DNA from: Actinomycetota bacterium
GTDB taxonomy: Bacteria > Actinomycetota > Actinomycetes > S36-B12 > CAIYMF01
Direction of reading: 5' to 3'
Length of the DNA stretch: 64,000 bases
Assembly (NCBI GenBank): GCA_026393115.1
Contig: JAPLAU010000008.1
Coordinates: forward strand, 124,001 to 188,000
The notes under the pieces were generated by a model that searched no databases, was not told where the DNA came from, and saw nothing but the letters and a program-made list of their open reading frames with translations. Positions 1-64,000 of the stretch are shown here, one piece after another. A program made the translations under genes and the position numbers. Numbering within the stretch: the stretch's first letter is position 1; every line of letters begins with the position of its first letter.

Positions 1-1
1 G

Positions 2-994
2 TTCGGCCTGCCGCTGTGGTCGTTCGCACTCACTGCGACCGATGCCAACCGTTGGGCGATTCGTCTGGCCCGACAGGTGACTGCGCGACCCAAGATCTTG
101 GTGTTCAACTACTGCTACCACGGTTCCGTTGACGAAATCTTTGCGCTGGGGCAACCGGACGGCCACACGGTGTCGCGACCTGGCAACGTGGCGCCTCCTG
201 TTCCGCTCGACCTGACAACGCGAGCTGTCGAGTTCAATGATTTGCCGGCTTTGGAACGCGCTCTCGCGCACGGTGATGTGGCGGCGATTTTGATGGAGCC
301 GGCGCTCACCAACGTCGGCATTGTGCTGCCCGAGCCCGGTTATCTCGACGGTGTACGACGGCTCGCAACGCAGTACGGAACGCTGCTGATGATCGATGAG
401 ACGCACACGTTTTCCGCGGGCCCTGGTGGAATGACCAAACAACTCGGCCTCGAGCCCGATATCTTCATCATCGGAAAGTCCATCGGCGGCGGAATTCCAA
501 GCGGTGCTTACGGCTTGTCACAGAAGGTCGCCGACATGGTGACTCATCACACGCAGACCAGCGATGTCGACATCATCGACGTCGGTGGAGTGGGCGGAAC
601 GCTCGCGGGTAACGCGATGTCGGTGTCGGCAATGCGCGCGACACTGGAGCATGTGCTTACTGACGATGTGTGGCCGCCAATGATCGCGCTCGCGACGTCA
701 TTCACGGAGGGTGTCGCTGACGTGATCGAGCGATACGACCTGCCGTGGTCGGTAGCGCAGTTGGGTGCTCGCTCGGAGTATCGATTCGCTTGGCCAGCTC
801 CGCGCAATGGAAGTGAATCGGAGGACGCGGCTGATGACGACATCGAAGAATTCCTGCATCTGTTCTGCGCGAATCGAGGTGTGCTCATCACGCCGTTCCA
901 TAACATGGCGCTGATGTGTCCGGATACGTCCGAAACTGATGTCGAGCGTCACACTGAGGTGTTCGAAGACGCGGTGCGCACACTGCGCGGATAG
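2..994 (+). CDS. Class III aminotransferase, PLP-dependent (5' partial)
   Basis: The frame is open from the window edge, so the N-terminus is outside; about 330 residues are visible. It belongs to the fold-type I class III aminotransferases (glutamate-1-semialdehyde aminomutase-like group). Visible landmarks in order: a TDANRWAIRLAR helix, the YHGSVD loop, MIDETHT (Asp contacting the pyridine nitrogen of PLP) and GKSIGGG with the Schiff-base lysine, followed by GGTLAGN. The GTG at 77 lies inside the conserved N-terminal part and is not the start. It ends two bases before the convergent phosphatase gene. The amino donor and acceptor cannot be decided. Confidence 0.9.
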   Translation, partial: FGLPLWSFALTATDANRWAIRLARQVTARPKILVFNYCYHGSVDEIFALGQPDGHTVSRPGNVAPPVPLDLTTRAVEFNDLPALERALAHGDVAAILMEPALTNVGIVLPEPGYLDGVRRLATQYGTLLMIDETHTFSAGPGGMTKQLGLEPDIFIIGKSIGGGIPSGAYGLSQKVADMVTHHTQTSDVDIIDVGGVGGTLAGNAMSVSAMRATLEHVLTDDVWPPMIALATSFTEGVADVIERYDLPWSVAQLGARSEYRFAWPAPRNGSESEDAADDDIEEFLHLFCANRGVLITPFHNMALMCPDTSETDVERHTEVFEDAVRTLRG

Positions 995-996
995 TT

Positions 997-2553
997 CTAG
1001 TCGCGTGCGATGGCGGTGAGGGTGACATCGTCGCGACGCCAATCGACCGCGCGTTCGCGAGCAGCGGCGAGTACTCGCTCGACGACTTCCGCGGGGGGTG
1101 CGTCGTCGGCGACTGCGGCATCGATGAGCGCAATGAGGCCGTCGTCTCCGAGTTCATCGCCCGCGGCATTGTGCGACTCAACGAGCCCATCGCTCCAGGC
1201 GAGCAGGAGATCTCCGCGATACAGGGTTTCGGTGCGACACGTCCAAGTTCCTCCGAGACCTGAGACGAGTGGGCCGGTCGGATCAAGTCGGATCGGTGAT
1301 CCGTCAGCGCGACGAAGCAGCGGCGGTGGATGTCCGGCGTTGGCCCAGGTGGTCGCTCCGGTTGCTGGGTCGACCACCATCACCGCGCACGTGGCGAACT
1401 GGGCTTCCTCGTCAGCGAACGCGCGCGCCGCATGTTCAAGTGCCGTGTCAGGCGCGAAGCCGGTGGCGAGCGCACTTCCGATGACGTTCTTGAGGCGTAC
1501 GGCGCCGATACCGGCGGCCGGTCCGTGGCCGGCGACGTCGGTCACGATCACGGCGGCGCGGCCGTCGGGCAAGTGCATCACGTTCCACCAGTCACCGGCG
1601 AGTACACCTTCGGCTGGCTGCAGTACTCCGGCAATGGAGAGTCCCGGGACGGTCACGCTGTCGCTGGCCTCAAGTTCAGCGCGAATAGCCGCGACGACGG
1701 GGCCTTGCTGGGTGAGACCTTGGCGGGCCGCGGTTGCTTCATCAAGTTGCAGGACGAGTTGTCGGCGCATGGCCTCTGCGTCGATGCCGGTGGCTTCAAG
1801 TTCGGGCGGACCACTGGGATCGATGGGGTGGTAGCGACCCTCGGGTGTGGCCGCGGTGCGCAGCTGCGCGCGTAGGTGGTCGAGCGGATTGAGGACCCAT
1901 TGACGAAGTGCGGCGAGTCCGGCGAGTAGCAGGAGCAGCAGGATGAGTCCGGCGATGACGAGTGCCCATGCGAGTTTGCTGGCGAAGGTGCTGAAGTCTT
2001 CGACTTGCTGGGTGCGACGGTCGTCGATGAGTCGCTGCAGTGCGATCGCCGATCCGGTCATGCGGTCGTATGCGGTGAGGGCTTCCGTGGATCGGGTGAC
2101 TGCGGCGGCAGATCGGGTAGCCCCCATCTTGAGCAGAGGAAAGACTTTGTTCGGATCGGCTGCCTGCCATGCGATGACTGAGTTGGCGCTTGCTCCCACC
2201 GCCGCGCTGATTCCAGCGTCATCGGGGAATGAGTCGTTGATGACAGTGAGGGATTCCTGCGCCAGCGTGAGTGACATGTCATAACACGCCTGCGGATCGC
2301 CGCATCCCGCGACGACGGTCTGACTTGGTTGGCCGAGCGCTGCATCGAGAACGGCGATGGAGACGTATCCGTTGGCGTCTGAGTAGGCGGTCGAGAGAGT
2401 GCGACTGGCGTCGGCGGCTTGCTGCAGGGTGGTTGTGATCGCTCGGCTCGAGTCGGCGGCTCGCCAAAAGCGGTAGGTGAGCCAGCCACCTAACCCCACG
2501 ATCACGAGCACGCCGATCACCGTGACGGCAGTGACGCGTTGGCGCAGGGTCAT
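997..2553 (-). CDS. Membrane-anchored SpoIIE/PP2C-type protein phosphatase
   Basis: 518 residues. An N-terminal membrane segment (about 10-30), an extracytoplasmic sensor region, a second membrane segment near 193-215 and a HAMP-like linker are followed by a SpoIIE-type PPM serine/threonine phosphatase domain (about 300-518). Metal-binding signatures seen are AGDWWN, VTDVAGHGPAAG, NAGHPPPLL and LLLAWSDGLVES, ending DDVTLTAIA. Such proteins dephosphorylate anti-anti-sigma factors or other phosphoproteins in response to an external signal (family knowledge). No anti-sigma factor or kinase gene lies beside it. The start ATG is exactly 6 nt after a minus-strand TACCCT, which fits a leaderless transcript. 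Confidence 0.88.
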   Translation of the reverse strand: MTLRQRVTAVTVIGVLVIVGLGGWLTYRFWRAADSSRAITTTLQQAADASRTLSTAYSDANGYVSIAVLDAALGQPSQTVVAGCGDPQACYDMSLTLAQESLTVINDSFPDDAGISAAVGASANSVIAWQAADPNKVFPLLKMGATRSAAAVTRSTEALTAYDRMTGSAIALQRLIDDRRTQQVEDFSTFASKLAWALVIAGLILLLLLLAGLAALRQWVLNPLDHLRAQLRTAATPEGRYHPIDPSGPPELEATGIDAEAMRRQLVLQLDEATAARQGLTQQGPVVAAIRAELEASDSVTVPGLSIAGVLQPAEGVLAGDWWNVMHLPDGRAAVIVTDVAGHGPAAGIGAVRLKNVIGSALATGFAPDTALEHAARAFADEEAQFATCAVMVVDPATGATTWANAGHPPPLLRRADGSPIRLDPTGPLVSGLGGTWTCRTETLYRGDLLLAWSDGLVESHNAAGDELGDDGLIALIDAAVADDAPPAEVVERVLAAARERAVDWRRDDVTLTAIARD

Positions 2554-2565
2554 GAATCGAGGGTA
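2554..2565 (-). promoter_or_regulatory. Leaderless -10 element of the SpoIIE phosphatase gene
   Basis: On the minus strand TACCCT is followed by exactly 6 nt (cgattc) and the ATG. The same hexamer-6-nt-start geometry recurs at about ten places in the window, which supports transcription starting at the start codon. Confidence 0.55.
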
Positions 2566-2653
2566 GTGGGCGGGGGTTGGGTGGCGCGTGGGCTACCGTC
2601 GGCGTGGACTGTTCTATGTTAGCCCGAAGTAGCACCTAACACACGGGGGAATC

Positions 2654-3127
2654 ATGAGATCGAAGAACCTCGCACTCGCGGTTGTCGTTGCCGTGGCAGG
2701 CATTGGTCTTTCAGGCTGCTCGGGAGGAACATCGGCGGCACCGGTAACAGTTACTGCCCCACCGGTCACCCAGACGACAACTCAGACTGCAACGGCAACT
2801 GCAACTGCAACTGAGACGGCAACAGCGACTGCCACTGCCACTAAGACAGAAACTCCGACGCCGGAATCCACCGAGTCGTTTACTCCGGAGCCGACCCCCG
2901 CATCAGTGAAGGTTCCCAATGTCGTTGGCAAGAATTATCAAGACGCACAAGACATTTGGCGAGCAGCCGGTTTGCTTGTGATGCCCGCGGAAGATGCGAC
3001 GGGCGCGAACCGTATTCCAGTGATCGACTTGAATTGGGTCGTGGTCAGTCAATCGCCGAAGGCAGGAACTGTTGTGCCTCGGGATAGTGAAGTGACGGCA
3101 ACGGTCAAGAAATACACCGACGGATAG
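2654..3127 (+). CDS. PASTA-domain lipoprotein
   Basis: 157 residues. A signal peptide ends in the lipobox LSGC (Cys22), so the protein should be lipid-anchored on the outer face of the membrane. A Thr/Ala/Glu-rich linker (about 30-84) made of near-repeated ACN/GCN codons precedes one PASTA domain (about 86-154; PNVVGKNYQDAQDIWRAAGL, then SQSPKAGTVV). PASTA domains bind peptidoglycan fragments in kinases and PBPs (family knowledge); no kinase is attached here. RBS GGGGGA lies 4 nt before the ATG. A shorter paralogue follows at 3185, so this is a local duplication. Confidence 0.85.
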   Translation: MRSKNLALAVVVAVAGIGLSGCSGGTSAAPVTVTAPPVTQTTTQTATATATATETATATATATKTETPTPESTESFTPEPTPASVKVPNVVGKNYQDAQDIWRAAGLLVMPAEDATGANRIPVIDLNWVVVSQSPKAGTVVPRDSEVTATVKKYTDG

Positions 3128-3172
3128 TCGATTTTCGGAATGCAGTTTCAGCGGGGACGAGGTTGCGCGCGC

Positions 3173-3184
3173 TACCGTCGGGTC
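3173..3184 (+). promoter_or_regulatory. Leaderless -10 element before second PASTA lipoprotein
   Basis: TACCGT at 3173-3178, six bases, then ATG at 3185. This decides the start in favour of 3185 over the upstream in-frame ATG at 3140, which would put charged residues in front of the signal peptide. Confidence 0.55.
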
Positions 3185-3556
3185 ATGATGCGTCGTCTGA
3201 TGTTCGTTTTGGTGAGTGCCGCGCTGCTGTCGGCCTGCGCGTCGACGCCCGCGCCCCCGCCGGTTACGGTGACGGTCACCACGACCGCCACGGTGGTGGT
3301 GACGCCGACGGGTGTTCCGGTGGGCACTCTCGCAATGCCACCGTTGGTGGGATTGGGGTTGCAGGATGCTCAGGATCAACTGCAGTCGCTCGGGTCGTTT
3401 GTGTTGAACCAAGAGGATGCGTCGGGTCAGGGCCGGCACCAGCTGATCGATTCGAATTGGAAAGTGTGCTCGCAGGATCCGGCCGCGGGGTCGTTGATCT
3501 CGGTGACGTCGATCGTGACGTTGCGAGCGGTGAAGAACGAGGAGACGTGTCCGTAG
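3185..3556 (+). CDS. PASTA-domain lipoprotein, paralogue
   Basis: 123 residues from ATG 3185. The signal peptide ends in LLSAC (Cys18), followed by a short Thr/Val-rich linker with repeated VTVT units and a PASTA-like domain with PPLVGLGLQDAQDQLQSLG. Both this protein and its neighbour at 2654 have an acidic EDA turn and an LIDSNW / VIDLNW segment before SQ(D/S)P, so they arose by duplication. Predicted surface lipoprotein; ligand unknown. Confidence 0.8.
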   Translation: MMRRLMFVLVSAALLSACASTPAPPPVTVTVTTTATVVVTPTGVPVGTLAMPPLVGLGLQDAQDQLQSLGSFVLNQEDASGQGRHQLIDSNWKVCSQDPAAGSLISVTSIVTLRAVKNEETCP

Positions 3557-3592
3557 TCTAGGCAAGAACGATGACGCGGTCGCCGTCGCCGA

Positions 3593-3760
3593 ATGCTCAT
3601 CATGGTTGACGCTGCCAAGGAAGTGGTGCTTCTCGTACACTGGCGAAATCCACTGCACGTGGTGGTTGTCATCGATCGTTGGCGACGAGAGGAACGTGTC
3701 GTCACGCTCTACGAGCCGGACGGTGACCTCTGGTCGAGGGACTTTCGGAGGAGGCGCTAA
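3593..3760 (+). pseudogene. DUF4258-like toxin, N-terminally truncated
   Basis: A 55-codon frame (ATG 3593 or 3602) encodes what resembles only the C-terminal half of a DUF4258 protein: VLLVHW, NPLHVVVVID, TLYEPDGDLW, ending in a run of Arg (FRRRR). Full-length members are about 80-100 residues with an N-terminal helical HxxxR-type part; an in-frame TGA at 3572 closes the frame upstream. The TAA overlaps the ATG of the YgiT-type gene by one base, the usual layout of DUF4258-YgiT pairs. It is either a decayed toxin or a short functional variant. Confidence 0.55.
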
Positions 3761-3999
3761 TGCGTTGCGCTACATGCGATAGCGGTGTTCGCGTTGACGT
3801 TCGTCGGGCGAAGATGTCCGAGCGCGATGACCATGCGGCCGTGGTGCTGGGAGTACCGATGCAGGAGTGTCTTGTGTGCGGTGAGCGTTTTCTCAGCGAG
3901 GAAGTGGCAGAGGCGCTGCTGCGAATCATGGACGAACTCCTGCGGAGACCCGAAGAAGTCGCGTCCATTCACTGGGACGACGCGATTAGCGCTGCGTGA
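3760..3999 (+). CDS. YgiT/MqsA-type zinc-finger antitoxin-like protein
   Basis: 79 residues. Two CxxC pairs (Cys3-x2-Cys6 and the ECLVCGE pair) form the YgiT-type zinc finger, followed by a helical tail (FLSEEVAEALLRIMDELL). In MqsA this domain neutralises the toxin. The C-terminal DNA-binding HTH of MqsA is absent, as in the short YgiT class paired with DUF4258 proteins. It overlaps the upstream DUF4258-like remnant by one base. It ends head-on with the ligase gene at 4019. Confidence 0.75.
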   Translation: MRCATCDSGVRVDVRRAKMSERDDHAAVVLGVPMQECLVCGERFLSEEVAEALLRIMDELLRRPEEVASIHWDDAISAA

Positions 4000-4004
4000 C
4001 GTCA

Positions 4005-4025
4005 GGTGTGACAGGAAGTCACACC
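4005..4025. terminator. Hairpin between convergent YgiT and ligase genes
   Basis: GGTGTGAC at 4005-4012 and GTCACACC at 4018-4025 make an 8-bp perfect stem with a 5-nt loop. It covers the stop codon of the minus-strand ligase and sits 6 nt after the YgiT stop, so it could end transcription from both sides. There is no clear T-tract. Confidence 0.45.
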
Positions 4026-5908
4026 ACTTCCTCCCAGCCCTTCTTCACGTTTTCGGTCACCATCGCGTCAGCAAGTCGCGTCGCCTCATCCTCCGTCGGC
4101 GCGAGACGCACTTCTCGGTTGAGTGGCGACTTGCGGGTGCTGCTGTAGTCAGTCCAATGCACCACGTACGCCGGGTACTTACCCGTTGCTTCCTTGTTGG
4201 TCTTCCACACGAGCAGTTTGCGCACGTCGGTCTTTTCGCCACTGCGCTTCACCCACACCTGACGTCGCACGATCTCGCTCGGTGCCGCGCTACGTCCGGC
4301 ATCGGGATCGGGCACCGACAGGTAGGGCTCAAGTTGACGCCAGCCGGCGTCGAGCAACGTCGGCAACTTGTCGTCGCGAATGCGCTGCAGCACTGGACCG
4401 AGTGAGGCAACGGAATCAATCTGCGCAACGGCGCGCCATCCGGCATCGGGCTCGTAGTTCAAGCGCGCCTGTCGAATGTGTTGACCGCGCGAATCCTCGG
4501 CTTGTAGATCTGAGACTCGCACCTCGACAACAATCGTCGGTTCAACAAAGCGATACATGATGCTGTCGCCTGCATGCCGATACGCGCTGGGCTTCTGAAT
4601 CGCGATGAGACGTTCGTACAGCGCAACCCGTGCAGCGGAATCACCAAGGTTGCTCACCGACGTGAACGGCACCCAACCGCCGTCGGGATGAGCGACCGCG
4701 ACAAGAATTGAACGAATCTCGGTTGCGCCAGACTCGTTCTTGCGTTCGGTGTAGGCCACGATGACGGCGTCGACCTCGGTGGTGGGCTTGACCTTGAAGG
4801 TGCGCCCGTCGCTCGCGCGCACCACGATTCCTTCAGCACCGCCTTGCGCAACGATCGTGTCGTAGGCCTCGGCCACCTGGCTTAGTGACTCAACTGGTTC
4901 CGTGGTGACCAAACGCACGGGACCGTCGGCAGGAACGTGCTCGCGCAAGAAGGCCAGTCGATCGGCATACGCGGAGATGGCGTTCACTTCGCCGCCCATC
5001 ACCACGTCGAATGCCGCGAAGCCGAGCGGGCCGGCGGCAGGTGCGCCGGTCAGTGCAAGTCCAACATCTCCCACCCGGCCTCGTCGTCCACTCGGCGTGC
5101 TGAGTGCCTGACGAACTTTGGCGGTCAGGTCGTCGTCATCGGTGAACATGCGACAGGTGTGGCTTGCGAGCACGCGCTCCTTGAAGGCGGCGAGTTTCGC
5201 CAGACTCTCAGGGTCGGTCTCACGATGCTCGTCGGACACCGTGGCCTCGTCGGACATCACAAAGATTCGCAACGGCTTGTTGCCGGCAACGGCATGGTGG
5301 TACTCGATTTCGGTCATCGACATACCCGAGCCGGGTTCAACGTGGCCGTATCGCATTCCGATGATGCCGATGTACAGGTCGCACTCGTCGACCTTGTCGC
5401 GGATGTACTCGGCCGGTGTCACTTCGTCGGGCACGAAGTCCTCCATGCCGACGTACGTCATTCCGAGCTCCTCAACCACACCGCGAATGGCTGCACGTTG
5501 AGTCTGCATATCGCGGCTTGTCGAACTCACAAACACAGTGCGCGGAATGCCACTGGGAGGAGTGACGTGCAATTCGCCGGCAAGCACGGTGCCCTTGGGT
5601 AGTGATTCGGCAGACTTGAGAATGTCGAGTCCGCCACTGATCACACGACCGTTTGGTGCAGCGAGCAGGGTTTCGTCTTCAAGACGGCAGAGGTACCAAA
5701 GTTCACCGTCGAGTTTGGGTGACACCCAGTACGGTCCACCGCCGATGCGGTGCGGAATGTCGGAGGAACCGACTGCGAGATAGCGCGAGGCAACAGCACT
5801 TCGGTACGTGTCGAAGGTGCGTGTGAGTTCGGTATCGGTCACCGAGCCGATCGTGTAGATGGTGGCGGGGCCGAGGGGTCGGCCGCCCTCAGTGCGGTAG
5901 CGGTTCAC
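4019..5908 (-). CDS. ATP-dependent polynucleotide ligase with DUF4062 domain inserted in the nucleotidyltransferase core
   Basis: 629 residues, GTG start. Ligase/nucleotidyltransferase motifs are seen in order: motif I KLDG (K65, D67, G68; the usual Arg of KxDGxR is Leu70), NGRVISGG, motif III AGELHV (110-115), motif IIIa GFAAFDVV (297-303), motif IV EGIVVR (359-364) and motif V FKVKP (371-375). Between motifs III and IIIa sits a whole DUF4062 domain (about 122-260): TVFVSSTSRDMQ, GMEDFVPDEVTPAEY, CDLYIGIIGMRYG, MTEIEYHHA. An OB-like part (about 378-470) and a C-terminal part (about 545-629) ending VKKGWEEV, faintly WGR-like, follow. DUF4062 is otherwise typical of STAND NTPase conflict proteins. 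Last gene of a three-gene minus operon; overlaps its neighbour by 4 bp (GTGA). Substrate (DNA or RNA) is not known. Confidence 0.8.
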   Translation of the reverse strand: MNRYRTEGGRPLGPATIYTIGSVTDTELTRTFDTYRSAVASRYLAVGSSDIPHRIGGGPYWVSPKLDGELWYLCRLEDETLLAAPNGRVISGGLDILKSAESLPKGTVLAGELHVTPPSGIPRTVFVSSTSRDMQTQRAAIRGVVEELGMTYVGMEDFVPDEVTPAEYIRDKVDECDLYIGIIGMRYGHVEPGSGMSMTEIEYHHAVAGNKPLRIFVMSDEATVSDEHRETDPESLAKLAAFKERVLASHTCRMFTDDDDLTAKVRQALSTPSGRRGRVGDVGLALTGAPAAGPLGFAAFDVVMGGEVNAISAYADRLAFLREHVPADGPVRLVTTEPVESLSQVAEAYDTIVAQGGAEGIVVRASDGRTFKVKPTTEVDAVIVAYTERKNESGATEIRSILVAVAHPDGGWVPFTSVSNLGDSAARVALYERLIAIQKPSAYRHAGDSIMYRFVEPTIVVEVRVSDLQAEDSRGQHIRQARLNYEPDAGWRAVAQIDSVASLGPVLQRIRDDKLPTLLDAGWRQLEPYLSVPDPDAGRSAAPSEIVRRQVWVKRSGEKTDVRKLLVWKTNKEATGKYPAYVVHWTDYSSTRKSPLNREVRLAPTEDEATRLADAMVTENVKKGWEEVV

Positions 5909-6639
5909 GACTCCTCCCCAGCATCGATCTTGGCATCGAGTTTGGCGGGGCGCTTAAGTTCCATGTTCGACAGGTGAAGCAGTAGTTGGTAGCGATCGCC
6001 GTCGACGCGACCTTCGAGAAATCCGCGGTAGGGCGAGCCGTTGAGTTGGAACACCAAGGGGCCCTTACCGTCTTCGCCCGAGCCGAGTAGCACCACTGAT
6101 TCCTTCTCGGCCAACTCGGAGGCCATGCCGTGCAGGAAGTCGAAGGTGACACCGTCGACGTGGCGCAGTTGCAGCGAACGCTTCACAGCAAACTTGCGAG
6201 CCATGTCTGCCTTTGGCATGAGTCGACCGGTCCATCGCACAGGGATCGAATCGTTGATCGTCGCAACAACATCAACGGGAGCGCGACGTTCGGTCTCTTC
6301 GCCGGCGGCGGAGTACGTCACTTCCACCACTTCGGGTGCGCAGTACATCGGTTCGCCGCTGCTGCCCACGAGCACCGATTGCGTAACGTCAATCAGTCGG
6401 CCCACGGCTTCAAGATCGACTTCGGGGTCGCCATCGACAAGTTGCTTGTCGTAGACACCTTCGAAGCGGGCTTGCAGGTCGGCGTCAAGTAGTCCTTCGC
6501 CAGCGGTGACGTAGCGACGGAAGATGACGGGCTGACCTTCTTTGCCGGAGGTCGGACCTGGTGGCGTCGAGATCGATACTGCCAGAACGGTTGCATCGCG
6601 GTTAGACGCGTTTGCGAGGTGCATGCGTTGAAGAGTCAT
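5905..6639 (-). CDS. Unknown protein coupled to the ligase-DUF4062 gene
   Basis: 244 residues, no recognised family. The N-terminus MTLQRMHLANAS leads into a beta-rich region. A positively charged stretch (MPKADMARKFAVKRSLQLRH) and the motif FDFLHGMASEL precede a C-terminal part with LVFQLNGSPYRGFLEG that reads like a small barrel. There is no signal peptide or membrane segment, so it is probably cytoplasmic. Its stop overlaps the ligase start (4 bp), and its RBS (AGGGAA) lies over the stop of the gene before it. It is therefore translationally coupled and probably a partner or substrate-recognition subunit of the ligase; that is inference from context. Confidence 0.6.
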   Translation of the reverse strand: MTLQRMHLANASNRDATVLAVSISTPPGPTSGKEGQPVIFRRYVTAGEGLLDADLQARFEGVYDKQLVDGDPEVDLEAVGRLIDVTQSVLVGSSGEPMYCAPEVVEVTYSAAGEETERRAPVDVVATINDSIPVRWTGRLMPKADMARKFAVKRSLQLRHVDGVTFDFLHGMASELAEKESVVLLGSGEDGKGPLVFQLNGSPYRGFLEGRVDGDRYQLLLHLSNMELKRPAKLDAKIDAGEES

Positions 6640-6650
6640 GTCGGCGTTCC

Positions 6651-7256
6651 CTAGAACATCTCGAAGTCGAGGTCGTCGTCATCGGAATCGTCGCCCGCGG
6701 CATCCGACACCGAGGTGACGGTGGCGAGCTCCTGCCATTCAGGTGTGGTGGGTTGGCCAATGAGCGCCCAATACCCTGCGTCGTTCGCGAGAAGCATTGC
6801 CTTCTCAGCGCGGTAGTCGGGTCGGAAGTTGAAGGTGAAGGAGTAGACCGAGCCTTGCTGAAGTGCGTCTTTGAGTGAGTCGGGCAGCGTCTGCGCATCG
6901 AGTGCGTAGGTGGTGGCCACTTGGAGGTCAAGAAGGTCAGTGGCAGTGGCTTCGATGAGTGGTTGCGAGACGCCGACGGTGCTGGGTACTTGTCCGGCAG
7001 GCGTTCCATCGGGGTTGATGCCCTCAAGCTCGCCTTGGGGAACCCATCGGCCGTCAGGGAGGAAGTAGCCCTGGCCCGTCATCCCCGAGCGCAGCAGCAT
7101 CGAACCGTCATCGAGGAGCGATGCGCGCGTGCATGGAGTGCCGGTTTCGTCGAGTGCGAGTCTGCGTCGTTTTCCGTAGATCGCTGCGCGGTCGACTGCT
7201 GTGAATGCAAACACGGCCTCATCGCCGTTGAGCGTCACATTGATAGTGCCTGCCAT
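6651..7256 (-). CDS. Unknown protein with acidic tail, first gene of the ligase-DUF4062 operon
   Basis: 201 residues, no recognised family. The opening MAGTINVTLNGDEAVF reads as beta strands. A WVPQGELEGINPDGTPAG segment follows, then FTFNFRPDYRAEKAMLL. The last 25 residues are strongly acidic (DSDDDDLDFEMF), a tail type often used to mask a nucleic-acid-binding surface or bind a partner. The start has the island's GGGGG-AACG-ATG ribosome-binding pattern. It is separated by 11 bp from the next gene. Diverges from the lipoprotein gene at 7412. Confidence 0.6.
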   Translation of the reverse strand: MAGTINVTLNGDEAVFAFTAVDRAAIYGKRRRLALDETGTPCTRASLLDDGSMLLRSGMTGQGYFLPDGRWVPQGELEGINPDGTPAGQVPSTVGVSQPLIEATATDLLDLQVATTYALDAQTLPDSLKDALQQGSVYSFTFNFRPDYRAEKAMLLANDAGYWALIGQPTTPEWQELATVTSVSDAAGDDSDDDDLDFEMF

Positions 7257-7411
7257 CGTTCCCCCTGTCCCGTTGAGGGGAGTCTAAGAGGTTGAGGCAC
7301 AGGTTGTTTGGGTTTGGGGGAATCCTCACGCGGCGATTGTGTTCAATCGTCTTGAAACCGCCACATCGCCGAAACTCCTCATGCCAAGATGTGGGTATTG
7401 GGGGTAATGAA
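7257..7411. other. Divergent intergenic region
   Basis: 155 bp between the ligase operon (minus) and the lipoprotein (plus). It holds the GGGGG RBS of each gene (minus strand 7261-7265; plus strand about 7399-7404). No clear operator palindrome was found. Confidence 0.4.
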
Positions 7412-8131
7412 ATGTATTCGCGAGTGAACGAAATCCACGGCAGGCGCCTGACGCTCTGGGCTTCCTTGGTCTGTGTACTGGCGGTTGCGACGACGACGCT
7501 CTCTGGCTGCACGGCCCCGAATAAGCCGTCGAGTCAACCTGCGTCTTCCTTGATGACCACGTATTCGCCTTCGGTCCCGTCCGCAAAGCCAACGCCTACC
7601 AAGAAGTTGACCGCTTCCGAGAAGGCTGCTGTGGCGCGAAAGGAAGCTGCCCGTAAGAAGAAGGCGGCCGCGGCGAAGAAGAAGCGTGAGGCTGAAGCTC
7701 GGGCGGCTGAGGCATCGGCTTCGGCCGAGGCTCAAGCCCAGGCCGAGGCCGAAGCGTCTGCGGCGGCAGAGGCCGCCGCCGCTGCAGAAGCGAGTCCGAC
7801 ACAGGACTCAAACTCCAACAGCAATTCAATGGGATGGCGAGATTTAGGGGACTTCTCGTACACCGTGCCGGACACCTATGACTGCTATGCCGATGCAGGA
7901 TTCGGTTGCGGTGTGATGATGGTGCGCGCAAATACAGACTGCCCAATCGGCATCTACGTGAAGGTTGCGCATTACTCGGGCATGACCATCGTGGGTTGGC
8001 AAAACACAAGTTCCGGCCCGTTGGCGGCAGGTGAAACAGCGCGACTCGACTTTCCATTCACCGAACCCGGCGATACCGGGGGAGGCTTCGGGATGGATTG
8101 GGACCTGACTGACGAGTACGGCTGTTCCTGA
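7412..8131 (+). CDS. Lipoprotein with Ala/Lys/Glu coiled coil
   Basis: 239 residues from ATG 7412, chosen because GGGGGT lies just upstream and the signal peptide then begins near the start. The lipobox is LSGC (Cys33). Residues about 55-130 are an Ala-Lys-Arg then Ala-Glu-rich helix, a likely rigid coiled coil; an Asn-Ser repeat (NSNSNS) links it to a C-terminal globular part with four cysteines (YDCYADAGFGCG, TDCP, EYGCS), probably two disulfides outside the cell. The family is not recognised. It lies between two minus-strand ligase operons and may be a cargo gene. Confidence 0.7.
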   Translation: MYSRVNEIHGRRLTLWASLVCVLAVATTTLSGCTAPNKPSSQPASSLMTTYSPSVPSAKPTPTKKLTASEKAAVARKEAARKKKAAAAKKKREAEARAAEASASAEAQAQAEAEASAAAEAAAAAEASPTQDSNSNSNSMGWRDLGDFSYTVPDTYDCYADAGFGCGVMMVRANTDCPIGIYVKVAHYSGMTIVGWQNTSSGPLAAGETARLDFPFTEPGDTGGGFGMDWDLTDEYGCS

Positions 8132-8160
8132 CGCGAACTCGGCTGAGGAGGCTCTGACAC

Positions 8161-11894
<3,734 letters not shown>

Positions 11895-11910
11895 TCACAC
11901 CTGATGGTTC

Positions 11911-11942
11911 GGACTGTAGTGCAGTGGCCACTGCGCTAGCCT
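11911..11942. promoter_or_regulatory. Divergent promoters with a 14-bp palindrome between ligase and MoxR genes
   Basis: GCAGTGGCCACTGC at 11921-11934 is a perfect palindrome. On the plus side TAGCCT (11937-11942) is a -10 leading to a short leader with RBS GAGGGGG; on the minus side TACAGT (reverse complement of 11913-11918) is a possible -10. A dimeric regulator bound at the palindrome would touch both promoters, tying the ligase-nuclease and MoxR-VWA operons together. Inference from layout. Confidence 0.5.
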
Positions 11943-11961
11943 CGCGTGGTGAGGGGGATTC

Positions 11962-13068
11962 ATGCTGAATCGAGATGACTACATCGCCACGGCCGAGGCG
12001 CTGCATGCGTGTGTTGAGGCGCGGGTGCCGGTGATTCTGTGGGGTCCACCTGGCCAAGGAAAGACGTCGGTCATTCGCGACCTTGCAGTGCGCCAGCAAC
12101 GTCACATTGAGATCTTGTTGGCGAGTATCCGCGAACCGCAAGACTTCGCCGGCCTTCCTTCCATCTACGACGGTGCCATGTCGCTCATTCCCCCGAACTG
12201 GGCGGCTCGACTACGCGACGATGGCAACGGCATTCTCTTCACCGACGAGGTCAACACCGCACCTCCCGCTGTTCAGGCCGCTCTTCTGCGTGTGTGTCTC
12301 GACAAGGTCGCCGGCGACTGCGAACTCGGCGAGCGCACGAGCATCATCGCCGCGGCGAATCCGCCCGAGCAGGCAGCCGATGGTTGGGATCTCGCGCCGC
12401 CTCTCGCCAACAGGTTCTGTCACCTCGACTGGTCGCTACCGAGTGACGTCGTCAGAGACGGTCTCGCGGGTCAGTGGCCTGTGATCGAAATGGCACCCGC
12501 GAAGCCCGCAGCCGTTGAGGCTGCACTCGGGCGAGAACGCATCATGGTTGCTGGTTTCCTCACTGGGCGGCCCGATCTGACCACCGTGCTTCCGAAAGCG
12601 ACCTCCGAGCAGGGCCGCGCGTTTCCAACGCCACGCTCGTGGGAGATGGCGATCACCGTGGGCGGCTGGTCGGAAGCGCTGGGCCTGGACGCCACGTCAC
12701 TGCGCATGTTGATTCGCGGCTGCGTGGGTCAGGGAGCATCAGCCGAGTACCTCACCTATCGCGACAACCTTGACTTGCCCGATCCTGAATCGCTGCTGGC
12801 AGCGCCCACGAAGTTCAAGCCACCTAAGCGGGCCGATCAGGTGTACGTGATCGGAGCTGGAGTACTCGCCGTCGTGCGTAACAACACCACCGAGGCGCGT
12901 TGGCACGCAGCCGGACAGGTGCTGGAGCGAATTGCGAGTGCAGGCAATCCGGATATTGCGGTCGCCTTTGCACGCGACTGGTTGAAGATGCGGCCCGGTG
13001 ACGCAATGCCCGATAGCGCGTTGCTGAAGGCGCTCATTCCATTGCTTCAGGAAGCGAAGATGATCTGA
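11962..13068 (+). CDS. MoxR-family AAA+ ATPase
   Basis: 368 residues. Walker A GPPGQGKTS (28-36), Walker B ILFTDEVN (91-98), a sensor-1 Asn in AAANPP (133) and an arginine in ANRF (151) identify a MoxR/RavA-type AAA+ ATPase. These hexameric ATPases remodel partner proteins and are usually paired with a VWA protein that acts as adaptor. Here the VWA gene starts 4 bp downstream, so the two form one unit. RBS GAGGGGGA. The divergent neighbour is the LigA-like ligase. Confidence 0.9.
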   Translation: MLNRDDYIATAEALHACVEARVPVILWGPPGQGKTSVIRDLAVRQQRHIEILLASIREPQDFAGLPSIYDGAMSLIPPNWAARLRDDGNGILFTDEVNTAPPAVQAALLRVCLDKVAGDCELGERTSIIAAANPPEQAADGWDLAPPLANRFCHLDWSLPSDVVRDGLAGQWPVIEMAPAKPAAVEAALGRERIMVAGFLTGRPDLTTVLPKATSEQGRAFPTPRSWEMAITVGGWSEALGLDATSLRMLIRGCVGQGASAEYLTYRDNLDLPDPESLLAAPTKFKPPKRADQVYVIGAGVLAVVRNNTTEARWHAAGQVLERIASAGNPDIAVAFARDWLKMRPGDAMPDSALLKALIPLLQEAKMI

Positions 13069-13072
13069 GGCC

Positions 13073-14347
13073 ATGGCAGCCCAGGCTGACGTTCTCGAGG
13101 CGGCGCAACTGCGTCTCATGGCCGCGCGCATTGTTGCGCAAGGTCGCTGGCCGTATCTCTCCACGTTGCTCTTCAGTCTTCGCCTTGTTCCGATGTCTGC
13201 AGAAGTTGTTCCCACGATGGCGGTCGACGCGGGCTGGCGAATGTATTACAACCCCGAGTTCATCGTGGCCGAGAGCGTCGACGCATTAGCAACGGTGCTG
13301 CTGCACGAAGCGATGCACTGTGTACTTTCACATGCGGTTCGCTATGACGCCATCGATTCAGGTGATGGCAGCCGTGATGTGTGGAACATTGCGGGCGATT
13401 GTTCAATCAATGAAACGCTTGACGAAGCGCGCATGCCGTGGACGAGAAGCGTGACGCCTCTGCGTATCTCGCAGTATGTGAAGCAAGGCCTCACTCCAGG
13501 GATGACAACCGAGGCGATGTATCTCAAGTTGATGGAGAAGGAGTCGGGAGTAGGGACTCTTCTTAGTAGGCGAGGTCAGAAAGTTCCGGATTGTGGATCC
13601 GCCGCCGATCGCATTGCACGTGAGTACGAGTTGGCGCCGGACGACGACGATGCGCCAGCAGCGGGTCGTGGTCAACAGGAGACCGTGATCGATCGGGTGG
13701 CGAGTGAGGTGCTCGCATCATCGCGTAACGCCGGCTCGGTTCCAGCGGGTTTGTTGCGTTGGGCGCAGGAGCATCTTGATCCGAAGCTTGATTGGCGCCG
13801 AATTCTCGGCGTGCGTTTGCGGCGCGCAGTTGCATCCGTCGCGGGGCGCCGCGATTACACCTACTCGCGGCCGTCACGACGTCAGGGCGCGATGCGTCAG
13901 CAAGGACTCTCTGTCGTGCTCCCTGCGATGCGTCAACCAGCGCCGCCGAGGGTGGCGATTGTTGTCGATACGAGCGGAAGTATTTCGTCACTTGAATTGC
14001 GGCAGTACATCGGTGAAGTTGCTGGAATCGTTCGCGCAGTCGGAGTGAGTCAAGGAGTGTGGGTAATTCCGTGTGACTCGGCCGCGGGACGTGTGCAGAG
14101 GCTGAGGTCGGTTGCGAGTGTCGACTCGCTGGAACTCACGGGTGGTGGTGGAACCGACATGGGCGCAGGTATCAAGGCTGCGCTTCTCATTCGACCGACA
14201 CCGCAGGTGGTTGTCGTGGTCACTGACGGGTACACCCCGTGGCCTGCGGAGAAGCCGCGCGGCCTTGAGCACGGAATTGTGGTGCTGAGTGAAGATTCGC
14301 AGCAGAAGGATGTTCCTGAGTGGCTCGATTCATTGGTGATCGACTGA
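13073..14347 (+). CDS. DUF2201-type metallopeptidase-VWA protein
   Basis: 424 residues. The N-terminal part carries the zinc-metallopeptidase motif HEAMHCVLSH (His78, Glu79, His82, with His87 as likely third ligand). The C-terminal VWA domain has a full MIDAS: DTSGS (299-303), GGGGTDMG (Thr361) and VVTDGY (Asp385). A helical linker with an acidic patch joins the two. Such proteins work with MoxR ATPases: the AAA+ partner may load or activate the protease. Substrate unknown; candidates are neighbouring proteins or an invading factor. Confidence 0.88.
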   Translation: MAAQADVLEAAQLRLMAARIVAQGRWPYLSTLLFSLRLVPMSAEVVPTMAVDAGWRMYYNPEFIVAESVDALATVLLHEAMHCVLSHAVRYDAIDSGDGSRDVWNIAGDCSINETLDEARMPWTRSVTPLRISQYVKQGLTPGMTTEAMYLKLMEKESGVGTLLSRRGQKVPDCGSAADRIAREYELAPDDDDAPAAGRGQQETVIDRVASEVLASSRNAGSVPAGLLRWAQEHLDPKLDWRRILGVRLRRAVASVAGRRDYTYSRPSRRQGAMRQQGLSVVLPAMRQPAPPRVAIVVDTSGSISSLELRQYIGEVAGIVRAVGVSQGVWVIPCDSAAGRVQRLRSVASVDSLELTGGGGTDMGAGIKAALLIRPTPQVVVVVTDGYTPWPAEKPRGLEHGIVVLSEDSQQKDVPEWLDSLVID

Positions 14348-14475
14348 ACAACATCGGTAGCCGGAGTCAATTCGATCGCCGAAACTCCCGCTTACCGCTA
14401 CTTTTCTTGCGCCTGGAATAGGCGTGCCATACTGCCCGGCAGTGGAAGTCACACCATGTTGTTTTGTAGTAAGGG

Positions 14476-14489
14476 TTGAGGGGAAACTA
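14476..14489 (+). promoter_or_regulatory. RBS deciding the PDZ-YbjQ start
   Basis: GAGGGG at 14478-14483 then AAACTA and ATG at 14490; the alternative start at 14424 has no such sequence. Confidence 0.5.
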
Positions 14490-15092
14490 ATGGGGGCGCA
14501 TCATTCGCTTGGCATTCACACAAAGGGCGATCGCGACCTTCGTGTGACGGAAGTGATCAAAGGAGGTCTGGCCGAGGAACTCGGCATTCAGCGCAAGGAC
14601 TTGATGCTGCGAATTCAAGGTCAACCGGTTGAGTCCACTCTGGACGTGCGTAGAGGGCTGATTGGATGCGAAGACGGCGAATGGTTTGAAGTAGTAGTTC
14701 GTCGCAATGGGCAGGAGTTGACGCTTCGCGCTGAGCTTGTTGAAGAGTCGTACCTTGGTGGTGGGGGTACCTCTCCGACGCGCGGCAAGATCGTGGTTTC
14801 GACCCTCCACGTGATACCGGGGTACCACGTGACGTCATTCGTTGGAATGGTGAGCGGGATCGGTAGCCGGAGCGGTGCTGACGCGCTCACCAAAATGAGC
14901 GCCGCATATCGCGATGCTGAAGCCTCGTTGATTGAACAAGCTGCCGGAATCGGCGCCAACGCGGTTCTCGGTGTGCAGGGCCAGGCGACGGGCGCAGGTA
15001 CAGGTGGCATCTTGGGTGACGCGATCGCATATTCCCTGTTTGGATCGGCAGTTGTCATCGAACGAGACACCCGCAAGTCGGCGGCGGAGTGA
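14490..15092 (+). CDS. PDZ-YbjQ (UPF0145) fusion protein
   Basis: 200 residues from ATG 14490, preceded by GAGGGG at a good distance; an in-frame ATG at 14424 lacks an RBS. An N-terminal PDZ domain (about 15-83: VTEVIKGGLAEELGI, GQPVESTLDVR) is followed by a YbjQ/UPF0145 domain (about 100-190: STLHVIPGYHV, FVGMVSG, AGIGANAVLGV). PDZ domains bind C-terminal tails of other proteins; YbjQ forms pentameric rings of unknown function, sometimes called heavy-metal-binding. It may be a scaffold for proteins of the island; two nearby proteins end in the same TGIL tail. Confidence 0.82.
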   Translation: MGAHHSLGIHTKGDRDLRVTEVIKGGLAEELGIQRKDLMLRIQGQPVESTLDVRRGLIGCEDGEWFEVVVRRNGQELTLRAELVEESYLGGGGTSPTRGKIVVSTLHVIPGYHVTSFVGMVSGIGSRSGADALTKMSAAYRDAEASLIEQAAGIGANAVLGVQGQATGAGTGGILGDAIAYSLFGSAVVIERDTRKSAAE

Positions 15093-15131
15093 TCCGCCCT
15101 TGACGGCAAACAAAAGTGAGACTTAATGCAG

Positions 15132-16211
15132 TCAGGCTCGCCCCCGATAGCGTCCGAGTATGGTCGTCGTGAGCGTGGACAAGACCTGCGGCGGTATCCA
15201 GACTGACGGCAATGCTTCCGTTGCTGCTCGGTAGGCGTCGATCACGAACCGCTCACGCTCACCCGGAGTGCTGCCCGTCTGCAGCATCAACGTTTCGCGC
15301 AATGGGTGGTGTGACCGAATCAGGTCGTTGTTGCGCTGAACGAGCCATGGCATCCAGAGCTCGTGGGGCGCGCGACCAGACTTGCTGCTGTTACAGGGTT
15401 CGCACGCCAGCACGAGATTCCATACAGCGTCGACGTCCGGCCCATTCCACCCGCGCTTCTTCAGCACAAAGGGCAGCACGTGTTCAACGACCGGTCCTAA
15501 CCCACATTGTTCGAAGGCTTCCCCGCAGTATGCGCAACGACCATCCTGATAGCCATTGAATGCGGGAACAACGCCGGTGACCGCGCGCCGACGTGCATCC
15601 GAACCGATCGTGAGGATTCCCAGGTCGGAATCAACACCGACTACGGGGGAAATCAAACCCGACGTCACTCCGGTAGACCACGCGGTTTCAACCAGATGCC
15701 AGCGGGCTGCTGTTTCGGCGTCGAGGTCGGTGCGCAGTGCCATCGCGAGCGCAAACATCTCATCAGTGAGAACTACTCCCTGTACGGCACGGTCCTGTCG
15801 GCGATCTTCGTAGAAGATGATCGGGGCATGAGTGCCGCCCAGTCGAGGGAAGGCCTCTACGACATTAACGAATCCGAGCTTGCGCGTTGCCTCCCACAAT
15901 TCCTGTTGGCTGATCTCGCCGTCGTTGTAAGACCGGCATGCATCGAGGAACTTGCTGCGTCCCGCGGTTGCTTGCCGCGGCTCCCGTAGCAGGGCTTGGC
16001 AGAGTAACTCGGAATAGCGAGGTGCAAGTTGTTCCAGAGTCAGCGTGCTCGACTGAGTCTGGGCGGCTAGTTCTAACAAAGTCTGGCCGAAAGCGAACTT
16101 GTACGTGGCCGAGTTTGCGCCGTAGAGGATGATGGCGCGCCACACACTTTCAGGAGTGACGATTCCCCGAGTAAAGTCCACGATCACAGTCTTAACGATC
16201 GGAGCGCACAT
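15132..16211 (-). CDS. HNH endonuclease
   Basis: About 359 residues. The C-terminal part has the HNH/McrA-type fold: CAYCGEAFEQCG, VVEHVLPF (catalytic His), WNLVLACEPCNSSKSG, with two CxxC pairs holding zinc. The N-terminal domain (WRAIILYGANSATYKFAFGQ) is shared with other actinobacterial HNH proteins but has no known function. The start is unsure: ATG 16211 overlaps the divergent MazG-like start, while GTG 16181 is preceded by AAGACT plus 6 nt, the leaderless geometry. Likely a DNA endonuclease of restriction or mobile-element type. Confidence 0.8.
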   Translation of the reverse strand: MCAPIVKTVIVDFTRGIVTPESVWRAIILYGANSATYKFAFGQTLLELAAQTQSSTLTLEQLAPRYSELLCQALLREPRQATAGRSKFLDACRSYNDGEISQQELWEATRKLGFVNVVEAFPRLGGTHAPIIFYEDRRQDRAVQGVVLTDEMFALAMALRTDLDAETAARWHLVETAWSTGVTSGLISPVVGVDSDLGILTIGSDARRRAVTGVVPAFNGYQDGRCAYCGEAFEQCGLGPVVEHVLPFVLKKRGWNGPDVDAVWNLVLACEPCNSSKSGRAPHELWMPWLVQRNNDLIRSHHPLRETLMLQTGSTPGERERFVIDAYRAATEALPSVWIPPQVLSTLTTTILGRYRGRA

Positions 16212-16563
16212 GAGTGGCCTGAACGAAGATCCCCGAGGACGTGTCGACGGCAAACTTGTGAGAGATCGAATTCCCGAGATCGTCTCAGCCCAAGGTGCGA
16301 CCTACACCGTGCGACTACTGGACGACGCTGAATTTCGTAGTGCGCTGCTGGCGAAGATCCAGGAGGAGGCCGTTGAAGCCGCCGAGGCGACAGACGACCA
16401 ACACCTTGTTGAGGAACTCGCGGATGTCCTTGAAGTTGTGCACGCACTTGCCGCGGGACTGGTCGGAGGGCTCGACAATGTTGAGGCCGCGCGAATGCGC
16501 AAACGTGCTGAGCGGGGTGGATTCGACGGGCGAGTGCTGATGAGTGATTACCGACCTGGCTGA
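16210..16563 (+). CDS. MazG-like nucleoside triphosphate pyrophosphohydrolase
   Basis: 117 residues from ATG 16210 (GGAG at 16201-16204). The opening KLVRDRIPEIV and the acid cluster KIQEEAVEAAEA...EELADVLEVVHAL match the all-alpha NTP pyrophosphohydrolase superfamily (MazG/HisE fold), where Glu/Asp residues hold Mg2+. It hydrolyses (d)NTPs to monophosphates and pyrophosphate (family knowledge). Its start codon shares two bases with the opposite-strand ATG at 16211. A second MazG-like gene lies at 34554. Confidence 0.8.
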   Translation: MSGLNEDPRGRVDGKLVRDRIPEIVSAQGATYTVRLLDDAEFRSALLAKIQEEAVEAAEATDDQHLVEELADVLEVVHALAAGLVGGLDNVEAARMRKRAERGGFDGRVLMSDYRPG

Positions 16564-16622
16564 AACCCAGTGTCAGACCCTCTTGGCAGCGGGTTCATGA
16601 TTTCCCCTGTTCTCGTCGTAAT

Positions 16623-19600
16623 TCACTTAATGCCGAGGATCGCGGCCTGGGCGCGAATCTCGTCTGTTGCCTGCGGATGTACTGACGCCGCTGATCGAAC
16701 TGCGATATCGGGATCGAGTGAAAGTACGGCGAGCAATTCCACGGGACATGCCTCCTGCTCCGCGACGGCTCTTCGCACCAGAGGATCCTTATCTCGGACG
16801 AGAATCGGTAGGGCGTGGAGGTCAGGACGCTGAGCAAGTGCCGCGCGTACATGCTTGCTTCGCGCCTTCCTCAGCAGGATGAGGGTGTCGGCGGAGGTGT
16901 TGGGGTGTAATGCCACAAGGATCTGCGGGAAGCGAGTCACTGAGTCGCCGCCCACCTCCCAAGTGACTCCAGAGGCGCGAATCTGGCCCGGAACATCGGG
17001 AGCCTGCTCATCCCACTCGTACTCCACGTGACTGTGGCTAGGAGCCGTGGCTGCGAGAGCTAACTCATCAGCGGTGGCGCTGGGGTTGCTCGCCAAATCC
17101 CATGCCTTGTGCGTGTCCATCCCCTTCGACCCACGCTTAATGGGCACCTTGCCGGGAGTCTCAGGAATGACGATGCGATACCCAGGCTGGAGTTCGAGAG
17201 TTCCAAGCACTGCGCGCAAGGGCTCGCTCAGAGTGGAGTACGCGCGCTCTTGAACCCACGAGATCGTTCGGCCGGATACTGGCAGTCTATTGCGCAAAGA
17301 AGCCTCGGAGAGAAGACCGAGTTCAAATGCTCGCATCGCCCCTTTGAGACGCAACTCGGCGATGCGTTGCTTCAGCAGGCTCGTCACGTCCTCCGATGTG
17401 AGAACTGCGGAGTAAATAGCACCGGGAGTCAATGCTTCTCGAACGTCCCACGTTTTGTCGTCGGCCAGGATGTCGCGGGCTACCTGGGGGCAACTTGTGT
17501 TGAGAGCTACTTCACGGCGAATGGCTGCAGACTTGTCTGCGGCCAATGATGTGAGTGAATCCAGAGGAGCGTCGGTGCGGGCAGCGATCAGAAGCCGCAC
17601 CTTCGCACTCTTTGATTTGGCTAACTCAGCTAGCCGCTCGGGGGGAGTGTTCCCATTTCCCGCATCCGACAATTCTTCGTAGAGATCGTCGGCTGCATCA
17701 TTCTTCTGACCTGCTTTGGTCTCGGCTTTAGCGAGATTTTCGATCACCTTGGCGCGCAGATCCTCGGGAAGATCGGCTCGACTAGCTAGCGCTCTCAGAA
17801 CTTCAACGTTGCGGCTCGCCTTGACAAGATTTATGACGTCGAGAGTGGCCATGGGTTGTGATGCCACTAGAGCCTGGATGGACGCATCTCCATTGCGAGC
17901 AAGAGTCACAAGCGTCTCGGGAGAAACGTTGGAGTTCGTTGCCGCACGTTTACAGATAGCCACGTTTGTCGGATTCTCGGAGACGAGGTGGGCGAGCGCG
18001 TCTGTTGGTGTTCTGGGGTATGACGCGATTTCGGCCGCAACTGTGTCACGGCCTTGCAGGCCTCCAACTTCAGTCAACACGGCGACCAAGCCGCGCAGTG
18101 TTTCGGCAGTAACCGCGGGGTTTCTGAACAAGGACCACTCGGGAACTTGGCCAATAAGTGTTGCGATGAGTGCCGGTGAAGCGTTGGGATTGGATGCAAC
18201 CATGGCTGCGGCGTACCGGTATTCGCTGTCCTCAGAGTCTCTCGCGAAACGTTCGAGAATCTCGGGCGGTACGAAAAGGCTAGATGCTAGTGCCTCTCGC
18301 ACATCCGATTCGGGGTCTCGCGAGAGGAGTTCAATCTCGGTGGGAGAGAGGTCTTCGCGTTTCGCGGCTTCTTCGCGTGACTTCTGGTCGTCGGTCCCTA
18401 GTCCCATCTCATTCATCCGGATGACCTCTGCGACGGACCAACCTGACCTCAGAAACTGCGCAGCCCCTTCGAGACTCACCCCCGCTGTAAGCAGTTCCTG
18501 TGCCTCTTCAGTTGTTCCGCCGTCATCGATGAAACCCATTGCGTCGTCGAGACTGGCACCCGCCGCGGCGAGGAGTAACGCGTCGTCTATGGACAGATTC
18601 GAGCGGAGGAGCTCCACCGCACTGTAAAGATCGTGATCCACCGTGAGAAGTCGAAGCCCATCATTAACTGTTCCTCGAGCCTGAAGAAAGGCGTCAGCGT
18701 CACGATGGGCCGCGCCGGCATGTTCCAAGAGGGCTCGATCTGCTTTGCGCCTCTCCTGCCGCATGATTTCGGTTGCGGCCCGGAGGTTTTCGCCTCGCGC
18801 TTGCGAGTAGATCGCTTCCTGCGTCGACCCGCCCGCCTCCAAGAACTGTGCGCAAGAAGCTAAGTCCGCGCCCCCGAGTTGCAGATAGTGGGCATCGTCA
18901 ATTGCCCCTCCAGCAGCGAGAAATGCCGCCGCTCCGCTTAGGTGCGCGCCCGCTGAGAGTAAGCGAAGTGCATCATCGAGCGATCCGCCGGCATCGAGAA
19001 ACTCCGCTGCGCCGATGAGATCGCTGCCCGAGGCGAGTAGCTGAAGTGCGCCCTCTACTGATCCCCCGGCTTCGAGGAAATCGGCCGTGCGCGCGAGATT
19101 CGCGCCTGCTGTGAGCAGTTGCAGACCATCCTCGACCGATCCATCGGCTTCTAGGAATTCGGCAACACCGTAGGAGGATTTGCCAGCTGCGGCGAGAAGC
19201 GGCAGTACGTCGTCGAGCGAGAGATGTCCCTTTGCCAACTTGTCGGCATCGTAGATAGTCCCGCCCGTTTCTAGGAGGCGCAGAAGATCGTCAACGGAAC
19301 CACCAGCTTCGAGGAATTCGGCGGCGCCGTAGAAAATACTCCCCGAGGCGTGCAAGCGAATGACGTCTTCATCCGACCTGCAAAGCTTCAGCAACTCGAC
19401 CGCTGCAGGTAAGTAGGCCCCGATGGCTTTCAGGTGCAGGATGGTAACTACCGACCCGCCGGCCTCTAGGAACTGGGCTGCATCTTCAAAGCTGATGCGT
19501 GCCTCATGAATGCGAATCGCATCATCGAGCGAACAACCGGCCACGAATAGTCTGCGCGCCTTGAATCGATCGACGCCCGCTTGGTGAAGTAGTAATGCCT

Positions 19601-19715
19601 CTTCCGGCGACTCGTTTGGCCTCAAGAGACCGGCTGCGACGACTAGGTTCACCCACGCCAATTGCTGTGCAAGTTCGTCCTCTTCCGATATTTCGGACGT
19701 CTTCTTCGTCGCCAT
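16623..19715 (-). CDS. Giant repeat protein: 26-residue helical repeats plus variant leucine-rich/HEAT-like repeats
   Basis: 1030 residues from ATG 19715, chosen for the AGGGGG RBS; the frame upstream to 19871 looks non-coding. Residues about 40-450 are built from a 26-residue unit of the form AEFLEAGGS-x-DDALRLL-x-AGA-x-L-x-GA, with more than ten copies. The rest has LRV/HEAT-like units (NPNASPALIATLI, SKSAKVRLLIAARTDAP, KDPLVRRAVAEQEACPVELLAVL). There is no enzyme motif, signal peptide or membrane segment. It should form a long solenoid for protein binding, a scaffold or sensor. It diverges from the VWA-tubulin operon and may serve it. Confidence 0.75.
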   Translation of the reverse strand: MATKKTSEISEEDELAQQLAWVNLVVAAGLLRPNESPEEALLLHQAGVDRFKARRLFVAGCSLDDAIRIHEARISFEDAAQFLEAGGSVVTILHLKAIGAYLPAAVELLKLCRSDEDVIRLHASGSIFYGAAEFLEAGGSVDDLLRLLETGGTIYDADKLAKGHLSLDDVLPLLAAAGKSSYGVAEFLEADGSVEDGLQLLTAGANLARTADFLEAGGSVEGALQLLASGSDLIGAAEFLDAGGSLDDALRLLSAGAHLSGAAAFLAAGGAIDDAHYLQLGGADLASCAQFLEAGGSTQEAIYSQARGENLRAATEIMRQERRKADRALLEHAGAAHRDADAFLQARGTVNDGLRLLTVDHDLYSAVELLRSNLSIDDALLLAAAGASLDDAMGFIDDGGTTEEAQELLTAGVSLEGAAQFLRSGWSVAEVIRMNEMGLGTDDQKSREEAAKREDLSPTEIELLSRDPESDVREALASSLFVPPEILERFARDSEDSEYRYAAAMVASNPNASPALIATLIGQVPEWSLFRNPAVTAETLRGLVAVLTEVGGLQGRDTVAAEIASYPRTPTDALAHLVSENPTNVAICKRAATNSNVSPETLVTLARNGDASIQALVASQPMATLDVINLVKASRNVEVLRALASRADLPEDLRAKVIENLAKAETKAGQKNDAADDLYEELSDAGNGNTPPERLAELAKSKSAKVRLLIAARTDAPLDSLTSLAADKSAAIRREVALNTSCPQVARDILADDKTWDVREALTPGAIYSAVLTSEDVTSLLKQRIAELRLKGAMRAFELGLLSEASLRNRLPVSGRTISWVQERAYSTLSEPLRAVLGTLELQPGYRIVIPETPGKVPIKRGSKGMDTHKAWDLASNPSATADELALAATAPSHSHVEYEWDEQAPDVPGQIRASGVTWEVGGDSVTRFPQILVALHPNTSADTLILLRKARSKHVRAALAQRPDLHALPILVRDKDPLVRRAVAEQEACPVELLAVLSLDPDIAVRSAASVHPQATDEIRAQAAILGIK

Positions 19716-20015
19716 ATCAATGTTCCCCCTGCTTGTCGTTTCCTCTCCGGATCCTCGCACAGCGTGGCGCTCTGTGAAGGCCCCAAGACGCTTTGGGGGC
19801 AGGTCTACAGATTGATGACCGGCCGATGCGTGCCCGTTGGCGCACTCCTGCCCATGTAGCCCCGCGGTCATTGAACGTTGCCCACATCCTCGGCGCGGAC
19901 GCCTTCGGCATTCGTATTCGGTTTCCCGATTGATGTCGTGTGAGACGCTCTAGAGACGTATTGTTCGAAGGGGTATCAACGGGATGCCTGCATGCGGTGT
20001 GTTCGGGGGTTCGGA
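19716..20015. other. Divergent promoter region, repeat protein / VWA-tubulin operon
   Basis: 300 bp without a gene. It holds the RBS of the minus gene (AGGGGG) and of the plus gene (GGGGGT at 20005-20010). The stretch 19930-19980 is comparatively AT-rich and is the likely promoter site, but no -35/-10 pair is convincing. Confidence 0.4.
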
Positions 20016-20429
20016 GTGGCTGATCCTTTTACTGCGTCAACCAGTGAGGGTGGGTCCGCCGACGCGTCGATATTTGGTCAATCTCCCGTACCGGCGGGAA
20101 GTAGCCCGCGTACAGCAAGTAAGCCGTCGCCGCTCCCGTTGATTGTCGCAATTGTGGCGCTCATTGCGTCAGTCGCCCTCGCCGTACTTTTCCGTGACTC
20201 CTTTCCGGCGGCGATTGTCGGTTATCTACTCACGCCCTTTGTTGTCGTCGGTTGCGTTGGGTGGGCCCGAGGCCGACATCTCAACCGTCTCCCCGATCTC
20301 TGGTACGACGGGCCGCAGGGTGCCAAGCAACTGACGATGCTTCAGATCACGTCTGCGGTCGCATTTTTGATTGGGTTCGCCCACATGTGGCGGATAGCGA
20401 CGGAGGTGGCGTCATCGTGGTTCGTCTAA
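20016..20429 (+). CDS. Small membrane protein, first gene of the VWA-tubulin operon
   Basis: 137 residues from GTG 20016 (GGGGGT 5 nt upstream). A Ser/Gly/Pro-rich cytoplasmic N-terminus of about 35 residues is followed by three hydrophobic segments (PLPLIVAIVALIASVALAVL; AAIVGYLLTPFVVVGCVGW; MLQITSAVAFLIGFAHMW). The loop after segment two has ARGRHLNRLPDLWYDG. The family is not recognised. Its last 13 bp overlap the start of the VWA gene, so the two are translationally coupled. Confidence 0.65.
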   Translation: MADPFTASTSEGGSADASIFGQSPVPAGSSPRTASKPSPLPLIVAIVALIASVALAVLFRDSFPAAIVGYLLTPFVVVGCVGWARGRHLNRLPDLWYDGPQGAKQLTMLQITSAVAFLIGFAHMWRIATEVASSWFV

Positions 20430-23245
20430 CGCGCTGGGTGTCACTTGCCGGTGCGGTTGCACTGGCAAGTGGTGTGGTGATGGCACCGGCGATGGCCGCG
20501 CCTCGTACTGAGATTGGCCCGGTGGGTCAAGAAGGACTCAAGGAAGTCGCACAGTGCTTGGCATCGAACCCGAACCTGCTGGCGATGATGGTGGTTGACG
20601 AAAGTGGATCGTTGCAATCAACGGATCCCGAGAACAAGCGGGCGGCGATTCTCGCCAGCGTCGTGACGTCGCTGGAAAGTCTCGCGCAGCAGTCGTTGCT
20701 CGGCCAGCCGCGTCGCGTCGACGTAGCAGTTGGCACCTTCTCCGCCGACTACACCCCGTGGATTCCATGGACAACGCTCACACCCCAAACCGCGCCTGAA
20801 TTGGCGGCCAAGATCGAGGCGGAAGTTCCAGCCCGTAATCAAGGAGGCGGGACCGACCACCCGTCGGCCATGGCGGGAGGGCGCTCGGAAATCGCGCGCG
20901 GCACCGCGCGATTCGGAACAGGTGCCCCGCCCTGCAAGCTCATGTTGATGTTTACCGACGGCGTCATCGTTGTTTCCGACGATCCTGTAAAGAATCAACA
21001 AGCGGCCGATGACATGTGCGCACGCAAGGGTGTTATCGATGGCATTCGCAGCGACAACATTTCGCTGGTCAACGTCATGCTCTTCGATCGTTCGACTCTC
21101 AAGCAGTACGACGCTGCTAGCCAGAAGGATCTGGTGAAAGGTACCCAACTACTTCAGGCAATGGCCGAAGGGACGGGAGGCGGCATTGAATGTGGAACGG
21201 TGCCGATCCCTGCGAACTATCGGAGCGGCCTCTACCTCGAAGGCAGTGCCGATGCGCTTGCCTCGCTTTTCGCCGCGGCCATTGCTATCGGCAGTGGTGG
21301 TACTCCGGTGCCTGACATCACCGGTACACCTGCGACTCTCGTGATCGATCCAGGAATCGCATCCTTCCGCGTCGTTGCCATTGCGCCCAAGGGGTTCTCG
21401 CTCAAGGCACCTGACGGAAGCACACTCGCGGGCAAGGTGGGGTCGGGTAACGGCGCGGCGGGTGGAAGCACTGCCATCGTCAACTGGACCGGATCAACCG
21501 TCACCATCAACATTCCCGTCAGCGCCTCGGGAGTTGGAAACTGGACGTTTGCTCGCCCTGGACAAGACGACGCAGTCGGGCTGTACCTTTTCAGCGATTT
21601 GCAGCTGCAACTCAAAGATGCGCAACTAGTTGCGGGGCAAGAGTCGACGCTCTCTGGGCACGTTGTCACAACTGAGGCCAAGCCGGCGAGTGTGTCGCCG
21701 TACAAAGACAGGAAGCTCGTCATCAAGGCTCTCAATGCGAAGGGTGAGGGCACCGAGGTTCCTTTGGCCTTGAAGGATGACGGATCGTTCAGTGGCACAT
21801 TCACCCCGACAGGCGGATCGACTTCGACGATCTTCGACGTGACCCTTGACCTCACTACCAAGAGCGGTCAGAAGTTGGCTCAGGTGAGCCGCCGATTCGT
21901 TCAACCGGTTCGACTGGCTGGTGCCTTCCCCACGGTCGCACCTGAGGCGCTGGTGCTCTCTCCACTTGAGGGGCGTGACGGTGAGGCGAAGGGCACAATC
22001 ACCTTTGTGGGTTCGAAGGAAGGACCCACTAAAGCGTGCGCCGCTGCCCCGCAGTTAACCGAAGTTGATGATCCCAACCGATTCAAAACCAGTGTGACTA
22101 CCGACTGCGTGACTCTGGCAGCCGGTGAGACGAAGACGATCGACGTGTCGATACGTAATCAACTGGAGCCGTCCGATGGTCAGGTGACCGGACAGATTCC
22201 GTTGACCCTCTCGAGTGCTGCCGTGAGTGGCCGCCCGTCAGCTGACGCACCGATCTCGCTACCACTCACGTTTGTGACGACGCGTCCGGTTAACCAGGCG
22301 GCGCGCATCGGCATCGTGTTGGTGTTGTTCATCCTCGGGATTCTGTTGCCGCTTCTTCTGCTGTGGCTGTTAAACCGCAGTGCGGCGCGCCTTTCACTCA
22401 AGGGTCTGCAGATGGCACGCATTCCGGTCACGGTTAATGGCGAGGGCGCCAACGCGACGATTTCACGCTCCGACGGTCAGTCGCTCCTGCTATCCCCCGA
22501 TGACTTCCGTTGGATGCCGGTTGATCCGCCGAGGCCGCGGCAGTGGTCGGGTGGGCCCGAGACGCTGCGCAGCATCACTCCGATCAATCCGTTCGGGTCT
22601 GTTCGTGCCGTTGTTCAGGCGCCGACTGGTCAGGTGGTGGTGGGCAGCGATTTGCCGACTACGTCGGATGCGGGTTCGAGTGCCGGGCTACCTCTCGACC
22701 CGACGGGGCAGTACTACCTCTTGGTGCCCTCGAGTGCGCTTGGTGCTCGTGAGCCGGTGACCGTTGGGCCCGTGGCCACGGGTGGCGATTCGATCTTCGG
22801 TGGTGGGGGTACATCAGGCCAGACGCCTCCGTTGTCGGGCGGTGGTGCGAGCGCCGGCGGTACGAACCCCTTCGATCCAGATAACCCCTTCGGATCAGTT
22901 CGAATGTCGATTGGTGAGGCGCCGCCTCCTAGCTCAGTTTCGGGCGTACTCGTCGCATACATCAAGCCGGAGTACGGCGGTAGCGGCCCAGTTGTTGAGC
23001 GACTGGTCGCCACCATCGGTGCGAGCACTTGCCTCGGTCGAGGGTTGATGGAGGCGAGGCAGGCGATTGGCGAACTCGCGCAGAAGCAGGCGAGTAAGGC
23101 CAAGCCGCCCAAGCCGCCGAAGGAGCCGAAGCAGCCCAAGGCCGGAACAACGACGGCACCTCCGCCGCCACCGTCGGCTGGTGGAAGCGGACCATTCGGT
23201 CAGTCCACTGGAAGTTCGAGTCCGGATGACAACCCGTTCAAGTAA
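20417..23245 (+). CDS. Secreted, membrane-anchored VWA protein with Pro/NPF-rich C-terminal tail
   Basis: 942 residues from GTG 20417 (GGAGG at 20402-20406). This start gives a clean signal peptide cut after AMA; the open frame back to 20252 is not used. The VWA domain follows: VVDESGS (MIDAS), FTDGVI. Several Ig-like beta domains then lead to a single membrane segment (IGIVLVLFILGILLPLLLLWLL), so the VWA part is outside and about 280 residues are inside. The inner tail is Pro/Gly-rich with four NPF motifs (NPFGSVR twice, NPFDPD, and NPFK at the C-terminus). It may link an outside signal or metal state to the tubulin-like protein encoded next. Confidence 0.8.
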   Translation: MVRLTRWVSLAGAVALASGVVMAPAMAAPRTEIGPVGQEGLKEVAQCLASNPNLLAMMVVDESGSLQSTDPENKRAAILASVVTSLESLAQQSLLGQPRRVDVAVGTFSADYTPWIPWTTLTPQTAPELAAKIEAEVPARNQGGGTDHPSAMAGGRSEIARGTARFGTGAPPCKLMLMFTDGVIVVSDDPVKNQQAADDMCARKGVIDGIRSDNISLVNVMLFDRSTLKQYDAASQKDLVKGTQLLQAMAEGTGGGIECGTVPIPANYRSGLYLEGSADALASLFAAAIAIGSGGTPVPDITGTPATLVIDPGIASFRVVAIAPKGFSLKAPDGSTLAGKVGSGNGAAGGSTAIVNWTGSTVTINIPVSASGVGNWTFARPGQDDAVGLYLFSDLQLQLKDAQLVAGQESTLSGHVVTTEAKPASVSPYKDRKLVIKALNAKGEGTEVPLALKDDGSFSGTFTPTGGSTSTIFDVTLDLTTKSGQKLAQVSRRFVQPVRLAGAFPTVAPEALVLSPLEGRDGEAKGTITFVGSKEGPTKACAAAPQLTEVDDPNRFKTSVTTDCVTLAAGETKTIDVSIRNQLEPSDGQVTGQIPLTLSSAAVSGRPSADAPISLPLTFVTTRPVNQAARIGIVLVLFILGILLPLLLLWLLNRSAARLSLKGLQMARIPVTVNGEGANATISRSDGQSLLLSPDDFRWMPVDPPRPRQWSGGPETLRSITPINPFGSVRAVVQAPTGQVVVGSDLPTTSDAGSSAGLPLDPTGQYYLLVPSSALGAREPVTVGPVATGGDSIFGGGGTSGQTPPLSGGGASAGGTNPFDPDNPFGSVRMSIGEAPPPSSVSGVLVAYIKPEYGGSGPVVERLVATIGASTCLGRGLMEARQAIGELAQKQASKAKPPKPPKEPKQPKAGTTTAPPPPPSAGGSGPFGQSTGSSSPDDNPFK

Positions 23246-23281
23246 TCGAAAAGTAGCCATTCACCAGCGAGGAGCGCGCAC

Positions 23282-26200
23282 ATGCTGAGCCAGGTTCTGT
23301 TGGTCGGCGTCGGAGGATCCGGCGGCAAGACTCTGCGTGTCCTACGCCAGACGCTGCTGCGCCGGTTACGCACGGCTGGGTGGACAAGCGACGAATTGCC
23401 CGATGCGTGGCAGATGCTGTGGGTCGACACCGTTAGCGGGATGTCGGCTGATGGGTTCCCCGAGAAGTTGCTGCCGCAGTCTGACTACCTAGGCCTTGTC
23501 TCGCACGGAATGAATTGGAGTGGCACGCTCTCAGCTCTGACGAACTCACTGTCTATCGAGGATCGACAGCGGGCACTTGCGTCGTGGGTGCCGACCTCCG
23601 TCCCAATCGATATCACTAATGGCGCTGGTCAGTTTCGTGCCATCGGTCGGGGGGTCGCACTCAATCGGCTCGATGCGATTACCGGCAAGCTCAAAGAGAA
23701 GTACCAGATCATGACGGCGCCGAAAGCAATGTCCGAATTGGCGGAGGTCGCTCGCCTCTTGGGTAGTGAAACAGAGGCTGCCGCTCGGCCCCCATTCGCG
23801 ATGGTGATTTCCTCCATGGCGGGTGGTTCTGGTGCCGGCATGTTCATTGATGTGGCTGAGGCTCTTAAAACGGTGGGACCTTCATTCGCCGCGAAGACTC
23901 ATACGATCATGTACGGACCCGATGTCTTTGGAAGTTTGCCAGCGGGCATGAGCAACGGTGTTGCTCCGAATGTGCTTGCGGCGCTTAATGAAATCACGTC
24001 ATGTGTCCGCAAGGAATCGATGGACGTAGGGAGTAAGGCACTCTTCGCGAGTCATGGATCAGATGTAAAGACAGGTGAGTACGGCATCGGGGGGCGTTAT
24101 CTTTACCTCATCGGCGCGCGCAATGGAAAGATCGCCTTCGGTAATCAAGAAGATGTGTACCGAGCCGTCGGAGAAGCTCTCGCTCCTATGGTCATCGACG
24201 ACGTCGTGCAGGAGTGGCTGAATGCGTTCGTCCTAACGAATGTATTTGATGCTTCAGGTGCCATCGTCACAGTCGAAGATGAAACGCAGTTAAGGGATAG
24301 CTCAAACGTGCAGCACCGGCAACCGTTGTCGTCATTGGGATTCGGTCGGGTTGGCCTTGGCATGGATCGCTTTGGAGAGTATGCAGCTGAGGTCTTGGCG
24401 AAGGAAACAATCGACAGGTTGCTGTGGCCGCGTGGTGTGCCGATGGACCCTCGCGAACCCAAGACCGAGGCCGAACACATCGTGGAGCGCTTGGACAACA
24501 CGTGGCTGGAGTTCCTGAACAAGTCGGGTCTTAATGAACGCGACCCCGCGAATGACGTGGTTGATGCTCTGGTGCCTGCAGATTCGGCGCAGCGCTTCCA
24601 GACGGCGGCGGTTGAGATGGTGCAGCGAGCCGGAGGAAATGCCGGTCAGGCAGGCCTTGACCCTCAGACGTGGTTCCATCAACTCACGGTCGAGTACACG
24701 AATGGGCTGCCAGCAGTGTTGGCGCGCGAGACCGATGAGCGGTACGTGTGTGCTCGCGAGTGGGCCAAGGGAATTCAAGAGCACCTCGTTGGTCACATCA
24801 CGGACGCGGTTTCAAAGCATGGCCTGAAAGTTGCAGCCAAGCTGATCGAGAAGCTGCGGGTTGAAGCGCGGGAAGTGGCGACCGGTGAACTCGCAACTCA
24901 GGCCAGTCGCGAACTCAGTTATCTCGATGCGATGAGCGGTGGAATTCAATCGCGGCTCAACACGGGTCTAACCGCGATTCCCGTCAATCACCCGGTGATT
25001 GACGAGGTACGTAATCTGCTGGTCAAGGGGATGGAACTGAATGCCAATTCGTCACGCTTCGAGTTGGCATCTAAGTTGCTTCTGGATCTCGATGACAACC
25101 TGCTTCAGGTGCTTCAAAGGGCAGTCGCGGAATCAGCTGCAGCACTCGAGTCTGACGTTTCGGCCACCGGTGCGGACGGGGCACCGAGCCCCTACGTGAC
25201 GTGGCCGGATATGGACGACACAGTAATCCCGAACCGATTGATTCCAGGGGTGACTGAACGCGTATTGGTCGAGGCCTCGGAGTATCAGGGACTGCTCGCG
25301 ACTCTAGCTCAACAGAGTGTGGGTCGAGCTCACTCGGGAGCCTGGGAACAGCGCCTCGTGAGTCGTACTGTGTCAGGCTTGCCTCTCGATGAACGTGGCG
25401 ACACGGCGCTGCCGAATCTCATCACCATGCGTCCGTCTTGGAACCCCCTTGATGATCGCGTTCGATGGGAGGCGAATACTTCGGCTCAACGTGCAGGTGC
25501 CAAAATCCCCACAGATGCGTCGCTTTATGTCGATCGGGCGCGCGAAACAATCGTTGACGACGATGTCACGATCCTCGGCAAGTTCATCAAACAGGACCTC
25601 GAAAGTTATTTGAAGACTCCGGATGTTTCGGAGGCGGCGAACCGCGAAGCGAAGTTTGCTGCCGCGCTCGGGGCCGCACTTCAGGCCAGTGGGCCGATGG
25701 CCGACATTCGCCCTGACCTGCTGGGTCTAGTTCACCCGAAGCAGACGGTTAGCTCTTACATGTCCGCCAGTACTTTGCCGCGTTCGCTGAAGTCGTTGAT
25801 CGATCCGGTTCTCGACAAGGCACAAACAGATCGAAGCGGAATCAAGTATGGCGACGTCAGGCCGCAGCAGCTCGACTTCTTCCAAGTGACTCACAAGGCC
25901 TATCACCCCGTCGTGTTTCGAACCCTGATGGATCCAATTGCTTCGAGTTGGGGCGAGGCTCGTACTAATGCTGCGTTGCGGGAGAGTTGGTGGCAGATGC
26001 GTCGCGGGCGTCCACTGACAGAGGCGATTCCCGCGACCGACGACGTGATTCTGCAGATGATCACGGGATGGTTTGTCGCGGGAATCATGGGGATTCGACG
26101 TACAACGACGCCGAATTCCTCTGGCGGGCCGATGGTCGAGGTCGCCGATGAGCGAGGGCAGTGGCTTGCATTCCCGCACCCGTTGCTCGGCTTCCGTAAG

Positions 26201-26641
26201 GGTGACAGCGATCACGAAATACTTCCATCAGTTCTCAAGTCACTCGGAATCGCAATCGCTCAGGTTGGCGTAAGTTCACCGGCAAGCCTTGACGCACTTG
26301 AACCGTATTGGCGCCTGCGGGATATGGGCGAAAATGCTGCTGCGGTCATTTCGCAGTGGGTGCGAACGGGCGCTACGCCATCACAGGGAATACTTCCTAA
26401 CCCCTCGACCGCCGCGTCCCCGGCGGAACCAGCAGAAGTTCGGAGGGAAGCGCTACTCAAATCTGTGGCCTTGGCGCGGGCGACCGTTGAGAAGATCTTC
26501 GCGGGCGTGGAGTCGAATCCCAATGAACTCAACACGCAGCGGATTTGGGAGTTACGCGTACAGATACTCGCCGCGCTTCAAGTAATTCACGATTCGGTTA
26601 GCCGTGCCGACGTCACTGAGGACACCACGGGGATCCTGTGA
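23282..26641 (+). CDS. Tubulin/FtsZ-like GTPase (Tubulin_2 type)
   Basis: 1119 residues. The Rossmann start LLVGVGGSGGKTLR (6-19) and the tubulin signature-like loop AGGSGAGMFID (180-190) mark a tubulin/FtsZ-superfamily GTPase domain; GAGQFRAIGRGVAL (114-127) is also typical of the large Tubulin_2 group. The long C-terminal region (about 400-1119) is mostly helical with no named domain. RBS GAGGAG. Expected to bind GTP and form filaments or a membrane-associated assembly with the VWA protein (FtsZ-like families of this kind have been linked to membrane remodelling). C-terminus EDTTGIL. Overlaps the next gene by 4 bp (GTGA). Confidence 0.8.
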   Translation: MLSQVLLVGVGGSGGKTLRVLRQTLLRRLRTAGWTSDELPDAWQMLWVDTVSGMSADGFPEKLLPQSDYLGLVSHGMNWSGTLSALTNSLSIEDRQRALASWVPTSVPIDITNGAGQFRAIGRGVALNRLDAITGKLKEKYQIMTAPKAMSELAEVARLLGSETEAAARPPFAMVISSMAGGSGAGMFIDVAEALKTVGPSFAAKTHTIMYGPDVFGSLPAGMSNGVAPNVLAALNEITSCVRKESMDVGSKALFASHGSDVKTGEYGIGGRYLYLIGARNGKIAFGNQEDVYRAVGEALAPMVIDDVVQEWLNAFVLTNVFDASGAIVTVEDETQLRDSSNVQHRQPLSSLGFGRVGLGMDRFGEYAAEVLAKETIDRLLWPRGVPMDPREPKTEAEHIVERLDNTWLEFLNKSGLNERDPANDVVDALVPADSAQRFQTAAVEMVQRAGGNAGQAGLDPQTWFHQLTVEYTNGLPAVLARETDERYVCAREWAKGIQEHLVGHITDAVSKHGLKVAAKLIEKLRVEAREVATGELATQASRELSYLDAMSGGIQSRLNTGLTAIPVNHPVIDEVRNLLVKGMELNANSSRFELASKLLLDLDDNLLQVLQRAVAESAAALESDVSATGADGAPSPYVTWPDMDDTVIPNRLIPGVTERVLVEASEYQGLLATLAQQSVGRAHSGAWEQRLVSRTVSGLPLDERGDTALPNLITMRPSWNPLDDRVRWEANTSAQRAGAKIPTDASLYVDRARETIVDDDVTILGKFIKQDLESYLKTPDVSEAANREAKFAAALGAALQASGPMADIRPDLLGLVHPKQTVSSYMSASTLPRSLKSLIDPVLDKAQTDRSGIKYGDVRPQQLDFFQVTHKAYHPVVFRTLMDPIASSWGEARTNAALRESWWQMRRGRPLTEAIPATDDVILQMITGWFVAGIMGIRRTTTPNSSGGPMVEVADERGQWLAFPHPLLGFRKGDSDHEILPSVLKSLGIAIAQVGVSSPASLDALEPYWRLRDMGENAAAVISQWVRTGATPSQGILPNPSTAASPAEPAEVRREALLKSVALARATVEKIFAGVESNPNELNTQRIWELRVQILAALQVIHDSVSRADVTEDTTGIL

Positions 26642-28725
26642 CCGACGAAATATGGTCCGAAGGCATTGTCCCCATCATTCTCTTGCCAGGGGAGCCGCGG
26701 GGTGGGCGACTGCTCGATCTCATCGAGCAGTGGACACGTTCGTGGTTGCTGGCCCCCGCGATGTGGATTCGGGTCGAGGACGTTCTCGACGAGAACGGCG
26801 ACTTCGCTGGTGCGACCACGGGGCGTCCACCTCGCGTCACCGGGCATGTCATCGGGCACAACGGGCGTCGTCGAGTCGACATATTCCGTGAGTTGGGGCG
26901 CGGAGAAGTGTCGATTCTGCGGATGCTCGTGGTGCGCTGGGTGGAGGATTCGGTTGATGCGGCGCAGCCGACGCATGATGAGCGCCAAGACCAAACCTTG
27001 GAAGTGCTGTCAGAATTCGTCAAGTTATCGCAGCCTCCCGAGCGTCATACGGCATTGGGTGAACCTGTGGGAACCCGCGTGGTTAAAGCGAACCTCGTGT
27101 TCGCCCCCACAAACCGATTGGGGGGGTCCCGACTGCACCTCCTTGAACGCAAATGGGACATCAACATCGTCGTCGCTCCAGAGGATCGACCGACGCCGTC
27201 ATCGTTCGATGCATTCACGCGCGACACTGACGAAGCACGAATGGATGCGTTCATTCTCGCAAATGTTGCGACGGCCGCCGGGCTGTGGCCGGGGCTCAAC
27301 AAGTCGGTGTATGAACTCGATACCGCTGACCTCAACGCGCGAGGTCGCGAAGTGTGTGTGGCTCAGCGAGTCAACGTACGCGCCGTTTTGAGCGACGCGC
27401 TCGCATTCCGTACTGCACAGAGGGCGCTTATCGACTCGGTGCGGGCCGAGTCGCCGCTGCTCGATCCACTCATTGCCAGCAACGTGTCGACTCTCGAAGT
27501 ACTCGATCCACTTGATAACGAAGAGGCTGTCAAACGCATGGTGGGTCTCACCATGAACATCGACAATGGTCGCCTAGGGTATCGTCGACGCGATCTGATT
27601 TCGTATCGCAAGACGTCGCGGGGAATGTGGGCTTCTTTCAAGGCATTCTTTGGATTCTTCTTCGACAAACTACTTGCCGTGCCCGGATGGATCTTTGACA
27701 TGATCACAACGTCGGCGAGTAAGAAGGCGACGGCCGCCCTGCATGGCGAGGAGGGGGCAGAGGAAGTCGATGCGTCGATTGATTTCGGTCGCTCACGATC
27801 GAGGCTCGACCGGCAGATTGGTCAGCAGGCTGAGCAACTGGAACTACGAAAAGAGCAGTTGCGTCGGCGGTTTGCGGAGCCGCTTCCTTTGAGTAAGCGC
27901 GATCTGGCACCCAAGATGTGGAGCGAGATTCGCACCCTCATTTTTTCGGTTCTCGATGGTTCGACCACTCCGGACCTGTTAAAGCCGGCACCACAGGTGA
28001 CTGGTGGAAGCGACGAACTTGCAATCCTTGGATCGCAGGGGCTCGCGACGCGCGCCACCGCTCCGGTTCGGAAAGGGAAGCGGAAGCAGCGCAACGAGAA
28101 CCCAACGCAGGCCGCTTCCTTCATGCCGGAGGCCACGCAAGCGGCACAGGCACGTGAAATCACGATGGTGTCTGAGCAGGGACATCCGAAGGTGATCGGC
28201 GACGTTGGTTTCGTTTGCCCCGACCCGAATGATCGGTGGGTAGCACCTGCGGGGGTTCTAATGACCTTTCGATCAACATCGACCCCTGACGATGGCGCGC
28301 AGTGGCTGAGCACGTCCGAGGCGGAGCGTTGGATTAGTGAGGTCGATAAGCGCATTGAGTTCACCGGGCAGCGCATCGCTGCGCAGTTGGAGTCTCTCCT
28401 GACGATCGAAACAGAGGTCGCGGAACAGGAGCAACTCCTCGAGGCGGCGGCGAGCGAGGTGTATGTTGCGGAGATCGAATACGAGTCTCTCGTGGAGGAA
28501 TCGGAGTACTCCGAACTCTCAGGAGATGATGACGAATCCCTCGCTCCTGTCGACGTTGTTCACAGTGACTCACTCGTCGTCGTCATTGACGACGAGCGTG
28601 AAGAGTTGGACGTCGACGAAGAAGGCGATCACGAGGACGGTGGTGCGGAAGTTGACGCCCACGAAACCAATGATCGCGATGAAGTGACTGTCGTGAAGGT
28701 GGGTGATTCGACCGATGTCGAATAG
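26638..28725 (+). CDS. Unknown cytoplasmic protein of the VWA-tubulin operon, acidic coiled-coil C-terminus
   Basis: 695 residues, GTG start overlapping the tubulin-like stop. No known family. The N-terminal half (to about 330) opens with a hydrophobic patch (GIVPIILLPGEP). A short hydrophobic amphipathic stretch near 336-360 (FKAFFGFFFDKLLAVPGWIF) may sit on the membrane. A basic region (RKGKRKQR) and a coiled coil (about 560-610) follow; the last 80 residues are very acidic (DDERE, DVDEEGDHEDGG). Probably an adaptor between the filament and the membrane; inference only. Confidence 0.6.
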   Translation: MTDEIWSEGIVPIILLPGEPRGGRLLDLIEQWTRSWLLAPAMWIRVEDVLDENGDFAGATTGRPPRVTGHVIGHNGRRRVDIFRELGRGEVSILRMLVVRWVEDSVDAAQPTHDERQDQTLEVLSEFVKLSQPPERHTALGEPVGTRVVKANLVFAPTNRLGGSRLHLLERKWDINIVVAPEDRPTPSSFDAFTRDTDEARMDAFILANVATAAGLWPGLNKSVYELDTADLNARGREVCVAQRVNVRAVLSDALAFRTAQRALIDSVRAESPLLDPLIASNVSTLEVLDPLDNEEAVKRMVGLTMNIDNGRLGYRRRDLISYRKTSRGMWASFKAFFGFFFDKLLAVPGWIFDMITTSASKKATAALHGEEGAEEVDASIDFGRSRSRLDRQIGQQAEQLELRKEQLRRRFAEPLPLSKRDLAPKMWSEIRTLIFSVLDGSTTPDLLKPAPQVTGGSDELAILGSQGLATRATAPVRKGKRKQRNENPTQAASFMPEATQAAQAREITMVSEQGHPKVIGDVGFVCPDPNDRWVAPAGVLMTFRSTSTPDDGAQWLSTSEAERWISEVDKRIEFTGQRIAAQLESLLTIETEVAEQEQLLEAAASEVYVAEIEYESLVEESEYSELSGDDDESLAPVDVVHSDSLVVVIDDEREELDVDEEGDHEDGGAEVDAHETNDRDEVTVVKVGDSTDVE

Positions 28726-30253
28726 CCCGATGCCGACTACTGTGTCGACGACACCGCTCGCACCACTCGATCGACGGGTCAAGGATGCGGCTACAGCCCT
28801 TCGTGATAGCGAAACCAAACTCACTCAGGTACAGAGGGAAGCTCAGGTTGCACAGCGTCGACTCGAGCGAGCCCGTGCTCGACTCGCAGAAGTCGAGACG
28901 GAAAAGGAAGCACTTGCTGCAGCCAAGAATGAGGCGAATGAATGGATTCGGCGTCGGTCGCGTTCGTATTCGTATCTCTTGATCAAGGAACTTGAAGGCG
29001 AACGCGATGCACTCGCGCAAGACGTTGGCTTCTGCCGACAGGTGATGGGCGAAGGAAGCCCCATTGATCAAGACAAACTGAGTGTGATGAGTCGACGTTT
29101 CGTAAGGAGATTGATCTGGGCGACAGCGATCGTGCTGATCATTCTTGCGATCATTCTGGGCGTGAAGTACGGCTCACAGCCATCTACCACCGCTTCGCTT
29201 CCCTTTGTGTCGTGGCCACTGTGGATGATCTTGCTTACTGCCTTCGTGGTGTGGTTACTCTTCGTTCTACGCATCATGTTCTCCTATCACCGCGATTGGT
29301 CTCAGCAAGTCGATCGACTCAGGCGCCATCAGCACGAAATCAACCACGTGTTCGAGTTACTGCCTCATACGCGTTCAGAATTTGTTCGACTACGAGATCT
29401 TCATCCTCAGGTTCAAGATCGGCTGGACCTCATTGCGGAGAGTTTGTATCGCCCGTGGATTATCGACTCACGGCTCGATATCGAAAGTGCAGATCCTCCA
29501 GTCGATTCAATGCCAGCGCTGATGCAGCTCGCGAGTGTTCCGCTCGGCCGTGGTGGGCGTAAAGAGGAGGAACTGCGTCGTAGGGCGATTGCCGAGTTCA
29601 TCATCAAGCCTGGCTGGAGAGCTGCCGCGTACGCGGGACTACTTCGGTGTGTTGAGGAGATAGAAGATCGCCCGGCAGGGACGCTGACGGCCGACGCTGT
29701 TGACCAGAGCCCCGTGGCGCTCGCGGCGGTTCGTGCATCGCTGCAGTCGCCTGACTCACGAGTGCTCAATGCACGGTTGCGGCAGGCAGAGGTGGCGCTT
29801 GATGTACAACGGCGCATCATCCCTGATGTTCATCCTCTCGTTGCCTCGCTTCGACCGGATGAACTGGCTGATTTGGATGTTCGCACTGAGTTGGTGACGG
29901 ATCCCAATGCCGACCTGACGGAATGGGATGACTTCCTGGTCCGGATCTTGGGTGCAGGGACTTCCTGGTCGCCAGCGGTATTTACGGAGATTGGCCGTTC
30001 GCGTGGTGTTTCCGGAGCGCCTCGTGCGTTCGCCTTTGGCCCTAAGCGACTTCAAGGACGGCAGAACGCTGAGGTCACCTACGGACCGCTGCCCGATGCC
30101 GGTACTCGGCCGCTCGATCTTCTCGTGCGCGTCGATGTCTCGGGCTGGTGTTCACCGGAGGACTTGATGGTGTTCTCGACCGTTGAATCCAGCCAGGTGC
30201 AAGTTGCCGTTGCCGCCGACGATGACCTCGCTGACCCAACCGGCATCCTCTAG
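28715..30253 (+). CDS. Membrane coiled-coil protein of the VWA-tubulin operon
   Basis: 512 residues from ATG 28715 (AAGGTGGG upstream), overlapping the preceding gene by 11 bp. An N-terminal coiled coil (about 20-95; rich in Arg, Glu, Ala) precedes two membrane segments (LIWATAIVLIILAIILGV and PLWMILLTAFVVWLLFVLRI), then a long cytoplasmic helical and globular part. The family is not recognised. It ends DDDLADPTGIL, the same last four residues as the tubulin-like protein. It is the last gene of the operon. Likely a membrane anchor or ring component. Confidence 0.65.
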   Translation: MSNSPMPTTVSTTPLAPLDRRVKDAATALRDSETKLTQVQREAQVAQRRLERARARLAEVETEKEALAAAKNEANEWIRRRSRSYSYLLIKELEGERDALAQDVGFCRQVMGEGSPIDQDKLSVMSRRFVRRLIWATAIVLIILAIILGVKYGSQPSTTASLPFVSWPLWMILLTAFVVWLLFVLRIMFSYHRDWSQQVDRLRRHQHEINHVFELLPHTRSEFVRLRDLHPQVQDRLDLIAESLYRPWIIDSRLDIESADPPVDSMPALMQLASVPLGRGGRKEEELRRRAIAEFIIKPGWRAAAYAGLLRCVEEIEDRPAGTLTADAVDQSPVALAAVRASLQSPDSRVLNARLRQAEVALDVQRRIIPDVHPLVASLRPDELADLDVRTELVTDPNADLTEWDDFLVRILGAGTSWSPAVFTEIGRSRGVSGAPRAFAFGPKRLQGRQNAEVTYGPLPDAGTRPLDLLVRVDVSGWCSPEDLMVFSTVESSQVQVAVAADDDLADPTGIL

Positions 30254-30292
30254 GCGATTGCAGCGCGGTAGACATGCGCGTTCTAGTTGGCG

Positions 30293-31510
30293 CTACTCGC
30301 AAACTCGTCCGTCGTGGTCTGCGTCGCGATACCAGTCATATTCGGGGTTGACGCCGGAGATGTAGGGCCCGTATCCGGCCGACTTCGCTGCCTTACAAGT
30401 GCGGAATTGTGGGTCGAGTTGGCCGCTCAAAGAGCCTGAAGTTCCGCCGGTGTCTGTGGGGGTGGGTGTCGGTTTCGGTGTAGCAGGTGTGGGTGCCGTC
30501 GCCGCGAATGCGGAGGCAACGGCTGCGGCCGGTGCGATGATTCCCTGTGTACCGGGGTCGGGAAGGTCAGTGCCGTCACAGCGTTTCAACTGCTTAAGCA
30601 TGGCCGTCTTCTCGGCTGGCGTGATCCAGAGTCCGTATTTCGTCTTTACTGCGATGATTCGCGCCACATAGTCGCAGCGGTAGGCGGGGTTGGGCGGCAA
30701 CCACGATGCAACGTCGCTATCGCTCTTGGACTGATTGACGCCCGCCAACGTCGGTTGCAAATTAAGCGGATCATTGGCGAAGGCGAGTCGCTGCGCCGGA
30801 GCCCATTTCTGAGCGCCCTTTTGCCACGCATCGGAAAGCGCCACGATGTGGTCCACGTCAATGCCGACTGCTGTGTCGAACGGAATGCTGACGTCGGTGT
30901 AGTTGTCGTGCAGGGTCCCACTGATCACGGTGCAGTTAGCTTCAGCGGTGGCACCAATCAGGGTTGCGGCTAAGACGTCATCGCGGGTGTCACAGCCGTT
31001 TCCGTCAACGTCGGCCCATGCGGCTCCGAAAAGTGCTCGTGAGTATCCGGTCTTGGGCGCGCGACCTTTGACGGGAAGTGCGTCGAGTGCGAGCAAGAGC
31101 GCAGCGCTTGCACCGGCAGCACCCGTGGATGTCTCAGCTGGAGTCGGAGTTGGAGCCGAAGACGGGGCGAGTGACTCGGCACTGGGAGTGACCCAGTTGG
31201 GAGTGGGTGACACGAGTGAGGGATCAGGCGGCAACGAGGGACTAGCGACTTGGTTGGCAGGCTTGCCTCCAAGCGTTGAGAACAACAGCGCAAGTAGCAC
31301 CGCGCCAACAGTGACTCCAGCCTTGATCTTGGTCGAGGTCCCGGGCCGCATCCACAACAGAATGATTCCGGGGATCAGGCAGAGGAACAGTCCCACGATG
31401 ATCGCCGGCCAACTCGTGAGCCACGATCGAGAGGGTGCAGGGACAGGTTCCCAGGTGCTGCCATTCCAATAGCGCTGGCGACCGCTTCCTACGTGGCTGC
31501 CCCTAAGCAC
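30293..31510 (-). CDS. Membrane-tethered/secreted HNH nuclease (DUF2510 + DUF1524 + excalibur)
   Basis: 405 residues, GTG start inside the end of the helicase gene. A DUF2510-like N-terminus (RQRYWNGSTWEP) is followed by two hydrophobic segments (about 33-52 and 62-80), a Pro/Ser/Thr linker, and a DUF1524/GmrSD-C HNH nuclease: DGNGCDTRDDVL, GIDVDHIVALSDAWQKGA, NDPLNLQPTLAGVNQSKSD. A second Pro/Thr linker leads to an excalibur calcium-binding motif (DADHDGRVCE). Nuclease and calcium motif are probably outside the cell. It shares 22 bp with the upstream helicase gene, an odd pairing of a secreted with a cytoplasmic enzyme. Confidence 0.85.
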   Translation of the reverse strand: MLRGSHVGSGRQRYWNGSTWEPVPAPSRSWLTSWPAIIVGLFLCLIPGIILLWMRPGTSTKIKAGVTVGAVLLALLFSTLGGKPANQVASPSLPPDPSLVSPTPNWVTPSAESLAPSSAPTPTPAETSTGAAGASAALLLALDALPVKGRAPKTGYSRALFGAAWADVDGNGCDTRDDVLAATLIGATAEANCTVISGTLHDNYTDVSIPFDTAVGIDVDHIVALSDAWQKGAQKWAPAQRLAFANDPLNLQPTLAGVNQSKSDSDVASWLPPNPAYRCDYVARIIAVKTKYGLWITPAEKTAMLKQLKRCDGTDLPDPGTQGIIAPAAAVASAFAATAPTPATPKPTPTPTDTGGTSGSLSGQLDPQFRTCKAAKSAGYGPYISGVNPEYDWYRDADHDGRVCE

Positions 31511-34479
31511 AGGAATGGCGCGGCGCCGATGTCGTCCGATGGTGACTCGCGTGCGAACAGAACCACGTGCGAGCCGCGTTCCTCGTGATTGAGGTAGCGC
31601 TCGCCTGTCGGCGAAGTGATCCGCGTCGCGTTCTGTGACTCCCAGTGGAAGAGTTCGGGTGAGACCGCGTAGTCGCGGTACATGGTGCTCGGAGAGAAGT
31701 CGCGTTCACTCTTGCGCAGGTTGATCATGAGGGCGTCGATACCGCTCTCTTGCGCCCACGCAACGCCGGTTGCTTGACCACGAACCATTCGATCCCATGA
31801 GGCCCAGCCGATGCCGGCAAGAATCTCCTCGCGTCGGTAGTGGGCGTGACTCAGTATCGGCGCCTGCTGCATCCCCTCACCTAGTGATCGAGGCACAAGC
31901 CGAGCGCGATCAACCCTCAACTCCATCACGTCTCGTAGTTCAGCACAGGCTGCAGGATGACGACGCAAGTGAGCAAAGCCGTCTTCCCACGATTCGAAGT
32001 GACTCTTGCTGGGCCAAACAGTGAAGAACAACATCCGGGCCAAAATCTGTTGGCGCTCGGAGAGTTCGTCGTACGGGGGCGCTTCATCAGACATCAATTC
32101 GATGTACGCGTTGGCGCGCTCACGATCATCGACATGAATCAGAGTCGAGATGCGCTTGAGCAACGCTTCCTCGTCTGGGCCTTCGGGCAATGTTGGAAAA
32201 CCTGCGGCCCGCCTCAGCGCTGTCCACGAACCGTTGTTGCGGTAGATATCGGCGAGTTCGCGGCCTGACTGTTCTAGATAGTCGCCGAGCGAGATGTCCC
32301 CGTAGGAACGTAGATCGACGGCGAGCGCTCCGCGATTGAGCCGCAACTGGTGACGCACGTTCTCGAGCACTATCTGCTTGGCGACGCGGTCGAGCACAAT
32401 CTGGGAGCCCGAAGGAAGGAAAGGAAAGCCCTTCTCGATGTCACGTTCGAGGGCCGCGCGTGTTGAGCCGGTGAGTGCTCGGAATCGGGTATCGAAGCGG
32501 TATTCCTTTCGATGTTGACCGATGAAATCGAGAACGGTGAGGACCGCCTTGCCTGCATCACGGCGAAGTCCGCGGCCTAGTTGCTGCAGAAAGACCGTTG
32601 CACTCTGAGTGGGGCGCAGGAACAACACGGTGTCGACCATCGGAAGGTCAAGGCCCTCATTGAAGAGGTCAGCCGCGAAGAGGATGTTGACGGTGCCATC
32701 GCGTAACTGCTGCAACGAATCCGCCCGCTCGACTGAGGGAGTCTCACCGGACACTGCGAGCGCGCGAATTCCTGCCTCGTTGAACTTGCGAGCCATGTAA
32801 TGCGCGTGCGCCACCGATACGCAGAATCCCAAAGCGTGCATTGTGTGTACGTCGGTGACTTTGTCGATGACTTCACGCAAGACCTTCGCGGTGCGTGCAT
32901 CGTTGCCGGTGTAGACCTTGTCGAGGCCGACAATGTCGTAGGCACCTCGCTTCCATTCGATGCCTGAAAGATCAGTGTCGTCGGCCAGGCCGAAGTAGTG
33001 AAACGGCACGAGAAGGTCGTCAGCCAACGCATCCCACAGGCGAATTTCGTATGCGGTGCGGCCATCAAAGAATTGCCGCACATCAACGCCGTCTGCTCGT
33101 TCGGGCGTGGCGGTAAGGCCCAAGAGTTCACGGGGTTGAATGTGGTGGAGGAGCCGCTGGTAAGTGGACGCTTCAGCGTGATGGAACTCGTCGATGACGA
33201 CTATGTCGAAGTGATCAGCGGGGATGCGTTCTGGCCCGTATGCCGATAACGATTGGATACTCGCGAATACGTGTCGCCATTGCTCGGGCCTCTCACCCCC
33301 GACGTAAAGCTCGCCGAATGCGCCGTCGGCTAGTACCTCGCGATAAGTGCGCAGCGATTGTTGGAGGATCTCTTTGCGATGAGCGACGAAGAGAAGTGTT
33401 GGTCTTCCCCCCGCAACCGCACTGGCAAGACGCCGATAGTCCAGCGCAGCGACCACCGTCTTACCGGTACCGGTAGCGGCGACCACCAAGTTGGAATGAC
33501 GGCCGTGCACTTCTCGCTCAGACTCAAGCGCCTCCAGTATCTGCTCTTGGTGTGGAAAGGGCCGCACAGTGAGTCCGGACAGGGAGAGTGTGCGACTGCC
33601 GGTGGTCCCTGATCCCGCTCGGGCGAGCGCTGCCGCGAGTTTGTCGCCACCGGTGTCGGGGTTGTAGGTCTCGAATGCCGAGTCGTTCCAGTAGGTGTCG
33701 AAGGTCGCTGCGAACTTGCGGATGAGGTCTGGAGTGGCAATTCCGGATAGTCGAACATTCCACTCGAGGCCGTCGACAAGAGCCGCTCGTGACAAGTTCG
33801 AACTGCCGACGAATGCCGTGTCGAAGCCCGACTCGCGCCGAAACAGCCAGGCCTTGGCATGCAGGCGTGTGGACTGGGTTTCGTAGGTGATGCGAACCTC
33901 GGCTCCGAATCGGCGAACGAGTTCATCTATGGCGCGCTTCTCGGTCGCACCGATGTACGTGGTGGTGATGACGCGAAACGGCACGCCCCTCTCGGCGACT
34001 TCGAGCAGTTGTTGTTCGAGAACACGTAGTCCGTGCCAGCGGATGAATGCGCAAAGGAGGTCTACTCGATCGGCACTGGCGAGTTCGGTACGTAGTTCTG
34101 CACCCAGCCCAGGCTCTTCAGGTGCGTTTGTCATGAGTGCCGCTTGCGAAAGCGGCGTGAGTGGTCGGACAACGGCGTGAACGCCGGGTGCCACCTCTCG
34201 CGTCAGCGCGACGAGCTGCTCGAGGCGCTCTGTCAGTTGATCCTCGGGTGATTCGAGCAATGCGAGCAACTCGTTCACCAGACGGATGCGCGCGCCTTCG
34301 TCTGCGGTCTCCACGAGGGCCCGGCGAACAACGTCAGCGATGTGCCGGGAGAGAACGTCTGGAGCGACAGTGGAGTCGATGTTCTCGAACCGTGGTCTTA
34401 GGAGTGCACCTTCGAGGGACGCCTCAAGTCCGGCCGTTCGGAGCGACTCGTACACGCCCGCCGGCAGATTCCCCGTCAC
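31489..34479 (-). CDS. PLD-nuclease/SF2 helicase fusion (DUF3427-type)
   Basis: 996 residues, GTG start. The N-terminal phospholipase D-like nuclease carries RLHAKAWLF (HxK) and VGSSNLSRAAL. The SF2 helicase core shows AATGTGKTV (motif I), VIDEFHHA (motif II), GLTATPERADG (motif III) and QQLGRGLRR (motif VI). A C-terminal DUF3427-like region follows, with IGWASWDR. Such fusions are common in restriction and defence islands and act on DNA with ATP. Upstream in the same direction is a MazG-like gene (74-bp gap). Confidence 0.88.
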   Translation of the reverse strand: MTGNLPAGVYESLRTAGLEASLEGALLRPRFENIDSTVAPDVLSRHIADVVRRALVETADEGARIRLVNELLALLESPEDQLTERLEQLVALTREVAPGVHAVVRPLTPLSQAALMTNAPEEPGLGAELRTELASADRVDLLCAFIRWHGLRVLEQQLLEVAERGVPFRVITTTYIGATEKRAIDELVRRFGAEVRITYETQSTRLHAKAWLFRRESGFDTAFVGSSNLSRAALVDGLEWNVRLSGIATPDLIRKFAATFDTYWNDSAFETYNPDTGGDKLAAALARAGSGTTGSRTLSLSGLTVRPFPHQEQILEALESEREVHGRHSNLVVAATGTGKTVVAALDYRRLASAVAGGRPTLLFVAHRKEILQQSLRTYREVLADGAFGELYVGGERPEQWRHVFASIQSLSAYGPERIPADHFDIVVIDEFHHAEASTYQRLLHHIQPRELLGLTATPERADGVDVRQFFDGRTAYEIRLWDALADDLLVPFHYFGLADDTDLSGIEWKRGAYDIVGLDKVYTGNDARTAKVLREVIDKVTDVHTMHALGFCVSVAHAHYMARKFNEAGIRALAVSGETPSVERADSLQQLRDGTVNILFAADLFNEGLDLPMVDTVLFLRPTQSATVFLQQLGRGLRRDAGKAVLTVLDFIGQHRKEYRFDTRFRALTGSTRAALERDIEKGFPFLPSGSQIVLDRVAKQIVLENVRHQLRLNRGALAVDLRSYGDISLGDYLEQSGRELADIYRNNGSWTALRRAAGFPTLPEGPDEEALLKRISTLIHVDDRERANAYIELMSDEAPPYDELSERQQILARMLFFTVWPSKSHFESWEDGFAHLRRHPAACAELRDVMELRVDRARLVPRSLGEGMQQAPILSHAHYRREEILAGIGWASWDRMVRGQATGVAWAQESGIDALMINLRKSERDFSPSTMYRDYAVSPELFHWESQNATRITSPTGERYLNHEERGSHVVLFARESPSDDIGAAPFLCLGAAT

Positions 34480-34553
34480 TCTTGCGAGCTTGCCAGGTCA
34501 AGTCGAGTGCGTCCAGGAGTCAGGAGCAAAGACGAACCGTCAGTTGGTGATCG

Positions 34554-34901
34554 CTACCTCTTCTCTGGCGCCTTGTCGAAGACCTCGTTGGCGGGGAACC
34601 TTTCGTCGGCTGCCGCAAGTTTGGCGCGTGCTGCGGTACCCAAATCGATGTCCAAGACATCTGCCAGTCGCACCAAGTAGATCAAGACATCGGAGAGCTC
34701 TTCCGCGACTCGGCCGCGACGCGGCTCGGCGGAAAGCAGTGAACGAGCTTCGTCAGCTGGAACCCACTGGAGCAGTTCGGCAAGCTCGCCCACTTCGCCA
34801 ACGAGTGCCAGCGCGAGGGACTTCGGATCGTGAAACTGTTCCCACCCGCGATCCGACGTAAATCGGCGCATCTGGTCACGAAGTTCGATGAGGTCAGACA
34901 T
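34554..34901 (-). CDS. MazG-like dNTP pyrophosphohydrolase
   Basis: 115 residues. LALALVGEVGELAELLQW and the EELSDVLIYLVRLADVLDI helix are the metal-binding EExx(E)/ExxD signatures of the RS21-C6/MazG-like group, which hydrolyse (d)NTPs such as dCTP. The start ATG follows CACAGT by 6 nt on the minus strand, the leaderless geometry. It precedes the PLD-helicase gene. NTP pyrophosphohydrolases in defence islands can deplete nucleotides or remove signal nucleotides. Confidence 0.85.
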   Translation of the reverse strand: MSDLIELRDQMRRFTSDRGWEQFHDPKSLALALVGEVGELAELLQWVPADEARSLLSAEPRRGRVAEELSDVLIYLVRLADVLDIDLGTAARAKLAAADERFPANEVFDKAPEKR

Positions 34902-34913
34902 GTCAGGACTGTG
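34902..34913 (-). promoter_or_regulatory. Leaderless -10 element of the MazG-like gene
   Basis: Minus-strand CACAGT, then 6 nt (cctgac), then ATG at 34901. Weak hexamer, but the A2/T6 bases and the spacing match the others. Confidence 0.4.
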
Positions 34914-35053
34914 TCACACACGCCTAGTTGTTGTCTCCTGTCCGTCTCCTTTGGCTAGTGTGGGCACTACAAGCGGCCCGACGGACTTTCGCACGTTGCG
35001 TTCGAACATGTCCCCACCCGCACGCTGTTGCCGTGCGCCGGGGGATATTCCGA

Positions 35054-36922
35054 ATGGCCCTCTTACGACTATCCGCGGACTCCCTTGCTACCGAGTCGCA
35101 GTCGGAGAGCGTTGTGGAGCAATTGATGGAGCAGATGCTCTTCAGGCATAGTCGGCGGCCCGCTGATGGCGAAGTAAGGTCGTGGCGCCGAAGTCTTCCT
35201 GTCCTTGCGCGCGAACTTGTCGATGCGGGTCTTGGTGAGGTGGAAGTTCTTGTGGAGCACCAACTTCCATTGACCAGTAAGCGAGTCGACGCGTTGCTAG
35301 CGGGCTACCACCCGAAGACAGGGGAGCCGTCGTATGTGTTAGTTGAGTTGAAGCAGTGGAGCGAGGCTGAACTATTCGAAGGAGAGCCGGAACTAGTCCG
35401 CATCGACGCCTACGGAAAGCGCCCCGTCCTTCATCCTGTCGCGCAGGTTCGAGGCTACTGCGAATACCTCGTTGACTTCATGCCCGCGCTCGCCGACGTA
35501 CCAGAACGAGTAAGCGGAGTGGCGTACTTGCATAACGCCACCGAGCACGGTATCTCGGACTTGCGCGCCATGGGCGAATCAAGCTTTGGATCGCTGTACA
35601 CGGCTGAACGGCGAGCCGACTTTCATTCCTATTTACGGGGTCGGCTCGACCCCAACCGATCAGGCGCCTCCTCGGCAGATGAGTTGCTCGCGATGAAGAT
35701 TGGGCCGAGTCGTCAGTTACTGGCTGTTGCTGCTGACGAGATTCAATCCCGCGAGATGTTTGTTCTCATTGCGGAGCAGCGCGCTGCATTCAGATCTGTC
35801 CTACACGCCGTTGAGAGAGCCCGCGCGGGTGACAGCAAACGAGTCATCGTCGTCAGTGGCGGACCAGGATCGGGAAAGAGTGTTATCGCGCTCTCGCTCC
35901 TTGGCGAACTCGCGCGTCAGGGGCGATCCGTTTTGCACGCCACGGGTTCGCGTTCATTCACGCAGACTCTGCGCAAGGTGGCAGGCAGGGGATCTCCTCG
36001 AATCCGAAAGATGTTCGGCTACTTCAATCAATTCATGGATGCCGACCGCAATGGGCTCGATGTACTCATCTGCGATGAGGCGCATCGCATTCGCGAAACC
36101 TCAGCTGATCGGTATACGAAGGCCGCGCTACGCACGGGACGACTTCAGGTGGACGAACTGATTGCGGCTGCTCGCGTGCCCGTCTTCCTTCTGGATGAGC
36201 ATCAGGTGGTGCGACCAGGCGAGATGGGTTCGTTGGCTGAGATCACTGGCCATGCCGAGGGGCTCGGACTCGAGGTCCAGCACATTAGCCTCGATGAACA
36301 GTTTCGGTGTGGAGGCTCCGAGGCCTATGTCACTTGGGTGCAGCGACTTCTCGGCCTACTCCCAGGCGGACCCGTTAGTTGGCAGGGTGCTCCATCCTTC
36401 GATGTGAGGGTGGTCGATTCTCCGGGAGAGATGGTTGGCGCGTTGGAACTCGAACGCACGGGAGGCTACGGGGCGCGCATCACAGCCGGCTACTGCTGGC
36501 CGTGGAGTGACCCGCTTTCGGATGGGACGTTGGTGCAGGACGTTGTCATCGCCGGGTGGTCGCGACCATGGAATCTCAAGGGTGATCGAGCGACTGGTGG
36601 CGCGCCTCCATCGGCGCTCTGGGCAACCGATCCGGCTGGGTTCGGCCAAGTTGGTTGTGTCTACACGGCACAAGGTTTCGAGTACGACTGGAATGGGGTC
36701 ATTTTGGGTCCGGACCTCGTGTGGCGGACTGACCGCTGGAGCGCGCGCAGGAAAGAGAATCGGGACCCTGATTTTAGAAACAGCACGCGTGTGCCAGATG
36801 AGGAATTCGACGCTCTCATTCGCAACGTATACAAAGTGCTGTTGACGCGAGGGATGATTGGAACGCTCATTCATTCCGTCGATGATGAAACGCAGACGTT
36901 TCTCCGAGGTCTCGTCGGTTAG
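35054..36922 (+). CDS. Nuclease-DUF2075 helicase fusion
   Basis: 622 residues from ATG 35054 (GGGGGA at 35040-35045); the frame back to 34928 lacks coding character. The N-terminal part has a PD-(D/E)XK-like core: VDALLAGYHP then YVLVELKQWS (D-x(n)-E-x-K). The DUF2075 (Schlafen-group-like) P-loop ATPase follows: VVSGGPGSGKSV, LICDEAHRIRE, FLLDEHQVV, DEQFRCGG, and near the C-terminus YTAQGFEYDWNGVILGPDL. Predicted to cut and unwind or move on nucleic acid. It diverges from the MazG/helicase operon. Likely defence; substrate unknown. Confidence 0.85.
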   Translation: MALLRLSADSLATESQSESVVEQLMEQMLFRHSRRPADGEVRSWRRSLPVLARELVDAGLGEVEVLVEHQLPLTSKRVDALLAGYHPKTGEPSYVLVELKQWSEAELFEGEPELVRIDAYGKRPVLHPVAQVRGYCEYLVDFMPALADVPERVSGVAYLHNATEHGISDLRAMGESSFGSLYTAERRADFHSYLRGRLDPNRSGASSADELLAMKIGPSRQLLAVAADEIQSREMFVLIAEQRAAFRSVLHAVERARAGDSKRVIVVSGGPGSGKSVIALSLLGELARQGRSVLHATGSRSFTQTLRKVAGRGSPRIRKMFGYFNQFMDADRNGLDVLICDEAHRIRETSADRYTKAALRTGRLQVDELIAAARVPVFLLDEHQVVRPGEMGSLAEITGHAEGLGLEVQHISLDEQFRCGGSEAYVTWVQRLLGLLPGGPVSWQGAPSFDVRVVDSPGEMVGALELERTGGYGARITAGYCWPWSDPLSDGTLVQDVVIAGWSRPWNLKGDRATGGAPPSALWATDPAGFGQVGCVYTAQGFEYDWNGVILGPDLVWRTDRWSARRKENRDPDFRNSTRVPDEEFDALIRNVYKVLLTRGMIGTLIHSVDDETQTFLRGLVG

Positions 36923-36976
36923 GTGTTCGGTGGCATGAGTGTTGGCGCTACGCACGGGACCGACACACAGGCCCGC

Positions 36977-36988
36977 TAGCGTTCCGTT
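36977..36988 (+). promoter_or_regulatory. Leaderless -10 element of the SBD-HNH gene
   Basis: TAGCGT at 36977-36982, six bases, ATG at 36989; no Shine-Dalgarno sequence. Confidence 0.55.
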
Positions 36989-37879
36989 ATGAGCTCCGAC
37001 GTCGTCACGCGACTCACTTCGCTGCGGCAGTACCAAGGTGACGGGCAGAGGGCGCCGCATAAGCCGCTATTAGTGCTCTTGGCACTCGGGCAGCTCAAGG
37101 CGACGGGATCATCGATCTTGCAGTGGTCGGAAGTTGAAGACCGGTTGGGTTCGTTGCTCGCTGAATTCGGGCCGCCAAAGAACACCGCTGGAAACTCGCC
37201 GGCCTATCCCTTTACTCGGCTGCGCACTGACAATGTGTGGATTCTTAGCCGGGACGTCCCTAATGACAACGTTGGGCCGTTGCGCGCGGCGCCGATAGAT
37301 GGCCGATTCGCCGCTGATGTAGAGGCTGGACTAAGGGACAACCCCGATGCCGTCAACACAATTGCGCGACTGTTGGTTGAATCCCAGTTTCCCTCAACCC
37401 TTGCCGCCGATGTTCTCATTGCTACTGGTTTTGACCCCGACACTGTGTTCGGCGCCCCAACTTTCGGTACTGACCGGACCGCTCGGCGACGCGATCCGTC
37501 GTGGAGACACGCGATTGTCGCCGCGTGGGATCGCTCCTGTGCCTTCTGTGGTTTTGATGGATCGCTGGGTGGTGCGCCTGTCGGAATTGAGGCAGCCCAC
37601 ATCCGATGGTTCAACATCGGCGGACCTGATGATCCCGACAATGGACTTGCTCTCTGCTCGCTTCACCACAAGTTGTTTGATCGAGGCGCATTGGGTCTCT
37701 CGGATCCCGAAACGGTGATCGTGTCAACCACATTTGCGGCCGTGAGCGAAACCGGGAAGCGCGTCTATGAACTTCATGAACGTCGTTTGACCCCGCGTCC
37801 CGGAACGACCCTTCCTGCTGATGTGCACGTTGAGTGGCATACGCGCGAAGTGTTCAAGGGGAATTCCCTTTCCGCTTGA
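36989..37879 (+). CDS. SBD-HNH endonuclease, phosphorothioate-DNA-sensing type
   Basis: 296 residues. The N-terminal region has RAPHKPLLVLLALGQL (about 22-37), the mark of the sulfur-binding domain of ScoMcrA-like type IV enzymes, followed by PAYPFTRLRTDNVW. The C-terminal HNH has CAFCGFDG, EAAHIRWF, GGPDDPDNGLALCSLHHKLFD. Family members cut DNA carrying phosphorothioate or 5-methylcytosine modifications. No dnd/ssp genes are in the window, so it probably guards against foreign modified DNA. A leaderless start is likely. Confidence 0.85.
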   Translation: MSSDVVTRLTSLRQYQGDGQRAPHKPLLVLLALGQLKATGSSILQWSEVEDRLGSLLAEFGPPKNTAGNSPAYPFTRLRTDNVWILSRDVPNDNVGPLRAAPIDGRFAADVEAGLRDNPDAVNTIARLLVESQFPSTLAADVLIATGFDPDTVFGAPTFGTDRTARRRDPSWRHAIVAAWDRSCAFCGFDGSLGGAPVGIEAAHIRWFNIGGPDDPDNGLALCSLHHKLFDRGALGLSDPETVIVSTTFAAVSETGKRVYELHERRLTPRPGTTLPADVHVEWHTREVFKGNSLSA

Positions 37880-38121
37880 GTCCGGCGAATGCACAACGAA
37901 GTTCCCCACTTCGGGAATACCAGACCCCCTAAAGAGCGTTATTACCTACTCATGCCGCGAAAGCGCGTGAGGAGGCCATCCGGACGCCGCCGGCCCTGCC
38001 TCCCACACCACACCACCACACGAACCCTCCTCGAGGGTTCGCTGCGCTGTCCGCCGCAGACTGCGCCGCACGTCACTGACACACGAGAACGGGAGGCCCA
38101 TCCGCCGACGAGGGCTCTCCC
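37880..38121. other. Intergenic region with hairpins
   Basis: 242 bp. TTCCC/GGGAA around 37902-37917 can form a small hairpin just past the SBD-HNH gene. A strong hairpin lies at 38021-38041. The middle is CA-rich (cacaccacaccaccaca). A 78-codon open frame across it has no coding character. Confidence 0.4.
38021..38041. terminator. Strong hairpin, 9-bp perfect stem
   Basis: CGAACCCTC and GAGGGTTCG form a perfect 9-bp stem with a 3-nt loop. There is no T-tract; it may be a terminator of the actinobacterial kind or an RNA structure ahead of the gene at 38122. Confidence 0.5.
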
Positions 38122-38571
38122 ATGAGTCATGGGGAGTACACATTGGCCGACATCGTCATCTGCAACATCACCTGTCTCGACGACCTCGTCGAGGCAACCG
38201 CCCACCTCTTCCGCCGCGTAGGCGAAGGTGCCACGGACGTCTTCAGTCCCGGCACCCTCACTCTCGACCGGGGACCTTGGATTCCAAGCGACATCGACCT
38301 CGAGGTCATGGTGGGCATGGACGATGAGTTCGACTGCATCTACGACAACATGCACAGTGCGCACTGCACCTGCGTCTCAGATGCACGCAACACCGATCCG
38401 AGGCAGCAGAAGCTGCTGGAGGTCACGCCGGAATTCGGTCCGGTGCAGTACGTGCCGTGCTCGAGCCAGGGCACGCACAGCACGTTGACCGAATGCTGGA
38501 TGTGCTGGTGTGACGTCGATCGTGGCGCCATCACCGCAGAAGAAGCACTGGCCGCGCTGCCCGCCGCGTAA
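38122..38571 (+). CDS. Unknown cysteine-rich protein
   Basis: 149 residues, family not recognised. Cysteines are clustered (ICNITC, FDCIYDNMHSAHCTC, YVPCSS, ECWMCWC), and with two His could bind zinc or form disulfides. There is no signal peptide, so zinc is more likely. The acidic middle reads IPSDIDLEVMVGMDDEFDC. The start is unsure: the region around the ATG (38113-38133) is an imperfect palindrome (CTCCCATG/CATGGGGAG), and a second ATG at 38131 is out of frame. Followed by a hairpin at 38579. Confidence 0.55.
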   Translation: MSHGEYTLADIVICNITCLDDLVEATAHLFRRVGEGATDVFSPGTLTLDRGPWIPSDIDLEVMVGMDDEFDCIYDNMHSAHCTCVSDARNTDPRQQKLLEVTPEFGPVQYVPCSSQGTHSTLTECWMCWCDVDRGAITAEEALAALPAA

Positions 38572-38578
38572 CGAAAGT

Positions 38579-38613
38579 GAGGGGGTCGAGTCCGTTAAGG
38601 ATTCGGCCCCCTC
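38579..38613 (+). terminator. Terminator-like hairpin
   Basis: GAGGGGG (38579-38585) pairs with CCCCCTC (38607-38613), extended inside by TCC/GGA, with a GTTAA loop. It begins 7 bp after the cysteine-rich gene's stop and lies before the gene at 38661. No strong T-tract. Confidence 0.55.
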
Positions 38614-38660
38614 AACGCTGTCACACCCCTCTTTTACGGTGTAAAACGAAGGGAGGCGAC

Positions 38661-39080
38661 ATGGCCGATGATCTGCGCAGACTGGCGCGCGAGCTGGGTG
38701 TCACCACCGCACGCCTGCGATCGAAACTGGGTTCGGGGTGGGTTGCCGAAGGTGACGATCTCGACGGCTTCAACGTCACCATCGGGTCGGTGTATCTCGA
38801 TTCCGTCGACGCTCCCAAGGTCGGAGTGCAGGTGACGACCGTTTACTCGTGCACTGAGCCCGGCGATCCAGTGATCGACGTCGTGGTTGGCCGACCGTCG
38901 GAAGGTTCGCCGCTCGACCGACAGCCGTGGGTGCTGTATCGCGATAGTGAAGGTGCCAGCACGCAGCATCGCCTAGGTGACGAGTCGATCGTCGAATGGT
39001 TGAGCGTGGTGATTCGCCGAGTAGTTGCGGCACGCGATTCCGATCTATTCGCCACTCGCCACGTGCCGACTTCGGAATAG
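38661..39080 (+). CDS. Unknown small cytoplasmic protein
   Basis: 139 residues from ATG 38661 (GGGAGG RBS). It opens with a short helix pair (DDLRRLARELGVTTARLRSKLG) that resembles a degenerate helix-turn-helix, then a beta-rich part (GFNVTIGSVYLDSV, VGVQVTTVYSC, PVIDVVVGR) and a helix rich in Val/Arg (WLSVVIRRVVAARDSDLFA). The family is not recognised. Confidence 0.6.
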   Translation: MADDLRRLARELGVTTARLRSKLGSGWVAEGDDLDGFNVTIGSVYLDSVDAPKVGVQVTTVYSCTEPGDPVIDVVVGRPSEGSPLDRQPWVLYRDSEGASTQHRLGDESIVEWLSVVIRRVVAARDSDLFATRHVPTSE

Positions 39081-39123
39081 CGAGGTCAGTGTGAACTCGC
39101 CCCCGTCGCCGGCAACTCCTCGG

Positions 39124-39135
39124 CATACTGGCGTT
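39124..39135 (+). promoter_or_regulatory. Leaderless -10 element of the serine hydrolase gene
   Basis: CATACT at 39124-39129, six bases, ATG at 39136. It supports 39136 over the in-frame start at 39025, which would overlap the previous gene. Confidence 0.45.
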
Positions 39136-40563
39136 ATGGCAAAGGTAGGCAAGTGGATTCTTGTCGTCGTCGCAGTGGCCATGGGCCTCGTCGTTGCGTT
39201 GGTGGTGGTCGCATTCAGCTACTTGCTGTACGTGCGCATTCCCCAGAACGCGGCGGGCATGGCGGCCAAGAGCGTCTGCTCGGCGCACTTCGTGGCCGGA
39301 CGTCCGCAAGATGCGCAAACCTTGATGGAACAAGACGTGCTGCCGGCAAGCCCGGCACTTAGCCTCATTTCCACCTCGATCAATGAGGAAGAGAAGACGG
39401 TCACCTCACGTTTCCTCTACGTGGTGCGCCGACAAGCGTCGTTACTCAACCAACGTGGATGTGTTCTCGATGCGCCTGCCCAACCTGGCGCAGTTGCCTA
39501 CACCCCCGCACCGCCGAAGCCCGGTCAGTGGCCCGCGGGCGATGAGGTGGCACCTCAGCTACAGCGCGTCGACGCTACGAAACTGAAGCAAGTGGTCGAC
39601 AACGCATTCGTCGGTGAAGGCGATCCGGAAAAGGCCAACGCGCGCGCGGTCGCGGTTGTGCAGGGCGGCCAGTTGCTCGTCTCACGCGAGGGCAAAGACT
39701 TCGCGCCAAACACGGCGCTGCATGGCTGGTCAATGACCAAGACGGTGGGCGCGATGCTGTTCTATAAGCGTGCTGCCGAAGTCGGCCTCGACATCAACAC
39801 TCCGGTGGTCAACGCATTCAAACCGAACCGCGAGCCGTCATGGGTCGCGCAGTGGCGCGCCGATGAGCGCGCCAAAATCACCGTCGCCGACCTGCTCTAC
39901 ATGCGTGACGGACTGCAGAACGAGGAGAGTTACAGCGTCACCGGAGCTGTCGTGCAGATGCTCTATGGCGAGCCCGACATGGCAGCGTGGGCTGCCGGCA
40001 TGCCTGCTCAATACCCTGCAGGAACTCACTGGCAGTACCTCAGTGCCACCGCCAACCTCCTCGCCGAAGTCACCAAAGGTCAGTTCGATTCCGACGAGGA
40101 GTACTGGGCGTATTCCAAGACCGCATTGTTCGATCCAATCGGCGTCACGACTGCCACGCTCGAGACCGACACTTCGGGCACGTGGGTTAACTCGTCGTAT
40201 CTGTGGACCAGTTCGCTCGACTGGGCGCGCCTCGGGCAGTTGATGATGCACGACGGTGGCTGGAACGGAAAGCAGGTGCTTCCGGCCGGCTGGTTGAAGG
40301 TCGCCACGACTCCGGCGGTTTCAGAATGTGAAGGTCATGGGTACGGCGCGCAGACTTGGTTGTACGGCGAGAAGAATGGCGGATCGTGCAGCGCGTACCC
40401 GGGAGTTCCGGCAGACACGATTGCGATGGAGGGCCATTGGGGCCAAGACGTCGTGATGATTCCGTCGCGCGATGCAGTCATCGTGCGACTCGGTTGGACT
40501 TTCAACAATGGTCAGTTCGACGACTGCCAATTCATCAGCGATGTGGTCGCAACGTTGAAGTAG
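39136..40563 (+). CDS. Membrane-anchored serine hydrolase (class C beta-lactamase/6-aminohexanoate hydrolase fold)
   Basis: 475 residues. An N-terminal membrane anchor (VVVAVAMGLVVALVVVAFSY) puts the catalytic part outside. The catalytic SxxK is in GWSMTKTVGAM, the tyrosine motif in HWQYLSATANLL (YxS), and the third motif region near GHWGQDVVMIPSRD. RDGLQNEESY is typical of the 6-aminohexanoate-dimer hydrolase-like branch. It probably acts on an amide or ester in the cell wall or medium; substrate unknown. Leaderless start at 39136. Confidence 0.85.
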   Translation: MAKVGKWILVVVAVAMGLVVALVVVAFSYLLYVRIPQNAAGMAAKSVCSAHFVAGRPQDAQTLMEQDVLPASPALSLISTSINEEEKTVTSRFLYVVRRQASLLNQRGCVLDAPAQPGAVAYTPAPPKPGQWPAGDEVAPQLQRVDATKLKQVVDNAFVGEGDPEKANARAVAVVQGGQLLVSREGKDFAPNTALHGWSMTKTVGAMLFYKRAAEVGLDINTPVVNAFKPNREPSWVAQWRADERAKITVADLLYMRDGLQNEESYSVTGAVVQMLYGEPDMAAWAAGMPAQYPAGTHWQYLSATANLLAEVTKGQFDSDEEYWAYSKTALFDPIGVTTATLETDTSGTWVNSSYLWTSSLDWARLGQLMMHDGGWNGKQVLPAGWLKVATTPAVSECEGHGYGAQTWLYGEKNGGSCSAYPGVPADTIAMEGHWGQDVVMIPSRDAVIVRLGWTFNNGQFDDCQFISDVVATLK

Positions 40564-40604
40564 GTGGCTGTGGATAGCCCGCCGGCCGAGTAGCGATTTC
40601 GAGG

Positions 40605-40630
40605 TAACGTCGCATCTCGACACGGGGGTG
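40605..40630 (+). promoter_or_regulatory. -10 and RBS of the HicA-like gene
   Basis: TAACGT at 40605-40610 is a good -10, with GGGGG at about 40624-40628 as RBS before ATG 40633. Confidence 0.4.
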
Positions 40631-40632
40631 CC

Positions 40633-40890
40633 ATGCCTGACTTCTTGGATTCGCATTCACGGTGGCCGAAACATCCACTGAAGGAGTGGAATCAGACGCT
40701 TGAACTTGCTCGCAGTCTCGGCTGGTACTTCCGTAAGACCAGTGACCATGCGTTTGGCCACCTCTATTGCCGCACCGGGGTTCCGAAGGGCGGAGCCGTG
40801 TGTGACATCACCATTTTCCCCTCAGGTAGAGGAGGTGAATCTGCGGCTCGCTTTGCTCGCCGGGCTATCCCGTTGCCCGCACGGACCTGA
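40633..40890 (+). CDS. HicA-like toxin candidate, possibly frameshifted at the C-terminus
   Basis: 85 residues. RWPKHPLKEWNQTLELARSLGW...TSDHAFGHLYC resembles small HicA-like proteins with a conserved H-x-fG-x-x-C core, followed by CDITIFPSGRGGESAARFARRAI. After this the frame gives PLPART, but removing one C from the CCC at 40869-40871 gives AIRCPHGPD ending at TAA 40892-40894, the usual RCPHG-type end of such proteins. So a 1-base insertion (real or a sequencing error) is likely. The gene downstream has an HTH and may be its antitoxin. Confidence 0.55.
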   Translation: MPDFLDSHSRWPKHPLKEWNQTLELARSLGWYFRKTSDHAFGHLYCRTGVPKGGAVCDITIFPSGRGGESAARFARRAIPLPART

Positions 40891-40892
40891 CT

Positions 40893-40930
40893 AACATATG
40901 TTGGCATATGACAACACATTCAGATAGCGT
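40893..40930 (+). promoter_or_regulatory. Promoter and operator before the HTH gene
   Basis: TTGGCA (40901-40906) and TAGCGT (40925-40930) are -35/-10 boxes with an 18-bp spacer. The palindrome AACATATGTT (40893-40902) overlaps the -35, and CATATG recurs 10 bp later (40905-40910), one helical turn apart. This fits binding by the HTH protein encoded downstream (autoregulation). Confidence 0.55.
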
Positions 40931-40953
40931 TGCGTACCAAGGAAGGAAACGCT

Positions 40954-41463
40954 GTGGAACTCTCAGTGGAACTTGTTGTCGACGGTGTAGATCTTGACAA
41001 CCCGACAACAGCTCGCATTGTGCGACGTCATCTCGGCGACGTGGGCTGGGCCAGCGTTGACGGCCTGCTCACGGTGGGAATCGTGAGCGATGCCACTGAC
41101 GCTGTCGCGTTAGCTCATGCGATCGCCGACCGTATCCGCGCGCATCTTCCGGACGCGGGCGCGCTGCGCTTCCACGACGATTTCGTTTCGATTCCTGAGA
41201 TCGCGTTGCGTGCGGGGGTCTCGCGCGAAGCCGTACGGCTGTGGACGTGCGGCCAGCGAGGACCTCAGGATTTCCCCACTCCGTACGCCTTTGTAGGTGT
41301 AGCCGAGCGGCGCTCTCCGATCTGGAGGTGGGCACGAGTGTCCGAGTGGCTTGATGCCCACGGTCAGCGTGGTGATGGCCTCGCCTTTCCAACCGATCGG
41401 CAAATCGCCGACGTTAATGCCCATCTCGCGCGCCCACGACGCCGCACTCTGCAGCCCGCCTGA
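40954..41463 (+). CDS. HTH protein, probable antitoxin
   Basis: 169 residues from GTG 40954 (AAGGAAGGAAA upstream). The N-terminal half is an alpha/beta part (VELVVDGVDL; RHLGDVGWASVDGLLTVGI) reminiscent of HicB-like antitoxin folds. The middle has an HTH of MerR/Xre-like type (IPEIALRAGVSREAVRLW), then FPTPYAFVG and WARVSEWLD. The operator-like CATATG repeats upstream suggest autorepression. Paired with the HicA-like gene at 40633; which is toxin and which antitoxin is inference. Confidence 0.7.
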   Translation: MELSVELVVDGVDLDNPTTARIVRRHLGDVGWASVDGLLTVGIVSDATDAVALAHAIADRIRAHLPDAGALRFHDDFVSIPEIALRAGVSREAVRLWTCGQRGPQDFPTPYAFVGVAERRSPIWRWARVSEWLDAHGQRGDGLAFPTDRQIADVNAHLARPRRRTLQPA

Positions 41464-41471
41464 CCTGCCTC

Positions 41472-41483
41472 TACCCTTGGGCC
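41472..41483 (+). promoter_or_regulatory. Leaderless -10 element of the HisC-like gene
   Basis: TACCCT at 41472-41477, six bases, ATG at 41484. Confidence 0.55.
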
Positions 41484-42557
41484 ATGGCAATCCGCATGCG
41501 CCCCGACCTGGCCAACCTTCCCGCCTACAAGGCCGGCCAGCGACCCGCCGAGCGCACTGACGGCCTCGCGACGTTCAAGATCAGTTCCAACGAAAACCCG
41601 TACCCCCCGCTTCCGAGCGTGCTCGAGGCGATCGCACGCGCAGCGCAGAACAGCCATCGCTACCCCGATCCGCTGTGCACCGACCTCATCGCCGCGCTGG
41701 CGACCCGCTTCGACGTACCGGCCGAGAACGTGGCGGTCGGAACCGGGAGCGTGGCCGTCTGCGGACAACTCAATTCCGCGACTATCACTCCCGGAAGCGA
41801 AGTCGTCTATCCGTGGCGTTCATTTGAGGCGTACCCGATCTGGACTTCCATCGCGCACGGAGTCAGCGTGCAGGTTCCGCTCACTGCCGACTGGGCCGTC
41901 GACCTCGACGCGATGGCCGACGCGGTTACCGACCGAACGAGCTTGGTGTTCGTGTGCACGCCGAACAATCCCACCGGTCCGGCTGTGAAGCACGCCGATC
42001 TCGTGCGCTTCATCGACCGCATTCCAGCCCACGTTCCGGTGGTCATCGACGAGGCCTACGTCGAGTTCGCGCGCGACCCGGAAATTGCCGACGGACTCGC
42101 ACTACACCGCGAGCGTCCGAACGTCGCGGTGCTGCGCACCTTCAGCAAGGCCTACGGTCTGGCCGCACTGCGCGTCGGCTTCGTCATCGCTCCGCCCGAA
42201 CTTGCCGACTATGTGCGCCGCACGGCCACACCCTTCGGTGTCAGCACGATCGCGCAAGAGGCCGCGATCGCCTCACTCAACGACGAGGCCGAACTCTTCG
42301 CGCGCGTTGATGCGCTCGTCGAGGAGCGCCGCCGCGTCGAGCGCGCGCTTCGCGAGCAGGGGTGGCACCTTCCGACGTCCGAGGCCAACTTCATCTGGCT
42401 GCCGCTCGACGACACTCAGGGGTTCGCTGCCCACGCGGAGACCTTCGGACTCACCGTGCGTCCGTTCCCGGAAGGCGTGCGCATCACTATCGCCGAGACC
42501 GAGGCCAATGACCGCTTCATCGAGGTCTGCGCCGCCTGGCAGGCGCTCACTTCCTGA
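41484..42557 (+). CDS. HisC-like aminotransferase (histidinol-phosphate or aromatic)
   Basis: 357 residues, class II PLP aminotransferase. FKISSNENPYPPLPSV, NNPTGPAVKHADL, VIDEAYVEFA, and the PLP lysine in RTFSKAYGLAALRVG are present. In actinomycetes this branch includes both HisC and the phenylalanine aminotransferase Pat; no his genes are nearby, so Pat is at least as likely. Leaderless start. Confidence 0.88.
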   Translation: MAIRMRPDLANLPAYKAGQRPAERTDGLATFKISSNENPYPPLPSVLEAIARAAQNSHRYPDPLCTDLIAALATRFDVPAENVAVGTGSVAVCGQLNSATITPGSEVVYPWRSFEAYPIWTSIAHGVSVQVPLTADWAVDLDAMADAVTDRTSLVFVCTPNNPTGPAVKHADLVRFIDRIPAHVPVVIDEAYVEFARDPEIADGLALHRERPNVAVLRTFSKAYGLAALRVGFVIAPPELADYVRRTATPFGVSTIAQEAAIASLNDEAELFARVDALVEERRRVERALREQGWHLPTSEANFIWLPLDDTQGFAAHAETFGLTVRPFPEGVRITIAETEANDRFIEVCAAWQALTS

Positions 42558-42577
42558 TTCTTTGCACGGAACGGCCG

Positions 42578-42624
42578 TTCTCTGGGCAAATCGGTGCGGA
42601 ATGTGAATCGTTTTGCCCAGAGAA
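42578..42624. repeat. Flanking inverted-repeat element, copy 1
   Basis: TTCTCTGGGCAAA (42578-42590) and TTTGCCCAGAGAA (42612-42624) are a perfect 13-bp inverted repeat. The inner sequence TCGGTGC...TGAATCG is shared with copy 2 at 43654. It follows the HisC-like gene and could also end its transcript. Confidence 0.75.
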
Positions 42625-42625
42625 T

Positions 42626-42669
42626 GCAGCCATTCCGCAGCACTCACGCAGCCATTCCGCAGCACTCAC
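42626..42669. repeat. Two tandem 22-bp repeats
   Basis: The unit begins GCAGCCATTCCGCAGC and is present twice head to tail (42626-42647, 42648-42669) followed by GCAGCC. It overlaps the last codons of the DUF559 gene. Confidence 0.7.
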
Positions 42670-43586
42670 GCAGCCACTTGACGTCGACGCAACGCCACGG
42701 CCGCTCGGATCTCGGCCACGACGACGTCAGGTTCGTCGCGCAGCCGCTGCCAGGTAAACCGGAGTACCAGCCAGCCACGATTCACGATGAGGTTTTGCCG
42801 CACTCGATCTCGTTCGAAGTCGTCTCGAGTTGAGTGAAAAGCGTGTCCGTCGATTTCAATGCAGAGGGCGAGTTCGGGAAGCGCGAAGTCAAGCTCGGCG
42901 AGTACCTGTCCGCGTGCGTCGTAGAGCGGATAGTTGGCAACCCATCCCCGGATTCGCGATCGCTTGAGTAATGGCGGAACGAGCCGCTCGGCCGCCGATC
43001 GTGTACCGCCATCGACTTGTTCGACTATCGCCGCCATCCGTTGAGCCCCATCACGTCCGCGCCCGACTCTGTCCGCGATGAGCGGCGACATGTTTCCCGG
43101 AACGAACACCCGGTGACGCACACCCAGATCAACCAGCGCCGGTACTTCCGATTCGTTTGCCACTCGAATCAGGTCAAGCAGCGCGTCGCCGGGGAGTGCG
43201 ATGGAACCTGCCGGTCCCCGCCGCGTGCGTCGATGTATCGCATCGCGTAGCAGCAGGATTTCGCTCACGCGTGAGTGCTGGTTAGCCGGACACCACACCA
43301 CTAACCGCTGATCGACGAGGTTCCACCCGGTGAGCCGCAGTGCGGTCGCTCCGGTGAGGACCGCTTCCGGACCCAACCTCAAACGCACCGCCCACGCATC
43401 ACGACGGTCGCTGTCCACCGGCTGACTCCCGACGACTAGACAGCCGAGATAGGAGCCCCACAACCCGGCCTCGACCCGCCGGCGTACGGCTGCGCGGTTG
43501 AAACCGAGTTCATCGGCCTGATGACGACTCACTACGCCGCTTTGTCGGGCCGCTAGTTGTGAGACGGCTGAGGTGTCGAGGCTCAT
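42666..43586 (-). CDS. AbiEi-like/DUF559 protein (winged helix plus Vsr-like nuclease domain)
   Basis: 306 residues from ATG 43586. The N-terminus (VSQLAARQSGVVSRHQADELG...VRRRVEAGLW) is the AbiEi-type winged-helix part. The C-terminal DUF559/Vsr-like domain shows LAELDFALPELALCIEIDGHAFH, DRVRQNLIVNRGWLVLRFTW, with likely catalytic Glu/Asp residues. Such genes are frequent singletons in actinobacterial genomes; the role may be DNA repair or defence. The start follows CACGAT by 6 nt (minus strand). Both sides carry the same inverted-repeat element, so it looks like a cassette. Confidence 0.82.
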   Translation of the reverse strand: MSLDTSAVSQLAARQSGVVSRHQADELGFNRAAVRRRVEAGLWGSYLGCLVVGSQPVDSDRRDAWAVRLRLGPEAVLTGATALRLTGWNLVDQRLVVWCPANQHSRVSEILLLRDAIHRRTRRGPAGSIALPGDALLDLIRVANESEVPALVDLGVRHRVFVPGNMSPLIADRVGRGRDGAQRMAAIVEQVDGGTRSAAERLVPPLLKRSRIRGWVANYPLYDARGQVLAELDFALPELALCIEIDGHAFHSTRDDFERDRVRQNLIVNRGWLVLRFTWQRLRDEPDVVVAEIRAAVALRRRQVAA

Positions 43587-43598
43587 GCCGCCATCGTG
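43587..43598 (-). promoter_or_regulatory. Leaderless -10 element of the AbiEi/DUF559 gene
   Basis: Minus-strand CACGAT, six bases (ggcggc), ATG. It picks 43586 over the upstream in-frame start at 43664. Confidence 0.4.
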
Positions 43599-43653
43599 AT
43601 CGAAACTGGCGGCGCGCGCCGTGGCCATCCACAGCGCTGTCGGTTTTTCGCAA

Positions 43654-43698
43654 TCTCTGGGCAAATCGGTGCAGATTATGAATCGTTTTGCCCAGAGA
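43654..43698. repeat. Flanking inverted-repeat element, copy 2
   Basis: TCTCTGGGCAAA (43654-43665) and TTTGCCCAGAGA (43687-43698), with nearly the same inner sequence as copy 1 at 42578 (TCGGTGCAGATTATGAATCG). The two copies are in direct orientation and bracket the DUF559 gene. Confidence 0.75.
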
Positions 43699-43707
43699 AT
43701 GGGAGAA

Positions 43708-44631
43708 CTACTCGCGCTCGACCTTCATTCGCGCACCCGATCGCTCGCCTGTCATGACCAGCGCGACTCCGGCGAGCGTCAACGCACCCCCGAGCACCAG
43801 CGACAGCGTGATCGGTTGCTGCAACACGACCCACCCTAAGAACAGCGCCACCACCGGGTTCACATACGCGTTCGTCGTGGCCAGCGACAACGGCACGTGC
43901 GTGATGAGCCACGTGAACGCGGTAAACCCGACGACTCCCGCGGTCATCAGGTACGCAATCGCCACCCACGAGCGGGTACTGATCACCGCAAGGTCGACGT
44001 TTTCGTGCAGTAACCGCGACCACAGGAAGAAGAAGACTCCGCCGAACGTCATCTCGTATGCGACGAGTACCAAGGGGTCGCGTGGGAGAGACAGTTTGGG
44101 AGCCATGAACGATCCGAGGGTCCAGATCAGCGCACCAACCAGAATGAGGATTGACCAGGTAATGCGTTCGGTCGACATATCCTCGCCGGTTGGCCGCAGC
44201 AACATCACGAGGCCGAACAGTCCAACGGCGACTCCCATCCACGTGAATGCATGTGGCCGGTCGCCGGTGACCGTGCGAATCAGGACTGCCCACATCGGTC
44301 CGGTCGCCACCAACAGGGCGGCCACTCCAATGGGAACGTACCGCTCGCCCAACGAGACCGAACCGATTCCTACGGTGAGCATCACCAATCCCAGGCACGC
44401 CGCCGACACAGCCTCGCGCCGCGGCACTTTGAGCACGCGCGGACCCTTGAAAATCACTAGCGCCAGTGTCAACAACACACCCGAACCGGTGACTCGCACG
44501 CCCATCGCCCACAGCGGCTGGGCGGTCTCGATCGCCACCGCGATTCCGAGATAGGTCGACCCCCAGATGACGTACACGAGCCCCAGGTTGGTACCCACCA
44601 GCGCTCGAGTCGGCGCAGGTCTGGAGGTCAC
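43708..44631 (-). CDS. EamA/DMT-family transporter
   Basis: 307 residues, GTG start with GGAGGG upstream. Ten hydrophobic segments in two EamA halves: the first opens LVYVIWGSTYLGIAVAI, the second WSILILVGALIWTLGSF. TNAYVNPVVALFLGW is the usual end of the second half. YedA/RhaT-like exporters of metabolites or drugs act in the inner membrane. Substrate unknown. Confidence 0.88.
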   Translation of the reverse strand: MTSRPAPTRALVGTNLGLVYVIWGSTYLGIAVAIETAQPLWAMGVRVTGSGVLLTLALVIFKGPRVLKVPRREAVSAACLGLVMLTVGIGSVSLGERYVPIGVAALLVATGPMWAVLIRTVTGDRPHAFTWMGVAVGLFGLVMLLRPTGEDMSTERITWSILILVGALIWTLGSFMAPKLSLPRDPLVLVAYEMTFGGVFFFLWSRLLHENVDLAVISTRSWVAIAYLMTAGVVGFTAFTWLITHVPLSLATTNAYVNPVVALFLGWVVLQQPITLSLVLGGALTLAGVALVMTGERSGARMKVERE

Positions 44632-44652
44632 GTGGTTAACCCTCCCACGCAG

Positions 44653-44710
44653 GGGTCCAGACCCTGTGGACGGTATGTCAAGGTCATGTGAAGGTCAGGA
44701 CCAAGGTCCC
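44653..44710 (+). promoter_or_regulatory. Operator-like cluster upstream of cydA
   Basis: Two palindromes of the same 5-2-5 geometry, GGGTCCAGACCC (44653-44664) and GGACCAAGGTCC (44698-44709), and three direct AAGGTC repeats at 44680, 44691 and 44703 (11 and 12 bp apart). They are partly like DosR half-sites (GGGAC/GTCCC) but not a full match. Probably sites for redox or oxygen control of the bd oxidase; the DevR-like regulator at 52536 is a candidate. Confidence 0.45.
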
Positions 44711-44814
44711 CTCGGTCAGGGACGCATGCGTACGGTTATCGGCCTGATGCACTGGAAAACTGAGGCGTGAGTCCGTCTGCGGGCACACACAAGTTTCGAC
44801 CTCAGGAGATGATG

Positions 44815-46218
44815 ATGGGCAATCTGGACCTGGCCCGCTGGCAGTTCGGCATCACGACTGTTTACCACTTCCTCTTCGTCCCCATCACGATCGGACTGTC
44901 GTTCCTGGTGGCGGGTATGCAGACGGCGTGGGTGCGCACCGATAACCCCAAGTGGCTTCAGGCCACGAAGTTCTTCGGGAAACTCTTCCTGATCAACTTC
45001 GCGATGGGTGTGGTGACGGGCATCGTGCAGGAGTTCCAGTTTGGTATGAACTGGAGCGATTACTCACGATTCGTTGGCGATATCTTCGGCGCCCCCCTTG
45101 CGATTGAGGCGCTGCTCACTTTCTTCCTTGAGTCGACCTTCCTCGGTCTATGGATCTTTGGCTGGGACCGATTGCCAAAGAAACTGCACTTGGCCACGAT
45201 CTGGGCGGCCGCAATCGGAACCGCCATGTCTGCCTACATGATTTTGGCGGCCAACGCCTTCATGCAGCACCCCGTGGGCTACGTGTACAACCCCGCAACC
45301 AAGCGCGCCGAACTCGTTGACTTCTTCGCAATGCTCTTCCAGAACACGGCGATTATCGCGTGGGTTCACACGGTGTCGTCCGCCTTCCTCGTGGCCGGTG
45401 CGCTGGTCTGCGGAATTAGTGCCTGGTTGCTGATGAAGGGCAGGGCCCGCGAGATGGCGTCCTCCACCGTCACGATGGGCGCCATTGTGGCGATCGTCGC
45501 CGGTGTGTTCGTCGGAATCAGTGGCGACGCCGACGCGAAAATCATGGTCGTGCAGCAGCCGATGAAGATGGCGGCAGCTGAAGCACTTTACGAGACGGCA
45601 GCACCCGCACCCTTCTCTCTGTTCACGATTGGCACGCTTGACGGCTCGCAGCCGCTGCTCAGCGTCGATATCCCAGGTGCACTCAGCTTCCTCGCCTGCG
45701 GCAACTTCACCTGCGAGGTTCAGGGAATCAACAACCTGCAGGCGCAGTACGAGCAGACGTACGGCCCTGGCTGGTACACGCCCAACATCCCGATCACGTA
45801 CTGGGGATTCCGCCTGATGATCGGTCTGGGCATGATCGCGGTGCTCTTCGGAATGTGGGCGCTGTGGGCAACTCGTCGAGAACGCGTTCCTACCAACAAG
45901 TGGTTCTTGCGCTCTGCGATTGTGATGCCGTTCCTTCCCTTGCTCGGAATGAGCGCCGGCTGGATCTTCACCGAAATGGGCCGTCAACCGTGGATCGTCT
46001 TCGGTCTGATGAAGACGGCCGACGGTGTGTCTCCAGGTGTTGGCGTCGCGGAGGTCATCACCTCGCTCGTCGTGTTCGCTCTGCTCTACGGAGCACTCGC
46101 GGTAGTTGAGTTCGGACTACTGCTTCGCACCATCAGGCAGGGACCACCTGAAGACCTGCCGACCGACCCGTACGAACGGTCGGACGATCAGGACCAACCC
46201 CTTACGTTCGCGTACTGA
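44815..46218 (+). CDS. cydA: Cytochrome bd ubiquinol oxidase subunit I
   Basis: 467 residues from ATG 44815, set by CAGGAG at 44803-44808; ATG triplets at 44809 and 44812 are too close to it. LARWQFGITTVYHFLFVPITIG holds the conserved haem b595-type histidine. NFAMGVVTGIVQEFQFGMNW, EAILTF-like EALLTFFLES and GRQPW (TEMGRQPWIV) are CydA hallmarks. The Q-loop is of the short type seen in Gram-positive bacteria. It oxidises menaquinol and reduces O2 to water with high affinity, in the cytoplasmic membrane. First gene of cydAB, then cydDC. Confidence 0.95.
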   Translation: MGNLDLARWQFGITTVYHFLFVPITIGLSFLVAGMQTAWVRTDNPKWLQATKFFGKLFLINFAMGVVTGIVQEFQFGMNWSDYSRFVGDIFGAPLAIEALLTFFLESTFLGLWIFGWDRLPKKLHLATIWAAAIGTAMSAYMILAANAFMQHPVGYVYNPATKRAELVDFFAMLFQNTAIIAWVHTVSSAFLVAGALVCGISAWLLMKGRAREMASSTVTMGAIVAIVAGVFVGISGDADAKIMVVQQPMKMAAAEALYETAAPAPFSLFTIGTLDGSQPLLSVDIPGALSFLACGNFTCEVQGINNLQAQYEQTYGPGWYTPNIPITYWGFRLMIGLGMIAVLFGMWALWATRRERVPTNKWFLRSAIVMPFLPLLGMSAGWIFTEMGRQPWIVFGLMKTADGVSPGVGVAEVITSLVVFALLYGALAVVEFGLLLRTIRQGPPEDLPTDPYERSDDQDQPLTFAY

Positions 46219-46243
46219 GTAGCAGGAAGGAATCGAGACGATC

Positions 46244-47356
46244 ATGTTGTCACTACCGCCCGTCGAGGTCTCAAACCTCAAGCTGCTCTGGTTCTGCTTG
46301 ATTGCGGTGCTGTGGATCGGATACTTCGTTCTTGAAGGATTCGACTACGGCGTGGGAATCCTGCTACCCGTCATCGGTAAGACCGAAGCCGAACGTCGCG
46401 CGATGGTCACCACGCTCGGACCTGTCTGGGACGGCAACGAGGTGTGGCTACTCACCGCCGGTGGTGCCACTTTCGCGGCCTTCCCGCAGTGGTACGCAAC
46501 GCTCTTCAGCGGTTTCTACCTGCCACTACTGCTCATCCTGGTGGCACTCATCCTGCGCGGTGTGGCCTTCGAATACCGCAGTAAGCATTCCGGTGCGAAG
46601 TGGCGCCGCAATTGGGATATCGCGATCGTGGTCGGTTCGTTCCTGCCGGCCCTGCTGTGGGGTGTGGCGTTCGCGAACATCGTGCGCGGTGTCACCTTCG
46701 CGATGACTCCCATTGCTGGAATCCCCGGCCAGCCGTCGATTCCGGGTGAGAGCCCGATCTACGGTGGCACCTTCTTCGATCTGCTCAACCCCTACGCGTT
46801 GGTCGGTGGCGTTACGACGCTGCTGCTCTTCGTCACACACGGCGCGATCTTCCTGTCACTCAAGACCAACGGCACCATCCGCGAGCGCGCGCACGCGCTT
46901 GTTCCCAAGGTCGGAATTGCGGCGGCAGTCTTCGCAGTGGTCTTCCTCCTGTGGTCGCAGTTGGCTTACTCGGGCGGCAAGATGTGGACCTGGGTTCCTG
47001 TTCTGCTCGCGGCCGTGTGCTGGTTGGTCGGCCTGGGCATGGACCGGATGAAGCGTGATGGTTGGGCGTTCGTGTTCAGTGCCGTAACTCTCGGACTCGC
47101 CGTTATCGCATTGTTCGGAATGCTCTTCCCGTTCGTGATGCCCAACATTGACCGTGCGATGCCGGGACTCACCATTCCGGGTGCGTCGTCGACTCCGTAC
47201 ACTCTCACAGTCATGACGTGGGTTGCGTTGATCATGACTCCGATCGTGCTCTGCTACCAGGCATGGACCTACTGGGTCTTCCGCAAGCGACTGAGTGCAG
47301 ACATGATTCCCGACCCAGAGGTCGGATCACTAGACCATGTCAGCGTCGGGTCCTGA
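46244..47356 (+). CDS. cydB: Cytochrome bd ubiquinol oxidase subunit II
   Basis: 370 residues. ALLWIGYF-type start (VLWIGYFVLEGFDYGVGIL), then PVWDGNEVWLLTAGGATFAAFP, the CydB signature. About eight membrane segments. It forms the heterodimer with CydA. RBS AGGAAGGA lies 26 bp past the cydA stop. Followed by a strong terminator at 47383. Confidence 0.95.
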   Translation: MLSLPPVEVSNLKLLWFCLIAVLWIGYFVLEGFDYGVGILLPVIGKTEAERRAMVTTLGPVWDGNEVWLLTAGGATFAAFPQWYATLFSGFYLPLLLILVALILRGVAFEYRSKHSGAKWRRNWDIAIVVGSFLPALLWGVAFANIVRGVTFAMTPIAGIPGQPSIPGESPIYGGTFFDLLNPYALVGGVTTLLLFVTHGAIFLSLKTNGTIRERAHALVPKVGIAAAVFAVVFLLWSQLAYSGGKMWTWVPVLLAAVCWLVGLGMDRMKRDGWAFVFSAVTLGLAVIALFGMLFPFVMPNIDRAMPGLTIPGASSTPYTLTVMTWVALIMTPIVLCYQAWTYWVFRKRLSADMIPDPEVGSLDHVSVGS

Positions 47357-47382
47357 TCACTCGCCGCAGACTCGGGGGGACA

Positions 47383-47422
47383 GGGCGTCAGATCGCATCG
47401 GGGGTGAGGCGATCTGGCGCCC
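47383..47422 (+). terminator. Strong hairpin between cydB and cydD
   Basis: GGGCGTCAGATCGC (47383-47396) pairs with GCGATCTGGCGCCC (47409-47422): 14 bp with one G-U, 12-nt loop, followed by CTTCTCGT. It should end or attenuate cydAB transcription, so cydDC likely has its own promoter (TAGGGT at 47486-47491). Confidence 0.7.
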
Positions 47423-47500
47423 CTTCTCGTGTCCGGTGAGTCCGGTCGCACGTCGGAGTGCCGCGCGCCCCGTAGGTGCGGCACTTAGGGTAAGGACACG

Positions 47501-49179
47501 ATGAAACCGCTCGACCCGCGACTACTGCGCTACGCCCGATCTACCCGGGCATTCCTTGTGGTGGCCGTTGTGGTTGGCGCACTGACTGCTGTCCTCGTGG
47601 TGCTGCAGGCGTACGCGTTGGCCGACATCGTCACCGGCACCTTCCAGCATGGGCTCGATGTCGATGCCTTGCGCCCCACGCTGATCGCTCTTGCGACCAT
47701 TGTGGTTGCTCGGGCGGCGCTGGCTTTCCTGAGTGACTGGGCGGCACAGCGGTCGTCGGCTCGCGCCAAGTCGCAGTTACGTGAGGGGTTGCTCGCGCAC
47801 GCGGTTCAACTCGGACCGGTACGACTGGCGCAACATCGCACCGGTGAACTCGCCACTCTCGCCACGCGCGGTATCGACGCGCTCGACGCCTACTACGCGC
47901 GCTATCTGCCGCAATTGGTACTCGCAGTCATCGTGCCGCTGGTGGTGGGACTCACCATTCTTGGTCTCGATCTGCTGTCGGCGGTGATCATCGCGGTGAC
48001 GCTGCCGCTCATTCCGGTGTTCATGGTGCTCATCGGCATGTATACGTCGAGCCGCGTTGACCGGCAATGGCGCACGCTCGGACTGCTGTCTGGACACTTC
48101 CTTGATGTCGTAGCGGGTCTGCCAACCCTGGCCGTGTTCGGTCGAGCCAAGTCGCAAGCACAATCGCTACGGAAGGTCGGCGAGGAATACCGCAAGGCGA
48201 CCATGCAGGTACTGCGCATCTCTTTCCTCTCCTCCCTCGCCCTCGAACTGCTGGCCACGTTGTCAGTGGCGTTGATCGCAGTGTCGATCGGCATTCGCTT
48301 GGTCAACGGTGGCATGGACTTGCGGGTTGCCCTGATCGTGCTGATTCTTGCGCCGGAGGCATACCTTCCGTTGCGGATGGTCGGCGCCCAATTCCACGCA
48401 GCGGCTGAAGGTCTCGGCGCGGCCGGTCGCGTATTCGATGTTCTCGACGAACCACTTCCTGTCGTTGGCACGCGTACCGATGTGCCGCCGATGCTGGGGG
48501 CGCGCTTCCGCTTCGAGGGTGTGTCGGTCGCCTACGACGATGATCGTGCGCCGGCGCTCGAGCGGGCATCCTTCGTCATCGAACCTGGCCGAGTCACGGC
48601 GTTGATCGGACCCAGCGGAGCGGGAAAGTCAACGGTGCTTTCGGTGTTGCTCGGATTCATCGCACCGAATGAAGGCTGCGTTCAGATTGAGTCGGCGGAG
48701 GGCGAGGCCGGCATCCTCAACACCTACGATCCGCAAGTGTGGCGCGAGCAGGTGAGTTGGGTACCGCAATCGCCCTACCTCGCGGCGGGAACTCTCGCAG
48801 ACGCAGTTCGCGCGGGTATGCCGGCCACTGACGACGAGGTGGCTGAGGCATTGCGCGAAGCGGGCCTTCCCATTGACGATGCGGCGCTGCCCTTCGGCCT
48901 CGCGACTCCCATCGGCGATGCTGGTGCTGGATTGTCGGCGGGGCAACGTCGACGAGTGGCGTTAGCGCGTGCGTTGCTGCGACCGGCCCCGTTGGTGCTC
49001 CTTGATGAACCGTCGGCGGCACTCGACTTGGAAACCGAGGCGCGCGTCGTGGCAGCGGTCGAACGATTGCGTGCGAACGGTTGCACCGTGGTCGTTGTGG
49101 CACACCGGCCGGCGCTGGTGGCCATCGCTGATGTCGTGGTGGAACTTCCGACCGTCGTGGTCGAAGGTGCGGTGTTGTC

Positions 49180-49183
<4 letters not shown>
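47501..49183 (+). CDS. cydD: ABC transporter CydD (thiol exporter, cytochrome bd assembly)
   Basis: 560 residues: six membrane segments, then an ABC ATPase with GPSGAGKST (Walker A), LSAGQRRRVALAR (signature) and LLDEPSAALD (Walker B). CydDC exports reduced thiols (cysteine, glutathione; here perhaps mycothiol-related) needed to mature cytochrome bd. RBS AAGGA. Stop overlaps the cydC start by 4 bp (GTGA). Confidence 0.93.
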
Positions 49184-52532
<3,349 letters not shown>

Positions 52533-52535
52533 GTT

Positions 52536-53183
52536 CTAGTTGTTGCGGGTCTCGTTCTCAAGGCGAGCGACAAATGCAGCGGCTTGCGTACGGCGTTCCA
52601 TTCCGAGTTTTGCCAGCAGACTCGACACGTAGTTCTTGACGGTCTTCTCAGCCAGATGCATGCGCTCACCGATCTGGCGGTTGGTGAGACCTTCGCCGAT
52701 GAGTTCAAGAATCTTGCGTTCTTGATCGGTGAGTGCCTCGAGGCGATCGTCTTGCTTGGCGCCGTTGCGTAGACGCTCAAGCACTCTCTGCGTGACTCCG
52801 GGGTCGAGTAGCGAGTTACCGGCCGCGACCGAACGGATCGCGTCGACGAGGTCGTTGCCGCGAATGTCCTTGAGTACGTAGCCCGAAGCGCCGGCCATGA
52901 TGGCGGCGAAGAGTGCTTCGTCGTCGGCGTATGACGTGAGCATGAGGCAGCGCACCTCGGGCATACTCGAGCGAATGTCGCGGCACACCTCAACTCCCGA
53001 ACCATCGGGAAGCCGCACGTCGAGCACCGCAACGTCGGGGCGAGCGGCAGGAATGCGATGAAGTGCGTCAGTGGCCGTGCCGGCTTCACCGACAACCTCA
53101 ATATCGTCCTCGAGGCCGATGAGCTCGGCAAGCCCCCGGCGAACCACTTCGTGGTCGTCGAGCAGGAAGACCTTGATGGTCAT
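52536..53183 (-). CDS. NarL/LuxR-family response regulator, DevR/DosR-like
   Basis: 215 residues, convergent with the kinase (3-bp gap). Receiver with [16 protein letters not shown] and phospho-Asp55 in [29 protein letters not shown]. The HTH part [21 protein letters not shown] and [21 protein letters not shown] is very close to that of mycobacterial DevR/DosR. Likely target: cyd promoter sites at 44653-44710. RBS AAGGGG. Confidence 0.92.
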
Positions 53184-53287
53184 AGTGTCCCCTTATGTGG
53201 GCGGCTGGCGTCGGCGTCCGCCGGTGATGTGGCTCAGCCTATGTGCATTCCCTCAGCGAGTCGCGGACCGTCAGGGCCGGATCGCGG

Positions 53288-53299
53288 CACGATGGGGGC
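53288..53299 (+). promoter_or_regulatory. Leaderless -10 element of ureAB
   Basis: CACGAT at 53288-53293, six bases (gggggc), ATG at 53300. It supports starting at the normal UreA N-terminus MDLTPSERDRL rather than at 53243. Confidence 0.45.
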
Positions 53300-53986
53300 A
53301 TGGATCTCACTCCTTCGGAGCGTGACCGGCTGCTGCTGGCTGCCGCCGCCGACCTCGCGCGCCGTCGCCGCGCCCGGGGATTGCTGCTCAATGTGCCCGA
53401 GGCGACCGCGATTATTGCGGATTCGGCCGCGGAAGCAGCTCGCGACGGGCTCCGGTTGGCCGATGCGATCGAGGCCGGCCGGTCGGCGCTGACGGTCGCT
53501 GACGTGCTTCCCGGGGTTGCTGAGGTAATCGACCGCGTCGCGGTAGAGGCGGTCTTCGACGATGGCACCCGGCTGGTGGTGATTCCCTCGCCGCTTGGCA
53601 GTGGCGACGGTCAGGGTCCGGGCAGCATCCTCATCGATGCGCCGGACGAGACCTTCGGGGTGCCAGCATCGTCAGCGAAAGTGACGGTTATCAACACATC
53701 CACTGTGCCGATATCGGTCACCTCCCATTTCCATTTCTTCGAGGTCAATCCTCGGCTGAGCTTTGATCGGGCCACCGCGTACGGCATGCGGTTGGCGATC
53801 GCGGCCGGAACATCGGTGCGGTTCGACCCCGGTGCCAGTGTCGACGTGGCGTTGACTGCGATCGGAGGCGACCGAGTCATGATCGGCTTCGCGGGATTGG
53901 TTGACGGGCCGCTGGATGCTCCTGGGGCCAAGGAACAGGCACTCGAGCGAGCGCGGGCCACCGGCTACCTCGGAGCTGACGCATGA
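53300..53986 (+). CDS. ureAB: Urease gamma-beta fusion subunit
   Basis: 228 residues. The N-terminal 100 residues are UreA-like (LTPSERDRLLLAAAADLARRRRARG, NVPEATAIIADSAAEAARDG). The rest is UreB-like (PGSILIDAPDETFGVP, KVTVINTSTVPISVTSHFHFFEVN, GMRLAIAAGTSVRFDPG). Fused gamma-beta subunits are known in Helicobacter and some actinomycetes. Overlaps ureC by 4 bp (ATGA). Confidence 0.92.
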   Translation: MDLTPSERDRLLLAAAADLARRRRARGLLLNVPEATAIIADSAAEAARDGLRLADAIEAGRSALTVADVLPGVAEVIDRVAVEAVFDDGTRLVVIPSPLGSGDGQGPGSILIDAPDETFGVPASSAKVTVINTSTVPISVTSHFHFFEVNPRLSFDRATAYGMRLAIAAGTSVRFDPGASVDVALTAIGGDRVMIGFAGLVDGPLDAPGAKEQALERARATGYLGADA

Positions 53987-55656
53987 ACCGCAGTGAGTAC
54001 GCGCGCGTGCACGGACCCACGACCGGCGACCGCGTGGTCTTAGGTGACACGGGGCTGGTGGTCGAGGTTGAGGGCGACTCACAGCTTCCGGGCGAGGAAT
54101 TCATCATCGGTTTCGGAAAGACTGCGCGCGACGGCATGCATATGCGCGCGGTGACAATGCGCGAGACATGCGATCTGGTGATTTCCAACGCGCTCGTGAT
54201 CGACCCGGTGTTGGGCGTGCGCAAGACGTCGATCGGTATCACCGATGGCCGCATCGTGGCGATTGGTCGCGCGGGCAACCCCGACACGCTCGAAGGCGTC
54301 GAGGTGGTGGTCGGAACGAACACGGCCGTCATTAGTGGGGAGGGGCTCATCGCCACTGCCGGTGCGATCGATACACACGTGCACCTCATGACTCCGCGCA
54401 TCATGGAGGCCGCGCTCTCCTCAGGTGTTACCACCATCATCGGCCAGGAATTCGGACCCGTGTGGGGTGTGGGGGTGAGTGCGCCGTCATCCTTGCGTAC
54501 CGCGTTCGCGGCATTTGATGCGTGGCCGGTCAACATTGGCTTTCTCGCTCGAGGTTCGTCCTCGCGGCCTGAACCGCTCGTGGAAGCGCTGGTTGAAGGT
54601 GGCGCGTGCGGATTCAAGATTCACGAGGACTTAGGCGCACATGCGCGTGCACTCGATACGGCGCTCACCGTGGCCGACGAGTACGACGTGCAGGTGGCGT
54701 TGCATACCGACGGTCTTAATGAGGCGCTGTCGGTGGCTGACACCGTGTCGGTGATTGGTGGTCGCAGCATTCACGCCTTCCACATTGAGGGGTGCGGCGG
54801 CGGGCATGTTCCGAATGTGCTGAGCATGGCCGGCGTTCCGAACATCATCGGATCGTCCACCAACCCCACGCTTCCCTTTGGACGCGATGCCGTTGCTGAG
54901 CACTTCCACATGATCATTGCCAGTCACGGTTTGACTGCTGAAGTTCCGAGTGATGCGCAGATGGCACGCGACCGCATTCGTGCCAGCACGATGGGAGCCG
55001 AAGACGTGTTGCACGACCTCGGCATCATTCCGATTACGTCGAGTGACGCGATGGGTATGGGCCGTGCGGGTGAAACAGTTCGTCGAACTTTCGCGCTCGC
55101 AGCGAAGATGAAAGTCGAGCGTGGAGCCGAAAACGATCGGCATGACAACGATCGAGTGCTGCGCTATCTGGCCAAGCTCACGATCAATCCTGCGATTGCG
55201 CACGGTCTGGCTCATGAGGTGGGTTTGATTCAACCGGGATTGTTGGCCGACATCGTGCTGTGGGAGCCGGCCCGGTTCGGTGCTACCCCACAGTTGGTCA
55301 TCAAGGGCGGATTCCCTGCATGGGGATCGAGCGGTGATCCGAACGCCACGGTCGAGCGCGCTGAACCGCGCGTCTTGGGTCCGCAGTTTGGTGGGTATGG
55401 CGGTGCCGCGGCCGAACTGTCGGTGGCCTTCGTGTCGGGTGCCTCGTTGGGCGCAGGCGCTGATCTGTTGCCCACGCGTCGACGCCGAGTAGCCGTGCGG
55501 GGTATTCGTGGCGTGGGTCTGGCGCAGATGCATCGCAATGACCGGTCGGCGCAAGTTCGGGTTGATCCGGCGACGGGTGCGGTGTCAGTCGATGACGTTC
55601 CGGTGTCGAGTGCCCCGGTTGATGCGGTGTCGCTCGCCCGCCTCTACTTCCTCTAA
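53983..55656 (+). CDS. ureC: Urease alpha subunit, divergent
   Basis: 557 residues. The nickel-centre ligands are all present: His132 and His134 (DTHVHLM), carbamylated Lys212 (GFKIHEDLG), His241 (ALHTDG), His267 (HAFHIEG) and Asp355 (SSDAMGMGR). The mobile-flap Cys (Cys319 in Klebsiella) is Ser314, with His315 kept, and the usual KIHEDWG is KIHEDLG. It hydrolyses urea to ammonia and carbamate. No ureD/E/F/G or nickel transporter follows; the next gene is a 2-oxoacid dehydrogenase subunit. Confidence 0.9.
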   Translation: MNRSEYARVHGPTTGDRVVLGDTGLVVEVEGDSQLPGEEFIIGFGKTARDGMHMRAVTMRETCDLVISNALVIDPVLGVRKTSIGITDGRIVAIGRAGNPDTLEGVEVVVGTNTAVISGEGLIATAGAIDTHVHLMTPRIMEAALSSGVTTIIGQEFGPVWGVGVSAPSSLRTAFAAFDAWPVNIGFLARGSSSRPEPLVEALVEGGACGFKIHEDLGAHARALDTALTVADEYDVQVALHTDGLNEALSVADTVSVIGGRSIHAFHIEGCGGGHVPNVLSMAGVPNIIGSSTNPTLPFGRDAVAEHFHMIIASHGLTAEVPSDAQMARDRIRASTMGAEDVLHDLGIIPITSSDAMGMGRAGETVRRTFALAAKMKVERGAENDRHDNDRVLRYLAKLTINPAIAHGLAHEVGLIQPGLLADIVLWEPARFGATPQLVIKGGFPAWGSSGDPNATVERAEPRVLGPQFGGYGGAAAELSVAFVSGASLGAGADLLPTRRRRVAVRGIRGVGLAQMHRNDRSAQVRVDPATGAVSVDDVPVSSAPVDAVSLARLYFL

Positions 55657-55745
55657 CCCCCGCCCGCCCCGGCCCCACCCCCTTCCCGCCCCTCCCGCCC
55701 CGCCCCCTTCCCGCCGCACCCCCTTCCCGCCCTTCCCCCTTCCGC
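55657..55745. repeat. C-rich low-complexity tract
   Basis: About 90 bases of almost pure C with T/G interruptions on the plus strand (units like CCCCTTCCCGCC repeated five to six times), just past the ureC stop. A G-rich complement could form quadruplexes. It is the most biased stretch in the window. Confidence 0.7.
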
Positions 55746-55842
55746 ATCGGGGGCACCCAAGCGCGCACCTAGCGCGTCTAGGCGCCCCAGAGGTAGCGAC
55801 CGCTCATAGCCTTGGGGCCGGAAAACTGCGTCTATGCGTGCT

Positions 55843-55923
55843 TAGTGTCCCCCCATGCGGAAGGACGGTGGTTGGATGTGGAGATGCACACGCATGGTGG
55901 AAATGACTTTGTTCAGTTGCTGA
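55843..55923 (+). other. Possible leaderless 22-codon upstream ORF before the E1 alpha gene
   Basis: TAGTGT at 55843-55848, six C, and ATG at 55855 match the leaderless start pattern used elsewhere, but this ATG is out of frame with E1 alpha. It opens a 22-codon ORF (MRKDGGWMWRCTRM...) that ends with TGA at 55921, overlapping the E1 alpha start. It may be a regulatory leader, or the -10 may simply give an mRNA with a short leader. Confidence 0.35.
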
Positions 55924-56969
55924 CGCCGGAAGGTGAGCGCCGCGACCACCCGGACTATCCGCTCGACATCACTGGCGACGAGGTACGCGCCCTCTATCGC
56001 GATCTGGTGATGATGCGACGCTTCGATCTTGAGGCCACGGCCCTGCAGCGACATGGTGAATTAGGCCTATTCACCCCGATCATCGGGCAAGAAGCCGCAC
56101 AGATTGGCGCAGGTCGAGCGATGCGACCCGGCGATTTCGCCTACACCAGTTATCGCGAACACGGAATCGCGTGGTGTCGCGGTATCGAACCGCTCACCCT
56201 GATGGGCCTGTTCCGCGGAGTCACGAACGGCGGCTGGAACCCTTACGAACACAACATGTCCATCTATTCGATCGTCATCGGTGACCACGTACCGCATGCG
56301 GTGGGCTACGCCATGGGAATTCAGCGCGACGGAACTGACGATGTCGCACTCGCCTTCTTCGGTGATGGCGCAACGAGCCAAGGCGACGTGCACGAGTCAT
56401 TCGTCTTTGCCGCGGCATTTCATTCACCGGTGCTCTTCTTTCTCCAGAACAACCACTTCGCTATCTCGGTGCCGGTCGAAACGCAATCGCGACAGCAACT
56501 CGTCAAGCGCGCCGAAGGCTACGGAATCCCCGGCATCCGCGTTGACGGAAACGATGTGCTCGCCTCACTGGCCGTTACTCGCGCCGCACTAAAACGCATC
56601 CGCGAGGGTGGTGGGCCGATGTTGATCGAAGCGGTGACCTACCGGATGGGATCGCACACCACGTCCGATGACCCCACGCGCTATCGCTCCAACGAGCACC
56701 TCGAACACTGGGCGACGCGCGATCCGCTTGAACGCGTCCTGCGTCTGATGGAACGCGAGGGGTGGGCCGATGACGCCTTCATGGCCTCACTCGATGACGA
56801 AGCCAACGTGATGGGCGCAACCTTGCGCGACGGAACGCGTGCGTTGACTCCACCAGATCCGCTCACCATGTTTGACCATGTCTACGCCGAACCACATCAA
56901 CAAGTCACTGACGATCGTGCGTTTCTCGCGCGCTACCTTCAGGCGGCGCAGAGTGGTGACGAGTCATGA
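55884..56969 (+). CDS. 2-oxoacid dehydrogenase E1 alpha subunit
   Basis: 361 residues from ATG 55884 (GTG 55878 also possible). TPP-binding motif GDGATSQGDVHESFVFAAAF then LQNNHFAIS; GQEAAQIGAG; YRMGSHTTSDDPTRYR (phosphorylation-loop region of E1 alpha). Decarboxylates pyruvate or a branched-chain 2-oxoacid and passes the acyl group to E2. Stop overlaps the E1 beta start by 4 bp. The group is of the BkdA/PdhA type; which acid is used cannot be decided. Confidence 0.9.
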   Translation: MHTHGGNDFVQLLTPEGERRDHPDYPLDITGDEVRALYRDLVMMRRFDLEATALQRHGELGLFTPIIGQEAAQIGAGRAMRPGDFAYTSYREHGIAWCRGIEPLTLMGLFRGVTNGGWNPYEHNMSIYSIVIGDHVPHAVGYAMGIQRDGTDDVALAFFGDGATSQGDVHESFVFAAAFHSPVLFFLQNNHFAISVPVETQSRQQLVKRAEGYGIPGIRVDGNDVLASLAVTRAALKRIREGGGPMLIEAVTYRMGSHTTSDDPTRYRSNEHLEHWATRDPLERVLRLMEREGWADDAFMASLDDEANVMGATLRDGTRALTPPDPLTMFDHVYAEPHQQVTDDRAFLARYLQAAQSGDES

Positions 56970-57949
56970 CGGAACTGACGATGGTGGCCGCACTCAATGC
57001 CGCTCTGCGCGCCTCACTTGATCGCGACTCCAAGGTTCTGCTGATGGGAGAAGACATCGCGATACTCGGCGGAGTCTTCCGAGTCACCGATGGATTGGTG
57101 AAGGACTATGGCGAGCAACGAGTCGTTGACACACCTCTTGCCGAAAGCACCATCATTGGTGCGGCCGTCGGACTCGCGATGCGCGGTTATCGTCCCGTGT
57201 GTGAAATCCAATTCGACGGCTTCGTGTTTCCGGCGTTCGACCAGATTGTCACGCAGGTTGCGAAGTTGCGCGTTCGCACCGATGGCCAGGTCGCGATGCC
57301 CATCGTTATCCGGCTTCCCTTCGGCGGTGGCATCGGCGCCGTCGAGCATCACAGTGAATCGCCGGAAGCCTACTTCGTGCACACGCCTGGCCTACGCGTC
57401 ATGGCGCCAGCTACTCCGGCCGACGCTTTCGTCATGCTGCAACAAGCCATCGCCTCCGACGATCCAGTCATCTTCCTCGAACCTAAGCGTCGCTACTGGG
57501 ATCGCGGTGAAGTCGATCTTGCCGTCGACATCGCACATGCAACACCCATGGGCCGCGCACGCGTGACCCGTAGCGGAAGTGACGTCACGATCGCGTGTTA
57601 CGGACCCATGCTGCGTACCTGCCTTGAGGCCGCCGACGTTGCTGCCGGCGAAGGCCGCTCACTCGAGGTGATCGACCTGCGGTCACTCTCGCCGATCGAC
57701 TTCCCCACGTTGGTCGCATCCGTTGAGCGCACCTCACGGCTTGTGGTGGTGCATGAGGCGCAAGGAATGGCGAGCGTGGGCGCCGAAATCGCCGCAGTCG
57801 TCGCCGAACGATGCTTCTGGTCGATGGAAGCCCCGGTAATTCGGGTGGCCGGATTCCACACTCCGTATCCACCGAACCGACTTGAGCAGCACTACCTACC
57901 TGATGTCGAACGCATTCTCGATGCCGTCGATCGATCGTTGGCCTACTGA
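56966..57949 (+). CDS. 2-oxoacid dehydrogenase E1 beta subunit
   Basis: 327 residues. VLLMGEDIAILGGVFRVTDGL, DTPLAESTIIGAAVGLAMRGYRPVCEIQF and GGGIGAVEHHSESPEAYFVHTPGL are the E1 beta marks (transketolase central domain); the C-terminal half has RVTRSGSDVTIACYGPML and FHTPYPPNRLE. It forms the alpha2beta2 E1 with the neighbour upstream; E2 starts 1 bp downstream. Confidence 0.93.
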   Translation: MTELTMVAALNAALRASLDRDSKVLLMGEDIAILGGVFRVTDGLVKDYGEQRVVDTPLAESTIIGAAVGLAMRGYRPVCEIQFDGFVFPAFDQIVTQVAKLRVRTDGQVAMPIVIRLPFGGGIGAVEHHSESPEAYFVHTPGLRVMAPATPADAFVMLQQAIASDDPVIFLEPKRRYWDRGEVDLAVDIAHATPMGRARVTRSGSDVTIACYGPMLRTCLEAADVAAGEGRSLEVIDLRSLSPIDFPTLVASVERTSRLVVVHEAQGMASVGAEIAAVVAERCFWSMEAPVIRVAGFHTPYPPNRLEQHYLPDVERILDAVDRSLAY

Positions 57950-57950
57950 C

Positions 57951-59168
57951 ATGGCTACGACACGCCAGTTCCTATTACCTGACGTTGGCGAAGGGCTGAC
58001 CGAAGCTGAAATCATTCGGTGGCACGTCGCGGCGGGCGACCACGTAGTGGTCAATCAGCCATTGGCAGAAATCGAGACCGCCAAAGCCCTTGTCGAACTT
58101 CCGTGTCCCTACGACGGACTTGTGGTCGAACTGCTTGCCGCCACCGGTGTCGTGCTTCCGATCGGAACGCCGCTGGTGTCGTTCGAAGTTGAGATCGATG
58201 ACTCACAACCGGTGGAAGGTAGTGGCGCCAACCTCGTTGGCTACGGAGTTACTGACGAAACGCCGCAAGCGGGGCGACGACGGCGGGCAACGACACTGAC
58301 GAAAGTGGCAGCGCCAACCGGGAGAGTTCTGGCGAAGCCACCCGTGCGCCAATTGGCCGTCAGACTCGGACTTGATATCTCGCTGATCGCCGGAAGCGGT
58401 CCGGGTGGAATCGTTACTCGCGATGACGTGCAGCATGCGGTGTCGGGTAATGGAACTCGCGTCGAGCCACCGGTGGTGTCGATGCCCGGTGATGTGCGCA
58501 CGCCGGCAACGGCAGTTCAACGTGCCATGGCCGATGCCATGGTGCGGTCAGCATTCACGGCGCCGCATGCGACCGTGTGGGTCGATGTCGATGTCACCGA
58601 GTCCATGGCGCAGCTCCAGCACCTGCGCGAAGACAGAGCCTTCGAGGGAAGTCGACTCTCACCATTGACGCTGGTTGCGCGTGCTCTCCTCGCAGCCGTT
58701 GAACGCAATCCCGCGATCAACTCGGTGTGGGATGCGCGAAGCCGTGAGGTGGTAGCGCGTGGCAATGTGAATCTCGGAATCGCTGTTGCCTCACCACGCG
58801 GATTGCTCGTGCCGAATATTCCGGCCGCCCAATCACTGACGCTTCCGGAACTCGCGCGGGCGCTGACCGAACTCACCGCGACCGCACGAGAGGGTCGCAC
58901 CCCTCCGGCAGCGATGAGTGGCGGCACCATCACGATCACCAACGTGGGGGTGTTCGGAGTTGACGGTGGCACGCCGATCATCAACCCGGGTGAATCAGCG
59001 ATTCTTGCCGCGGGCCGCGTGATGCAACGCCCCTGGGTTGTTGAAGGCGCTGTCGTGCCACGCGATGTGATGCAACTGAGTCTGTCGTTCGACCATCGCG
59101 TGATTGATGGACAACTCGGAGCGTCACTGCTCGCCGACGTCGCAGCGATACTCGGCGCTGCGCAGTAG
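57951..59168 (+). CDS. 2-oxoacid dehydrogenase E2 (dihydrolipoyl acyltransferase)
   Basis: 405 residues from ATG 57951. One lipoyl domain (TRQFLLPDVGEGLTEAEI, lipoyl Lys in EIETAKALVELP), an E3-binding domain (PPVRQLAVRLGLDISLIAG, GIVTRDDV) and a catalytic domain ending SLSFDHRVIDGQLGASLLADV (active His). No E3 (lipoamide dehydrogenase) gene follows; E3 is presumably shared from elsewhere. Convergent with the gene at 59174. Confidence 0.93.
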   Translation: MATTRQFLLPDVGEGLTEAEIIRWHVAAGDHVVVNQPLAEIETAKALVELPCPYDGLVVELLAATGVVLPIGTPLVSFEVEIDDSQPVEGSGANLVGYGVTDETPQAGRRRRATTLTKVAAPTGRVLAKPPVRQLAVRLGLDISLIAGSGPGGIVTRDDVQHAVSGNGTRVEPPVVSMPGDVRTPATAVQRAMADAMVRSAFTAPHATVWVDVDVTESMAQLQHLREDRAFEGSRLSPLTLVARALLAAVERNPAINSVWDARSREVVARGNVNLGIAVASPRGLLVPNIPAAQSLTLPELARALTELTATAREGRTPPAAMSGGTITITNVGVFGVDGGTPIINPGESAILAAGRVMQRPWVVEGAVVPRDVMQLSLSFDHRVIDGQLGASLLADVAAILGAAQ

Positions 59169-59173
59169 GTCGG

Positions 59174-60052
59174 CTAGGGCGTGATAGTGCAGTTGGCGAG
59201 ATAGACGAGTCCGAGCGCCAGATCACCTTCGAGGGTCACGTCATCCATCACCTGTGGTGCGCTGACTCGGCCGCATCCCAACCACATGAACGTCATCCAG
59301 TCGGTGGTGATGCGTACCGTCGGACCGTCAGCGGTGCCTGGCTCGCCGGGGAAGGTAGGAACGAACCCCGCAACTCCCGCGTCGTTCACCTCGACGGTGC
59401 GATCGAATGGAACAGCACCCGTGACGACCAACTGCACGGAGATTCCGGGCTGTGCTTGCACCTTCTTGCCCAGTGTGAACGGAATGGCGGCGACGAGCGT
59501 GTGAGCGCTCGCGTGCGCACCCGCCGTGCCTTCATTGCCCGGCTGTCCGATGGCTGCGCGCACGTCTTGCTCGTGTACCCACGTATCGAAGGTGCGCATT
59601 CGAATGGCGAGTTCAACTGATCGCGGCCGGCCCATCGGCCCGGCCGCCTCGGCGTTGAGATCGTGACTGCCCTCGATGAGCTGTGCGGTACGTCGGTCGA
59701 TCACGTCGGCGAGTTCGACGAGAATCGCCTGCTGGCTCAATGACCTGCGTGCGTCGACAAAAGTCTCGGTGTAACGACTGAAACCGTCATCGCGCACGTT
59801 GGGAAGAGCCGCCCAATCGGGCTCATGCACCGGTTGCGGATCGCCCGCCAGTTCGCTGTCGATGGCGACGATGTGCGCGGCGATGTCTCCAACGGTCCAT
59901 GCGGGGCACCGTGTGGGCAATTGCCACTGCTCGGCCGTCAGCGAAGTGCAGAGCTCAAGGAAGTCACGAGCGCTGCCTTCCCACGCGGAAATGAGGGTGG
60001 CAACGTCTGCATGTGACAAACGCAGGTCAGGACCATTCGTTGTGTGGCTCAT
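59174..60052 (-). CDS. Maleylpyruvate-isomerase-family, mycothiol-dependent-type enzyme
   Basis: 292 residues from ATG 60052 (TAGAGT about 7 nt upstream on the minus strand). The DinB-like N-terminal bundle has WEGSARDFLELCTSL, CPAWTVGDIAAHIVAIDSELAGD (metal-binding His) and RMRTFDTWVHEQDVR (second His). The C-terminal domain is SCP2-like. The family uses mycothiol as thiol cofactor, pointing to an actinomycete; reaction unknown. Confidence 0.85.
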   Translation of the reverse strand: MSHTTNGPDLRLSHADVATLISAWEGSARDFLELCTSLTAEQWQLPTRCPAWTVGDIAAHIVAIDSELAGDPQPVHEPDWAALPNVRDDGFSRYTETFVDARRSLSQQAILVELADVIDRRTAQLIEGSHDLNAEAAGPMGRPRSVELAIRMRTFDTWVHEQDVRAAIGQPGNEGTAGAHASAHTLVAAIPFTLGKKVQAQPGISVQLVVTGAVPFDRTVEVNDAGVAGFVPTFPGEPGTADGPTVRITTDWMTFMWLGCGRVSAPQVMDDVTLEGDLALGLVYLANCTITP

Positions 60053-60082
60053 GTCAGTGACTCTACTGTTTCGGGGCTTTGC

Positions 60083-60094
60083 CATGATGGTGTG
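60083..60094 (+). promoter_or_regulatory. Leaderless -10 element of the acyl-CoA synthetase gene
   Basis: CATGAT at 60083-60088, six bases, GTG at 60095. Confidence 0.45.
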
Positions 60095-61561
60095 GTGTCC
60101 AACGTTGGGATAGTTGATCGTTGGCGGGCTCTGTGGGCTGCCGCGCCCGAAGCCGTCGTGCTGGTCGATCAAGCAACGGGCCGCGATTGGCGTGCAGGCG
60201 AACTCGAATCGGCGACCGCGTGGGGAGCGGCGTACTTGCATTCCCTCGGCATCCGTTCGGGTGCCTCAGTGATTCTCTCGGCTGCGCCTTCGGATGCGAC
60301 CGCTCTCGCCTTCATCGGCCTGCTGCGGCTTGGCGCTGTGGTGGTTCCGGTCAACACCGCGGCCACGCCTCGCGAAATCGCGCACATCAGCGGGGTCTCC
60401 GGTGCAACCCATGCGTTGAGTGACGAACCGGAACGATTCACCCAGATGCCATCGCACTCGGTCACCCCCCTCACGGTTCCGGGAGAGGCCGTTGATACTT
60501 CCATCGAACTCGACCGCACAGTCGGTACCGATCGCGCTCTCATCTGCTTCACCTCAGGTACGACGGGTGCTCCCAAGGGGGCACCCCTCACGCATGGAAA
60601 TCTGCTCGCAGGAACGACAGCTCTTGTCGAGTGCTGGCAGTGGTCGGCCGATGACGTACTCGTCTCGGCGCTTCCCATGTTCCATGTGCACGGCCTTCTG
60701 GTGGCGTTGGCCGGAACATTGACTGCGGGTGCCACGATCGTGGTGCATCACAAGTTTGATGCGAACCGCCTTGTCGACAGCGCGTTGACCCACCACGCGA
60801 CTCTCGTCTTCGGAGTGCCGACCATGTGGGCGAGACTTGCTGACAGCGGCCGCCTTTTCGAACTCGCTCACCTGCGCCTGGCAGTGTCTGGTTCCGCGCC
60901 ACTAGCACCGACCCTCTTCACGACGATCCACAGTGCCACTCTGAGCGCGCCGGTCGAGCGGTACGGCATGACCGAAACGATGATTCTCGCCAGCACGCCT
61001 GTTGGCGGCATCAGGCGCGCTGGAACGGTAGGTCGGCCGCTTCCCGGCATGAGCATTCGAATCGCCGACGATGGCGTGGTTGAAGTACGCGGCGAGAGTG
61101 TCTTCGGCGGCTACCTCACCTCGGCTCCGACTGATCCGCTGCTGCGTTCAGGGTTCACCGACGACGGATGGTTTCGCACCGGCGACATTGGCGAATGGGA
61201 TGGCGATGACCTGCGTCTGGTAGGTCGTGCGAGTGAACTGATCATCACGGGTGGCTACAACGTGTATCCACGCGAGGTTGAAGATGTGTTGCGCACGGAT
61301 GTCGCCATTGCCGATGCAGCAGTGGTGGGTTTGGCCGACGACACCTGGGGCGAAACGGTGGCAGCCTTCGTCGTACTCGAGTCTGAGGCAGTGGCCGATG
61401 CGGAAACCCTCGAACGGTGGGAGTCGTTGTGTAGCGAGCAGTTGGCTCCCTACAAACGCCCTCGCTCGTTCAGCGTTATTGACGAACTTCCGCGCAATGC
61501 GATGGGGAAAGTGAAGCGTGATGATCTGCGTGCGCGTGGAGTGGTGCGCAGCGAGAGCTAG
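60095..61561 (+). CDS. AMP-forming acyl-CoA synthetase
   Basis: 488 residues from GTG 60095. P-loop ICFTSGTTGAPKGAPLTHGN, YGMTETMI (A5), DGWFRTGDIGEWDGDDL (A7), GGYNVYPREVEDVL (A8) and the catalytic Lys near NAMGKVKRDDL (A10). Activates a carboxylic acid as acyl-AMP, then acyl-CoA; malonyl-CoA synthetase-like short form, substrate not decided. Its TAG and the opposite-strand stop share the CTAG at 61558-61561. Confidence 0.88.
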   Translation: MSNVGIVDRWRALWAAAPEAVVLVDQATGRDWRAGELESATAWGAAYLHSLGIRSGASVILSAAPSDATALAFIGLLRLGAVVVPVNTAATPREIAHISGVSGATHALSDEPERFTQMPSHSVTPLTVPGEAVDTSIELDRTVGTDRALICFTSGTTGAPKGAPLTHGNLLAGTTALVECWQWSADDVLVSALPMFHVHGLLVALAGTLTAGATIVVHHKFDANRLVDSALTHHATLVFGVPTMWARLADSGRLFELAHLRLAVSGSAPLAPTLFTTIHSATLSAPVERYGMTETMILASTPVGGIRRAGTVGRPLPGMSIRIADDGVVEVRGESVFGGYLTSAPTDPLLRSGFTDDGWFRTGDIGEWDGDDLRLVGRASELIITGGYNVYPREVEDVLRTDVAIADAAVVGLADDTWGETVAAFVVLESEAVADAETLERWESLCSEQLAPYKRPRSFSVIDELPRNAMGKVKRDDLRARGVVRSES

Positions 61562-63570
61562 CGTTCGCGAGCCTCACGTGCCGCATCGGCTGCAGCCAGT
61601 CGAGCGAGTCGCTCGTTGTACTCATCAAGTTCGTGGTCGCCGTCGCGCGCCACTTGACGGTCTCGTCGCTTCGCAATCTTTGTGTCGTCGCGCGCCCATT
61701 GAACACTTAAGGCGATCAACACGATGAGTGCTGGAACTTCGCCGAAGCCCCACGCGATGCCGCCAGCCGTTTGAGTGTCAGCGAGGAGACTGTCGAGCCA
61801 TGGCGGTTGCACCTGACTGAACCACTCACTCGACATCGGATTGACCGCATTCATGATGGGCAGTGCGAAGAAACTGTGAACAACCATGGAAACGAGCAGC
61901 AGCATCAACTTTGCCCAATACGGAATTGGCTTGGGTACGGGGTCTACTCCGATGACAACCCAGTAGAAGATGTAACCCGAGAACAGGAAGTGGATGGTCA
62001 TCAACACGTGCCCGATGTGCGATGACATCAACAAGCCAAACAGTGGCGTGAAGTAGAGGCCGTACAGACCCACCGTGTAGAGCAGCAACACGACAATGGG
62101 GTTGGTGTAGAAACGTGCGAGTGGCGAGTGCAGAGCCCACACAATCAACTCGCGAGCACCGCGCGTTCCGTGAGGTGCAGGAGGAATAGCGCGCAGCGCC
62201 AGAGTGAATGGCCCACCCAGCACCAGCAGAATCGGCGCCAGCATCGCCAGCGTCATGTGCTGCAGCATGTGCAGACTCATCGATATGGTCGCGTACGAGG
62301 CGATTCCAGCGTTGGTAGCCCACATCATGGTGCCGATACCGAGAAGCCATGCGATGGTGCGGCCCGGGGGCCACTTGTCGCCGCGTGCGCGGAGCCGAAG
62401 AACCGCAGCGATGTAGAAGGCGGCTGCAAGAATTCCAGCGATCAGGAAGAACGCATCGGGGTGCCAGCCCAACAGCACGGTGCTGTACGTCGGCGGAAGC
62501 GGGAAGGGGTACCCCAGCACTTGCTCAGCGACCGTCGACAGATCGGCGACTGTTCGTGGCGAGGGAGTGCGTGCCAGTGACACCGCCAATCCCATCGCGA
62601 TTGATAACAGCCCAACTTCGATGAGAAGGAGCTGACCCAGTGCAGCGCGCGATTGCTCAATGCGCGGAATGATGCGCTCGCGCAGGTTACGAGCAATCAG
62701 CAGAAGTGCGACGAGTACGACGACCTTGGCAACGATCAGCAGTCCGTAGCCGCTAGTAAACAACTGCGTGAACGAGTCGAGATGTGTCGCGCTGCTGAGC
62801 AGACCGCTCAACGCCAATACGGCAACCACCCAGACCGCGAGCGAACTAAAAACGCGCGCGCTGCGGGCAATCTTGGGATCACGCCGAATCGCTGCTCCGA
62901 TGAGCGCGACCACTCCCGCCATCCAGAGTGTGGCCGCCACCTGATGCAAGATGTTGCTGGTGAGTGCAAGCGCGTGATCGCCTAGCCCGGCCGCATGTCC
63001 GCTCAGGCCGGGAAATGCCACGCCGATCAGCGCGATGATCAGCCACCCAAAGGATGCGGTGATCGACGACGTGAACAGCGCGCCGATTCCGATCAGGAAG
63101 GCCATGATGGCGGTGAGTAGCAGTGAGTGCGACGGTGACAGATCCCACGCGTAGGTCAGGAAGATGCGAGGGCTGAGCGCGTCGAGGAACGGAACCGCGA
63201 GCACCGACGACACGGTCAGCACTGCGGCCAACACGCTGACGCCGGCCCAGGCAAGGGCTGCCAACGATGTGCGCACGAGCGCCTGTCGACCCTGCGCCGA
63301 AATGACTCCGTCGCGACCCTGAGGCCCCATCACTGCGGCGTACAGCAATCCCGCCACCGTGATGACACCCAGCAGTAATTCCGCCAACCGCGCGATCGGA
63401 AGTGCCCAGCCAACGATGGGACCAGCATCGGGGAGTCCTTCAACCGGTGGCTGCCACGAACCGCCACCGAATAAGAGTCCGACAATGAGTGCGCCGAGTG
63501 AGGCCACCACGATGACAAGGGGAACCGTCCACGAGCGCGCACTACTGCGCGTCGTCGTGGTGCTGGTCAC
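61558..63570 (-). CDS. CopD-CtaG fusion membrane protein (copper handling/caa3 assembly)
   Basis: 670 residues from GTG 63570, overlapping the copC stop by 4 bp; the frame upstream to 63894 is antisense to copC and is not coding. The N-terminal half is CopD-like (IARLAELLLGVITVAGLLY; HQVAATLWMAGVVALIG). The C-terminal half is CtaG-like (SLHMLQHMTLAMLAPILLVLGGPF; HIGHVLMTIHFLFSGYIFYW) with conserved His. About 14 membrane segments. Imports or transfers copper for cuproenzymes. Confidence 0.88.
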   Translation of the reverse strand: MTSTTTTRSSARSWTVPLVIVVASLGALIVGLLFGGGSWQPPVEGLPDAGPIVGWALPIARLAELLLGVITVAGLLYAAVMGPQGRDGVISAQGRQALVRTSLAALAWAGVSVLAAVLTVSSVLAVPFLDALSPRIFLTYAWDLSPSHSLLLTAIMAFLIGIGALFTSSITASFGWLIIALIGVAFPGLSGHAAGLGDHALALTSNILHQVAATLWMAGVVALIGAAIRRDPKIARSARVFSSLAVWVVAVLALSGLLSSATHLDSFTQLFTSGYGLLIVAKVVVLVALLLIARNLRERIIPRIEQSRAALGQLLLIEVGLLSIAMGLAVSLARTPSPRTVADLSTVAEQVLGYPFPLPPTYSTVLLGWHPDAFFLIAGILAAAFYIAAVLRLRARGDKWPPGRTIAWLLGIGTMMWATNAGIASYATISMSLHMLQHMTLAMLAPILLVLGGPFTLALRAIPPAPHGTRGARELIVWALHSPLARFYTNPIVVLLLYTVGLYGLYFTPLFGLLMSSHIGHVLMTIHFLFSGYIFYWVVIGVDPVPKPIPYWAKLMLLLVSMVVHSFFALPIMNAVNPMSSEWFSQVQPPWLDSLLADTQTAGGIAWGFGEVPALIVLIALSVQWARDDTKIAKRRDRQVARDGDHELDEYNERLARLAAADAAREARER

Positions 63571-64000
63571 GAGCGTGTGCCGCGGCGTCGCAGCAGGGCG
63601 TAAACGACCAGCACGGCGAGCGCGGCGACGACGATGCCGCCGATCACCCAACCGACCAGACTTCCTGACTGCGTGGGGGTGGGTGCGGGGCTGGGTGCGG
63701 GGCTGGTCGTGGGGGTGGGGGCAGCCGGTGCGCTTGTCGAGGGACTCGCCGCTGTCGGCGAGGGTGTCACCACGCTGGGCGACGAACTCGCGGCCGTAAT
63801 CGAGAAGGCAATCTGACCGGTCACGGGGTGACCGTCGTCGGCAACAACTCGGTAGGAAATGGAGTATTCGCCGGAGTTCGCGGTAGCGGGCCACGTCACT
63901 GTGACGGTGGAACCTTTCAGCGTTGGCTTTCCGACCTCCACCTGCGGACCGTCGAGCGCGGCGACTTGCACGGCGAGACCCTCTGCGAGAGGCGGCTCGT
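63567..64000 (-). CDS. CopC-like copper-binding protein (5' partial)
   Basis: The frame runs to the right edge, so the N-terminus is missing. Visible: EPPLAEGLAVQV...YSISYRVVADDGHPVTGQIAFSI, the C-terminal part of the CopC beta barrel; a long Pro/Ser/Thr linker; a C-terminal membrane segment (SLVGWVIGGIVVAALAVLVVYALL) and RRRG. It is held outside the cell and hands copper to CopD, encoded next with a 4-bp overlap. GTG at 63971 is internal. Confidence 0.85.
   Translation of the reverse strand, partial: EPPLAEGLAVQVAALDGPQVEVGKPTLKGSTVTVTWPATANSGEYSISYRVVADDGHPVTGQIAFSITAASSSPSVVTPSPTAASPSTSAPAAPTPTTSPAPSPAPTPTQSGSLVGWVIGGIVVAALAVLVVYALLRRRGTRS

Follow-up and report, generated by a model that had tools for sequence, protein, structure and literature searches.

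Known end-joining systems and the layout of the locus

Bacterial NHEJ has been described as the work of a Ku homodimer and LigD, and surveys of its occurrence detect it by sequence (PMC7719229, PMC11936186). The locus described here resembles this system (PF02735 Ku; TIGR02779 ligase) in that proteins with a predicted Ku-type core fold are encoded next to an ATP-dependent DNA ligase from the same superfamily, and also in its sporadic distribution, which has been reported for canonical NHEJ (PMC7719229). However, it encodes not one but two Ku-like proteins, which differ from each other and neither of which matches PF02735 or is found by profile, its ligase has a WGR-like tail and no POL or PE domains, and it occurs mostly in genomes in which canonical Ku was not found. 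With eukaryotic Ku70/Ku80 and ligase IV it shares two unlike Ku subunits, if these pair as we propose, but the proteins are without vWA or SAP domains and are only 200-245 aa long. The locus also has a DUF4062 domain in common with Swarozyc, an antiphage system built on a DUF4062 TIR-like NADase (PMC13174449); here, however, the domain is inserted in a ligase and is absent from the rest of the ligase family, and no portal-binding or stalk parts were identified. Finally, WGR and LRV proteins lie near some of the loci, which recalls WGR/LRV systems and retron type XIII loci, but in the libraries searched, the descriptions of these systems do not list a Ku-like pair with a ligase among the parts. 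The literature covered, with subscription papers and most preprints outside its scope, yielded no description of the Ku-like pair, of a WGR-ligase or of the LRV link.

The window, that is, the whole 64-kb stretch of DNA analyzed here (G000:C23:124001-188000), lies within a 3.5-Mb MAG whose nearest named relatives place it in the actinobacteria. The features referred to below are as follows.

4019..5908, minus strand: P0001, ATP-dependent DNA ligase, 629 aa
4022..4267, minus strand: WGR-like C-terminal domain of the ligase (hhalign)
5090..5560, minus strand: DUF4062 insert of the ligase, between motif III (GELHV) and RRGRVGDV
5705..5716, minus strand: ligase motif I, KLDG, residues 65-68, with the predicted catalytic Lys65
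5905..6639, minus strand: P0002 (g244), 244 aa, Ku-like subunit 2 (predicted fold)
6651..7256, minus strand: P0003 (g201), 201 aa, Ku-like subunit 1 (predicted fold)
7292-8131, plus strand: lipoprotein-like gene between the nuclease P0005 and the triad P0003-P0002-P0001
8161..9861, minus strand: P0005, TM0106-family RecB-like and RNase H-like nuclease, optional partner
9858..11879, minus strand: P0006, second, accessory LigA, optional partner
11962-13068, plus strand: P0007, MoxR AAA protein (family match), judged to lie outside the module
13073-14347, plus strand: P0008, DUF2201 metallopeptidase-VWA protein (family match), judged to lie outside the module
16623..19871, minus strand: LRV (leucine-rich variant) repeat protein, 1082 aa (Pfam LRV, 9.9e-16), possible partner

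The original prediction had taken the first 10 kb of this list as one candidate undescribed conflict system, tied together by 4-bp overlaps and two bidirectional promoters. All of the open reading frames that it named are present, and the overlaps are real, with GTGA joining P0002 to P0001 and ATGA joining the LigA P0006 to the nuclease P0005. Read from right to left, the order on the minus strand is LigA, nuclease, P0003, P0002 and P0001, with the plus-strand lipoprotein-like gene, which had been overlooked, standing between the nuclease and P0003. The promoters could not be confirmed: a scan confined to sigma-70-like sites found none between 4000 and 14500, where 1.5 would be expected by chance.

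A conserved three-gene unit and its optional partners

The conserved unit is three genes, encoding P0003, P0002 and the ATP ligase P0001. This triad is a previously unannotated set present in several bacterial phyla. When 84,980 species genomes (GTDB) were scanned with P0002, 36 loci were identified in Actinomycetota, Myxococcota, Pseudomonadota (Burkholderiales and SAR11), Bacteroidota and unnamed bins, and P0003 and the ligase adjoin P0002 in 35 of them, the exception being a locus cut by a contig end. In 20 further regions, the ligase is present throughout and the full triad in 18, two regions having no recognizable P0003. When P0001 was searched against 99 relatives, ligase relatives were found in G001 (same genus), G082 and G047, in each case with P0002 and P0003 beside them in the same gene order; in SAR11, the order is ligase-P0003-P0002. 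Across 49 loci, the distances of P0001, P0002 and P0003 are correlated (r 0.93-0.95), indicating co-inheritance. The phylogenetic spread is patchy: according to the family profile, P0002 is present in 46 of 290 genomes (~16%) in a sample of Polyangia, the class of Nannocystis, in 3 of 301 genomes of the Limnohabitans family and, among 395 genomes of the window's own class, in effect only in its own genus. A quick tree mixes phyla and, with partial support, suggests transfer between them. A mobile or phage-borne system was considered and rejected, as phages, plasmids and viral contigs yielded no match to the triad. The core has no match in PADLOC.

The MoxR ATPase and the metallopeptidase-VWA protein of the original prediction were recovered as P0007 and P0008. 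However, this pair is also encoded in six genomes that have no triad (G004, G007, G008, G011, G038 and G043), the VWA protein was not found in the triad-bearing G047, and no MoxR-VWA homologue was found beside a triad outside the genus. The bpMoxR profile of MoxR-vWA ternary conflict systems gave 22.3 bits, under its cut-off of 27. As the pair occurs without the triad and the triad without the pair, we rejected MoxR-VWA as a part of the module and judge it to be an unrelated neighbour; the role of controller or executor once proposed for it has no support, nor was the whole 10 kb confirmed as one unit. A conserved neighbourhood is thus kept by the three core genes, whereas the MoxR-VWA genes are scattered.

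The optional partners of the triad that recur are a second LigA, a nuclease of the RecB type, TIR or TIR-like NADase domains and repeat proteins. With a LigA equivalog match at E=6e-162, P0006 is a complete NAD ligase; its KxDG motif and zinc-finger cysteines are intact, and it has 37% identity to the housekeeping LigA (G000:C19), in agreement with its earlier description as complete but divergent. Two LigA genes per genome were likewise found in G001 and in the Burkholderiales genomes G461, G462, G465 and G479, as in G000 itself. In the window and at four other loci, the triad has a LigA-type gene no more than 10 kb away, directly downstream in L039, directly upstream in L045, and also in L048 and L064; the L048 protein carries a WGR domain and has KxDG intact. 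The predicted RecB/RNase H-like nuclease proved to be the TM0106-family protein P0005, and in L036 and L037 the triad lies next to nucleases of the TM0106 type that are fused to an SF1 helicase. In Burkholderiales, a TIR_2 protein is encoded near the triad in L048 and has homologues in L045 and L064.

The repeat proteins near the triad differ by clade, with ankyrin proteins in Burkholderiales, DUF4116 in SAR11, RCC1 in myxobacteria and LRV in Actinomycetota and Bacteroidota. Five other genomes carry LRV genes on the contig that bears the triad. In a check of 14 genomes, LRV matches at threshold occurred only in 5 triad genomes and in none of seven triad-less relatives, and all 14 LRV matches of G047 fell on its 37-kb triad contig; the LRV gene of the window, clear as a whole protein (9.9e-16), is below the per-repeat threshold used there. 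G047 also encodes a reverse transcriptase (RT), but a diversity-generating retroelement was rejected, since no template/variable repeat pair was found in the region checked and the RT is of retron type XIII. At 30-38 kb, the window itself contains defence-like genes for an SLFN helicase, a GmrSD C-terminal protein and an HNH protein.

PF02735 Ku was found in 5 of 34 triad genomes, namely, three Nannocystis genomes, G474 and G047, and not in the other 29; many of the genomes are MAGs, whose incompleteness could mimic absence. It was found in neither G000 nor G001, the window's own genus, but is present in 11 of 15 relatives of the same family outside the genus. The scarcity of Ku in triad genomes, many of them MAGs, fits a replacement of canonical Ku by the triad.

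Predicted folds of P0002 and P0003 and the domains of the ligase

P0002 and P0003, earlier designated two unknown coupled proteins, have no match in Pfam, NCBIfam or PADLOC; their Ku-like nature had gone unnoticed. AlphaFold2 models were built separately for the two proteins with 28-30 homologues and reached a pLDDT of 82.7 for P0003 and of 70.8 for P0002, in which residues 28-102 are poor. In Foldseek searches, the top PDB folds were B. subtilis Ku for P0003 (6.0e-5) and human Ku80 (3.3e-6) and M. tuberculosis Ku (8.1e-6) for P0002. Ku alignments with VIA-align gave Z 9.7 over 152 residues at 4.4 A for P0003 and Z 13.3 over 131 residues at 3.3 A for P0002, and Ku ranked first in all four PDB comparisons of the two models. 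Among predicted viral proteins, the sole significant match of P0002 was a mycobacteriophage Ku (1.8e-4; next match, 0.16). The TM-scores of these predicted folds to Ku are modest (0.4-0.5), and SPOC domains, which contain a common barrel, follow just below Ku for P0002 (Z 10.8-12.1 versus 13.3).

Homology to Ku at the sequence level was looked for and not found: neither protein matched PF02735 in Pfam up to an E value of 0.1, hhalign of their profiles against 16 canonical Ku proteins revealed no relation (probability 0.2%), and a PDB sequence search with both profiles gave nothing meaningful. Nor did hhalign relate P0002 and P0003 to each other (4%). The Ku relation therefore lies in predicted folds with modest TM-scores, and we describe P0002 and P0003 as proteins predicted to have the Ku core fold, a claim about fold and context and not about a sequence family. 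P0003 ends in a conserved, acidic C-terminal tail (DDDDLDFEMF in the window), and the form [DE]xLDFxM[FMLI] is found at or adjoining the C terminus of 54 P0003 homologues. Acidic-hydrophobic C-terminal tails recruit partners in SSB and in Ku80, where the tail recruits DNA-PKcs. The P0003 tail recalls that of Ku80 and appears to be of this partner-recruiting kind.

P0001 is an NHEJ-type ATP DNA ligase by Pfam and NCBIfam, and its profile matches an archaeal DNA ligase at 1.4e-21. The nucleotidyltransferase motifs and the OB domain are present and all active-site motifs are kept, including motif I KLDG, motif IV AEGIVVR and motif V FKVKP. All 27 aligned ligases share KxDG in motif I, EG in motif IV and KxK in motif V without exception, and KxDG is matched in 48 of the 49 ligases of a wider set, the exception being L137. 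The last 80 residues form a conserved tail that has no Pfam match to WGR (PF05406) but aligns with WGR domains from triad loci (hhalign, probability 78%, E=1.8e-5) over 37 columns, which is half the domain. Neither P0001 nor its neighbours in the scanned part of the window (1-30 kb) showed LigD polymerase or phosphoesterase domains. It is of note that an end-processing polymerase (LigD POL) is thus lacking beside the triad in the window, a point against end-joining.

The DUF4062 domain that the original prediction had placed within the ligase is indeed there and is complete (Pfam, E=1.7e-23). DUF4062 is a TIR-like NADase family, some members of which are antiphage (PMC13174449, a 2026 preprint), and SMTEIEY at 5300-5320 may, as a guess, hold the catalytic Glu of the insert. 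However, the insert is confined to this genus and the other aligned ligases of the family are without it, so that DUF4062 was rejected as a defining feature. Of the unnamed module first proposed, what stands is the ligase with the two unknown genes, predicted to act on nucleic-acid ends.

Readings of the triad and their implications

The predicted Ku-like folds of the pair and its adjacency to a ligase lead to an end-joining reading, in which the ligase neighbour is a clue to Ku separate from the folds. Taken together, the triad looks like an overlooked bacterial way to grip and rejoin, or to sense, broken DNA ends, and we regard a divergent Ku-like pair with its ligase, forming a module for DNA end-joining or end-sensing, as the probable explanation. 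P0002 and P0003 would probably form a heterodimer, like Ku70/Ku80 and unlike the bacterial Ku homodimer, which would load on double-strand DNA ends. At these ends the ligase may be kept in place by its WGR-like tail, by the acidic peptide at the C terminus of P0003 or by both and would seal them with ATP, while the second LigA and the RecB/RNase H-like nuclease, where present, could process and seal flaps or nicks. The DUF4062 insert, as a genus-level effector, might couple end sensing to NAD+ depletion and so convert a complex for repair into a switch for defence.

It is also conceivable, though rather unlikely, that defence comes first and that the Ku-like pair senses the free ends of phage or plasmid DNA that enters the cell and sets off an effector, ligation being secondary or regulatory. 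The effector would be the DUF4062 NADase here, a TIR protein in Burkholderiales and a nuclease in Actinobacteria, and the TIR_2 protein of L048 with its homologues in L045 and L064, the activity of the DUF4062 NADase family against phage (PMC13174449), the patchy spread of the triad and the nearby defence-like genes (the retron XIII RT of G047 and the SLFN helicase, GmrSD C-terminal and HNH genes of the window) are consistent with this. However, there is no conserved effector, a recognized NADase is missing beside most triads, the core has no PADLOC match, and no copy was found on phages, plasmids or viral contigs. Of the conflict system originally proposed, the defence-rich neighbourhood is real; a conflict role for the triad is only possible, and DNA end-joining is at least as likely. 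We give a low probability to the bolder combination of the two, an anciently diverged bacterial lineage of heterodimeric Ku serving as a DNA-end-triggered immune machine, in which the ligase heals the break or the NADase insert or TIR neighbour shuts the cell down. The whole 10-kb nuclease-ligase-MoxR-VWA block as one conflict system is scarcely tenable; its genes are physically close in this genus, but with MoxR-VWA unlinked elsewhere and DUF4062 genus-specific, this reading is largely refuted.

Two further explanations concern the fold and the neighbours of the triad. The barrels could be of a SPOC/Ku type for protein binding, making the triad a ligase with two regulatory subunits, for instance, in nick repair; the SPOC scores for P0002 (Z 10.8-12.1 against 13.3 for Ku) and the absence of a sequence link to Ku point in this direction, but Ku came first in all four PDB comparisons and the neighbouring ligase points to Ku separately, and we consider it improbable. 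We find it more improbable still that the triad cuts and rejoins neighbouring tandem-repeat genes (LRV, ankyrin, DUF4116 or RCC1) and so diversifies them. Four repeat-gene families do adjoin the triad, each in its own clade, and LRV is limited to triad genomes in the 14-genome check and to the triad contig in G047. Moreover, L044 and L064 have triads that are 97-99% identical while the match of their ankyrin proteins ends after 323 aa, the SAR11 loci L052 and L054 share 93% DNA identity in the triad block and 40% identity in the DUF4116 protein, and some LRV units reach 86-91% similarity at the DNA level. On the other hand, searches of the window, L047 and L064 detected no tandem DNA repeats within their repeat genes, one region checked held no template/variable repeat pair, and any sensor protein could evolve as fast.

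If the end-joining reading is true, bacterial end-joining is undercounted, and SAR11, Myxococcota, Burkholderiales and Actinomycetota would have a Ku that is invisible at the sequence level, probably consists of two subunits and comes with its own ligase. The triad would then also offer a small bacterial model for the function of the Ku heterodimer, and, if the NADase insert is active, the sensing of DNA ends would be linked in this genus to NAD+-depleting immunity.

Defence-like and neighbouring genes in the window

Beyond the triad of two predicted Ku-like proteins and an ATP-dependent DNA ligase, the window carries the following genes:

15132-16253, HNH protein with weak similarity to PtuB (Septu) and the Cas9d HNH
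20252-30253, VWA protein, tubulin-like protein (Tubulin_2) and two further proteins, both large and unknown
30293-37879, defence-like: GmrSD C-terminal/Excalibur protein, SLFN-g3 helicase and HNH_2 nuclease

The HNH gene adjoins the MoxR-VWA-PDZ genes, and 20252-30253 is an operon-like gene run.

Triad surroundings in related genomes

In the sister genome (L024, G001:C215, 40-4769), the ligase is followed downstream by a PDZ protein gene and a primase/polymerase-like gene, the latter assigned by eye, after which the ligase 3' end is present as a second copy, reflecting either an insertion accompanied by duplication or an artefact of genome binning. In the triad-bearing relative G047 (C138), about 8 kb from the triad, a WGR domain is fused to a retron type XIII-like reverse transcriptase (L022:5305-7008); an LRV protein gene comes next.

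Repeat-protein genes beside the triad

An ankyrin protein is encoded beside the triad at two loci:

L044:6830-9355, ankyrin protein
L064:4770-9323, ankyrin protein

These proteins share 85% identity over 323 aa and only weak repeat-level similarity beyond (24 to 25%), in contrast to the adjoining triads, which are 97 to 99% identical. Among the SAR11 loci L052, L054 and L056, triad DNA identity is 92 to 93%, and the DUF4116 gene adjoining the triad in L054 is a different variant from that in the other two.

Follow-up and report, generated by a model that had tools for sequence, protein, structure and literature searches.

Tubulin-like proteins of the FtsZl1 family are encoded in operons together with a vWA membrane protein and other transmembrane (TM) proteins, and the products of these operons were predicted to form a membrane-associated complex (Makarova and Koonin 2010, PMC2875224). 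Although FtsZl1/Tubulin_2 operons have thus been known since 2010, the published accounts consulted offer only predictions of their function. The window (the whole 64,000-nucleotide stretch of DNA analyzed here) contains an operon of this type, in which the tubulin-like protein (hereafter T) matches Pfam Tubulin_2 (PF13809) with 125 bits against a cut-off of 27, and the membrane protein (hereafter VWA) matches vWA (PF00092) with 25.1 bits against a cut-off of 23.8. However, the main text of the FtsZl1 description (PMC2875224) does not contain the word 'tail', and gives no account of common tails or of a peptide code linking T with a partner protein (hereafter P). In the actinobacterial tubulin theme of the GAP1-N2 GTPase-centered conflict systems, a membrane-bound vWA protein likewise shares a neighborhood with a tubulin that has a C-terminal helical domain; the phrase 'C-terminal tail' is absent from the main text of that description (PMC7159879). 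Unlike in these systems, no GAP1-N2 match was found in the window genome (G000, about 95% complete) or in the same-genus genome G001.

In eukaryotes, EEY/F tails are carried by alpha-tubulin, EB proteins, and CLIP-170, and are read by CAP-Gly domains, while CLIP-170, according to the sections consulted, folds back through its own EEY/F-type tail (PMC11782662). The operon in the window resembles this system in that a tubulin and a coiled-coil partner have the same acidic-hydrophobic residues at their C-termini, a likeness of logic and not of descent. In contrast to the EEY/F system, the bacterial tails drift between lineages and the partner P is a membrane protein, and scans of the operon proteins encoded in the window and on a Rhodococcus plasmid detected no CAP-Gly domain. 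The C-terminal peptide of FtsZ and the C-terminal tip of SSB are short acidic-hydrophobic hub peptides on flexible linkers, each placed on one protein and bound by many readers. The tails of T and P are likewise short, acidic-hydrophobic, and C-terminal, but they are carried by two proteins. A limited search of open-license papers returned no report of common tails in FtsZl1-type operons. The joint change of both tails into many different matching sequences in related bacteria points to an undescribed, putative docking tag common to a tubulin-like protein and its membrane partner.

Organization of the operon

The operon (about 20016-30253, plus strand) encodes, in order, a small TM protein, VWA, T, and two further proteins, P1 and P2. 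The small TM protein (20016-20429, plus strand), located upstream of VWA, has relatives in the same position in most operons and shows a weak EccD-like TM match under the cut-off. VWA (20387-23245, plus strand) has the C-terminus DDNPFK, and a VWA homologue lies directly upstream of T in 73 of the 76 operons of the first set (see below). T (23282-26641, plus strand; 1119 aa) is composed of the Tubulin_2 domain (residues 6-377) and a long C-terminal region, and harbors a GxGGxG motif; GTP binding and filament formation would be expected of a member of the family. No solved structure is related to T at E 0.01, and viral contigs yielded one weak relative. The structure model of T, built from 2 sequences, has a mean pLDDT of 31, too low to be of use, and that of P2 (mean pLDDT 48) contains the coiled coil and TM helices only.

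In most relatives, P is a single protein of ~900 aa encoded directly downstream of T. Profile searches identified P1 (26638-28725, plus strand; 695 aa, soluble) and P2 (28715-30253, plus strand; 512 aa, or 516 aa from a start at 28703) as the N-terminal and C-terminal halves of P, with residues 147-443 of P1 and 33-365 of P2 covered by the matches. P2 contains a coiled coil, two TM helices, and a C-terminal region with the tail, which we infer to be on the cytoplasmic side because the TM helices have basic flanks. Among the 49 operons with P, the protein is split only in the window and in L091, and in both cases the second piece carries the tail resembling that of T. Thus, P1, located between T and P2, ends in GDSTDVE and has no such tail, because P is split and the tail sits on the second piece. 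Homologues of P1 and P2 occur together in the same 49 of 76 operons. In four operons where no P was detected (L099, L100, L101, and L105), the product of the gene following T has an acidic stretch plus LW at its C-terminus (EEDDLW, EENDLW, ESELW, and EEDLW), and T has no such tail.

Downstream of the operon, a GmrSD_C/Excalibur protein comes next within a possible defence region (window 30293-36922), in which PADLOC matches one protein very strongly as a type IV restriction enzyme (mREase_IV, 1180 bits) and another more weakly (PDC-S41).

A common TGIL end in T and P2

The first-pass annotation of the window noted that T and P2, though unrelated, share the terminal residues TGIL with an acidic residue just before them, and each of these observations holds. 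T ends in TEDTTGIL (EDTTGIL plus stop, 26618-26641, plus strand) and P2 in LADPTGIL (ADPTGIL plus stop, 30230-30253, plus strand), D occupies position -5 in both, and no homology is found between the two proteins (E 0.92). The TGIL codons (ACG GGG ATC CTG TGA in T; ACC GGC ATC CTC TAG in P2) show three synonymous differences. Among 990 pairs of window genes, T/P2 is the only one with four common C-terminal residues, the next best having two, and none of 1,120 gene pairs in the same-locus background has three or more.

EDTTGIL ends all three T C-termini available in the genus (window, and contigs C253 and C322 of G001), with different residues just upstream in each; T of C253 is 90% identical overall to T of the window, and T of C322 is 77% identical over the piece present. 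The sole piece of P2 found in G001 spans residues 11-63, upstream of the tail. Contigs C253, C181, and C322 (L002, L017, and L018) seemingly represent two operon versions in this genome, one with 90-97% and the other with 77% identity to the window across the available pieces; either a second copy or a mixture of strains may account for this. Conservation of the tail in orthologues, on which the first-pass proposal depended, is seen for TGIL within the genus only; however, the likeness of the T and P tails persists further out, and it is this likeness, not TGIL as such, that is the conserved trait. Elsewhere in the window, a 201-aa protein (6651-7256, minus strand), which may be TerD-type, has the acidic tail DDDDLDFEMF with F as its last residue.

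Co-variation of T and P tails across lineages

Whole-genome searches for T or PF13809 covered relatives, the phylum, class, and order, then the genus of G674 (main genus), where 45 of 151 genomes were positive. This genus is probably Corynebacterium, because the named control C. glutamicum also matches. Of its T-bearing genomes, 41 were used (G835, G881, G813, and G808 were left out), and the Rhodococcus plasmid was also included. Gene calling relied on a codon model for which T itself was the training sequence, giving a first set of 76 operons, 49 with a P homologue and 27 without a detected complete P; the L160 operon is cut by a contig end. Tails were scored with BLOSUM62, ungapped, over the last 8 residues, and the null was obtained by permuting P tails among operons, separately inside and outside the main genus. 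N values are operons left once those with similar T had been dereplicated.

Within an operon, the T and P tails match far better than after re-pairing (N=45, z=10.9, 0/20,000 permutations), both in the main genus (N=36, z=9.9, 0/20,000) and outside it (N=9, z=4.6, 1/20,000), and also under the strictest dereplication (N=29, z=8.4). A similar value is obtained for T versus the first downstream gene with no homology filter (N=61, z=10.8), which is null at offsets of 8, 16, and 24 residues, as is the comparison of T with the second or third downstream gene or with the upstream gene. In operons without P, the matching is not significant (N=18, z=1.7, 1,077/20,000). The motif itself varies by lineage, including TGIL, DREFL, LPGxGEF, MPGEDLF, DLDxTF, FGxGF, and GLV. 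The T/P tails are TGIL/TGIL in the window, DEREFL/TDREFL in L109, VDTGV/YDSGI in L087, GDPLI/ANDLI in L089, DLFGSGF/RFFGEGF in L112, LPGEGEF/LPGTGEF in L143, MPGEDLF/MPGEDLF in L150, MPGLD/LPGLD in L157, DLDDTF/DLDETF in L161 and its relatives, GGLV/DGLV in L175, and GLM/GLM in L169. Identity exceeds permutation at positions -1 (33/45 vs 12.3) and -2 (35 vs 7.5) and also at -4, -5, -6, and -8, with a weaker excess at -3 (16 vs 12.3) and -7 (7 vs 3.4), and is at background from -9 to -12.

In favor of gene conversion, T and P of G938 carry tails that are identical in DNA over 21 bases. However, of the 185 tail positions where T and P agree in amino acid, 92 have identical codons versus 88.3 expected from codon usage, which speaks against DNA copying, while the permutation tests speak against chance and the E value of 0.92 between T and P2 against their shared ancestry. 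An origin of the matching from any of these three causes is therefore barely credible, and selection on the protein is its simplest cause.

The last residue is hydrophobic in 42/45 T and 40/45 P proteins versus 19/122 other operon proteins, and the T and P tails are enriched in acidic and depleted in basic residues. PDZ ligands end in a hydrophobic residue, and most of these ends agree with the first-pass proposal that the receptor of the tails is perhaps a PDZ domain like the one at 14490. However, R, G, D, or N is the last residue in some of the matching pairs, and of 276 sources scanned for a relative of the domain at 14490 (mostly 2-19 kb around the operon, a distant genomic copy being possible), only the window matched, making binding by a PDZ domain of this kind highly improbable.

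Within the genomes searched, the motifs mark essentially only T and P. DLD[DE]TF followed by a stop has 16 matches in 8 genomes, two in each and all 16 at T and P, and PGxGEF followed by a stop has 17 matches in 8 genomes, 15 of them at T or P. The two stray PGxGEF matches end no convincing gene, as L193 ends a 157-aa frame overlapping longer frames, and none of the six longest frames at L194 terminates at the match. In the window genome, TGIL followed by a stop occurs at T, at P2, and at a third place (L191), at which none of the six longest reading frames terminates, and two other TGIL matches are followed by TGG, not by a stop. Hydrophobic C-terminal ends can be degrons, and the tails had accordingly been considered possible degradation or processing signals. 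However, a general protease would not force paired changes in just two genes to which the motif is essentially confined; such a signal is an unneeded assumption that fits the lineage-specific co-variation poorly, and we regard it as improbable. Of the original docking-signal proposal, the common signal is strongly supported, because the tails co-vary across lineages, while the PDZ receptor and the processing signal are not.

Second operon set and exceptions

For a second set, T was found in 49 genomes, of which 10 had already been used and one (G1132) has a broken T; the other 38 were taken together with G665, giving 39 operons new to the analysis, all with a P homologue. Across all 39, the matching is weaker (z=3.4, 9/10,000) and null at upstream offsets, and the signal comes from the four new main-genus operons, all of which match (scores 33, 12, 35, and 34). 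For the 35 operons outside the main genus, anchored scoring reveals no pair-specific match (z -0.3 to -0.8), and a gapped local score is at most suggestive (z 0.8 to 1.8). One of them, L275, has the tails APRI/APRV, and in the rest T and P tails are alike as a class, often with P, then G, then a final hydrophobic residue. In 25 operons of the second set, the mean tail-tail similarity is 18.7 versus 12.1 and 13.7 for tail-upstream comparisons. When the own P was compared with the P of the nearest relative having a different T tail, it won 36 times, lost 9, and tied 4, the operons not being independent. No P tail matching T is present in L167, L171, and L173.

Weak signals arise elsewhere in a local-alignment test, namely for the tails of P and VWA (z=2.8-3.1), T and P at positions -32 to -16 (z=2.0-2.3), and the P tail with the N-terminus of the small TM protein (z=2.3-3.0); the first two of these are null in the anchored test. 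DPF, NPF, PFG, or FGS motifs recur both at the C-terminus of VWA and at the N-terminus of the small TM protein (window 20016-23245; L092 and L143-L182). A motif common to these two ends reaches z=3.0 when all operons are taken (N=46); with only those from outside the main genus (N=16), z is -0.2, and the motif is not claimed here. Similar ends were also seen in pairs involving VWA proteins. In L019 (G050), VWA (1242-4055) ends in DDDLPF and another protein of that operon (10434-11414) in GDDLPF, a second pair of common tails, which resembles the SSB C-terminal tip. In L076 (G721), VWA (3769-6855) has FDPFA, and a nearby small protein of the RDD family on the opposite strand (7555-8085) has NDPFS, and in L091 (G415), VWA (10316-12991) has KNDDW, and a nearby small protein on the opposite strand (13676-14122) has GHDNW.

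A putative common pocket for the two tails

Because the last 8 residues of non-homologous proteins track each other, one surface is likely to see both tails, and co-varying tails would imply a common binding pocket for T and P. We consider it probable that the shared tail is a co-selected docking peptide on T and P, read by one putative pocket within the T/P complex. In this scheme, the tails of T and P2 would be cytoplasmic ends bound by one and the same pocket; as the pocket drifts, both peptides would change along with it, leaving each lineage with its own matching pair. The tails would link T assemblies to the membrane-anchored coiled-coil protein, and the copy on P would either compete with T for the pocket, thereby acting as a brake, or add valence to a membrane-bound T array.

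GAP1-N2, which regulates the related GTPase systems and is present in 5 of 12 genomes searched, was considered as a reader and rejected, since it was not found in the genomes of seven lineages that bear the operon (G000, G001, G050, G415, G316, G660, and G343; G050 is 70% complete). Given its absence, the remaining readers are T, P1/P2, VWA, the small TM protein, or a host protein. A co-evolution scan of 31 main-genus operons, which has little power, gave its highest-scoring window in the T C-terminal region (0.417), not separated from the third gene (0.415), and a lower best window for VWA (0.339). The position of a VWA homologue just upstream of T in nearly all operons (73/76) would suit a reader in the cytoplasmic domain of VWA; however, its score in this low-power scan is the lower one, and the paired drift favors a dedicated, co-inherited reader. 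Reading by VWA, by the small TM protein, or by a host protein is on balance unlikely.

The C-terminal tails of TubZ and PhuZ bind neighboring subunits. By analogy, the pocket may be located on the body of T, such that T tails would bind neighboring T subunits and the P tail, as a mimic of the T tail, would cap the polymer or tether it. Every operon contains T (the set was selected for it) and the top co-evolution window falls in the C-terminal region of T, but the third gene scores nearly equally, and tail matching is not significant where T occurs and P is missing. A pocket on T is thus a possibility that we rank below the one on P, though above VWA or a host protein. The putative pocket inside the complex would most likely lie in the soluble N-terminal half of P (P1 in the window) and next on the T body; the half of P is favored because P1 and P2 co-occur in 49 of 76 operons and no significant matching is seen without P.

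The many natural tail pairs are ready reagents for locating the reader, and the pattern itself, with tails alike within operons and different between them, suggests a general route to docking peptides. More tentatively, actinobacterial tubulin-like GTPases may possess a rapidly drifting, lineage-specific code in their C-terminal tails. Its reader would be a new peptide-binding domain located in the soluble half of the membrane partner, whose own tail copy may serve as a brake. Such a code would form an independent counterpart of the EEY/F tails of tubulin and CLIP-170, in an operon that may be related to the predicted conflict systems. If true, this would constitute an independent case of the tail logic of eukaryotic tubulin.
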